Source of the DNA: Actinomycetes bacterium
GTDB taxonomy: Bacteria; Actinomycetota; Acidimicrobiia; Acidimicrobiales; RAAP-2
Direction of reading: 5' to 3'
Length of the DNA: 38,053 bases
Assembly (NCBI GenBank): GCA_021791615.1
Contig: JAJYWG010000130.1
Span: 1-38,053, forward strand
Shown in pieces: positions 1 to 38,053 of the stretch (position 1 is the stretch's first letter; each line of letters opens with the position of its first letter). The notes below the pieces were generated by a model, which did no database searches, was not told the DNA's origin, and saw only the letters and a list, made by a program, of their open reading frames with translations. The position numbers were made by a program, and so were the translations under genes.

Positions 1-1386
1 GTTGTGCTCCATCTCCTCCCAGTGCACCTCTGAGTTCGCCATCAGAGCCCCGGCCTGGGCAAGCTCTTCGGTGATCCGAGCTTGCTCCTCGGCGAGCAGC
101 TCGATCGGCACCGCACCGGCCAGGTGCGCCTTGAGCAGGGACCGGCGCTCGCTCTCCAGGGTCTCGATGCGCTTGCGCTGTCTAGCCGCCAGCTTGAGCG
201 CCTTCACGCTGCGCTTCTTCGCCGCCTTGATGATGTGGCCGTAAAGCGTCTCGGCGGTCACCTGATCGAGCTTGATGGTCTCGTAGTGCTGCTCGATCTG
301 ACTCTCGATGTCGGCCACCGAGATGTAGGGGAGGTCACACGGGACGTGCCCACCGTGACGACCGATGCAGACGAAGTAGTCGTACTTACCACCGCGACGG
401 CCGGTGTTGCGACTGAAGATCATCCTCGACCCACATCGTCCGCATGCGAGCGTGCCCTTGAGATAGTGCTCGTGTCGCTGCGTGCGCTCGCCCGCCAGGC
501 ACTTTGCGGAAAGCCGGGCCTGAACCGTCGCAAACGTCTCGATCGTGGTCAGCGGTTCATGGGTCCCCTGGTACTCGACGCCACCCCACGTGAACCGTCC
601 GATGTAAAACGACTTGCGAAGCACCTTCTGGAGGTCGTTCTTGCCGAGTGGCCGCTCATGACGTTTTGGCGTCCCTCGGGAACGCAACCCACGCTCATCC
701 AGCGCTTCGGCCAATTGGCTGAGCGAGTAGTCGCCCGTGGCGTACGCCTCGAACGCCCACGTGATGTGTGGCGCTCGTTCGGGATCGACCTCGATCCAGC
801 GCAGTTCGTTGCCGCCCGAGAAGTCCTGCACATTCCTGTAACCGAGCGGCGCCATGCCCGGGTAGCCCCCTCGCTGGACCTTCTTGGACGTGCCCTTGAT
901 GATCTCGGTCGACAGGTTCTGGCTGTAGAACTCGGCGATCGAGGACATGATTCCGTGCAGCAGCATCCCGCTGGGGGTCTCGTCGATGTTCTCGGTCACC
1001 GAGACGAGCTGGGCACCGGCCTGGCGGATGGCGAGCGTGATCTCCACGTCGTCGCCCCGGTTGCGGGCCAGACGGTCGACCTTGTGGACGATGACGTAGT
1101 CCGTATCCCGCTGCTCACGAAGGCGCTGCAGCATCTCCTGCAGCTTGGGGCGGTCGGCCTTTCGGGCGGACTCGCCCGCATCAACGTAGACGTCGAGCAC
1201 GTCTGCTCCGAGCTGTTCGGCCTTTCGGATACAGGCATCCTTCTGCGCCGCGATTGAAAACCCCTCGCCGTCTCGATCGGTATTGACCTGGCCGACCGAA
1301 GAGACCCGCAGGTAGACGACCGCGGTCGCACGCTCTGTGTGCTTCATCACCTCCCCGCTGTTCTTCTTTGGTGTTTGCTTCCTCAT
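1..1386 (-). CDS. Large serine recombinase (site-specific integrase), 3' end cut by window edge
   Basis: The 462 visible residues open with a resolvase/invertase catalytic domain: YLRVSSVGQ (catalytic Ser about residue 29), then VDAGESARKADRP and VHKVDRLARNR. A recombinase domain (GYPGMAPLGYRN, KVLRKSFYIGRFTWGG) and a zinc-ribbon segment (CGRCGSRMIF ... VCIGRHGGHVPC) follow, then a charged, probably coiled-coil stretch rich in Lys/Arg/Glu. This is the order of large serine integrases that insert and excise phages and conjugative elements. ATG 1386 is chosen because AGGAGGGAGAG lies directly upstream; an in-frame ATG at 1347 (MKHTERA) is the alternative. It starts 30 bp after the ImmA-like gene and is probably in the same leftward transcript. 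No stop codon is reached before base 1. It is the likely integrase of the island, so an attachment site may lie just left of the window. Confidence 0.93.
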   Translation of the reverse strand, partial: MRKQTPKKNSGEVMKHTERATAVVYLRVSSVGQVNTDRDGEGFSIAAQKDACIRKAEQLGADVLDVYVDAGESARKADRPKLQEMLQRLREQRDTDYVIVHKVDRLARNRGDDVEITLAIRQAGAQLVSVTENIDETPSGMLLHGIMSSIAEFYSQNLSTEIIKGTSKKVQRGGYPGMAPLGYRNVQDFSGGNELRWIEVDPERAPHITWAFEAYATGDYSLSQLAEALDERGLRSRGTPKRHERPLGKNDLQKVLRKSFYIGRFTWGGVEYQGTHEPLTTIETFATVQARLSAKCLAGERTQRHEHYLKGTLACGRCGSRMIFSRNTGRRGGKYDYFVCIGRHGGHVPCDLPYISVADIESQIEQHYETIKLDQVTAETLYGHIIKAAKKRSVKALKLAARQRKRIETLESERRSLLKAHLAGAVPIELLAEEQARITEELAQAGALMANSEVHWEEMEHN

Positions 1387-1416
1387 CTCTCCCTCCTTAT
1401 TGATTGTTGCGTTGTG

Positions 1417-2037
1417 TTATCTCGTTCTGGCCAATCGGGCCCGGGCCACAGGCTGAGCCGGGTCACTTGTCCCCCCATGGCGGTTCGAGCCGCACCTGGG
1501 AGTCGGCCTCGTGAGGCCGATCTGGTTCAGCCGCACGGCGATCGCCGACGGGCTGACCCCGAAGATCTGCGCGAGGTCCATCGGATGCCGGGTCCCGCTC
1601 GAGTGGGCAGCCAAGACCCAGGCACGGGGCATCAGCAGGCAACCGGCGAAGTAGTCGCACACCCGTTCGATCATCTGCTCGCGTTCTCTCGCCGGAAAGG
1701 CTGCGTAGAGCGTGCCGGCGTCCCGGTGGTCCACGATGTGCTTGAACTCGTGAGCCAAGCTGAATCGCTGGCGTGTCGTGGGCTCGGTGGCGTTGATCGC
1801 CACCCGCCACTTGCCCTTTGACCAGTGAGACGCACCCGAAGTGGGAAACGGCGCTAAGCGCCGAACCTCGATTCTTGGGAGCGCCGAGATAACCCGCTCC
1901 GGAACGGCAGGATGCGTTGTGTCGGTTAGCTCCAGGAGGAGCCAGGCCTGCTCTTCGGCCAGCCGAAGCGCCTCGTGAAATCCGAGCGGCCGCTTGGGCA
2001 TGACGGCCCGCAGCCGACCGAGCACCTCAGGATCCAT
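1417..2037 (-). CDS. ImmA/IrrE family metallo-endopeptidase
   Basis: This 206-aa protein carries the zinc-metallopeptidase signature HEFKH (in RFSLAHEFKHIVDHR), with a downstream CDYFAGCLLMPR segment, the usual core of ImmA/IrrE (DUF955) proteins. ImmA of ICEBs1 cleaves a repressor to induce excision; IrrE-type proteins cleave other regulators. Near the C-terminus FGVSPSAIAVRLNQIGL resembles a short helix-turn-helix, also common in the family. It overlaps the upstream 116-aa gene by 11 bp (2027-2037), so the two are probably translationally coupled. The recombinase follows 30 bp downstream. By context it is a good candidate for the switch controlling excision of the island. The substrate cannot be read from sequence, and no classical ImmR-type repressor is recognisable beside it. 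Confidence 0.85.
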   Translation of the reverse strand: MDPEVLGRLRAVMPKRPLGFHEALRLAEEQAWLLLELTDTTHPAVPERVISALPRIEVRRLAPFPTSGASHWSKGKWRVAINATEPTTRQRFSLAHEFKHIVDHRDAGTLYAAFPAREREQMIERVCDYFAGCLLMPRAWVLAAHSSGTRHPMDLAQIFGVSPSAIAVRLNQIGLTRPTPRCGSNRHGGTSDPAQPVARARLARTR

Positions 2038-2377
2038 CGCCGTCGTCCTTTTCGATTACATCGGCAGGAGTGGTCTCCCGCTTCGGGAAAACGGTGGCAC
2101 CGACGGGAATCCCGTATTGGTGGCGGAGGAATTCGAAGTAGCTTTCCAGCTCACGAATATCGTCAGCACTCAATCGGTCGTTCTTACGCCAATAGTGACG
2201 AACGTGCGTATCACCATGGATTCGCCCATTACTTGCTGCGACGGCTAACCGTCCAAGCTCACGGGCAAGGACAAGCCAGTCACCCTCAGTACGACTTCGC
2301 AGTTCACCAGGCCATTCCAAGCGCAGCGCTGGATCGATTTCCAGGCTCTCGGCGATTGGTGGTAGTTCTCTATACAT
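2027..2377 (-). CDS. Conserved-looking unknown protein upstream of immA-like gene
   Basis: The 116-aa product (MYRELPPIAES...) matches no family I recognise. It is soluble and rich in charged residues, with no membrane segment and no clear Cys/His metal site; the middle (VRHYWRKNDRLSADDIRELESYFEFL) is predicted helical. It is the first gene after a perfect-consensus promoter and overlaps the metallopeptidase start by 11 bp. That position is typical of a partner, repressor or antitoxin of an ImmA/IrrE-type protease, but this is inference from context only. ATG 2377 is the only sensible start: the ATG at about 2387 runs into a TAG after two codons. Confidence 0.7.
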   Translation of the reverse strand: MYRELPPIAESLEIDPALRLEWPGELRSRTEGDWLVLARELGRLAVAASNGRIHGDTHVRHYWRKNDRLSADDIRELESYFEFLRHQYGIPVGATVFPKRETTPADVIEKDDGDGS

Positions 2378-2405
2378 ATCTAAAGCATTCCTGTTTAGCC
2401 ATCAT

Positions 2406-2434
2406 ATTATAGTAAATAAACCCGCTATTGTCAA
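2406..2434 (-). promoter_or_regulatory. Consensus sigma-70 promoter for orf116-immA-recombinase
   Basis: On the minus strand TTGACA (2434-2429) and TATAAT (2411-2406) are separated by exactly 17 bp. Both hexamers match the consensus perfectly, which is rare in high-GC DNA. The region is strikingly AT-rich against its surroundings. The predicted start point near 2399 gives a leader of about 20 nt before ATG 2377. A promoter this strong suggests a constitutive or repressor-controlled switch for the integration module. Confidence 0.85.
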
Positions 2435-2482
2435 GTCCTATTTATGGGCGATGCGGCTTCAAGCCGTTCGACGGTGGTGTGA

Positions 2483-2539
2483 GGCAGAGGGGTGTCCTGG
2501 GGATTCGCGAAGTGCGAATGACCCAGGACCCCCCCTGCC
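2483..2539 (-). terminator. Long GC-rich hairpin after the leftward conjugation operon
   Basis: The arms GGCAG...GTCCTGGGGATTCGC and GCGAATGACCCAGGAC...CTGCC pair over roughly 22 bp around a GAAGT loop. The hairpin lies just beyond the stop codon (2554) of the last gene of the leftward operon and before the divergent-looking AT-rich promoter region. There is no T-run on the exit side, as is common for actinobacterial terminators. It could instead be a recombination or processing site. Confidence 0.6.
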
Positions 2540-2553
2540 GTTGTGTTGCTGCG

Positions 2554-2862
2554 TTAGCTCTCGGTCGACGTCTCGTCGTCCTTGGCTGCCCCACGACCCC
2601 GACGGGTCGATGACGTGGCCTTCGAGGTGCCTTCCTTGCCCAAGAGGGCTTCGATGGCACCCCTGCGGGTGGCAGCTTCGCGGTCGATGTCCGCGAGAGT
2701 CGCAGCGGCACGGGCCTGCAGCTCGGGGTTGTTGCGGCGCTCGTCGATCCACTGATCGATGGCCTGACGCAATGCGTCGGTCAACGTCAGTCCTTCGAGC
2801 TTGGCAATCATGCCGAGCTGGGCGTGCAGCTCCTCCTCCAGCTTGATGGCGAGCGTCCTCAT
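2554..2862 (-). CDS. Ribbon-helix-helix-like protein, possible mobilisation accessory or repressor
   Basis: This 102-aa protein starts MRTLAIKLEEELHAQLG MIAKLEG, then TLTDALRQAIDQWIDE. A short beta strand followed by two helices is the pattern of ribbon-helix-helix (Arc/MetJ/MobC-type) DNA-binding proteins. The C-terminal third is Lys/Arg/Thr-rich and probably disordered (GTSKATSSTRRGRG). It is the last gene of the operon, and its ATG overlaps the preceding stop (ATGA at 2859-2862). In conjugative modules such proteins commonly bind the transfer origin or repress the operon. The fold call rests on pattern only. Confidence 0.6.
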   Translation of the reverse strand: MRTLAIKLEEELHAQLGMIAKLEGLTLTDALRQAIDQWIDERRNNPELQARAAATLADIDREAATRRGAIEALLGKEGTSKATSSTRRGRGAAKDDETSTES

Positions 2863-3008
2863 GAGAGGCGCTCCATGCTGGCGGCGGTACGGATCGCATG
2901 TTCCATGAACATGACCTCCTCTGTGTGGTGCGACCGGCGATCTCCGGATGAGATCTCCTCTTCGAGTCGCATGCCACAGACGAGGCAGAGGCGGTCGTCA
3001 TGACTCAC
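2859..3008 (-). CDS. Small CxxC protein (49 aa), unknown
   Basis: A GTG start at 3008 gives a 49-aa product with DRLCLVCGMRLEEE, one CxxC pair that could be half of a zinc ribbon, and HH further on. It overlaps the methyltransferase stop by 11 bp (2998-3008), and its TGA overlaps the next ATG (ATGA), so it sits inside an unbroken chain of coupled genes. That packing is the main reason to believe it is real. Function unknown. Confidence 0.5.
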   Translation of the reverse strand: MSHDDRLCLVCGMRLEEEISSGDRRSHHTEEVMFMEHAIRTAASMERLS

Positions 3009-4128
3009 CCCGTGCTGCTGTGATGCGCTGCCGTGCCAGATCTGCGTAGTCGGGACTGATCTCGATGCCGATCCAGTCCCGGCCGTGCTCCTCGGCGACC
3101 GTGCCAACTGTGCCGACGCCGAAGAACGGGTCGAGGACCACGCCTCGGACAGTCGGCGCCTTGCAGCCGCAGGGAACCAGGTCGGCGGACTGGCGAAGGG
3201 TGTTCCAGGTCTTGTCGAACCGCATGACGTAACCGTCATCGTCTCGACGTCCGCCCGATCCGTCGCCCAGCGGCACCCTCCAGGTTCGTTCCTTCCGCTT
3301 CCAGGGAAGACCGCACGAGGTGCAGACGGCCTCAGGGCAGGTGGCGAGCAGGGGTCGGCGGACGACTTCGGGAGGGAACGTGGCGGCGTGCGGTCCACGG
3401 AATCCCTTGGTGGGGATGCGCCAGACGTCGCCGGGATTCGTCCCCAGGATGGGATGCAACCGGTCGCCGATGGCGTCGGCCAGCGTGGTGCCGTCGTCGG
3501 CCGGAAGAGCTTTCGCAAGAATCTGCGGTGTCACATCCTTGGGCTCACGAAGCGGGCTCAGGTCGAAGAAGTAGCGGGGTGAGCGGACGAGGAAGTAGAT
3601 CGGCTCGTAGGTGCCGTTCAGCCGGTCACCCACACCGTTGGGCATGGCGTTGTTCTTGTGCCAAATGCACTTGGAGCGCACGATCCAGCCGTCGTCGGCG
3701 AGGGCGAGCAGGAGGCGCTCGGGAGCACAGACCATGCTCTTGGGCGGCACGCCGCTCTTCGGGCTCTGGCTGAAGGTGTCCCCGATGTTGAGCCACAGTC
3801 CGCCGCCGGGCTTGAGAACGCGGGCGACCTCGGCGAACACGGTCCGAAGGGAGGCGACCCAGGCATCGACGGTGGCCTCCAGGCCGATCTGGCCGTCGAC
3901 TTGGTAGTCACGAAGTTTCCAGTAGGGAGGACTTGTGATGACGCAGTCGACCGAGGCGGACGGCAGCGTTTTGAGCTTCTCTGTGGCGTCGCCGACGAGG
4001 ACCTCGTTGCGGGGGATCGTCACCGGGATGGCGGGCTCGCCGATGCCGACGACGGGCTGGCTCCTCCCGTAGCCGAGAGGGGCGAGTCGCCTCCAGGCTC
4101 GGATGTCGTCGTGATTGATGTGGGTCAT
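2998..4128 (-). CDS. Beta-class DNA methyltransferase (m4C or m6A)
   Basis: The 376-aa protein has motif IV first (VDCVITSPPYWKLRDY, about residues 60-75) and the AdoMet-binding motif I near the C-terminus (DPFFGVGTVG followed by DWIGIEISPDYADLA). This circular order defines beta-class amino-methyltransferases. TSPPYW occurs in both N4-cytosine and N6-adenine enzymes, so the modified base is not decided. A CTSCG...CGC Cys cluster (about residues 265-320) may bind zinc. It lies between the Replic_Relax-like gene (ATGA overlap at 4125-4128) and the 49-aa gene, inside a conjugation operon. No cognate restriction enzyme is present. A role in protecting the transferred DNA from host restriction is the simplest inference. 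Confidence 0.85.
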   Translation of the reverse strand: MTHINHDDIRAWRRLAPLGYGRSQPVVGIGEPAIPVTIPRNEVLVGDATEKLKTLPSASVDCVITSPPYWKLRDYQVDGQIGLEATVDAWVASLRTVFAEVARVLKPGGGLWLNIGDTFSQSPKSGVPPKSMVCAPERLLLALADDGWIVRSKCIWHKNNAMPNGVGDRLNGTYEPIYFLVRSPRYFFDLSPLREPKDVTPQILAKALPADDGTTLADAIGDRLHPILGTNPGDVWRIPTKGFRGPHAATFPPEVVRRPLLATCPEAVCTSCGLPWKRKERTWRVPLGDGSGGRRDDDGYVMRFDKTWNTLRQSADLVPCGCKAPTVRGVVLDPFFGVGTVGTVAEEHGRDWIGIEISPDYADLARQRITAARGES

Positions 4129-5081
4129 GGGTTCACCTCCTTTGGTGGTTCGAGCTGGCCATCCGACTCCGAGGGGTCTCCGGCAGCGATGTGGTTGATG
4201 AAGTCGTCACGGGTGGTGACGGTGAACAGCGCTCGCTCGTTCTCGGGCAGCCGTTCGAGGATGCGGGCGATGAACTCCCGTCGCTCCTCGGTCTCGGTCA
4301 CCCAGCAGACGAGGGGGAAGATGCCGGAGGACTCCTGCTCCTTTCCCGAGCGCCAGTATTGGGTGAAGGTCCGGAGCTTGGCGAGGATTCGAGGTCCGTC
4401 TTCGGTGGCCAGGTCCACCTCGATGAAGAGGCGGTCCTCGAATTGGCCTTGGTAGACAACGGCGTAGGCGTCGGGCTTGAGCGTCGCCACTGCGCCGCCG
4501 GGGCCGAAGAACGACCGCCAGCATCGTGGCTCGGCGTCGTAGCCGACCAGCTGGACGTCGCCCGCACGCTCGGCCTCCCGAAGGCGAACGTAGAGGTCGC
4601 TCACCGCCAGGGCGTGGCGGAGGTAGCTGGGCCTCGGCGTCCAGGGCTCCCGGTAGCGGAGGCGGTCCGGGTGGAGGATCCGCTGGCCGGTCACCCCGAG
4701 GGCGTAGACGAAGCCCCGTGAGCCGCCACGGACCCCGCCGATGCGGCGGGCGAGGCGCTGGAGCACACCGAGGTCGGCGAGTCGTCCCAGCTCGATCCGA
4801 GCGGTCCTACGCCCCGTCTCGGTCTGCTCGTAGTGGAGCCGCTCGAGTTGGCGGCCGCTGGCGGTGCCGAGCCGGGCGACGTCGTCGAGACACGACCGCT
4901 CCCTGGCCGAGAGGCGCTCGGAGATGGCCACCGCATCGGCCCTGGTGATGCGGCGACGAGCCTTACCGTCGGACCTTTGTCCCTGAGAGTCGTTGGCACT
5001 TCTCCCCTCCTTGGGCATCCTGAGCGGGGAGTATGCAGAATTCGACTCGACCCGACCGGAAGCTTGCCGACGCCTGGTCAT
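4125..5081 (-). CDS. Replication-relaxation (Replic_Relax) family protein
   Basis: The 318-aa protein has a Ser/Arg-rich leader, then a winged-helix-like section (SCLDDVARLGTASGRQLERLHY ... RTARIELGRLADLGVLQRL), then VYALGVTGQRIL and LRHALAVSDLYVRLREAE. The second half (KPDAYAVVYQGQFEDRLFIEVDLATE) has the D...ExD layout of a nuclease-like fold. This order matches the Replic_Relax family, common beside coupling proteins in actinobacterial plasmids and integrative elements and proposed to act on DNA topology or processing at the origin. It overlaps the coupling ATPase gene by ATGA (5078-5081). A processing role at the transfer origin is inference. Confidence 0.75.
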   Translation of the reverse strand: MTRRRQASGRVESNSAYSPLRMPKEGRSANDSQGQRSDGKARRRITRADAVAISERLSARERSCLDDVARLGTASGRQLERLHYEQTETGRRTARIELGRLADLGVLQRLARRIGGVRGGSRGFVYALGVTGQRILHPDRLRYREPWTPRPSYLRHALAVSDLYVRLREAERAGDVQLVGYDAEPRCWRSFFGPGGAVATLKPDAYAVVYQGQFEDRLFIEVDLATEDGPRILAKLRTFTQYWRSGKEQESSGIFPLVCWVTETEERREFIARILERLPENERALFTVTTRDDFINHIAAGDPSESDGQLEPPKEVNP

Positions 5082-7321
5082 GGCGCACCTCCTGGGCGGG
5101 ATCGCCGTCCGATGGGGCCAGCGGTCGGTGCGCTCTGACGGTCCCTGATGGCGTGCTCGACCTCGCCACGGGACACCCCGTAGTGAGACCGTGACTCGGC
5201 CCGGATGGAGAGAGGGTCGCTCGTCGGCGGATGGAGCGCCCGGGTCCGTCCCGTCGCCGGCGCCTGGGTGGTGCCCTCGGCGAAGAGCTGGGCCACGACC
5301 TCGAAGGCTCCGAGGCCCTGCAGGTCGTCGGGCGTGAGCAGCGTGCCGAGCTCCTTGGCCAGCAGGCGAGCGTCACCGGACGCCAGCTGGAAGACGACCC
5401 GGGAGCGGGCGTTGGCGAGCACCGCGTGGCGGGCCTCGGGGGTGAGCTGGTCCATGTGCTGGTGGGCGAGCGTCAGGCCGAGCCCGAGCCCCCGTGCTTC
5501 GGCGAGCACCGAGGCCATCGGGGTCGGCAGGTGCATGAATTGCGCCCATTCGTCGAGGTAGGCCATGACCGGCCTGCGGCGCGCTTCCTCCATGCCCGAT
5601 CGGGCCGTGGTGGCGTGCCACAGCTCGGCCACGATGAGCGCACCAAACAGCGCGGCGGCCTCCTCGCCCAACATGCCTGAAGCGAGGGAGCAGAGCAGGA
5701 TCTTGCCCTCGGCGAGCACGTCGCGCATCGAGACGGTGGGCCTCGACTGGCCGATGATCGCCCGCACAGTCGGCCTTCCGGTGAATGCGGCGATCTTGTT
5801 GATCACGGGTCCGATCGCCTCTTGGCGCTGAGCGTCCGAGAGCCCCTCGTACCAGCCCCAGAAGCTCTCCAGGCCGATCGGGTCGTCGAGCTTGCCGACG
5901 ATCTTGCGTCGGTAGGCCGGGTTGGTGAGGAGCAGCGGGACCTCGCACAGCGTCGCGCCGTCGACTCCGGCGAGCGTAAGCAACGCCGCCCTCAGCACGA
6001 ATTCGAGCCGTGGTCCCCAGGAGTAGGAGTAGAGGTTCTTGAACATCCCGACGAGGTTCTCGACGACGACTTCGCCGCTCACGCCGTGCGCGCTGCGGAG
6101 CGGATTGAGACCGACCGGAGCTGTGTCGGCCGGGTCGAGCACAATGACGTCGTCCCTGCGGTGTTCGGGGACTCGCTCCAAGATGGTCGTCACGAGATCA
6201 CCCTTTGGGTCCAACAGGACGACGCCAAGCCCGGCCTCCATGTCGTCGATCACCATCGACGCCAGGAGGTTCGATTTGCCCACCCCGGTGGGGCCGACCA
6301 CGTGGACGTGGCGGAGGCGTGCGGCGAGGTCGACAGCGAGGGATCGCTCGTCTCCGGGGAAGGTGCTGTCGCAGATCACCGTGCCGTCTTTGGGGATGGC
6401 CGGAGACGCCGGGATCTGGCGACACCCGCCGAGACGAAGTCCCGGCAGTCCCACGATGCCGATCGGCCAGCCCGAGAAGCCCGCCAGCTCCGGGGCGTTC
6501 AGGCGACCGGGCCACACCGACACTGGCACCCGGCGTGCCGCCATGGCCTTGGCCGACCAGGACTTGGGGACAAGGCGCCGACGGAGGTGCACACCCGGGG
6601 CACGGGCGACGTGCCATGCGGCCTCGACTCGGCGGATGCGGGCGATCTCGCCATCGGCGGACGGGCCGCTCGCGCCGATGCGACCAGCGGCGAGCAGCAA
6701 CGGGTTCGCTTCCTTGGCCTTGAGGGCGCTGACTTCGTCGCCGTCGATTGGCTCCTGTCTCCCGGTCAAGAGGCTCGTGCGCGTGAGCTGCTCTTTGACG
6801 GAGCTGACGGGAGGATGGGGTGCGACGACCCACTGGACCACCACCGCCTCGCCTGCTGCGAGCGGCGACAGGGTAGCGAGAAGGCCGACCGAGATCGCCT
6901 TGGGGTCGACGCTGAGCGGTCGAATGCTCGACGTCAAGAAGTGCTCGACCCCGCGCTCGACTTGGACATCGGGAACGTCGACCGGCTCGTAGCGGACCGA
7001 CGCGAGGGCGGACTGGAGCACATCCTCGATCACGGTGGCGAAGCGCTCGGGCACGAGGATGTAGTGCTCGATGCCGGACTTCGTGGCGTGCGTCTCCAAG
7101 ACGACGTACGGAGTAAACAGCCAGCGCTTCCAGCGGGGTTCGAGGAGCCCGGAGAAGCCCCCGAGGGCGTTCGTGACGTCCTCGGCGTCGAGCTCACGGG
7201 GGAAGCTGAGGCGGTAGGCGACCAGGGAACGGCGAAGAGAGTCCTGCGCCAGCTCCTTCGCCGTGGCGGCGGCCCCGAGCAGCGTTGCGAGCAGGAGCCC
7301 GAAGGCGACTGCGACGGTCAC
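5078..7321 (-). CDS. Type IV coupling protein (VirD4/TraG/TcpA-like DNA-transfer ATPase)
   Basis: This 747-aa ATPase has an N-terminal hydrophobic segment (VAVAFGLLLATLLGAAA) and a Walker A motif VGPTGVGKSNLL near residue 345. VVLLDPKGDLV and a Walker B region VMAYLDEWAQF near residue 590 follow, then RGLGLGLTLAHQHMDQL, all characteristic of VirD4/TraG coupling proteins. Such hexamers sit at the inner membrane and pump DNA through the conjugation pore. The GTG at 7321 overlaps the stop of the upstream 56-aa gene. It is the clearest sign that this part of the island is, or was, a conjugative or mobilisable element. No VirB4-type ATPase is visible in the window. Confidence 0.88.
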   Translation of the reverse strand: MTVAVAFGLLLATLLGAAATAKELAQDSLRRSLVAYRLSFPRELDAEDVTNALGGFSGLLEPRWKRWLFTPYVVLETHATKSGIEHYILVPERFATVIEDVLQSALASVRYEPVDVPDVQVERGVEHFLTSSIRPLSVDPKAISVGLLATLSPLAAGEAVVVQWVVAPHPPVSSVKEQLTRTSLLTGRQEPIDGDEVSALKAKEANPLLLAAGRIGASGPSADGEIARIRRVEAAWHVARAPGVHLRRRLVPKSWSAKAMAARRVPVSVWPGRLNAPELAGFSGWPIGIVGLPGLRLGGCRQIPASPAIPKDGTVICDSTFPGDERSLAVDLAARLRHVHVVGPTGVGKSNLLASMVIDDMEAGLGVVLLDPKGDLVTTILERVPEHRRDDVIVLDPADTAPVGLNPLRSAHGVSGEVVVENLVGMFKNLYSYSWGPRLEFVLRAALLTLAGVDGATLCEVPLLLTNPAYRRKIVGKLDDPIGLESFWGWYEGLSDAQRQEAIGPVINKIAAFTGRPTVRAIIGQSRPTVSMRDVLAEGKILLCSLASGMLGEEAAALFGALIVAELWHATTARSGMEEARRRPVMAYLDEWAQFMHLPTPMASVLAEARGLGLGLTLAHQHMDQLTPEARHAVLANARSRVVFQLASGDARLLAKELGTLLTPDDLQGLGAFEVVAQLFAEGTTQAPATGRTRALHPPTSDPLSIRAESRSHYGVSRGEVEHAIRDRQSAPTAGPIGRRSRPGGAP

Positions 7322-7488
7322 GCCGACTTCTCCTTCGGTTCTGCGACCCGGTCGTAGATCTCCGCGCCGATTGCCAGGTCGTCGTCGTCAAGCTCAACGA
7401 CAGCGGCGAGGTCGAGGATCGCCGCAGCGAGCCGCTCGCTGTCGAGGGCGCGGCGGCGGGGATTGATGCGCGGGCGCGTATTGCTCAC
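7318..7488 (-). CDS. Small acidic/basic protein (56 aa), unknown
   Basis: GTG 7488 lies 7 nt after a strong AAGGAGG site and opens a 56-aa frame (MSNTRPRINPRRRALDSERL ...). It has a basic N-terminus and an acidic helical middle (VVELDDDDLAIGAEIYD). Its TGA overlaps the GTG start of the coupling ATPase (GTGA, 7318-7321), which argues for translational coupling. No family is recognised. Context suggests an accessory of the transfer machinery. Confidence 0.6.
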   Translation of the reverse strand: MSNTRPRINPRRRALDSERLAAAILDLAAVVELDDDDLAIGAEIYDRVAEPKEKSA

Positions 7489-7576
7489 TGAGTTCACCTC
7501 CTTCTTGGGACGCGTCCTCCGTGTTGAAGACCTCTCTGTCGGGCGAGGACTTAGCGCCGACAGGGGCTATGGCCCC

Positions 7577-7605
7577 GATATCGCACTGAGTGCCGTTGTT
7601 GTCAA
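7577..7605 (-). promoter_or_regulatory. Possible promoter for the coupling-ATPase transcript
   Basis: On the minus strand TTGACA (7605-7600) and GATATC (7582-7577) are 17 bp apart, about 90 bp before GTG 7488. The -35 is perfect and the -10 is weak. A GGGGC-TATG-GCCCC palindrome at 7563-7576 overlaps the predicted start point and could be an operator or part of a leader hairpin. Confidence 0.4.
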
Positions 7606-7641
7606 GCACGAACTCGTTGTGGAATTTGCAACGCCATGTCC

Positions 7642-7845
7642 CTACCTCTTGGCCCGAGGCCCTCGGACGGTCATCACGATCACGACCACGAGCCCGCCCA
7701 GCATGAGGAGCGACGGCAGCACCGGCCCCAGCAGATCGGCGACGAGCCGAGCGACCACGGCGATCACGAGGAGCAGGGCCAGCGCCTTGAAGAGCTGATC
7801 GGTCCAGTTCATGACGGCCGCGCTATCGGCGGGCTCAGGGGGCAT
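7642..7845 (-). CDS. Small membrane protein (67 aa)
   Basis: The product contains two closely spaced hydrophobic stretches, LFKALALLLVIAVVARLVADLLG and LPSLLMLGGLVVVIVMTV, ending in a basic tail RGPRAKR, so it probably spans the membrane twice as a hairpin. Start 7845 has only a G-rich upstream sequence; ATG 7812 (MNWTDQLF) is an alternative that keeps both segments. It lies among conjugation genes and could be a pore accessory, but no family is recognised. Confidence 0.55.
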   Translation of the reverse strand: MPPEPADSAAVMNWTDQLFKALALLLVIAVVARLVADLLGPVLPSLLMLGGLVVVIVMTVRGPRAKR

Positions 7846-7893
7846 GGGCGGGGCCGCCGCCCATGCCCCCCATAGCCGGGGCGAGATCGTCGG

Positions 7894-8133
7894 TCACTGG
7901 CCGTCGCGATGCTGACGAGCCGCCCGGTTGATGTCGTGCATCGCCCGGTCGATGACGGCGCGGGTCCTCACCCGGTGGCCGAACGCCAGGCGGTCCAGCT
8001 CCTGACGCTGCAGCTCGGTCGGGAGGTGCCGGTGCGGGACCGAGCCTCCCTGGTTCAGCCGTCCGCTTCTCGCCAGGAGGTAGACCACGCCGACGCTGCA
8101 GGCGATCGAGGCGCACACGACAAGGGCGATCAC
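7894..8133 (-). CDS. Small membrane-anchored protein (79 aa)
   Basis: The N-terminus MIALVVCASIACSVGVVYLLA is a single transmembrane segment or uncleaved signal. It is followed by a soluble, Arg/His-rich tail (HRHLPTELQRQELDRLAFG ... AMHDINRAARQHRDGQ). Its GTG start (8133) overlaps the stop of the upstream gene (GTGA, 8130-8133), indicating coupling. Function unknown. Confidence 0.6.
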   Translation of the reverse strand: MIALVVCASIACSVGVVYLLARSGRLNQGGSVPHRHLPTELQRQELDRLAFGHRVRTRAVIDRAMHDINRAARQHRDGQ

Positions 8134-8492
8134 CGCCGCTCGCTTCTACCGCGGGCCAGCAGGTCCGCCGTCTCCTCCTGCTCGGCGGCCTGGCGCAACG
8201 CCTCGTCCACCACGGGATCGCCGAGCGTGTCGACGATCACGTAGGCCGACTCGGTGAGGATGTCACGAGCGAGGGAGCCGGCGAGCGGGTCGCCGTAGGT
8301 GTCGGCGATGAAGTCGGCGTGCCGGTTGATGCCGGCGACGATGCGAGGGTCGAGGGGAGGCAGCGGCCCCACCGGCGGACGCTCCCCGTGGCGGAGCACG
8401 TGGATGGCGGCAGACAGGCGCTTGCGGAACGGTCCCCGTGGCCACGTGGGCATGGTGGTCGAGGTGTCGGTTGTCGTCTTGGTCGTGAACAT
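8130..8492 (-). CDS. Unknown soluble protein in conjugation operon (120 aa)
   Basis: ATG 8492 follows a clear AAAGGAGAAACC ribosome site. After a Thr-rich leader the protein has a compact helical domain (INRHADFIADTYGDPLAGSLARDILTESAYVIVDTLGDPVVDEALRQ). The motif YGDP/LGDP occurs twice, suggesting a short internal repeat. No membrane segment or metal site is visible, and no family is recognised. Confidence 0.6.
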   Translation of the reverse strand: MFTTKTTTDTSTTMPTWPRGPFRKRLSAAIHVLRHGERPPVGPLPPLDPRIVAGINRHADFIADTYGDPLAGSLARDILTESAYVIVDTLGDPVVDEALRQAAEQEETADLLARGRSERR

Positions 8493-8558
8493 GGTTTCTC
8501 CTTTCGGTGAGCTGCCCAGGAGCCGACTGCGATGGCCGACCCCCGGGCACTCCGACGA

Positions 8559-8888
8559 TTAGCTCTGGAACGTTTGGCGCAGATCGCCGCGCACGGCTGC
8601 GACGGCGTCCTGGAGCATCGGTGCCACGAGGTTCGCGACCATCGGGTCACCGTCCACCGTCTCGCGGACGGTGTTGGCGAACCGGGCGACGGAGATGACG
8701 TCCTCTTCGGTCACGAAGAGGACGGTCTCCACCTTGTGGCGGTGCCACCGGGATTGGACGTCGAGCTGCGAGGCCTTGTCGGCCAACTGGATCTCTCGCT
8801 TCGCCCGGGCCTTGACAAGGGCCTTCACGTCCCTTGGGTTGAATTCGTTGGGGTCGCCGGCGGCGACCAGCGTGTTACAGGTATCCAT
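8559..8888 (-). CDS. Unknown soluble protein (109 aa)
   Basis: ATG 8888 (MDTCNTLVAAGDPNEF) is chosen because AAGGAGAGCCTCA precedes it; an upstream in-frame extension would lie inside the previous gene without its own site. The product is mostly helical and charged (VKALVKARAKREIQLADKASQLDVQSRW), ending VRETVDGDPMVANLVAPMLQDAVAAV. The TVDGDP/LVAP wording loosely recalls the YGDP/LGDP region of the next gene, hinting at related helical folds. It overlaps its upstream neighbour by 14 bp. Function unknown. Confidence 0.6.
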   Translation of the reverse strand: MDTCNTLVAAGDPNEFNPRDVKALVKARAKREIQLADKASQLDVQSRWHRHKVETVLFVTEEDVISVARFANTVRETVDGDPMVANLVAPMLQDAVAAVRGDLRQTFQS

Positions 8889-9186
8889 TGAGGCTCTCCT
8901 TCTTCTTGGTGTTGACGGTGACGTAGTCCTCCGGGCGCTCCTCCACCGGCACAAGGGCGGTGGTGCCGCCCCCCGGCGCGAGGCTCATGAGCAGCCGCGC
9001 GCTCGCCGAGGGCAACAGCAGCAGCGACGCCTGCGTCGAGAGGAGGGCTGGGGCAGTCAGCTGGTGCCGGAGGATCTCGGTCTCCCTGGCCAGCTCCCGG
9101 CGAGCCGCCTCGGGGCTGACGACGCAGCCGTCGGCTCCGGGCGGGAGCGGGGAATCGGGGTCGGAGTTCCGGCAGGTACACGGCAT
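8875..9186 (-). CDS. First gene of conjugation operon, unknown (103 aa)
   Basis: ATG 9186 follows GGAAGGAGCAAGCCC, a good ribosome site. The product begins MPCTCRNSDPDSPLPPGADGC, a Cys-rich segment with a CxC that might bind metal. A helical middle (SPEAARRELARETEILRHQL) and a hydrophobic stretch (ALLSTQASLLLLPSASARLLM) follow. It overlaps the next gene by 14 bp. It is the leftmost-reading gene nearest the divergent intergenic region, so the operon promoter probably lies in 9187-9289. No family is recognised. Confidence 0.6.
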   Translation of the reverse strand: MPCTCRNSDPDSPLPPGADGCVVSPEAARRELARETEILRHQLTAPALLSTQASLLLLPSASARLLMSLAPGGGTTALVPVEERPEDYVTVNTKKKESLNGYL

Positions 9187-9276
9187 GGGCTTGCTCCTTC
9201 CTGGTGGGATCACGGGCGGAGCCCACCGAAGGCGACCGTACGGCCGCCACAAGCCCCAGCCGGGCTCGGAACTTCG

Positions 9277-9282
9277 TATATT
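9277..9282 (+). promoter_or_regulatory. Possible -10 element for a leaderless start
   Basis: TATATT sits 7 bp before GTG 9290, so transcription would begin at or very near that GTG, as in leaderless actinobacterial mRNAs. The stretch is locally AT-rich in GC-rich DNA. No convincing -35 is seen. Confidence 0.35.
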
Positions 9283-9289
9283 TGTGAGG

Positions 9290-11059
9290 GTGGACCACGT
9301 CGAGATGAAGGCACTGCTGGGGCAGATCCGGCTCGCTCGCGCCGGGACGCTCACGCTGGCCCCGGTGCCCGATCCCATCGCCTCCTACCTCGGCCACGGC
9401 CTCGGCCACCTCTGCGACGTCCTCGGCGCCTGGTTCGAGAAGGACACCGAGGACCGGCGCGCCGCCGATGCCGCCATCCGCTACTACGGCCTCGGACGAA
9501 TGCCCGAGTCACAGAGCGCCATCGCCACCTCGTTCCCAAAGCGCGGGGAGCGCCGAGGGATCACGGCGCGGCGGATTCAGCAGCTGATCGACGAAGCCAT
9601 CAGTCAGGTCGACAATCGGCCCGTTCGCCTTCCCGTCAAGCGGGCCAATGCCGCAGAGGAAAGGCTTGAGGATCCCTTTCCAATGCCGGTCGAGCGGTCG
9701 ACCCGGATCTTTCTCTCACAGGCCCGGTACTGGGCCTGGGCCGACGTCACGAGCACGACAGGCAACGATGCCAAAGCCATCCTGCTGTACGAGTACGAGC
9801 ACAATCTCCGAGAGTGGTCTCCGACGTTCGACCATACACAGGTCAAGGCGCGTGCGCGTCGTCGGGCTTGGTCCATGCTCGACGTCGCCATCTACCGGAT
9901 GACCGAAGCCATCCCCTCCGATCCCGTCGTCGACCGAGTCGTCGGCCCGCGCCACATCGTGACCCTCGACCCGTCGCTCGTTCCCGAGTGGGACGCCTTG
10001 ATGACGTTCAACCAATGGCCCGAGCTGGGCGATCCCCACGCCGCAATCACTGCCGTACGGGCAGCGGTCTTCGCCCACCGACCGGAGGCGGGCGACCTTC
10101 TCGGTCTCCTCCGAGACGGCGTGCTCCGCTTGCGACATCCACCAGTGGACGTGACCGCCCGCGTGCTGGCTCTGTCCGTGATCGCCAGCAGGCAGCGTCG
10201 TGACCCAGTGGGCATCATCCTTGCTGACCAGCTGCTGGGACACCTCGGCGAAGTCGTCCAAGGTCGTGCGATCGGGCCCGAAGCACGAACCCGAGTGGCG
10301 CTCGTGCTCACCAGCACGCTCCGAGCTGCTCACGAAGCGGCCGAGCTGAGCTATGCGCTCGGAGACATGAAACGAGCGCGTCAACTCATCGGAGCCGCTC
10401 ACCACGCGCTTACCGAGTACGGCGATCCTGAGCAGGACGTTGAGCCCGATGGCTGGCTTCAGCAGCTTCTTCTCTTCGACGCCAGCTGGCTCCGCCGGAG
10501 GGCGAGACTTGGTCACGATCCCGAACGTTCCCTCCGGTGGGCCGATGCCGCAGCAGGTAGATCATCGGACCTCGTCTTCGAGCCGGGCGTGCTACCCATA
10601 CCGTGGGGCCTGGCCTCCGAGGAGCAGAGGATCGGCACCGTGGTGGATCGAGCCGAGCAGGAGCTTCTCGCCGGCAACGAAGGCGCCGCCAAACGGGCCG
10701 TGCGACGGGCCAAGAACCTCATCAGTCAGCAGGAGGCAAACTGGCTGGCCTTCCCTCAAGCGACGTCCCGACCCGAAGCACCGGTCCAAGTTCGTGTCGG
10801 TCTCCTCGGTGTAGCTCGAGCTGAGTGGAAGGCAGCGTTGCTCGAAGGTGACATGGACGCGATCGAGGCGAACCGCCTCCGCACGTGGCAGCGCATGGGC
10901 ACCTGGACCCCTCCTGCCCTAGTGGACAAGTTCCGTGAGCTCGATTTGTGGAGCAGGAGGATCGGAGCTCCATTGCTCGTTGGTCCAGAAGACCTCGATC
11001 AAGTGAGCGGGCTCCATGATCGAGGCGGCACCCGCGTCTCGCTAAGTCCGGCTGCGTGA
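9290..11059 (+). CDS. Putative regulator with sigma-region-4-like HTH and TPR-like C-terminus
   Basis: The 589-aa protein has RYYGLGRMPESQSAIATSFP followed by RRGITARRIQQLIDEAI around residues 60-105. This resembles the sigma-70 region 4 pattern (R-Y-GL...S..IA..F...G.T..RI.Q...EA). The remaining about 480 residues are helical with ALGDMKRARQLIGAAHHAL and AEQELLAGNEGAAKRAVRRAKNLI, reminiscent of degenerate TPR repeats. Starts at GTG 9284 and ATG 9305 are also possible; GTG 9290 is preferred because a TATATT lies just upstream and no ribosome site is present. It reads away from the conjugation operon and towards the defence operon, so a regulatory role is plausible. The family is not recognised and the HTH call is by eye. 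Confidence 0.6.
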   Translation: MDHVEMKALLGQIRLARAGTLTLAPVPDPIASYLGHGLGHLCDVLGAWFEKDTEDRRAADAAIRYYGLGRMPESQSAIATSFPKRGERRGITARRIQQLIDEAISQVDNRPVRLPVKRANAAEERLEDPFPMPVERSTRIFLSQARYWAWADVTSTTGNDAKAILLYEYEHNLREWSPTFDHTQVKARARRRAWSMLDVAIYRMTEAIPSDPVVDRVVGPRHIVTLDPSLVPEWDALMTFNQWPELGDPHAAITAVRAAVFAHRPEAGDLLGLLRDGVLRLRHPPVDVTARVLALSVIASRQRRDPVGIILADQLLGHLGEVVQGRAIGPEARTRVALVLTSTLRAAHEAAELSYALGDMKRARQLIGAAHHALTEYGDPEQDVEPDGWLQQLLLFDASWLRRRARLGHDPERSLRWADAAAGRSSDLVFEPGVLPIPWGLASEEQRIGTVVDRAEQELLAGNEGAAKRAVRRAKNLISQQEANWLAFPQATSRPEAPVQVRVGLLGVARAEWKAALLEGDMDAIEANRLRTWQRMGTWTPPALVDKFRELDLWSRRIGAPLLVGPEDLDQVSGLHDRGGTRVSLSPAA

Positions 11060-11207
11060 TACGCGTGCTTCACTCCGTCTTGCAGAACGTCAAGGTGCGG
11101 GGTCTTCCACTACAACATGCTCCGATCCGCCCTGAGGGAACTGTCATACCCAGCCTCTACGCTGCTCCTTTCTCGCGGAGCGGAGCGCTGAGAGGAGGTA
11201 CGCGTTG

Positions 11208-14200
11208 ATGAAGATTTCGGACCTGACGACCGGCTCCTGGGCCCACGGCCTAGCTGGTGAAGGTGCCGTCGAAATCCTCCTCGTCGAGCCGCACGGCGAC
11301 ACCGCAGCCACCGTAACCTGGCGCGACGCCAACGGACGGACCGACTCGCGCCTTGTGTACGAGGATGATTTGGCTCGCCTAAAGGTCGAAGCAGCTGGCC
11401 GCAATTGGACTTTCGACGCTGACGCCGACGAGTTTCTTCTCGCCAGCGAGGCCCGGCGGCTCTCGATGGCGCATCTCTTCGACCCGCTCTTGGCGGTCAA
11501 CGCCAGCGCCATCGACCCGCTGCCGCACCAGATCCGAGCTGTCTACGGCGAGATGCTGAACCGCCTGCCCCTGCGCTACCTCTTGGCCGACGACCCAGGG
11601 GCGGGCAAGACGATCATGGCGGGGCTGCTCATCAAGGAGCTGATGCTCCGTGGCGACCTACGCCGCTGCCTCATCGTGGCCCCAGGCAACCTGGTGGAGC
11701 AGTGGCAGGATGAGCTGGGCGAGCGGTTCGGCCTCGAATTCTTCATCCTCACCAATCAAGACATCGAAGCGTCGAGGATTGGCAACCCCTTCGAGGAGAG
11801 GAATCTTCGCATCGCTCGCCTCGATCATCTGGCCCGCAACGAGGACCTTGTGTCGCTGGCCGGTGCCGTCGAGTGGGACCTGGTCGTTGTCGACGAGGCC
11901 CACAAGATGAGCGCTTCGTACTATGGCAACGAATTGAAGCGTACCAAGCGCTATATCCTCGGCGAGGCGCTTGGCCGGGCCACCCGGAATATCCTCCTCA
12001 TGACCGCCACTCCCCACTCGGGGCACGAGGACCAGTTCCAGCCGTTCATGGCGCTCATCGACCCGGACCGCTTTGCGGGCCGGCCGCAGGACAATCACGG
12101 CACTGACGTGTCTGATCTCATGCGCAGGATGTTGAAGGAGGACCTCCTCCGCTTCGATGGGACGCCTTTGTTCACTGAACGCCGGGCCTACACCGTCAAC
12201 TACGACCTCTCGGAGCCAGAGGCCCGTCTGTATGAGAAGGTGACGAACTACGTCACCGACGAGATGAATCGGGCTGACCGCCTCGGTGAGGGGCAGGGCA
12301 GGCGGCGCAACACCGTCGGTTTTGCTCTGACGGTATTGCAACGGCGCCTCGCATCTTCCCCCGCTGCCATCCTCCGCTCCCTTGAACGTCGCCAGGAGCG
12401 GCTCATGGCTCGGCTGGAGGATGCGCTGGCGGGCAATCAGAGCGCTCTTTCTCGCGGGCCTGAAATGACCGACGACGAGATCGAGGACTTCGACGACCTG
12501 CCAGACGAAGAGCGGGAAGAACGCGAAGACGAACTAGTCGACGAGGCAACCGCTGCCGCCACGATCGCCGAACTCGAAGCCGAGATTCAGACGCTGATCG
12601 GACTCGTACGGCTCGCTGTAGAGGTCCGCCGGTCGGACACCGACAAGAAGTGGGAGGAGCTTCGGGGCCTTCTCTCAGACGACCCTGAGATGTGGGAGGA
12701 GTCCGGGAAGCGCCGTAAGGTCATCATCTTCACTGAGTACAAAGACACCCTCAACTACCTGACCGAGCGCCTTCGCAACCACCTGGGGAGGGACCAGGCC
12801 GTCGTCGCCATCGACGGCAGCACCAAGCGCAAGGACCGCAAGGACCGCCAGGAATCCTTCACCGTCGACCCGGACGTGACGTTCCTCGTCGCCACTGACG
12901 CAGCTGGGGAGGGCATCAACCTCCAACGGGCGAACCTGCTCGTCAACTACGACCTGCCGTGGAACCCGAACCGCATCGAGCAACGCTTCGGCCGTATCCA
13001 TCGCATCGGGCAGACTGAGGTCTGCCACATGTGGAATCTGGTGGCGACCGAGACCCGGGAGGGGGACGTGTACAACCGCCTCCTCCTAAAGCTTGATCAG
13101 GAACGGCTGTCGCTCGGCGGTCGAGTGTTCGATGTCCTCGGACAGGTATTCGCCGGTGACGAGTTGAAGCGGCTTCTCATCGAGGCGGTCCGCTACGGAA
13201 ACCAGCCGGAGGTGAAGGCTCGCCTCGAACGGGTGATCGACGAGCACGTGAGCGACGGCCTCCGGGAAGTGCTGGCGGAGCAGGCCCTGCACTCGCAGAT
13301 GATGAGCCTGGCCGACGTCGAGGAGATCCGTCTCGACATGGAGCGCGCCGCCGCCCGGCGACTCCAGCCTCACTTCATCCGGCTCTTCTTCGAGCAGGCC
13401 TTCGAGAAGATCGGCGGCCGAATGACCCGACGGGAAGAGGGACGCTACGAGATCACCCATGTTCCCGCCGCGGCTCGCGACAGGGAGGGACGCGGCGGCT
13501 CTGGAGTGTCGGTGCAGCGCAGGTACGAACGGGTCACCTTCGAGCGGGAAAGGATGCTCGTGCCTGGCCGCCCCCCCGCGTCGCTCATCGCCCCCGGGCA
13601 TCCGCTATTCGACGCAGTGCTTGGCCTCACCCTTGAGCGTGACGGCGGCCTTCTTGAGCAGGGGACCGTCCTGATTGACGACGGCGACCAGGGTGACCAA
13701 CCACGCCTGCTCACCTACCTCGAACACTCCATCACCGACGGCAGAACGACGGCAGCCGGGCGTGCGATGACCGTGTCGCGCCGCTTCCAGTTCGTATTTA
13801 TGAACGCAGAGGGACAGACCACTGGCACCGAGGGTGCTCCCTATCTGGACTACCGAGCGGCCACCTCGGATGAGCTGGCAACCGTCGAGGGTCTCCGGGC
13901 CGAGAGCTGGGTCCGAAACGACGTGGAGAAGCGGGCAGTCGACTACGCGATCGGCCAACTTGCCCCAGAACACCTCGCCCAGGTGAAGGCGCACATCGCT
14001 GCCCGGATAGACAAGACCGAGCAGAAGGTCCGCGAGCGCCTTCTACGTGTTATCGCCGAGTGGGACAGCCGGGCGAACCGGTTCGCCGAGCAGGAGGCGT
14101 CAGGCCGTCAACCGAAGATGAACGCCCAGGCGGCTCGGGACCGGGCGGCGGAATTTGACAGCCGCCTCCAGAGGCGCCTTGCCGAGCTAGAGCGGGAACG

Positions 14201-14696
14201 CCAGCTTGCTCCGCAGCGTCCGCTCGTCGTCGGGGCCGCACTGGTGGTTCCGGTCGGGTTGCTTCATCGGCTCACGGGCAACCCCGATCCCCTGGCAGCG
14301 CGGTTCGCTCAGGAGACCGTGCGAGTCGAGCGCATCGCCGTCGATGCCGTGAAAGCGGCCGAATGTGCGCTTGGACGGCAGCCGCACGAGATGCCGCACA
14401 ACAACCCCGGCTACGACGTGGAATCCAAAGCCGGCTGGGGGGAGCTGCTCTTCCTTGAGGTGAAGGGGCGGGTTGCGGGAGCACGCACCGTCACGATCAC
14501 TCGCAACGAGATCCTGACCGGGCTCAACAAGGGCGACCACTTCATCCTCGCTCTGGTTCGGGTAGCCGAGGATGATTCCACGGAGGTCCGGTACATCTAC
14601 GACCCCTTTGTTGGGCGTGATGATGCGCTCGCCGGGGTAGCCAGCGTCAACTACGAGTTCGAGCATTTCTGGGAGAGGGCTGAGGCACCTCGATGA
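11208..14696 (+). CDS. SNF2-type helicase with C-terminal DUF3883 (defence-associated)
   Basis: This 1162-aa protein has SF2/SNF2 motifs: LADDPGAGKTIMAGLL (Walker A, residues 129-135), VVVDEAHKMS (DEAH 229-232), LLMTATPHSG, VIIFTEYKDTLNYL, ATDAAGEGINLQ and RFGRIHRIGQ. The C-terminus (GYDVESKAGWGELLFLEVKGR near residue 1070) is a DUF3883 domain, found on many defence helicases and restriction-like proteins. It probably translocates on DNA in the complex with the next two genes. ATG 11208 lies 9 nt after AGGAGG; TTG 11205 is an alternative. It overlaps the DNA methylase gene by 4 bp (ATGA). It resembles the helicase of DISARM class 1 (DrmD), but DrmA, DrmB and DrmC are absent. Confidence 0.85.
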   Translation: MKISDLTTGSWAHGLAGEGAVEILLVEPHGDTAATVTWRDANGRTDSRLVYEDDLARLKVEAAGRNWTFDADADEFLLASEARRLSMAHLFDPLLAVNASAIDPLPHQIRAVYGEMLNRLPLRYLLADDPGAGKTIMAGLLIKELMLRGDLRRCLIVAPGNLVEQWQDELGERFGLEFFILTNQDIEASRIGNPFEERNLRIARLDHLARNEDLVSLAGAVEWDLVVVDEAHKMSASYYGNELKRTKRYILGEALGRATRNILLMTATPHSGHEDQFQPFMALIDPDRFAGRPQDNHGTDVSDLMRRMLKEDLLRFDGTPLFTERRAYTVNYDLSEPEARLYEKVTNYVTDEMNRADRLGEGQGRRRNTVGFALTVLQRRLASSPAAILRSLERRQERLMARLEDALAGNQSALSRGPEMTDDEIEDFDDLPDEEREEREDELVDEATAAATIAELEAEIQTLIGLVRLAVEVRRSDTDKKWEELRGLLSDDPEMWEESGKRRKVIIFTEYKDTLNYLTERLRNHLGRDQAVVAIDGSTKRKDRKDRQESFTVDPDVTFLVATDAAGEGINLQRANLLVNYDLPWNPNRIEQRFGRIHRIGQTEVCHMWNLVATETREGDVYNRLLLKLDQERLSLGGRVFDVLGQVFAGDELKRLLIEAVRYGNQPEVKARLERVIDEHVSDGLREVLAEQALHSQMMSLADVEEIRLDMERAAARRLQPHFIRLFFEQAFEKIGGRMTRREEGRYEITHVPAAARDREGRGGSGVSVQRRYERVTFERERMLVPGRPPASLIAPGHPLFDAVLGLTLERDGGLLEQGTVLIDDGDQGDQPRLLTYLEHSITDGRTTAAGRAMTVSRRFQFVFMNAEGQTTGTEGAPYLDYRAATSDELATVEGLRAESWVRNDVEKRAVDYAIGQLAPEHLAQVKAHIAARIDKTEQKVRERLLRVIAEWDSRANRFAEQEASGRQPKMNAQAARDRAAEFDSRLQRRLAELERERQLAPQRPLVVGAALVVPVGLLHRLTGNPDPLAARFAQETVRVERIAVDAVKAAECALGRQPHEMPHNNPGYDVESKAGWGELLFLEVKGRVAGARTVTITRNEILTGLNKGDHFILALVRVAEDDSTEVRYIYDPFVGRDDALAGVASVNYEFEHFWERAEAPR

Positions 14697-17368
14697 CCGA
14701 CACGCCCTATCGCAAGAAGCTGGTCGAGACGGCCTTGCCACTCGAAGCCATCAACGCCGCATGCAAGGCCGACAAGGACCGCAAGACCGGCACGATCCGG
14801 AACCTTCACAAGTGGTTCGCCCCCATGCCGGTTCCTGCGCTGCGTGCGCTCATCTTCGCCTCCCTCGTGGATGACCCTGAAGACGAGAAGGAGCGAGCAC
14901 GGCTGATGGAGTTGATCGAGGCTCTTGTGGCTTCGGTCGTCTTCAACCCTGATGAGGAGATCCTCGCTGCCGCGAAAAGGGAGATCAGTAACAGTGTCGG
15001 CGAACTTCCGACGGTCCTCGACCCCTTCTGCGGGGGAGGTTCAACGCTTGTCGAGGCGCAGCGTCTTGGTCTGGCAAGCCGCGGCAGCGACCTAAACCCG
15101 ATCCCGGTTCTCATCTCCAAGACTCTGACGGAACTGCCTGCGAAATGCGTTGGCCACAGAGTCCTTCACGGCAATGCCATGTTCAGCGAGGGATCCTCGA
15201 AGGCCTTGGGGGGGTTCTTTGTAGATGTCGAATACTACGCACGACAAATCCGAGATGAGGCATTTCAACGGGTCGGTCATATGTACCCGCTCGCACCGAA
15301 CGGAGACCCTGTAGTTGCTTGGTGGTGGGCAAGAACGGTCGAGAGCCCCGATCCGCGATTTGCCGGCGCACAGGTGCCACTAGTGAACGACTGGTGCTTA
15401 TCGAAGAAGAGGGGAGAAGAAGCCTACGTAGTTCCAATTGTCAATCGCAACTCCAAGACAATCACTTTCAGCATTGCTCGGAGTGCCTCGACATCTCAAT
15501 TGAGTCGAGATATTTGCCTCTTCTCCGGTGCACCCATCCCTCTCGACTATGTGCGCCAACAAGCACAGCAAGTTGGACTCGGAACTCAGATGCTTGCAAT
15601 CATTTCGAGCGGACAACATGGAAGGGCACACTTCGCCCCGACCGAGATTCACTCAAGGGCGGCAATACAGCAGGTTGGGGCAAATATCGATCCAGTTCCA
15701 ATCCCTGAGAAAGCCCTCAGTTTCTCAGCATATCAGTATGGATTCAAGAATTGGTCGGAGCTCTTTACCCACCGCCAGCAATCAATGCTTGAAGCGTTCG
15801 CGAAGGCCACGGCACACATATCGAGTGACGTAGTGGCCGAGGGAGGATCGACCGAGTATGCAAGAGCGATCGAGACGTTCTTGGGCCTCTGTGTTGGGAA
15901 GCTCGCCCAAGCCTCCTCCATGTTGGTGAAATGGCGTACCCGCAATGGCACGAGCAAAGCTGAGATCGCCGTAAGCAGACACGACATCTCGCCTCTCCTG
16001 GATTTTGCGGAGACCAATCCGTTCGGCGGATCCGTTGGAGATTGGATGGGCATCGTAACCAACGCCTTGCGCGCCTTGAATCTGGTCGACCCGACGGGAC
16101 CTGGCTCAGTGGTCGTGATGTCCGATGCAAGGACGGCGTCAGAAGGTCTTGACGGTCAGTGTCTCGTCGTCACTGACCCCCCATACTTCTCCGCCATTGG
16201 GTACGCCAATGTGTCGGATTATTTTTATCCGTGGCTGCGTCTTTCGTTGAAAGACTTGTACCCTGACCTGTTTTCGACTATCGGTGCGCCGAAAGTTGGT
16301 GAGCTGATCGCCGAACCAGCGCGCCACGCCACCCGGCACGATGCCAAACAGTACTTCATCGACGGGTTTACTGACGTAATCGGGTCACTTAGGGCAGCGA
16401 GTCGTCCCGATCTTCCATTGCTAATTGTCTACGCATATAAGGAACAGGAGTCAGAGGAGGGCGGGCAGGTATCGACCGGCTGGGAAGCCATGCTCGAAGC
16501 GGTCATACGTTCAGGACTAGCCGTAATCGGAACCTGGCCCATACGTGGAACCAGCTCCAGTGGTATCCGCGATGTCAAGGCTAACGCGTTGGCCACTTAT
16601 GTTGTGCTTGTATGTCGACCGCGGCCGGCCGTTTCCGGTCGCATATCCCGCCGTGACCTCGTCGCAACCCTTCGAACAGAACTGGGCCCAGCCATTCAAG
16701 TGTTGCAGTCAGCAGCGGTAGCGCCTGTTGACCTTGCGCAGGCAGTCATTGGCCCGGGCATGGCTGTGTTCACCCGTTACCAATCAGTGCTTGAACCTGA
16801 CGGCGCGCCCATGACGGTCCGCTCTGCACTTCTCCTCATCAACTCGGTGCTTGCAGAGGTGCTTGATCAGCAAGAGGGTGAATTTGACTCCGATACGCGG
16901 TGGGCTACCACCTGGTTTGAGCAATTCCAGTTTGGGGAGGCCCCCTCGGGCGAGGCTGACTCATTGGCCAGAGCCAAGGTGACCAGCATCGACGGGCTGG
17001 AGCGGGCTGGCGTCATCGTGACCAGAGGCGGCACTTGTCGTCTTGTTCGGCGGGACGAGCTGGCTCAGGACTATGACCCCGCCCAGGATCGACGCCCCAC
17101 TGTTTGGGAGGCCGTGCAGCACCTCGTGAAGCAACTGTTGGACGGTGGCGAGGAGCAGGCCGCAAGTCTCCTCGCCCGACTCCCCAATAGCGAAGCAGCC
17201 CGGGACCTCGCCTACCGCCTTTACTCCATCTGCGAGCGCAAGGGCTGGGCTGAGGAGGGCGGCGCCTACAACGTGCTGGTCGCTTCCTGGCCGGAGATCG
17301 CCCGCCTCGCCCAACAGCAGCAGACCCAGCAACAGCTTGGCAGCGGGCAACTGCCCGGACTCGGATAG
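14693..17368 (+). CDS. DUF1156 domain DNA methylase (probable adenine-N6)
   Basis: The 891-aa protein opens with the DUF1156 signature (KLVETALPLEAINAACKADKD ... GTIRNLHKWFAPMP). Motif I VLDPFCGGGSTLVEAQ lies near residue 110 and motif IV VVTDPPYFSAIGY near residue 495, which points to adenine-N6 methylation. The roughly 380-residue insert between them probably holds target recognition. The C-terminal 200 residues are helical with a long Gln-rich tail. The ATG overlaps the helicase stop, and the DUF499 ATPase begins 12 bp downstream, so the three form one operon. In such systems the methylase is thought to mark self DNA. The central third is clearly AT-richer than both ends, suggesting replacement of the recognition region. 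Confidence 0.87.
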   Translation: MTDTPYRKKLVETALPLEAINAACKADKDRKTGTIRNLHKWFAPMPVPALRALIFASLVDDPEDEKERARLMELIEALVASVVFNPDEEILAAAKREISNSVGELPTVLDPFCGGGSTLVEAQRLGLASRGSDLNPIPVLISKTLTELPAKCVGHRVLHGNAMFSEGSSKALGGFFVDVEYYARQIRDEAFQRVGHMYPLAPNGDPVVAWWWARTVESPDPRFAGAQVPLVNDWCLSKKRGEEAYVVPIVNRNSKTITFSIARSASTSQLSRDICLFSGAPIPLDYVRQQAQQVGLGTQMLAIISSGQHGRAHFAPTEIHSRAAIQQVGANIDPVPIPEKALSFSAYQYGFKNWSELFTHRQQSMLEAFAKATAHISSDVVAEGGSTEYARAIETFLGLCVGKLAQASSMLVKWRTRNGTSKAEIAVSRHDISPLLDFAETNPFGGSVGDWMGIVTNALRALNLVDPTGPGSVVVMSDARTASEGLDGQCLVVTDPPYFSAIGYANVSDYFYPWLRLSLKDLYPDLFSTIGAPKVGELIAEPARHATRHDAKQYFIDGFTDVIGSLRAASRPDLPLLIVYAYKEQESEEGGQVSTGWEAMLEAVIRSGLAVIGTWPIRGTSSSGIRDVKANALATYVVLVCRPRPAVSGRISRRDLVATLRTELGPAIQVLQSAAVAPVDLAQAVIGPGMAVFTRYQSVLEPDGAPMTVRSALLLINSVLAEVLDQQEGEFDSDTRWATTWFEQFQFGEAPSGEADSLARAKVTSIDGLERAGVIVTRGGTCRLVRRDELAQDYDPAQDRRPTVWEAVQHLVKQLLDGGEEQAASLLARLPNSEAARDLAYRLYSICERKGWAEEGGAYNVLVASWPEIARLAQQQQTQQQLGSGQLPGLG

Positions 17369-17380
17369 GAGCACCAGCAG

Positions 17381-20300
17381 ATGCCCAAGAGCAATCGCCA
17401 GCGAGTCGAGGACGCACTTGACCTTCTCGTCTCAGGCTTCGGACCGTTCGTCGCCGCCGAACTTTCCCGCATGTATCCAGATGACTGGGTGACGCAGTCG
17501 GCTGACCGGGGCGGCTGGGCACGGGAGAAGGGGGGAGCAGATCCCAACCCTTCCGATCCCGACTTCCTGCTCTGGGTCACCATTACCCACTGGCAGAACC
17601 CGTTCCGCAAGGTGCTGGGTCAGCAGGAGCGCAGCTATATCGGCGAGCTGCGGGACGCCCGCCACAAGTGGGCACACAAGGAGTCCTTCACCGCCGACGC
17701 CGCCTACCGCGTCCTCGACACGGCCTACCTCCTCCTGAGCGCGGTAGGTGCGCCGGAAGCGGCGGCTGTGGACGACATCCGCCAGGAAGCTCTGCGCCTT
17801 CGCTTCGAGGAGATGACCAAGAGGGCGACCTCCGCCCCCCTGCCGGGGGTGTCCGTTGCGTCAACCGACTCCGGCCTTCCGGGATGGCGGGAGGTAATAG
17901 AACCTCACGAGGATGTGGCAACTGGGCGCTACCAGCAGGCGGAGTTTGCCGCCGACCTCGCACAGGTGCACCGGGGAAACGGCCTGCCTGAGTACACGGA
18001 TCCGGTGGAATTCTTCCGACGGACCTTCCTCACCCGTGGCCTACGGACCCTGTTGGTCCAGACGGTCCGCAGGCTCGCCGGTCAGGTGGCAGAGCCGGTC
18101 ATCGACCTTCTGACGAACTTCGGTGGCGGAAAGACCCACTCGTTGCTGGCGGTCTTCCACCTCGCAGGGATGGGTCCGGAAGCCTTCAGTCTCCCCGGTA
18201 TGGAAGAGATCGGTGCGGAAGCGGGCGTTGACACTATTCCCTCGAGCGTGACCCGTGCGGTCATCGTGGGAACCGCCCTCTCCCCCCACCGCATCGTGGA
18301 AAAGCCGGACGGCACCTCGGTGAGGACGATCTGGGGCGAAATGGCGTGGCAACTCGCTGGGATGGAGGGCTACAGCCTGGTGGCAAACGAGGACCGGGCG
18401 GGGACGAACCCGGGCAGCGACGCCCTCCAGGAACTGCTCGAACTCTGCTCGCCGTGCATCATCCTCATTGACGAGTGGGTGGCCTATGCCCGCCAGCTCT
18501 GGGGCCGAGACGATCTCCTCGGCGGCAGCTTCGACGCCCAGATGACCTTCGCCCAGTCGCTCGCCGAAGCGGTCAAGGCCGTCCCCACCGCCATGCTTTT
18601 CGTGTCTATCCCAGCGTCGGACCGCTTCAGCGCCTCCTCGGACGTGGAGGAAGGGTCCGCCGACGCGGGCATCGAAGTGGGCGGGGTGGGGGGCCTTGAG
18701 GCTCTCAAGCGCCTGCGTAACGTCATGCACCGCATGGACTCGCCGTGGCAGCCCGCCACGGCCGAAGAGGGATTTGAGATCGTCCGCCGCCGCCTCTTCA
18801 AGCCTCTCAACGCCGAGGGCTTCGCTAAGCGCGACGCCATCGCGCGCCGTTTCGTGGAGATGTACCGCTCGCAGGAGTCCGAGTTTCCGGCGGATAGCCG
18901 GGAGGCGTCTTATGAGGATCGCATCAAGCGCGCCTACCCGATCCACCCGGAGTTTTTCGACCGTCTCTACCAGGACTGGGCGGCCCTGGAGCGCTTTCAG
19001 CGCACCCGTGGGGTCCTGCGGCTCATGGCGGCCGTTGTGCACACTCTGTGGGCCAACGGGGACCAGAACCCGATGATCCTCCCGGCCAGCCTTCCGCTCG
19101 ACGATCAGCAGGTCTTCGAGGAGGTGACGCGACACCTGGAGGACAACTGGAAGCCGGTGGTTGACACCGACATCGACGGGCAAGGCTCCGTGCCGAACGT
19201 CCTCGACCGGGAGGTCCCCGCCCTGGGCCGCCTCCAGGCGGCCAGGAGGGTCGCCCGCACCGTCTTCATCGGCTCAGCTCCGACCATGCAGCGACGCACC
19301 CACGATGGGGCGGCCCCACAGAACCCCAACCGGGGAGTCGAGGATGTACGGGTGAAGCTGGGAAGCGCTCTTCCCGGGGAGAGCATCGCTGTGTTTGGCG
19401 ATGCTCTCCGACGGCTCTCGGACCGGGCCACCCACCTCTACGTCGACGGCTCCCGGTACTGGTACTCGACCGTCCCGTCGGTCGCTAGCACGGCACAGGC
19501 TCTCGCTGAGAGCTACCGGGACGATGAGGTGCACGAGGCGCTCGCCCGGCTTATCCAGGCGCAGACCGACGTCGGCGAATTCGCCCGCGTGCACCGCTGC
19601 CCCCACACCCCCGGAGACGTAGCCGACGAGGCCACGGCGGGGCTCGTGATCTTACGGTCCGAATATCCGTACGCGCCACGCTCGGCATCCTCCGAAGCCC
19701 TCACGGTATCGACGGAGGTCCTCACCCGCCGCTCCGGCGGGGAGCGGACGTACCGGAACATGCTGGTCTTCATGGCGGCCGACCAGAACCGACTGCCGGA
19801 CCTCCTCACTGCCATTCGCCAGCAGATGGCCTGGACGCACATCTTCGACCGCCAAGCCGAGATGAACCTCGACCAGTTCGGGATCACCCAGGCCCGGACC
19901 AAGCGGGACACCGCCGAAGACACCGTTCGTCAGCGGCTCAACGAGACCTACATCTGGCTCCTAGTTCCCGCCCAAACCCCCGACGAGTCTGAGTTCCGCA
20001 TCGAAGCCCTACGGATTAACGGCCAAGGCGGACTTGCCACCAGGGCATCCCGCAAAGCCGTGCCCGACCACCTCAGCAACGTCTACGGAGCGACCAACCT
20101 GCGCCTGGAGCTGGACCGCATCCCCCTCTGGCGGGGCGGTGACCACGTCGATGTGAAGCAGCTCTGGGAAGATTTCGCCCGCTACCCCTTCCTGCCGAGG
20201 TTGAAAGACCAGTCCGTCTTTCTTGCCGCCGTCTCGGCCGGGCCTCAGGGTTTCGCCGTCGAAGAGGAGGGCTTCGGCTACGCCGAGTCCTTCGACGCCG

Positions 20301-20749
20301 AGAACGGCCGGTACCGGGGGCTCGTCATCAACGAATCGGTCGATCGACCCGTGGCCGACGGGAGCAGCTTGCTCGTGATGCCCGGCGTCGCCCTAGCCCA
20401 GCAGCGGGCTGAACGACAGGCGAGCGAAGAAGCGGAGGCCGATGGTGGCGGCGGTTCCGGCACTGACGTCGAACCCAAAGAAAGGCGACCGTCGGGTAGG
20501 CCAGGGCCCGCCCCAGGGGCTCACAGCCACTTCTTCGGCAGGCTCGACGTACCGAATCCAGCTCGGTTGGCGGCGGTGGCTGGAACCATCGCCACTGAGC
20601 TGATTCCACACTTGGCGGCCGCACGCGGCACCAATGTTCGGATCACCATCGAGATCGAAGCCGAGGGACCGGACTTCGACGAGGCTACTGAACGCATAGT
20701 GACTGAGAATGCGCGCACGCTCGGACTCGACCCCGCTGAGTTCGACTGA
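17381..20749 (+). CDS. DUF499 ATPase with N-terminal Swt1-like HEPN domain (defence-associated)
   Basis: The 1122-aa protein begins with a helical domain ending in GELRDARHKWAHKESF. The RHKWAH stretch (residues 94-99) fits the R-x4-6-H motif of HEPN ribonucleases and the Swt1-type HEPN pattern. A DUF499 AAA-like ATPase follows, with Walker A LLTNFGGGKTHSLL (248-252) and Walker B CIILIDEWVAYA (360-365). The C-terminus is low-complexity (EEAEADGGGGSGTD), then a short beta-rich domain (NVRITIEIEAEGPDFDEAT). DUF499 and DUF1156 proteins travel together in anti-phage loci. The HEPN domain could be the killing module and the ATPase its sensor; this is inference. It starts 12 bp after the methylase with GGAGCACCAGCAG upstream. 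Confidence 0.85.
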   Translation: MPKSNRQRVEDALDLLVSGFGPFVAAELSRMYPDDWVTQSADRGGWAREKGGADPNPSDPDFLLWVTITHWQNPFRKVLGQQERSYIGELRDARHKWAHKESFTADAAYRVLDTAYLLLSAVGAPEAAAVDDIRQEALRLRFEEMTKRATSAPLPGVSVASTDSGLPGWREVIEPHEDVATGRYQQAEFAADLAQVHRGNGLPEYTDPVEFFRRTFLTRGLRTLLVQTVRRLAGQVAEPVIDLLTNFGGGKTHSLLAVFHLAGMGPEAFSLPGMEEIGAEAGVDTIPSSVTRAVIVGTALSPHRIVEKPDGTSVRTIWGEMAWQLAGMEGYSLVANEDRAGTNPGSDALQELLELCSPCIILIDEWVAYARQLWGRDDLLGGSFDAQMTFAQSLAEAVKAVPTAMLFVSIPASDRFSASSDVEEGSADAGIEVGGVGGLEALKRLRNVMHRMDSPWQPATAEEGFEIVRRRLFKPLNAEGFAKRDAIARRFVEMYRSQESEFPADSREASYEDRIKRAYPIHPEFFDRLYQDWAALERFQRTRGVLRLMAAVVHTLWANGDQNPMILPASLPLDDQQVFEEVTRHLEDNWKPVVDTDIDGQGSVPNVLDREVPALGRLQAARRVARTVFIGSAPTMQRRTHDGAAPQNPNRGVEDVRVKLGSALPGESIAVFGDALRRLSDRATHLYVDGSRYWYSTVPSVASTAQALAESYRDDEVHEALARLIQAQTDVGEFARVHRCPHTPGDVADEATAGLVILRSEYPYAPRSASSEALTVSTEVLTRRSGGERTYRNMLVFMAADQNRLPDLLTAIRQQMAWTHIFDRQAEMNLDQFGITQARTKRDTAEDTVRQRLNETYIWLLVPAQTPDESEFRIEALRINGQGGLATRASRKAVPDHLSNVYGATNLRLELDRIPLWRGGDHVDVKQLWEDFARYPFLPRLKDQSVFLAAVSAGPQGFAVEEEGFGYAESFDAENGRYRGLVINESVDRPVADGSSLLVMPGVALAQQRAERQASEEAEADGGGGSGTDVEPKERRPSGRPGPAPGAHSHFFGRLDVPNPARLAAVAGTIATELIPHLAAARGTNVRITIEIEAEGPDFDEATERIVTENARTLGLDPAEFD

Positions 20750-20760
20750 GCAAGGAGCCA

Positions 20761-20910
20761 ATGCCGGTACCGCAATCTCATTTTGGAACACACAACTCCG
20801 GGCTTGGGTGAGACGTTGCCGTACACGAAGAACGCTGACGTTCAAGCAGCCGTCGATGCCCTTATTGCTTCAACCCCCACCGCCTGGGTCATGGACAGCC
20901 AGCCTGCGAA
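20761..20910 (+). pseudogene. Frameshifted 5' portion of the OGG-fold gene
   Basis: ATG 20761 has a proper ribosome site (CAAGGAGCCA), but its frame stops at TGA 20809. The neighbouring +2 frame from about 20783 to about 20940 is open and protein-like (VQAAVDALIASTPTAWVMD ... KWNPTTWRTEW), with G/C-rich third positions. The clear OGG-fold frame resumes in the frame of 20761. The simplest reading is one gene beginning at 20761 with two compensating indels, or sequencing errors. Confidence 0.4.
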
Positions 20911-21528
20911 ATGGAATCCGACCACGTGGCGGACCGAGTGGGCCATTACTCTTCTCCACTTCCGAATCCGGCGATGCTTCAAGCGCTCGAGCGGGAGATG
21001 GCCATTCACAAGCTCATCCGGCGACGATTCGTCTTCGGCTATGCAGATGGGAACCCGATTGATCTGCTCATAGGGGCGATGGCGTGGGGCTACGGTACGG
21101 ACAATCGTCGAGGCTCGAAGAATGCCAGGGCCACCCTGACTGCTGGCGATCCACCAGATCGAGTGATTGGAGCCGTCCGGAACGCCCTCGCCACCCAAAG
21201 TACCTCGGCGGGATTCAGCGCGATGTTCGCCGACCGCAAGCCGCGGCTTCCGCGGCTCAACGTCGCATTCGTCACCAAGGTTCTCCACTTCGTAGGCTAC
21301 GAGACGACCGCCCGGCCGCGACCACTCATTTACGACCAACGTGTCGCGCGGGCCTTGGCTCGAATGCCTGACGCCCCGTACATTCCTCACACCGCTGATA
21401 GCAGCGGCATTAGTGGTGATCAATACGAACGCTACTGCGCATGGTCCGAGGAATACGCCCGGCACCATCACACCGAGCCAGTTGTCGTCGAGTACGCCCT
21501 GTTCGATGTCGGGGGGAAGATGGGATAG
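20911..21528 (+). CDS. OGG-fold (8-oxoguanine glycosylase-like) protein, start uncertain
   Basis: The 205-aa frame contains LIRRRFVFGYADGNPIDLLIGAMAWGYGTDNRRG and, later, NVAFVTKVLHFVGYETT followed by RPLIYDQRVARALARM. That arrangement is what I associate with the OGG-fold proteins found in prokaryotic defence loci. These resemble base-excision glycosylases and may recognise or cut modified bases, but activity is untested by sequence alone. The classical HhH-GPD Lys/Asp pair is not evident to me. ATG 20911 lacks a convincing ribosome site, and the gene probably begins at ATG 20761 with frameshifts between. It is the fourth gene of the helicase-methylase-DUF499 operon and converges with the Argonaute pair, whose coding end is 80 bp away. 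Confidence 0.55.
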   Translation: MESDHVADRVGHYSSPLPNPAMLQALEREMAIHKLIRRRFVFGYADGNPIDLLIGAMAWGYGTDNRRGSKNARATLTAGDPPDRVIGAVRNALATQSTSAGFSAMFADRKPRLPRLNVAFVTKVLHFVGYETTARPRPLIYDQRVARALARMPDAPYIPHTADSSGISGDQYERYCAWSEEYARHHHTEPVVVEYALFDVGGKMG

Positions 21529-21608
21529 GTGCCGAACCGGCTGCAAGTGGGGCTGCAGGTGTCGCGAAGGTCGCTGCGCGCTTGGCCGTGGATCAGGTCT
21601 GCCATCCG

Positions 21609-23057
21609 TCACATGAAGAGGCGGTAGTCGTACGGCTGCGGCGCCAGATCGGGGATGTGCTTGATCGTCTTGGCGAGGATCTTGGCGTAGCGAACCGTGC
21701 AGGGCAGCCCGTCGTAGAGGGAGTCGTTGTTCCAGTCCATCTTGCTCAGGGCGAGAACCTGCGCCGCGGCGTGATGCAGCGGCCCCGAACCTGCGTCGCG
21801 GGTCAGGAGCAGTGGCCGCGGAATTCCCTTGCTGCCCTGGAAGAAGCTGTCCTGGCCGCTGATGGTGCCACTCGGTGCGTTGCCACCGACCCAGAGGAGA
21901 ACCGACCGCCCATCCAGTTGGAACGCCGTGCCACGTGCCATGGCGTAGGAGGGATTCGCCCGGTTTTCTCCTCCGCTGCGGGGCGCGTCCAGCGAGACCG
22001 CCCGCCAGGGTGGACGGGTGATGTTGATACATGAAAGGTTCGACGTCGCTCCCCATGCGTCGATGCAGCCGAGGACCTCCTGTTGCTGGAAGGGCGTCTG
22101 CTTATGCACTACTAGTTCGCGAGGGCTGCGCCCAGCGTGGCGATCCTGGTACAACGCGAGGCTCCGTGACATCACCAGACGCATGTCGTCTCTGGTCAGG
22201 AAAGGATTTCGGGGATCGGCACCCTGGCCGACGTCGTATGCGACGAACTCCATGCCGCCACCGTCAGAGTCGAAAACCTGGCTGCAGCACGTTACGAACA
22301 CCGTGGAGCCGTCTGCCCCCGTTCGCACCGCGTAGGAGAGACCGATGTACGCCGTATCGGTGTCCAGTGGCAACTCGCGGGTGCTCAGTTTCCACGGCAC
22401 CCACCCGGCCTTGGCGTACAGCGCCGTACCGAGCCGCCACGCAACGGACGCGCGGCAGCGGTACCTCAGGGCATCATCCGTGACGATCTGCGTGGTGAGG
22501 CCGAGCTGGGCGGCGACCGCCTTCACTGCGTCATGGAGGTCGAAGTCCGTGTCACGGTCCTCGAAGAACGGCTGGAAACGCTGCGGGAGGTAGAAGACGA
22601 TGACGTCGAATCGGTCTCGGACGAGGGACAGCTTGCGAACACCATCGGTGAGAACCTGCGCGAGGTGGTCACCGGGATTGGCGGCGTTGGCCAGGTCCCT
22701 GTCCACGGTCGTTGGCAGGGGGATTTGCGCCGCGTCCTCCGCCGGGCCGAGCTTCACGCGGAAGACCTTTTCGAACCCGGGCCAGGCCGGGAGGTAGGGG
22801 CGGCGCTCGCGGGCCCGCTGCGGGTGCACCAACTCGTTGAGCTGGTCCCGCAGACGCTGGAGATCCTCGGCAGGGCCCAGCAGGGCAATCCGGATTCTGT
22901 CTCCGAATCTCTCCGAGAGCCGCGTGCTAAACGGCCCGAAGTCCTGCAACCCGACCAGGGGGTTGACGGCGACCTGGGATGGATCGGTGGCATCGAAGGC
23001 CAGAAGTGGCTCGTCCAACCGCCAGTAGCCGTGCAGTGCCGAGTCAACGACCTTCAT
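21609..23057 (-). CDS. Short prokaryotic Argonaute (MID-PIWI) of a SPARSA-type pair
   Basis: The 482-aa protein has MID-like sequence (DRFDVIVFYLP) and then PIWI landmarks: LYAKAGWVPWKL, DTAYIGLSYAV, RELVVHKQTPFQQQEVLG and the C-terminal MDWNNDSLYDGLPCTVRYAKILAKTI, finishing in a short hydrophobic tail. It is far shorter than long Argonautes (no PAZ or N domain). The PIWI residues do not show a convincing DEDX slicer tetrad, as expected for short pAgos. Short pAgos use RNA guides to sense invader DNA and activate their partner. Its ATG overlaps the stop of the SIR2-APAZ gene (ATGA, 23054-23057), so the two are made together. Confidence 0.88.
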   Translation of the reverse strand: MKVVDSALHGYWRLDEPLLAFDATDPSQVAVNPLVGLQDFGPFSTRLSERFGDRIRIALLGPAEDLQRLRDQLNELVHPQRARERRPYLPAWPGFEKVFRVKLGPAEDAAQIPLPTTVDRDLANAANPGDHLAQVLTDGVRKLSLVRDRFDVIVFYLPQRFQPFFEDRDTDFDLHDAVKAVAAQLGLTTQIVTDDALRYRCRASVAWRLGTALYAKAGWVPWKLSTRELPLDTDTAYIGLSYAVRTGADGSTVFVTCCSQVFDSDGGGMEFVAYDVGQGADPRNPFLTRDDMRLVMSRSLALYQDRHAGRSPRELVVHKQTPFQQQEVLGCIDAWGATSNLSCINITRPPWRAVSLDAPRSGGENRANPSYAMARGTAFQLDGRSVLLWVGGNAPSGTISGQDSFFQGSKGIPRPLLLTRDAGSGPLHHAAAQVLALSKMDWNNDSLYDGLPCTVRYAKILAKTIKHIPDLAPQPYDYRLFM

Positions 23058-24898
23058 CGGTCATCACCTGCGGGGGCAGCCCGCAACGGCCGGCTGTACG
23101 CCGTTCGTCCCACGATCTCGAAGAAGGGATCCACGCCGGACCCGGTATCCAGGTTCCAGGTCCGGACCTCGCGGGCGTTACGACCACTGCAAAGGACCCG
23201 AACCCATGCGTCGAGGATGGCGTTGACATCCCGGTTGTACCGGGTGGCGCGCCGTTCCCGAATGAAGTCGGCGATCGCCAATCGCTCCTCCGCGGTCTGG
23301 GGGAGGATGCCGTCTTCCGTCTGCCTCCCACCGCGGGGAACCCAAACTTCGGGAACGAGAAGCAGCCACCACCGCCCGACTCGGTAATCCAGGTTGAGCG
23401 TCACGGCCTCCGCCCACGGCAACGTCGTCCGAGGAACCGTTCCCATCAGTCCGTGGCACGCCGACTTGAGTCGGGAGAGAGAGTCCACCGAGGCGTTGGA
23501 GACTCGCACTTGGTGTGCACGACGGGACAAAACGTGACGCAGCCCGTCGGTCCTGCCGAGGCCCAGGGTCAGGGCGTCCAACGCCAGCCCGAGGTCCGGG
23601 GTGTCGGGTTCGGCGGTGTCCCACTCGAAGGGCACCGTCTCATCCCTCACCGAGATCCCCAGCGAAGCGAAGGCGGCGGTGAGCTGTGCATCGTCGCCGA
23701 CGGCCACGAGCTGGCCGCCGGAGCGGCGGGCCACCAGTCCTCGTGCTCGGGACGCCCGGATCGCCTGCTGCAGCTCACGCAGGTCCGCCGGCTTCGCCTC
23801 CTCCAGGACTCGTGCTTCACTCGGAAGGGCGGTGATCGGCAGCGCGTTGAACCGCACGACCGGGTACCCGACGGTGGCACCCGTGGGCAGCGGCGTCGCC
23901 GTCACGATCGGCTTGGGCCGCTTGTGTTCGAGGAGCTGGCGCAGTGGTGCGGCCAGCGTGACCGCCCGCTCGATCTCTGCCGTCATCTCGACGAAGTTGT
24001 CGACGGCAATGGCGGCCACAGTGCGCCCGGCATCCTTCGCCTCGTGCAGAAAGGTCGGGACCTCGGGGGCGAGGGGGTCGGTCGGGCGGTAGCACCAGAA
24101 GATCCCGGACGGGAACGATGCGTGGTCCGTCAACGCATCGTGAAGGACGGCCATCACCGACTCGTCGCGGCCGCTGTACCCGGCTACCACCAACCCGAAC
24201 TTCCCGCACGATGCCCGCAGGACGTGGCGCATGGCAACATCCTGCTCCTGCAGCTCGTCCGGCGTGTTCTTGAGCCTCTTCGAGCGAAAGTCGCCATGGA
24301 CCTTGGCGATCAGGGGCCAGGAGGACTTCTGGAATGCACGGACTGCCTTGTCCGTATCGCCGAGGTCCGCCACCACGATCGACGGTCGCGGGTCAATCTC
24401 GTCGGCGACGGATGCAGCGGCAGTCTCGATGAGGTCGTCGAAGTTGGTAGTGAACACGGTGCTCAACCGGTCCGACACCATCAATGCCGCCATCAGGTAG
24501 TGGCCGTGGTTCGGTGCTACACCACGGCACATCTCGGCGATGAGATCCGCTCGCACGTCGGCGGACGGGTACGCCTTCTCGAACGACGCGGCGTACTCGT
24601 CGTTGTCGCCGGGCTGCGGGAGTGACTGGTTGCCAGCGAAGTAATCAGTGATCAGCCTGCGGGTGTGGGCATCGGCGGAATCGACGTCCTGTTCATCGAG
24701 GCCGTTCTCGCTGCAGTACAGCGCGTGCTTGAACCGCAGAGTCAGCTGACCCGCCGTCGGGATGCCCGACATGACCGATGACCCGGCGCCGATGAGCCAT
24801 GCGAGCTGCGCTCCCTGCACGGCGACGGCGCGTGCCAGAACGCCGAGATCGCCTTCGATGCCAGACACCGACGGCGACGACCGAATCGTGTCGCCCAT
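23054..24898 (-). CDS. SIR2-APAZ protein (NADase effector of short Argonaute)
   Basis: The 614-aa protein starts with a SIR2 domain: LAWLIGAGSSVMSGIPTAGQL (residues 33-52), VFTTNFDDLIETA (Asn152) and IAKVHGDFRSKRL (His201), then LVVAGYSGRDESVM. These retain the Asn and His associated with NAD+ hydrolysis in defence SIR2 domains. The remaining about 300 residues form the APAZ region that substitutes for the missing N/PAZ part of Argonaute and binds it. In SPARSA systems target recognition activates the SIR2 NADase and kills or stalls the infected cell. ATG 24898 follows GAGGTGGATGT. The gene is first of a two-gene minus-strand operon. Confidence 0.88.
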   Translation of the reverse strand: MGDTIRSSPSVSGIEGDLGVLARAVAVQGAQLAWLIGAGSSVMSGIPTAGQLTLRFKHALYCSENGLDEQDVDSADAHTRRLITDYFAGNQSLPQPGDNDEYAASFEKAYPSADVRADLIAEMCRGVAPNHGHYLMAALMVSDRLSTVFTTNFDDLIETAAASVADEIDPRPSIVVADLGDTDKAVRAFQKSSWPLIAKVHGDFRSKRLKNTPDELQEQDVAMRHVLRASCGKFGLVVAGYSGRDESVMAVLHDALTDHASFPSGIFWCYRPTDPLAPEVPTFLHEAKDAGRTVAAIAVDNFVEMTAEIERAVTLAAPLRQLLEHKRPKPIVTATPLPTGATVGYPVVRFNALPITALPSEARVLEEAKPADLRELQQAIRASRARGLVARRSGGQLVAVGDDAQLTAAFASLGISVRDETVPFEWDTAEPDTPDLGLALDALTLGLGRTDGLRHVLSRRAHQVRVSNASVDSLSRLKSACHGLMGTVPRTTLPWAEAVTLNLDYRVGRWWLLLVPEVWVPRGGRQTEDGILPQTAEERLAIADFIRERRATRYNRDVNAILDAWVRVLCSGRNAREVRTWNLDTGSGVDPFFEIVGRTAYSRPLRAAPAGDDR

Positions 24899-25259
24899 AC
24901 ATCCACCTCGATGAGGAGCACAAACAGACCAGTGAGGTCAACGAGCCTACGGCCGGGTTGTCCACAGGTCGCGGACCCTCCGGGCGCTTGGTATTCTTCC
25001 AGGTCAGGGGCCTTTATTGGGAGCCGTGGTTGTCGCTGGGCCCCTCACTGCGCGCCAAGCGCGTTCAACGGAGGCGGTCGTTGCTGTGGCACCCGAACCA
25101 GCACCTCCGGCGAGTCCAGCCTCCCTGGTTGCCCAGACGGACGGCCGTGCGAGGTTGTGGGTGAAAAGCAGGGCGCCACCCGCGCCCCGATTCAACGTGA
25201 CGTAAGCTATGGACCAGGGCATACGCGACAATTCCGCCACCATCCAGAGGGAGGCGATC
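24899..25259 (+). other. Divergent intergenic region between SPARSA and Gabija
   Basis: About 360 bp separate the SIR2-APAZ start from the preferred GajA start. It must hold both promoters, but I find no consensus hexamer pair; TTTATT at 25012-25017 is the only AT-rich block. Short open frames here show no protein-like character. TAAGCT at 25203-25208 just before ATG 25209 could be a -10 for a leaderless start, at low confidence. Confidence 0.5.
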
Positions 25260-26993
25260 GTGAACATCCTGCGGTGCAGGATCGAGAACTACCGGGGATT
25301 TGAGAACGCAGACGTCCTCCCGCGGGGCCACGTCCTACTGGTCGGCGAGCCCAGGTCTGGTCGCAGCGATCTCTTGGCGGCGCTCGGCAAGGTGTTCGAG
25401 GTCGATCTCACGAGGCTGGACGAGAGGGACTTCTTTCGCGGAGACACCAGCCGGGACATCTGCATCGAGGTCACCCTCGGCGATCTCGGTGTCGAACTCG
25501 AGCAGCGCTTCCTCGACGAGCTGGAGTTCTGGGACCCTGACGCTCGGTCGCTGATCCCAGGTAGTGACGAGTTGGGCGACATTCCACCCGACGCCGTGGC
25601 GGTTCTGCGTTTGGCATTTCGCGGACGCTGGGACGACGTCGACGAGCGTGGAGACCAGACGATCTACTGGACCAAGCGAAGCGACCCAGCGTCAGACAAC
25701 CTGCGTCGCGTCCGCCGCGAGGACCGCCAAGCCTTCGCCTTCCACCGATTGCCGGGCGGGAGGCCACTCAACCTCGCTCCCCGGGGACTGCTCCGCTCAG
25801 CACTCTCTGAGAGTGAGGCCGAGGCGCTGACTGTCGCGCTTGAGGAGATGCGCAACGGGATCGACCGACTCTCTGGGGAACTGGCCCTCGCGCTGCCGGT
25901 CATCGGTGCCCTGGCAGCAACGATCGACGTTCTCCGTCCGTACCTGGAAACCGACGCCCCGACCCCGGACGTCGTCCGATTCCTCCCTGATGAGGGTTCT
26001 CTGTCCGGGCTGCTGCGTGCACTCAGCCCGGCTCTGGATCTCGGCGATGGGGTGGGTTTCCTGCCACTGAGCCGGCACGGCTCGACCACGCACGCGCAGA
26101 TTTCCATGGCTGAAGCGATTGCCACCTCACGCCATGACCATGCGGTGGTAGTCGTGGACGACTTTGCCGATTCCCTGGACACCGCGAGTGCGCAGCGGCT
26201 GGCAAGCCTCCTCCGCCGGGCATGCGGGCAGGTGTGGCTGTCGACCAGGCGGCCTGAAGTAGCACGTGGTTTCGAACAACCGGAACTAATCCGTCTAACG
26301 CGGGGGAATGCGCCGGGACAACGACACGTGCACTACGGCTCGATACCGACGACGCGGGCTCAGCGTGTGGCCGCTCGCGAGTTGCACCGCCAGATCCTTC
26401 CGGCCATGACGGCCCGAGCTGTCCTTGTTGTCGAGGGACCGCACGATGCCGCCGCACATGGTGCCCTTGCAGAGCGGCGCGAGGAGATTGATGGCACCCT
26501 TCCGCCCGAAGCACACGGCATCCGGATCATTGACGGCGGTGGCCAGGGTGGAATCGATCAGGCTGCACGATTGGCGGAGATGAGCCGGTCACTCGGCTTT
26601 AGAGTCGTGACCCTGGTGGATTACGACCGGGACGAAGCCGAGGCCGCGTCCCGGCTCGCAGCCCTGCAGGCAGCGGCCGATGTGGTGGTTCGGCTCCCCA
26701 GGGGGATGGCAATCGAGGCTGCGATCCTGGATGACTTGCCAGACGCTGATGTCATCTCAGCCCTCGGCGACGTGGGGGCGACCTACCTCCTCCCGCTGTC
26801 GGCAGGGTGGGAGACCCTGACCGGGAACGACCTGCGCCGAGAAGCGATGCGGGCATTGAAGAGCAACAACGGCCTGCATGCGCAGTTCATCCAAACTCTG
26901 CCGGGAATGCTCCCGACCATGGCGTGCTCGGCATTGGATACCGCCGTCGGGTGCTGCCGCGGAGTTTCTGCGACTGCTTTCGTTCAGCTCTGA
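25260..26993 (+). CDS. gajA: GajA-like OLD-family ATPase/TOPRIM nuclease (Gabija)
   Basis: From GTG 25260 (GGGAGG 5 nt upstream) the protein has 577 residues; ATG 25209 is an in-frame alternative. The N-terminus MNILRCRIENYRGFENADVLP is typical of OLD/RecF-like ABC ATPases. The Walker A is GEPRSGRS (29-36), with Arg35 where Lys is expected. The Walker B region is VVVVDDFADSLD (297-307), lacking the usual EEPE. The C-terminal TOPRIM is well preserved: VLVVEGPHD (Glu392) and VTLVDYDRD (Asp454, Asp456). GajA is a sequence-specific nicking nuclease held off by cellular nucleotides. The 3' end lies 13 bp before the helicase start, the GajA-GajB order of Gabija. The altered ATPase site is unusual. 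Confidence 0.82.
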   Translation: MNILRCRIENYRGFENADVLPRGHVLLVGEPRSGRSDLLAALGKVFEVDLTRLDERDFFRGDTSRDICIEVTLGDLGVELEQRFLDELEFWDPDARSLIPGSDELGDIPPDAVAVLRLAFRGRWDDVDERGDQTIYWTKRSDPASDNLRRVRREDRQAFAFHRLPGGRPLNLAPRGLLRSALSESEAEALTVALEEMRNGIDRLSGELALALPVIGALAATIDVLRPYLETDAPTPDVVRFLPDEGSLSGLLRALSPALDLGDGVGFLPLSRHGSTTHAQISMAEAIATSRHDHAVVVVDDFADSLDTASAQRLASLLRRACGQVWLSTRRPEVARGFEQPELIRLTRGNAPGQRHVHYGSIPTTRAQRVAARELHRQILPAMTARAVLVVEGPHDAAAHGALAERREEIDGTLPPEAHGIRIIDGGGQGGIDQAARLAEMSRSLGFRVVTLVDYDRDEAEAASRLAALQAAADVVVRLPRGMAIEAAILDDLPDADVISALGDVGATYLLPLSAGWETLTGNDLRREAMRALKSNNGLHAQFIQTLPGMLPTMACSALDTAVGCCRGVSATAFVQL

Positions 26994-27006
26994 GGGCCGT
27001 GCCGCC

Positions 27007-28656
27007 ATGACCGTTACATTTGACGATCTGACGCCGGAGCAGCGCGCTGTCGCCGACCTTGATGCACGGACGATCCTTGTACTCGGGGGTGCCGGGGTCG
27101 GGAAGACGACGACGGCATTGTGGACTGCCCGCCGCCAACTAACCAAGCACGGCGCGCTGCAACGGGCTGCTCCCGGTGACCGGGTGCTGTTCGTCACGTT
27201 CTCGCGGACCGCGGTGGCGCAGATCCGGAGCAGGGCCGGCGGGGTCCTCTCGGGGATTGCTGACTCCGTTGAGATCCTTACCTTTCACGGTCTTGCCTAC
27301 CGGCTGGTCTGTTCCTTCGGCCGGTACCTCGGGCATGCAAGCGACCCTGTAATTATCGGGGATGCAAGAACCAAGGTAGGGGCAACGGGCGCCCTCGACG
27401 AAGGGGCTTTGACGTACGACGATCTCTTGCCGTTGGCGCTCCGACTTTTGGACACGCCCGGCCCGATCGGAGATCTCGTGCGGTCGCGGTGGTCACTAGT
27501 GATATGCGACGAGTTCCAGGACACCGATCACGCCGAGTGGCGGCTCTTGGAGCTGCTCGGCTTGCATGCGCGCCTCGTCCTCCTCGCCGACCCCAACCAG
27601 ATGATCTACACCGGCTTCAAGAAGGGCGTGAGTGAAGCTCGTCTGGACGCTGCCCGGGCGCGCGAGGATTGCGTAGAGATTGTTCTGCCACCCGGATCGC
27701 ACCGCGATCCGACGCAGGTGATCCCGGTTGCCGCATCGGAGATCAGATGGCGCCGCTTTGGATCGGAGCCGGTCCTGCGCGCCGTGGAGCTGGGCCGGCT
27801 AGTCGTGCAGACGTATGTTCCGGACAATGACGATGAGCGTGCGGCTGTGATCGCCGGACACCTTGAGCAGCAGCGCACCGACGGGCAGGTCAGTGTCGGT
27901 ATCTACGCCAAGACCAATCAGGATGCGGCGGAGCTGTCCTCCGCCCTGACGAAGAACCACGTCGACCATGTTCCGATCGGCTTTGGAGAAGCATATGGCG
28001 AGGCCCTGCTGGCGATGGTGACGATGTTGGAGTTCGCTGTGGGTCTTCGAGAATGGGGTGGCGTCGCGGAAGCGTTCGCGGTCGTCCTGACGGCGACGGT
28101 CCGGTCGACCAACCCTCCGAGTCTCGCCGTATCACTCACGACCGGCGTGAATTTGCCCCGCATCCTCGGGGAGCGATTGGTGGCTCTGCAGGGCGAATTA
28201 CGAGAAGCGCACGGCGATGCCGGGCGGTTGGCCACCCTGGTCGCTGAAGCGTGGGACCGGCTCGGGTTCACGAGTGGCCGCCGCGCCTGGCAGCGAGCCG
28301 GGCGCAACCTGACCGCCCTCATAGCCCGACAGCGCGGGAGAGGCGCAAAAGAGGTCGTGACGAGACTCGCGCTCTCCATCGCCGGTCTTCGAAACGAAAG
28401 CTTCGTGGAGTTGGACTCTGGCGACAGTGGAGCGATCCAGCTGATGAATTTCCACCAGACCAAGGGGCGTGAGGCTGACGTCGTGATTCTCAGCCACTCA
28501 TCCGATGATTGGTATGGACGAGATGCCGCCGAACCCTTTGACGAGCCGTCCCGGGTGCTGTACGTCTCTCTCACCCGTGCTCGTCACCGTGTCATCGTTC
28601 TCCTCCCGCCGTCGCCGCATCCCCTGGTGGCTCCCTTCTCCGATCTGGCCAGATAG
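27007..28656 (+). CDS. gajB: GajB-like UvrD/Rep superfamily 1 helicase (Gabija)
   Basis: The 549-aa helicase has all core SF1 motifs: LGGAGVGKTTTALW (Walker A, 27-34), FVTFSRTAVAQIR, TFHGLAYRL, VICDEFQDTD (Asp168-Asp172), LLADPNQMIYTGF, MNFHQTKGREADVVIL and VLYVSLTRARHRVIVL. Its short length and the preceding OLD/TOPRIM gene match GajB, which senses DNA ends and works with GajA. ATG 27007 is 13 bp after the GajA stop with GAGGG nearby; an upstream extension would overlap GajA. The helicase motifs look intact, in contrast to the degenerate Walker A of GajA. Confidence 0.85.
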   Translation: MTVTFDDLTPEQRAVADLDARTILVLGGAGVGKTTTALWTARRQLTKHGALQRAAPGDRVLFVTFSRTAVAQIRSRAGGVLSGIADSVEILTFHGLAYRLVCSFGRYLGHASDPVIIGDARTKVGATGALDEGALTYDDLLPLALRLLDTPGPIGDLVRSRWSLVICDEFQDTDHAEWRLLELLGLHARLVLLADPNQMIYTGFKKGVSEARLDAARAREDCVEIVLPPGSHRDPTQVIPVAASEIRWRRFGSEPVLRAVELGRLVVQTYVPDNDDERAAVIAGHLEQQRTDGQVSVGIYAKTNQDAAELSSALTKNHVDHVPIGFGEAYGEALLAMVTMLEFAVGLREWGGVAEAFAVVLTATVRSTNPPSLAVSLTTGVNLPRILGERLVALQGELREAHGDAGRLATLVAEAWDRLGFTSGRRAWQRAGRNLTALIARQRGRGAKEVVTRLALSIAGLRNESFVELDSGDSGAIQLMNFHQTKGREADVVILSHSSDDWYGRDAAEPFDEPSRVLYVSLTRARHRVIVLLPPSPHPLVAPFSDLAR

Positions 28657-28657
28657 A

Positions 28658-28688
28658 CCGCCCGGGCGGAGGGTGGCATTCACCACCC
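28658..28688 (+). terminator. Double hairpin after Gabija operon
   Basis: Immediately after the GajB stop there is a perfect palindrome CCGCCCGGGCGG (28658-28669), then a GGGTGG-cattca-CCACCC stem-loop (28671-28688). No T-run follows. This is a probable transcription terminator. Confidence 0.6.
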
Positions 28689-29077
28689 AACGAAGCGACA
28701 GGTACTCGGATCGGCATGCAGGTCCGTGCCGACTCCCTCCCGAATGGAGGGGCGATGAAGGCGTCAATGCCGGGCTTGTCGCTTGACGCCGCTTCTGAGC
28801 ACACCCTTCACCTAGGGTGCCGAGCGTGATACCCAGGCTTCAGGATGGAGGTGACCTAGCTAGTGGTGCGTCGACCAAATGGTTGAAGCCGTCCATGACG
28901 CTCGAATGGCTCGCCGAACTGCTTCAGCCAACTTCGCGACGCACCACTAGACGGGCCAGCGCCTGCGCGAGGCCGCTGTAGAAGGGCGGAATGGGGCCGG
29001 GGCGTCAGCCGGGCAGTCCCTGCAAATCCACCAAAGTTCTGTCGCTGGATTTCTGAGATAGACGAACCGTCAACTCG
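28689..29077 (+). other. Structured non-coding region
   Basis: No gene is seen between the Gabija terminator and the minus-strand unknown protein. It holds a hairpin GGCGTCAA...TTGACGCC (28760-28790), a CACCCT...AGGGTG stem near 28803-28820, and the 91-bp inverted-repeat element at 28860-28950. The rest shows nothing I can assign. Confidence 0.55.
28860..28950. repeat. 91-bp MITE-like element or fused IS ends
   Basis: A perfect 14-bp inverted repeat, CTAGTGGTGCGTCG (28860-28873) and its complement at 28937-28950, extends imperfectly inward to about 30 bp (TGAAGC matched on both arms). No coding sequence lies between. TA dinucleotides flank the GTGG/CCAC core. It fits a miniature transposable element, or an IS whose centre was deleted. 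Confidence 0.55.
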
Positions 29078-29644
29078 CTATCGCCAGGATGCGACGTGGA
29101 AGAATGCGGCCTCTTGTCCGACTTCGAGATGGCCGTCGTTCGATACTGCTCCGACCAATACCGGATCCAGGCCCGCCGCCGGCGCCGAAGCGGCAAGCAG
29201 GGCCCCAGCGGCGACGACCGGCCCCAATGCCACGACAGCGGCCACAGCGGCAGCGGCAGCGGCAATCGCCGCGACGACGACTGCGGGGACCACGACTCCG
29301 GCAGCTACCGCCGCCCCGCCGTAGCGAGCCATCTTGGAGGTCGCCGTGATCACCCGCTCGGCCATCGGATCTACCTTGGGGTCGCCCACAATTCGATCCA
29401 TCTGAGTCACAAGTAGATCGGGCCTGCTGACGGCAAGTTTGAACGCGTCAGGGTCCAGTTCGTGAGCGATATAGAACGTATCGAGCTCCACTCCGGCCCT
29501 CGCGTATGACCTCACCCGGCGGCGCACATCGCGGGGCATTCCAAGCGCTCCCATCTTGAAGTGCGGATCAAGCGCGAGCGGCATCACGACCGCTCGTGGT
29601 CGCGAGATGACAATCGGCTGCATCGTGAGCTGCGCATATCCCAT
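29078..29644 (-). CDS. Unknown protein with C-terminal hydrophobic region (188 aa)
   Basis: From ATG 29644 the product reads MGYAQLTMQPIVISRPRAVV, then a soluble middle (DVRRRVRSYARAGVELDTFY, DPDAFKLAVSRPDLLVTQMD). A very Ala/Val-rich stretch follows (GVVVPAVVVAAIAAAAAAV, then VAAVVALGPVVAAGALLAA), long enough to cross the membrane once or twice, and a short tail. The open frame extends further upstream, but that extension reads like non-coding sequence and runs into the IS30 gene on the other strand. No family is recognised. It lies alone between Gabija and IS30. Confidence 0.45.
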   Translation of the reverse strand: MGYAQLTMQPIVISRPRAVVMPLALDPHFKMGALGMPRDVRRRVRSYARAGVELDTFYIAHELDPDAFKLAVSRPDLLVTQMDRIVGDPKVDPMAERVITATSKMARYGGAAVAAGVVVPAVVVAAIAAAAAAVAAVVALGPVVAAGALLAASAPAAGLDPVLVGAVSNDGHLEVGQEAAFFHVASWR

Positions 29645-29878
29645 CAACGTCAATCCAGGTCCTCGATCTACTACGTCCGCCACGCGGAGTCCGAGTGCCT
29701 CCGAGCAACCATCGAACCCGCCGTCGAGCGCTGTGTCACGGGGCTGCGGGCATTCGCTCAATCCGAACCCACTGGTGGGACTCTTGCCGATCATTGCACC
29801 CATGATTCCATTGCCCACGTGAGATCTTGCGGCGAATTCAAGGGGTGAGCGCGACAGCTCCTGACCAGGAGGTGTCCC

Positions 29879-31147
29879 GTGCCCAGAGGCGTGAAGGGTC
29901 CTTGGGGGCCATCGGATCTCGAAGCCGCCATTGAGGCGGTCGTCGAGGGCGAAACCTACGGCGCGGTCGAAGAGCGGACTGGTATCCCGGCTCCCACCGT
30001 CAGGAACCATATCCTTCGACGGCGCTTGGTGCGTAAGAGCCCGAGGGCGGCTCGACCGAAGGTTGCCGACGTCGACGTGGCCGTGGCGCTCGAAGCGCTC
30101 GCCAGCGGTGCCAATCAACGAGACGCGGCTGCGCTCGCCGGGATCTCACAATCCACCGTTTGGCGGCGCGCGCGAGGCCATGGTGTCGCCATGCCGAAGG
30201 AGCGCAAGCGACGGGATGGTTCACTCACTGCTGTCGAACGCGAGGAGATCCGGGTCGGGATCGAACGCGGTGAGTCCGACATGGTTATCGCCGAGCGCAT
30301 CGGCCGGAGTCGCTCGACGATCTGGCGGGAGATCAAGGCCAACGGCGGGCGGAGGTACTACAGCGCGGTCAGCGCCGAAGCGCGCGCCGCAGATGCCACC
30401 CGCCGCCCCAAGCCCCACTGGACCGAGGACCGTCCCTGGCTCTGGGACTACGTCCAAGGGCTGCTGTCCACCAAGAAGTGGTCGCCCGAGCAGATCGCCT
30501 GCCGACTACGAAAGGACCACCCTGACCAGCCAGAGTGGTGGGTGTCCCACGAGGCGATCTACCAGGCGATCTACGTCCAGGCCAAGGGCGAGCTGCGAAA
30601 GGAGCTCGCCTCGTGTCTGCGCTCTGGGCGTGCCCGTCGGCGCCCGCGCTTGAGGACGTCTTCGGGCCGTGGCCAGATCGTCGGCATGGTCAACATCTCA
30701 GAACGACCGCCCGAGGTGGAGGACCGAGCGGTGCCCGGCCACTGGGAGGGCGACTTGATCGTGGGCGAGAATGGCCAGAGCGCGGTCGCCACCTTGGTCG
30801 AGCGCACGTCGCGCGTGGGGATGCTGATCAAGCTCGAGAACAAGACCGCCGAACACGTGGCTGCGGCCGTTGCCGGCAACGTCGTGCGCCTGCCCGAGCA
30901 CCTGGTGCGATCCCTCACGTGGGACCAGGGCAAGGAGATGGCCGCCCATGCTGCCTTCAAGGAGGCCACCGGCGTCCAGGTGTACTTCTGCGACCCACAC
31001 TCGCCGTGGCAACGGGGCACCAACGAGAACTGGAACGGCCTCGTCCGCCAGTTCCTATCCGTTAACCGGCCATCGTGGGACTGGGAAGAGGGGTCCACCA
31101 GTCCACGGTTGGTGGGGTCAAGACTGGGCACGGCGAGGGAGCCGAAG
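29879..31147 (+). pseudogene. IS30-family transposase, C-terminally truncated
   Basis: GTG 29879 follows a strong CAGGAGGTGTCCC site. Two N-terminal helix-turn-helix regions are visible ([39 protein letters not shown]), then the IS30 DDE domain: [10 protein letters not shown] (Asp), [12 protein letters not shown] (Asp) and [15 protein letters not shown] (Glu). Normally a further 40-50 residues follow; here they are replaced after QFLSVN by unrelated sequence. With no stop, the frame continues into the downstream integrase start (ATG 31148), giving a formal 691-codon fusion frame. The right IS end is therefore missing, and the left inverted repeat could not be located. The transposase is probably inactive. 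Confidence 0.75.
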
Positions 31148-32056
31148 ATGGGTACATCAGTAGTCCGGATCGATCGGGGACACAGACTGAACGGTGATGA
31201 TCCGACCGTCGGGGCGATCAACCGGTTCCTCGGTCATCTCGAAACCCGGTGCTACTCCCCGGCGACGGTTCGAGCGTACGCGTTCGATCTGTCCAACTTC
31301 GTCTCGTTCCTGACGGATCGGGGTCTCGCGCTCGGCGAGGTGCGACCGACCGACCTCTTCGACTATCTGGACTGGCAACAGAAGCGGCGCCCACAGACGA
31401 CGGCCAAAGTGGTTTCGATCCGGGGAGTGAGCACGGCCCCCGCCACGATGAACCGGCGCATCGCGTCGGTGAGGGGACTCTTCGAGCACATGGTGATCGA
31501 AGGCACCCGTGAGGACAATCCCGTGCCGGCGGCCCGGCGGTCGAGTGGCCTGCGATCAGCGCGACGTGGTCTGCTCGGACATGTCCCCGCGGCACGCCAG
31601 AAGCGCGGCGGGCGACTTGTCCGGCAACCTCAACGGCTCCCAGAGAGCCTCGATCCCAACGACGTCGCGTCGTTCCTGAACGATCTCGAGACGCACCGGG
31701 ACAGGGCCATCGTCCTCGCCATGGTGTTCGGTGGCCTGCGGGCGGCCGAAGTGCGCAGCCTCCGCCTGGCCGACATCGACATGGGACTCAAGAGGGTTCG
31801 CGTTGTGGGCAAGGGTGGCCGCGAGCGCACGTGCCGGTCGACCCGGCCTTCTTCAACGAGTGTGCCGCTTATGTGCGGACCGAACGTCCGCCCGGGTGCA
31901 GGACGCCGGAGTGCTTCGTGGTCCTGCGGGGCCCGACGACCGAAGCATCGTTGAGCGAGGACGGTCTTCGCAAGATCTTCCGAACCCACCGTGCCCGATC
32001 CGGCGCCATGCGGGTGCGACCCCACCGGCTCCGCCACACCTATGGGACTGAGCTGG
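31148..32056 (+). pseudogene. Tyrosine recombinase (TnpA-like), 5' part; frameshifted and interrupted
   Basis: ATG 31148 has its own GAGGGAG site. The protein has a SAM-like N-terminal domain ([28 protein letters not shown]) and the first catalytic region ([20 protein letters not shown]). After VVGKGGRER near 31826 the frame shifts by one base: the continuation [21 protein letters not shown] through HRLRHTYGTEL lies in another frame. Restoring one C in GAGCGC-ACGTG would repair it. Translation then meets the insertion at 32057 just after GTEL. The missing C-terminal piece (MGH..., catalytic Tyr) is found at 35909-36048. Rejoined, it would be about 350 aa, the size of Tn554 TnpA. Confidence 0.8.
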
Positions 32057-32070
32057 AAATGAGCGATGTT
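32053..32070. repeat. Left terminal inverted repeat of inserted element
   Basis: CTGGAAATGAGCGATGTT matches the complement of 35889-35906 at 17 of 18 positions. It marks the left junction of the 3.85-kb insertion in the integrase gene. Confidence 0.75.
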
Positions 32071-32284
32071 GCGTGAACTGCATCACTCGACACGGTTCGC
32101 GATGACGCCCTACCAGGAGTTGGTGAATTCGATCGGTGGTTGCGCGATGTCGCGCTGAGGGCGGATTCCCTGGTGAGGCCGGTATCCACCGCTCGCGTGA
32201 ATATCGACGCAACACTGTGGCGTCTAGTTATGTGGCGTCGACTGCATCCCGGTTGCGGCTGATGCCTCAGGTGGGGAGGACGTC

Positions 32285-33373
32285 GTGGGCAGACGGGCGG
32301 CGGGATCGGCGGCGCTGGTGCTTGTTCGAGCGGCGACCCCCCTTCGTGGTGAGCTGGCCTTGTTCGACGCGATGCTCGAGGGATGGAGTCGGCAGCACGC
32401 GGCCCGGCGCCTGTCGCCGGCGTTCAGTCGGGGTCAGGAACGAACGGTGCGTCGCTTTCAGGAGTTCTGCGACACCTGGCCGTGGGCGTGGGCGCCCGAG
32501 CAACTCGACGCCTGGGTGGCCGAGAACAGCTGGGCGCACTCGACCGTGCGCACCTATCAGGGCGCGGTGGCCATGTTCTTGGACTTCGTGCGCGATCCCC
32601 GCTACGGCTGGGCCGAGGTGTGCCAGGAACGGGTGGGAGCGGTCCCGATCCAGATCTGCGGCGAGGACAACCGCGCCGTTCACGTCGCCGACTACGAAGG
32701 ACGCCCCGGGCGCCGCCCGCTCACGCGCGCCGAGCTCCAGCAGTTGTTCGACGTAGCCGACGACAAGGTCACCGAGATCGCCCGATCGGGCCGCAAGGGA
32801 TGGCTGGCGGCGTTCCGAGACGCCACGCTGATCAAGGTCGCCTACGCCTGGGGACTGCGACGCCGGGAGGTGGCCATGCTCGACGTGGGCGATCTCACGG
32901 CCAACCCTGCCGCCCCCGAGTTCGGGCGCTATGGGATGCTGGCCGTGCGCTACGGCAAGGCCATGCGGGGCAGCCCCCCGCGGCGGCGCCAGGTGGCGTC
33001 GCTCATGGACTGGGCCGTCGACGCCCTGAGCCAGTACCTCGAAGAGGTTCGACCCCGCTTCGGGGCAGCGGCCCTCGGTCCGGCGCTGTGGCTCACCGAG
33101 CGCGGGGCACAGATCTCGTTGCGGCGCATCGACGAGTGCTTCGGCGCCTACCGCCGAGCCGCCGGGCTCCCGAACGAGCTGTCCTTGCACTGCCTTCGGC
33201 ACAGCTACATTTCACACTTGGTGGAACAAGGGGTCGATCCCTTGTTCGTCCAGCACCAGGCGGGCCACTCGTGGGCGTCGACCACCGCCATCTACACCTC
33301 GGTCGGCCAGGACCATAAGAACCGCATGCTGCATGCCGCCCTCGGCCTGATCTCGGGAGGAGAGGACCGATGA
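32285..33373 (+). CDS. Intact tyrosine recombinase of the inserted element
   Basis: The 362-aa enzyme starts at GTG 32285 with GGGGAGGAC upstream. After a core-binding domain (RGQERTVRRFQEFCDTW, NSWAHSTVRTYQGAVAMF) the catalytic set is complete: Arg in AYAWGLRRREV (about residue 190), HCLRHSY (about 302), QAGHSWAST (about 325) and the nucleophile in AIYTSVG (about 336). It is probably the enzyme that moves the element; its size matches TnpA-like transposon recombinases. Its stop overlaps the HTH gene start (ATGA, 33370-33373). Confidence 0.88.
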   Translation: MGRRAAGSAALVLVRAATPLRGELALFDAMLEGWSRQHAARRLSPAFSRGQERTVRRFQEFCDTWPWAWAPEQLDAWVAENSWAHSTVRTYQGAVAMFLDFVRDPRYGWAEVCQERVGAVPIQICGEDNRAVHVADYEGRPGRRPLTRAELQQLFDVADDKVTEIARSGRKGWLAAFRDATLIKVAYAWGLRRREVAMLDVGDLTANPAAPEFGRYGMLAVRYGKAMRGSPPRRRQVASLMDWAVDALSQYLEEVRPRFGAAALGPALWLTERGAQISLRRIDECFGAYRRAAGLPNELSLHCLRHSYISHLVEQGVDPLFVQHQAGHSWASTTAIYTSVGQDHKNRMLHAALGLISGGEDR

Positions 33374-33720
33374 GCCCCAAGCCCAAGACCTCGCAGACCA
33401 CGGTCTCGTTTCGCTGGCACCTGCGTCAGGTGATGGCGGCCCAAGGGATGTTCGCCACCTCGGATCTCGTGCCGCTCTTGGCCAGCCGGGGCGTGGTGCT
33501 CTCCCGAGAGCAGGTCTACCGCCTGGTGGCCCGGACCCCGCAACGCTTGAGCCTCACGACGCTGGCTGCGTTGTGCGACATCTTCGACGTCGGTCCGGGC
33601 GAGCTGATTGAGCCGGTGCATGAGAAGCGAAGCACGCCACGTGGTGACCACGTGGCGCCGAGAAAGCCGCTGAGCGAGCTGCGGCCCCGTCGGGCGAGGA
33701 TCCTGCCCGAGACGAGCTGA
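33370..33720 (+). CDS. Cro/C1-like helix-turn-helix protein of the inserted element
   Basis: The 116-aa protein carries LRQVMAAQGMFATSDLVPLLASRGVVLSREQVYRLV followed by LSLTTLAALCDIFDVGPGEL, a Cro/C1-type (XRE) DNA-binding domain with a basic C-terminal tail (RPRRARILPETS). It overlaps both neighbours (ATGA before, TGATG after at 33718-33722), so it is coupled to the recombinase and to the zinc-ribbon gene. It may regulate the element or act as a directionality or accessory factor, filling the place of TnpC in Tn554-like elements. That comparison is positional, not by homology. Confidence 0.75.
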   Translation: MSPKPKTSQTTVSFRWHLRQVMAAQGMFATSDLVPLLASRGVVLSREQVYRLVARTPQRLSLTTLAALCDIFDVGPGELIEPVHEKRSTPRGDHVAPRKPLSELRPRRARILPETS

Positions 33721-34022
33721 TGGACGGGGTCCGTTGCTGTCCGGTGGGACACGACGTCGGTGCTCGAAAGGCATCGAGGTCCTGTCCGCGCTGTCGGGTG
33801 GAGGCGATCGTGGGCGTGGCGATGGCGGCGTGCCCGGGTCTGCCCCCCGATACGGTCGCCGCTGCGGTGGCAGCGGTGATCACGAGCCCGGCGGCTGGCC
33901 GTGACCTCGCCGCGGCGATGGAGGATGGCTCCGGCGTGCTCCTGGGCGGTGCACCGCCGGTCGTGGCCCGTCTCGTCACCGAGCTGCAGATGAGAGGTGC
34001 GTCGCTTCCGGTGCCCACCTGA
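33720..34022 (+). CDS. N-terminal part of zinc-ribbon recombinase partner, ended by in-frame TGA
   Basis: The 100-aa frame starts at ATG 33720, overlapping the HTH gene stop. It has RCCPVGHDVGA ... SCPRCRVEAIVG, an N-terminal zinc-binding motif, then a helical section (PDTVAAAVAAVITSPAAGRDLAAAM; VVARLVTELQMRG). It ends VPT-TGA at 34020-34022. The same frame stays open beyond the TGA and reads GVCGRTGLALTRVGTTGLCKRC, a zinc ribbon that lacks only its first Cys, which falls on the TGA. I therefore read this and the next feature as one original gene of about 701 residues. Confidence 0.6.
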   Translation: MDGVRCCPVGHDVGARKASRSCPRCRVEAIVGVAMAACPGLPPDTVAAAVAAVITSPAAGRDLAAAMEDGSGVLLGGAPPVVARLVTELQMRGASLPVPT

Positions 34023-34049
34023 GGCGTTTGTGGGCGCACCGGCCTTGCG

Positions 34050-35825
34050 TTGACCCGGGTGGGCACCACCGGGCTCTGCAAACGCTGCCGTGCTCACCAG
34101 CTCGCCGAGGCGTGCAGTGGCTGTGGCCGGGTGCGAGTGGTGGTGGCAAGGGCCAAAGACGGTGGCGCCCTGTGCTTCGCCTGCGCGCCCCGCCCGCGGC
34201 GGACCTGCGGGCGATGCGGGCGGATGGGACTGATCGCCCGCAGGTCCCGTGACGGGGAGCCCGACATCTGCAACGCGTGCTTTCGCCTACCGATGGCCGT
34301 CTGCCGCCTGTGCGGGCAGTCCCGGCGGTGTCGCTTCGTCGCCGCCGGCCAGCCGATCTGCTCGTCGTGCTCGCCCCAGCACCGACTCGCCTGTGCCCAC
34401 TGCGGCGAGTGTCGCCGCGTGGCTGCTCACTGGCCCGAGGGCCCGGTGTGCGAGCCGTGCTACCGGGCGGCGCTGGGCCGGCGGGGCACCTGTGCCAGCT
34501 GCGGTCAAGAGCGACGGTTGGTGGACCCGCCCGGTCCGGGCGCCACGCGTTGTGCGACCTGTGCCGGGCGCCCCGGGCTGGGAAGGGTCTGCAAGAACTG
34601 CGGGATCGAGGATCTCACCTACGAGGCCGGCTGCTGCGTGCGCTGTTCGTTGTCCCACCGGGCGACTGCGCTACTCGCTGGCACCGGTGGCGTCATGGCG
34701 CCGGCGCTCGTCCCTGTGCGCGACGCCATCGTCGGCGCCCGCCAGCCCTACTCCGCCTACAACTGGCTGCGATCCTCGGTCGCGGCCACGATCCTGGCCG
34801 AGATCGCCTCCGGCGCCCTGGCCCTCAGCCATGAGGCGCTCGACGCCCACCCGCGCCAGCGGGCGGCGGGGTTCTTGCGCCAGTTGCTTGTGGCCAACGA
34901 CGCCCTCGAGCCCCGCGACGAACCGCTGGCCGAGCTCGAGACGTGGGTGGCGGCACGGCTGGCCACCGTCGCCGACGTCGGTCGTCGCCGCATCCTGCGC
35001 TCCTACGCCACCTGGCGGGTCCTGCGCCGGGCCCGCGCTCGAGCCACCCGGTCCGCGCGTCCACGCACCGTCACTGCCCACGCCAAGCACTGCCTGGCGG
35101 CCGCCATCGCCTTCTGCGAGTGGCTCACACAGCGAGGTGTGACCCTCGGTGGCGTGACCCAGGGCGACATCGACGCCTGGTCGGTCTATGCCGGATCCTC
35201 CGCCGGTGCGCTCAACGATTTCTTGAACTGGGCGGCCATGCGAAAGCTCGTGCCTCGCTTGAACCTGGCGGATCGCCCCCGGCGCGATGGCCCGTCGATG
35301 GACGACGACCGCCGTCTGGCGCTGGTCGATCGGCTCTTGCGCGACGACGATCTGGCGCTCTCCGATCGCGTCGCTGGATGCCTGGTTCTCCTCTATGCCC
35401 AGCAGCTCAGCCGGATTGTCTCCCTCCGTGTGGACGACGTCATCACCGAAGGCGACGACGTGTACGTCACGTTCGGTGCCGCCAAGACCATCGCCCCCGA
35501 ACCCTTTGGGCATCTGCTCGTCGCGCTTGCCCGTGGCAGCCGTCCCTACACCGGCGTGGGATCCCCATCACGATCGCACTGGCTCTTCCCCGGCCTCCAT
35601 CCCGGTCGACCACTGCACCCAGCCAGCCTCGGCGCTCGGCTGCGCCGCATCGGGGTCACCACGATGTCCGGCCGCCGGGCCGCCCTCCTCCACTTGGCGA
35701 GCCGGTTGCCGGCCGCCGTCTTGGCCGAAGCCCTCCATCTCCATCCCACCACCGCCGTCCAGTGGACGTCGATCGCCGGCGGAGACTGGTCGACCTATGC
35801 CGCCGAAGTCGCCAGGAACCGGTGA
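34050..35825 (+). CDS. Zinc-ribbon array protein with degenerate tyrosine-recombinase domain
   Basis: The 591-aa frame (TTG 34050 or GTG 34059, neither with a good ribosome site) opens with 13 CxxC pairs (CKRC, CSGC, CFAC, CGRC, CNAC, CRLC, CSSC, CAHC, CEPC, CASC, CATC, CKNC, CVRC) forming consecutive zinc ribbons. The C-terminal half has an integrase layout (TVTAHAKHCLAAAIAFCEWLTQRG; VAGCLVLLYAQQLSRIVSLRVDDV) but lacks the active site. The first Arg context is replaced by QQLSR, the H-x-x-R box by GRRAALLHL, and the nucleophile position reads TAVQWTSI. It is probably a non-catalytic DNA-binding partner of the upstream recombinase. An in-frame TGA at 34020 separates it from its N-terminus. 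Confidence 0.7.
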   Translation: MTRVGTTGLCKRCRAHQLAEACSGCGRVRVVVARAKDGGALCFACAPRPRRTCGRCGRMGLIARRSRDGEPDICNACFRLPMAVCRLCGQSRRCRFVAAGQPICSSCSPQHRLACAHCGECRRVAAHWPEGPVCEPCYRAALGRRGTCASCGQERRLVDPPGPGATRCATCAGRPGLGRVCKNCGIEDLTYEAGCCVRCSLSHRATALLAGTGGVMAPALVPVRDAIVGARQPYSAYNWLRSSVAATILAEIASGALALSHEALDAHPRQRAAGFLRQLLVANDALEPRDEPLAELETWVAARLATVADVGRRRILRSYATWRVLRRARARATRSARPRTVTAHAKHCLAAAIAFCEWLTQRGVTLGGVTQGDIDAWSVYAGSSAGALNDFLNWAAMRKLVPRLNLADRPRRDGPSMDDDRRLALVDRLLRDDDLALSDRVAGCLVLLYAQQLSRIVSLRVDDVITEGDDVYVTFGAAKTIAPEPFGHLLVALARGSRPYTGVGSPSRSHWLFPGLHPGRPLHPASLGARLRRIGVTTMSGRRAALLHLASRLPAAVLAEALHLHPTTAVQWTSIAGGDWSTYAAEVARNR

Positions 35826-35888
35826 TCGCGGACCATGTCGAATGCCACCTGAGGGGCCCCCACCCAACTGGGCACTCGACATACTCCG

Positions 35889-35906
35889 AACATCGCTCAT
35901 TACCAG
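35889..35906. repeat. Right terminal inverted repeat of inserted element
   Basis: AACATCGCTCATTACCAG is the complement of the left repeat (32053-32070) with one mismatch. The host recombinase coding sequence resumes just after it. Confidence 0.75.
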
Positions 35907-35908
35907 TT

Positions 35909-36048
35909 CCACGGCGGGGGTGGACCTACTCGTGCTGCGTGAGCTCATGGGGCACGTATCACCAGAGACGACGGCCAGCTACGTGCATCTCTCGCCCGAC
36001 ACTCTGGCAGCCGAATTCGCCGCCGCCCGGAAGACCCTCGGCCGATGA
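35909..36048 (+). pseudogene. Tyrosine recombinase (TnpA-like), 3' part after the insertion
   Basis: This piece encodes STAGVDLLVLRELMGHVSPE, then TTASYVHLSPDTLAAEFAAA and ends KTLGR. It supplies the second catalytic His (LMGH) and the nucleophilic Tyr (SYVHLS) missing from the fragment that ends at 32056. It has no start of its own. Its TGA overlaps the ATG of the 644-aa recombinase (ATGA, 36045-36048), so the original gene pair was translationally coupled. Confidence 0.8.
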
Positions 36049-37979
36049 CGCTCGCCCCGCTCGTCGAACCCGCTGACGACGTGCTGGGCGCCTACGTCGA
36101 GCATTCCGAGCGGTTCCCGATCAAGAACGAGGCCCGGCAACAGCTCATCCGGGCCGCCATCGCCTTCCACACCGACCACCGCGACCTCGGCACCTGGATG
36201 GCCAGGCCGGTCGACGCCCGCATGGTCGACCTGTCTCGGCGCATCGGGTCATGGCCTTTCGTGTTCTTCGTGCTCCTGAGCGGCCGGTGCCGGGCTGACC
36301 TCGACTTCTTGTTCGCCAAGAACTTCGGCCATTCCGGCAGGCGGACCACTTCCATTCTCTATCCCGACGACATCGCCGCCTTGCATGAGGCAGCCGAGCG
36401 ACTCGGGGAGAGCGAACAGTCCTTCACCGATCTTGTCGGCGGGGTGATTCCCCTGGCCATCGCCCATTTCGGGGTTCCGCCAAGCGGTCTCAGCGTCGAA
36501 GATCTCGAGACCCTCGTTTCGTTCACCGAGACGTCCCCGAGGCTGACCACCGCCATGCGGCACAGCCGCCACGCTCAGTTGTTCCGGCTGCGTCAGTTAC
36601 TCTTCCAGGCCGGCATGACCGACGACGCACCACAACGCCGCCGGGAAGGCGGGCCGGCCACCCGGGCTCAACGACTGATGGCGGTGCCGTCACCTGGCAT
36701 CCGCAACACGATCCTGTCCTACTTGGAGGCACGATCCGCCGTGGTGCGCCCCAAGACCCTCGACAAGCTCACCAGCGCGCTGGCCATCTTCGGCGAGTTC
36801 ATCGGTGAGCACTTCCCCGAACTGGCGTCGCTCAGCCAGCTTGACCGCCACCACGTCGAGGCGTTCTTGACCTGGACGGCGACCCGGCCGGGACGCCGAG
36901 CGCAGGATGCCGGCAAGCCCGTCGGCCCCTTCGTCCCCGCTCACGCCGCCTTCACCCTGCGCAACTTCCTGGACGACATCGCCGCTTGGGGATGGGCCGA
37001 AGCCCCCCAACGCCGGCTCGTCTTCTCGACCGACATCCCGAGGCAACCCGAGATCCTCCCGAGGGGCCTCCCACCTGACGTGGACGCCGCCCTCATGGAG
37101 GCGGTGCGGGGGCTTGATGACGTCTTCGCCCGGACCGCCATCACGGTGCTTCGGCACACCGGGCTGCGCAGGGGCGAGTTGCTCGACCTCGAGCTCGACT
37201 GCGTCACGGACTATGGGCCGAGCGGGCTCTGGTTGCGCGTTCCCATCGGCAAGCTCCACGACGAACGGGCCGTCCCGCTCGACGACACCGCCATCGGGGC
37301 CATCGATGAGTGGCTGGCCCGGCGTGCCGTTCAACGTGCGATTCCCCACCAACGCGATGGGCGGATGTGCGACTTCGTTTTCATGGAGCGGGGCCGCCAC
37401 TTGGGACCCACCCGGATCGAGCGCGGCCTGAGGGACGCGGTTCGCATCGCCGGTATCGTCGGCACCGACGGAGCGCCCCGCAAGGTGGTGGCCCACCAGC
37501 TTCGACACACCTGGGCCAGCGAGCTCGTGAACGCAGGTATGTCCCTCCAGGCTCTCATGGCTCTTCTCGGGCACCGCACCCCCGAGATGACCATTCGCTA
37601 CGCCCGGCTCTCGTCCCCAACCCTGCGGTCCGCCTATGACCAGGCGCTCGGCAAGGTGGCCCCCAGGATTCCGGTCGCGCCGGCGGGGCTCCCCGCTGTC
37701 CCGGACCGGGTCTCGTGGCTGTCAGCCGAGATGCTCAAGACCCGCGTCGCACACGGATACTGCGCCCGGGAACTGGCCGCAGAAGCCTGCCCCTATGCCA
37801 ACGTCTGTGAGACCTGTCCCAATTTCGTCACCACTCTCGAGTTCGCACCCGCGCTCGAGGCCCAGTTGGACGATGTCCGGGTACTACGCGACGACGCCGA
37901 GCGGAGGGGATGGGGGTCGGAAGTGAGTCGCCATGACCGGGTCATCGTGAGCCTGGGTGGCGTCCATCCCTTGGTGTAA
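36045..37979 (+). CDS. Large tyrosine recombinase (TnpB-like, Tn554-type)
   Basis: The 644-aa enzyme has a long N-terminal region, a SAM-like core-binding segment (LDRHHVEAFLTWTATRPGR) and a complete catalytic domain: LRHTGLRRGELLDL (Arg, about residue 375), VVAHQLRHTWASEL (about 483), ALLGHRTPEM and TIRYARLSS (Tyr, about 516). A C-terminal Cys cluster GYCARELAAEACPYANVCETC (about 570-590) is typical of this family and may bind zinc. The size and the tandem arrangement behind an about 350-aa recombinase resemble TnpA-TnpB of Tn554. It appears intact although its partner is broken; any TnpC-like gene would lie beyond the window. Confidence 0.85.
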   Translation: MTLAPLVEPADDVLGAYVEHSERFPIKNEARQQLIRAAIAFHTDHRDLGTWMARPVDARMVDLSRRIGSWPFVFFVLLSGRCRADLDFLFAKNFGHSGRRTTSILYPDDIAALHEAAERLGESEQSFTDLVGGVIPLAIAHFGVPPSGLSVEDLETLVSFTETSPRLTTAMRHSRHAQLFRLRQLLFQAGMTDDAPQRRREGGPATRAQRLMAVPSPGIRNTILSYLEARSAVVRPKTLDKLTSALAIFGEFIGEHFPELASLSQLDRHHVEAFLTWTATRPGRRAQDAGKPVGPFVPAHAAFTLRNFLDDIAAWGWAEAPQRRLVFSTDIPRQPEILPRGLPPDVDAALMEAVRGLDDVFARTAITVLRHTGLRRGELLDLELDCVTDYGPSGLWLRVPIGKLHDERAVPLDDTAIGAIDEWLARRAVQRAIPHQRDGRMCDFVFMERGRHLGPTRIERGLRDAVRIAGIVGTDGAPRKVVAHQLRHTWASELVNAGMSLQALMALLGHRTPEMTIRYARLSSPTLRSAYDQALGKVAPRIPVAPAGLPAVPDRVSWLSAEMLKTRVAHGYCARELAAEACPYANVCETCPNFVTTLEFAPALEAQLDDVRVLRDDAERRGWGSEVSRHDRVIVSLGGVHPLV

Positions 37980-37991
37980 ATGTCAGCGGGC

Positions 37992-38035
37992 GTAGGTTCC
38001 TTCGAGAAGTACCAGTTCAACGAAGGAGGACCTAC
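37992..38035 (+). promoter_or_regulatory. Hairpin sequestering the ribosome site of the last gene
   Basis: GTAGGT-TCCTTCG (37992-38004) pairs with CGAAGGA-gg-ACCTAC (38021-38035): 13 pairs with a two-base bulge. The AAGGAGG ribosome site of GTG 38040 lies in the 3' arm, so mRNA reading in from upstream would be poorly translated. IS elements often use this arrangement; the repeat could also be an IS end. Confidence 0.55.
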
Positions 38036-38039
38036 ACCC

Positions 38040-38053
38040 GTGACTGCACGAGT
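38040..38053 (+). CDS. Start of a gene cut by the right window edge
   Basis: GTG 38040 lies 8 nt after GAAGGAGG and encodes only MTAR before the window ends. The identity cannot be read; the preceding hairpin makes an IS transposase a reasonable guess. Confidence 0.35.

Follow-up and report, generated by a model that had tools for sequence, protein, structure and literature searches.

Three genes of an actinobacterial contig most probably form a HEPN-fused Hma (Type-1 BREX-related) locus, apart from an OGG-like neighbour

Within the stretch of actinobacterial DNA analyzed here (38,053 nucleotides, hereafter the window), three genes lie close together on the + strand, at 11205/11208-14696, 14693-17368, and 17381-20749 (ORF positions). 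There is a 4-bp overlap between the first and second genes and a 12-bp gap between the second and third, in agreement with the first-pass annotation of this DNA. A PADLOC scan of 15 window proteins shows that the three genes match the HmaA, HmaB, and HmaC profiles nearly over their full length and in the same order. A Pfam scan, which covered 17 window proteins with small frames left out, supported all domain calls previously made from the letters alone, i.e., SNF2-DUF3883, DUF1156, HEPN-DUF499, and, for an open frame further downstream, OGG.

The first gene (11208..14696, + strand) encodes HmaA, an SNF2-type helicase with a C-terminal NOV_C/DUF3883 domain. Translation from the ATG at 11208 yields 1162 aa and from the TTG at 11205 1163 aa; residues are numbered from the TTG. 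The match to PDLC00659 (HmaA) extends over residues 1-1162 of the protein and positions 1-1172 of the 1176 of the profile (E = 0, 1469 bits). Besides SNF2/Helicase_C, with the motifs GAGKT at 132 and DEAH at 230, Pfam detects NOV_C (DUF3883; PF13020, E 2.9e-17) at residues 1041-1131 (14325..14597, + strand), where the GYD...LEVK residues (D...ExK) are intact. Among the aligned HmaA rows, window included, the D is present in 20/20 and the E-x-K in 19/20. DUF3883 has been termed a novel REase domain in the accessible text of Anantharaman et al. (2013; PMC3710099), and this end of HmaA is predicted to be a restriction-endonuclease-type, PD-(D/E)xK DNase domain. The earlier statement that the locus has no recognisable DNA nuclease is thereby contradicted, while the accompanying observation that none of the four proteins carries a phospholipase-D domain was borne out by Pfam.

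The second gene (14693..17368, + strand) encodes HmaB, a DUF1156 DNA methyltransferase of 891 aa, which matches PDLC00660 with an E of 2.1e-237 and DUF1156 (PF06634) with an E of 1.7e-11; the Pfam match to N6_N4_Mtase remained under its cut-off. With the motifs DPFCGGG at 110 and DPPY at 495, HmaB is predicted to be a methyltransferase of the N6-adenine type. The portions of the literature available to us differ on this enzyme, which was predicted to be an m5C enzyme by Payne et al. (2021; PMC8565338), whereas the Type-1 BREX-related (BR) methylase was predicted to be an N6 enzyme in PMC12839542.

The third gene (17381..20749, + strand) encodes HmaC, a HEPN_Swt1-DUF499 AAA+ ATPase of 1122 aa. 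Its match to PDLC00662 (HmaC; E 1.1e-282) covers residues 166-1122, so that the HEPN part lies outside the PADLOC profile, and Pfam identifies DUF499 (PF04465, E 1.9e-32). The ATPase motifs GGGKT at 248 and IILIDE at 360 are present, and G248, K251, D364, and E365 are invariant in 41/41 rows. The absence of a HEPN match in the N-terminal region had been named beforehand as a result that would speak against the first-pass reading; instead, residues 12-123 (17414..17749, + strand) match HEPN_Swt1 (PF18731) with an E of 1.2e-26, and the R94-x4-H99 motif is intact as RHKWAH at 17660-17677. Both the R and the H are conserved in 35 of the 41 HmaC rows, window included. At the level of sequence, the families, the gene order, and the intact motifs of the three-gene system can thus be regarded as established.

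A fourth gene had been described as following the third within 12 bp. However, the OGG-like open frame (205 aa; 20911..21528, + strand) begins at 20911, 161 bp past the HmaC stop at 20749, and the ATG located at 20761, 11 bp past this stop, is followed by TGA after only 16 codons. The family assignment itself is firm, as the frame matches PF21790 at profile positions 14-201 with an E of 9.4e-33 and 114 bits against a cut-off of 27. Just upstream, the stretch NADVQAAVDALIAS...WRTEW, encoded at approximately 20816..20950 of the + strand in a frame that differs from that of 20911-21528, matches the N-terminus of the relative P0007. Since the N-terminal part of the relatives is encoded here in a different frame, the 5' part of the gene appears to be frame-disrupted, and the window holds no intact full-length PF21790 gene at this position.

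Could the OGG-like protein nevertheless serve Hma, either as an effector that excises bases or as a partner in repair, making this a four-gene variant of the system? The gene is the next one after HmaC and shares its strand, the protein has an OGG-family domain, and K123 and D142, which lie 19 residues apart and which may correspond to the catalytic Lys/Asp pair of hOGG1, are invariant in 23/23 rows. Moreover, the predicted fold (mean pLDDT 89.9) resembles OGG glycosylases, with a likeness to OGG/HhH-GPD at middling Z. Foldseek alone gave a best E of 2.3 for this model, and the OGG alignment, used as a query against solved structures, returned three matches (best E 0.03) with no OGG among them.

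The 161-bp gap and the disrupted 5' frame argue against such a variant, and so do the neighbourhood surveys, in which OGG was found beside HmaC in 0/40 other HmaC stretches, and HmaB or HmaC near OGG in 0/37 other OGG loci within the retrieved flanks. An unlinked OGG gene in such a survey had been named in the first-pass annotation as a result that would refute its linked four-gene operon, and this is what was found; of the claim of an attached OGG gene, only the family match stood. No other family takes the fourth place, as the largest family downstream of HmaC (frames of at least 100 aa within 2.5 kb) occurred in 3/41 loci. We therefore consider the four-gene variant very unlikely on account of the surveys and reject OGG as a fourth system gene. 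Even less credence is given to a base-excision enzyme that would be made from an internal start, with most of the domain retained, and recruited in this lineage as an extra Hma output, in addition to DNA cutting and RNA cutting. Instead, the OGG-like frame is judged to be a bystander, a separate and partly disrupted island gene that is no component of Hma.

These counts refer to defined samples. The HmaC surveys covered Actinomycetota samples, and the OGG scan used one peptide pattern. The 40 HmaC stretches were picked by hand, mainly as long, high-scoring matches, and include close relatives such as L137 and L138; the set excludes G001:C164, where the window's own DNA lies, as well as further matches that were partial or scored lower, for example G130:C119, G022, G138, G543, G336, G573, G529, G547, G546, G463, G448, and G297. 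HmaB was found in 34 and HmaA in 19 of these 40 stretches, within the sequence retrieved. At least 1.5 kb of sequence downstream of HmaC was available in 36 of the 41 loci, and the absence of OGG is weak evidence at L102 (199 bp), L146 (346 bp), L089 (899 bp), L129 (1032 bp), and L132 (1376 bp) because less than 1.5 kb follows HmaC there. Several of the 37 other OGG loci are likewise short-flanked (L015 is the shortest, with 3,696 bases in total), and the OGG loci from one sample of the class (296 genomes) carry about 1.5 kb per side, the absence of HmaC there being taken from an HmaC search of these genomes. In this one sample, OGG occurred in 7 and HmaC in 31 genomes, the sole genome with both being G001, the one that contains the DNA of the window itself. 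The Pfam check of OGG neighbours comprised 20 of the 185 listed neighbour frames. Among viral contigs, none of 69 pattern matches was confirmed as an OGG relative, and the search for relatives in plasmids gave four Gordonia records, two of which were examined.

The surroundings of the OGG-like gene offer another partner, since it lies 80 bp from the end of a short pAgo gene, and it might be associated not with Hma but with the SIR2/short-pAgo or Gabija-like genes nearby. However, the OGG-like and pAgo genes are convergent, on opposite strands, and pAgo/SIR2 relatives are absent from OGG loci L003-L048 except L004 and L011, which represent the window's own DNA (L079 and L080 were left out of this comparison). 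A pairing with Gabija was rejected as well, the one GajB-like match being found in OGG locus L030, more than 6 kb away. This reading is thus extremely improbable.

The three-gene locus is very likely a HEPN-fused Hma locus with a restriction-modification (R-M)-like role in phage defence, next to a separate, partly disrupted OGG-like gene. In the available parts of the literature, Hma (PADLOC; Payne et al., 2021, PMC8565338) corresponds to the Type-1 BR system (PMC12839542). The window has HmaA, HmaB, HmaC, the predicted C-terminal REase of the helicase, and the optional N-terminal HEPN of the ATPase. The three genes and families are alike almost end to end, the REase-tailed SNF2 helicase and the DUF1156 methylase are common to both, the HEPN-DUF499 fusion is that of the HEPN-fused subset, and no core difference was found. 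As far as it could be consulted, PMC12839542 reports Type-1 BR in 2446 taxa, 1370 of them with the HEPN fusion, and describes 79% of the helicases as bearing an active REase. Neither 'ogg' nor 'glycosylase' occurs in its main text, and the accessible literature on the system yielded no mention of an OGG-like neighbour and no report of phage defence by the HEPN-fused version. Our literature search likewise found nothing on OGG-like/PF21790 and no paper joining Swt1, HEPN, and OGG. HEPN-DUF499 together with SNF2-DUF3883 in R-M-like operons is described in the accessible part of Anantharaman et al. (2013; PMC3710099), where the Ava_2192-type operons resemble the window in the Abi2/Swt1-group HEPN on the DUF499 ATPase, the SNF2-DUF3883 protein, and R-M components. 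As far as that text goes, the two appear to be the same arrangement, with no differences found.

Other systems are more distant. The Type-2 BR system combines DUF499, a methylase, a helicase with an HKD/PLD nuclease at its N-terminus, and DUF3780, and its ATPase, methylase, and helicase are homologous to those of the window, as seen from partial NCBIfam matches to DUF499_antiphage (E 2.1e-33), DUF1156_antiphage (E 3.4e-22), and, for the helicase part, phospholipD_antiphage (E 5.2e-53). In contrast to Type-2 BR, no PLD/HKD domain and, as already stated in the first-pass annotation, no DUF3780 was detected by Pfam among the 17 window proteins, small frames left out. The curated NCBIfam cut-offs for anti-phage DUF1156, anti-phage DUF499, and DrmD were not reached; in our view, the DUF1156 and DUF499 models represent not Hma but its relative, the PLD/DUF3780-type system. 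DISARM (DrmD, E 4.6e-126) and Type-3 BREX (BrxHII; BrxHI|BrxHII, E 5e-100) have related SNF2 helicases, but the window helicase scores 1469 bits as HmaA compared to 420 bits. No separate Drm or PglZ gene was seen by PADLOC among the 15 window proteins, considering the best 25 rows of the longer tables.

The most likely function of the locus is an R-M-like defence with HEPN RNA cleavage as a backup, each catalytic step of which we infer from sequence. HmaB would methylate host DNA, probably at N6-adenine, as a self mark; the AAA+ ATPase HmaC would scan and assemble on unmarked DNA, along which the HmaA helicase would travel while its DUF3883 nuclease cuts; and the HEPN domain of HmaC would provide a second, RNA-cutting output, probably released upon failure of restriction. 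The self-marking methylase, the scanning helicase and ATPase, and the HEPN output of the earlier model are close to proposals in the accessible literature, whereas its OGG output and nuclease-free scheme did not hold. Alternatively, abortive RNA cleavage by HEPN could be the main output and HmaA a DNA sensor only, as the strong HEPN_Swt1 match and the conserved R-x4-H would allow. We regard this as unlikely: HmaA retains its nuclease residues in nearly all rows, and HEPN-less Type-1 BR systems exist according to the available part of PMC12839542, so that HEPN cannot generally be the only output.

The locus seemed novel because the fourth gene appeared attached and the DUF3883 nuclease had been overlooked. 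With the distinctive four-gene, nuclease-free reading removed as a false lead, it looks like a good, ordinary example of an already described system. It adds a new compact, intact-looking actinobacterial case of HEPN-fused Hma, in which the HEPN and DUF3883 active sites are separately mutable and could reveal which of the two does the work.

The locus is an HEPN-fused Hma system, that is, a Type-1 BREX-related (BR) system, of an already known kind. Three plus-strand genes encode the SNF2-DUF3883 helicase HmaA (11205/11208-14696; PADLOC HmaA, E = 0, residues 1-1162), the DUF1156 methylase HmaB (14693-17368; PADLOC HmaB, E = 2.1e-237) and the HEPN-DUF499 ATPase HmaC (17381-20749; PADLOC HmaC, E = 1.1e-282, residues 166-1122). 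As the first-pass annotation had described, these genes are closely spaced, with a 4-bp overlap between HmaA and HmaB and a 12-bp gap between HmaB and HmaC. Its domain calls for the three proteins and for a fourth frame with an OGG domain (20911-21528, plus strand; Pfam OGG PF21790, E = 9.4e-33) were likewise borne out by a Pfam profile search, which identified SNF2/Helicase_C and NOV_C (DUF3883) in HmaA, DUF1156 and an N6_N4_Mtase match under its cut-off in HmaB, and DUF499 and HEPN_Swt1 (residues 12-123, E = 1.2e-26) in HmaC. The motifs GAGKT and DEAH were found in HmaA, DPFCGGG and DPPY in HmaB, and RHKWAH (residues 94-99), GGGKT and IILIDE in HmaC.

The locus had been proposed to lack any recognisable DNA nuclease. 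This does not hold, since HmaA carries a DUF3883 end, which published sequence analysis assigns as a REase domain; in PMC3710099, DUF3883 fused to an SNF2 helicase is termed 'a novel REase domain'. In the window this stretch of HmaA reads GYD...LEVK. When 20 HmaA sequences, complete or partial, were aligned (that of the window and 19 others), the Asp was retained throughout and the E-x-K in every sequence but L131 (19 of 20).

The association of the OGG frame with the Hma genes was assessed by a neighbourhood survey from both directions. An OGG profile built for this analysis, which recovered the window's own OGG copy, gave no match in the 40 other Actinomycetota HmaC stretches surveyed, 35 of which contain at least 1.5 kb downstream of HmaC. 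Conversely, a scan of genome contigs with one peptide pattern yielded 38 confirmed OGG loci, one of which (L011) is the window's own DNA, and both HmaB and HmaC were absent from the available flanks (up to 10 kb a side, some shorter) of all 37 others. SNF2-type matches to HmaA were present at three of these loci (L012, L014 and L021), in each case without HmaB or HmaC. Of 296 sampled genomes of the class, 7 contained OGG and 31 contained HmaC (counting fragments). The two co-occurred only in G001, the nearest genome available, which carries the window's own DNA; multiplying the two rates predicts about 0.7 such genomes. Furthermore, no recurrent family within 2.5 kb downstream of HmaC was found in more than 3 of the 41 loci (the window included). 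The OGG gene is accordingly no longer regarded as a member of the operon. With a predicted DUF3883 nuclease domain on HmaA and OGG unlinked to HmaC in these surveys, the reading of the locus as a four-gene, nuclease-free system finds no support.

The neighbours of OGG-like genes elsewhere are diverse. L012 has a GmrSD-type gene together with a UvrD helicase, L018 an OLD/TOPRIM gene, L079 a gene of MmeI type and L033 a nucleotidyltransferase with DUF6577, but L005 has genes for YchF and S-adenosylhomocysteine hydrolase, and L044 a glycosyl hydrolase. This comparison hints that OGG-like genes may reside in variable or defence regions without a fixed partner. The same gene order around the OGG-like gene was observed in three Bacteroidales loci, L033 (7664-12064), L034 and L048; in L033 an FtsK_gamma/winged-helix match precedes the OGG-like gene, and the DUF6577 and nucleotidyltransferase gene follows it.

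The HEPN domain predicted on HmaC, with its R94-H99 motif, was confirmed by the HEPN_Swt1 profile match and the RHKWAH sequence. At the sequence level, the fusion of HEPN to HmaC is common and nothing special: both R and H are kept in 35 of the 41 aligned HmaC rows, counting the window. Three rows have no letters at the motif (L093, where the contig end cuts it, L145 and L146), the motif is missing from L100 and L144 in this alignment, and P replaces H in L087. PMC12839542 gives the HEPN-fused variant as 1370 of 2446 Type-1 taxa.

The best-supported scheme for the locus, in which we infer every catalytic step from sequence, is one of marking, scanning and cutting. HmaB would put marks on host DNA, while unmarked DNA would be scanned by HmaC, which would assemble there; HmaA would then travel along the DNA and cut it, and RNA cleavage by HEPN may serve as a last resort. 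This scheme is consistent with proposals in PMC3710099 and PMC12839542. PMC8565338 predicts HmaB to be an m5C enzyme, at odds with PMC12839542, which assigns it as an N6-adenine enzyme. PMC7641849, which also deals with this operon, suggests a role for DUF499 in interfering with foreign DNA replication, and PMC12839542 cites Liu et al. 2024 for the activity of an HmaA-type helicase-nuclease against phage.

The window has the appearance of a defence island that seems to be situated in mobile DNA. Downstream of the OGG frame lies a short pAgo and SIR2 pair (21609-24898, minus strand; pAgo_I, E = 5e-168; Aga_SIR2-PNTD1-PNTD2, E = 7.8e-152, PADLOC), which is SPARSA-like with a SIR2-APAZ-type partner and is convergent with the Hma operon. 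It is followed on the plus strand (25209-28656) by GajA-like (OLD/TOPRIM, E = 4e-32) and GajB-like (UvrD, E = 8.7e-53) genes, a divergent Gabija-like pair whose frames as listed overlap. Mobile-element genes flank the island, with Replic_Relax and conjugative coupling-protein-like genes as well as an N6/N4 methylase on one side (2998-7321, minus strand) and, on the other, a frame with rve and tyrosine-integrase domains (29879-31954) and a second integrase (36045-37979), both on the plus strand. Elsewhere in G001, on contig G001:C46 (L002/L088), there is a second HEPN-DUF499 HmaC, 49% identical to that of the window, whose open frame measures 1214-1238 aa in the second copy.
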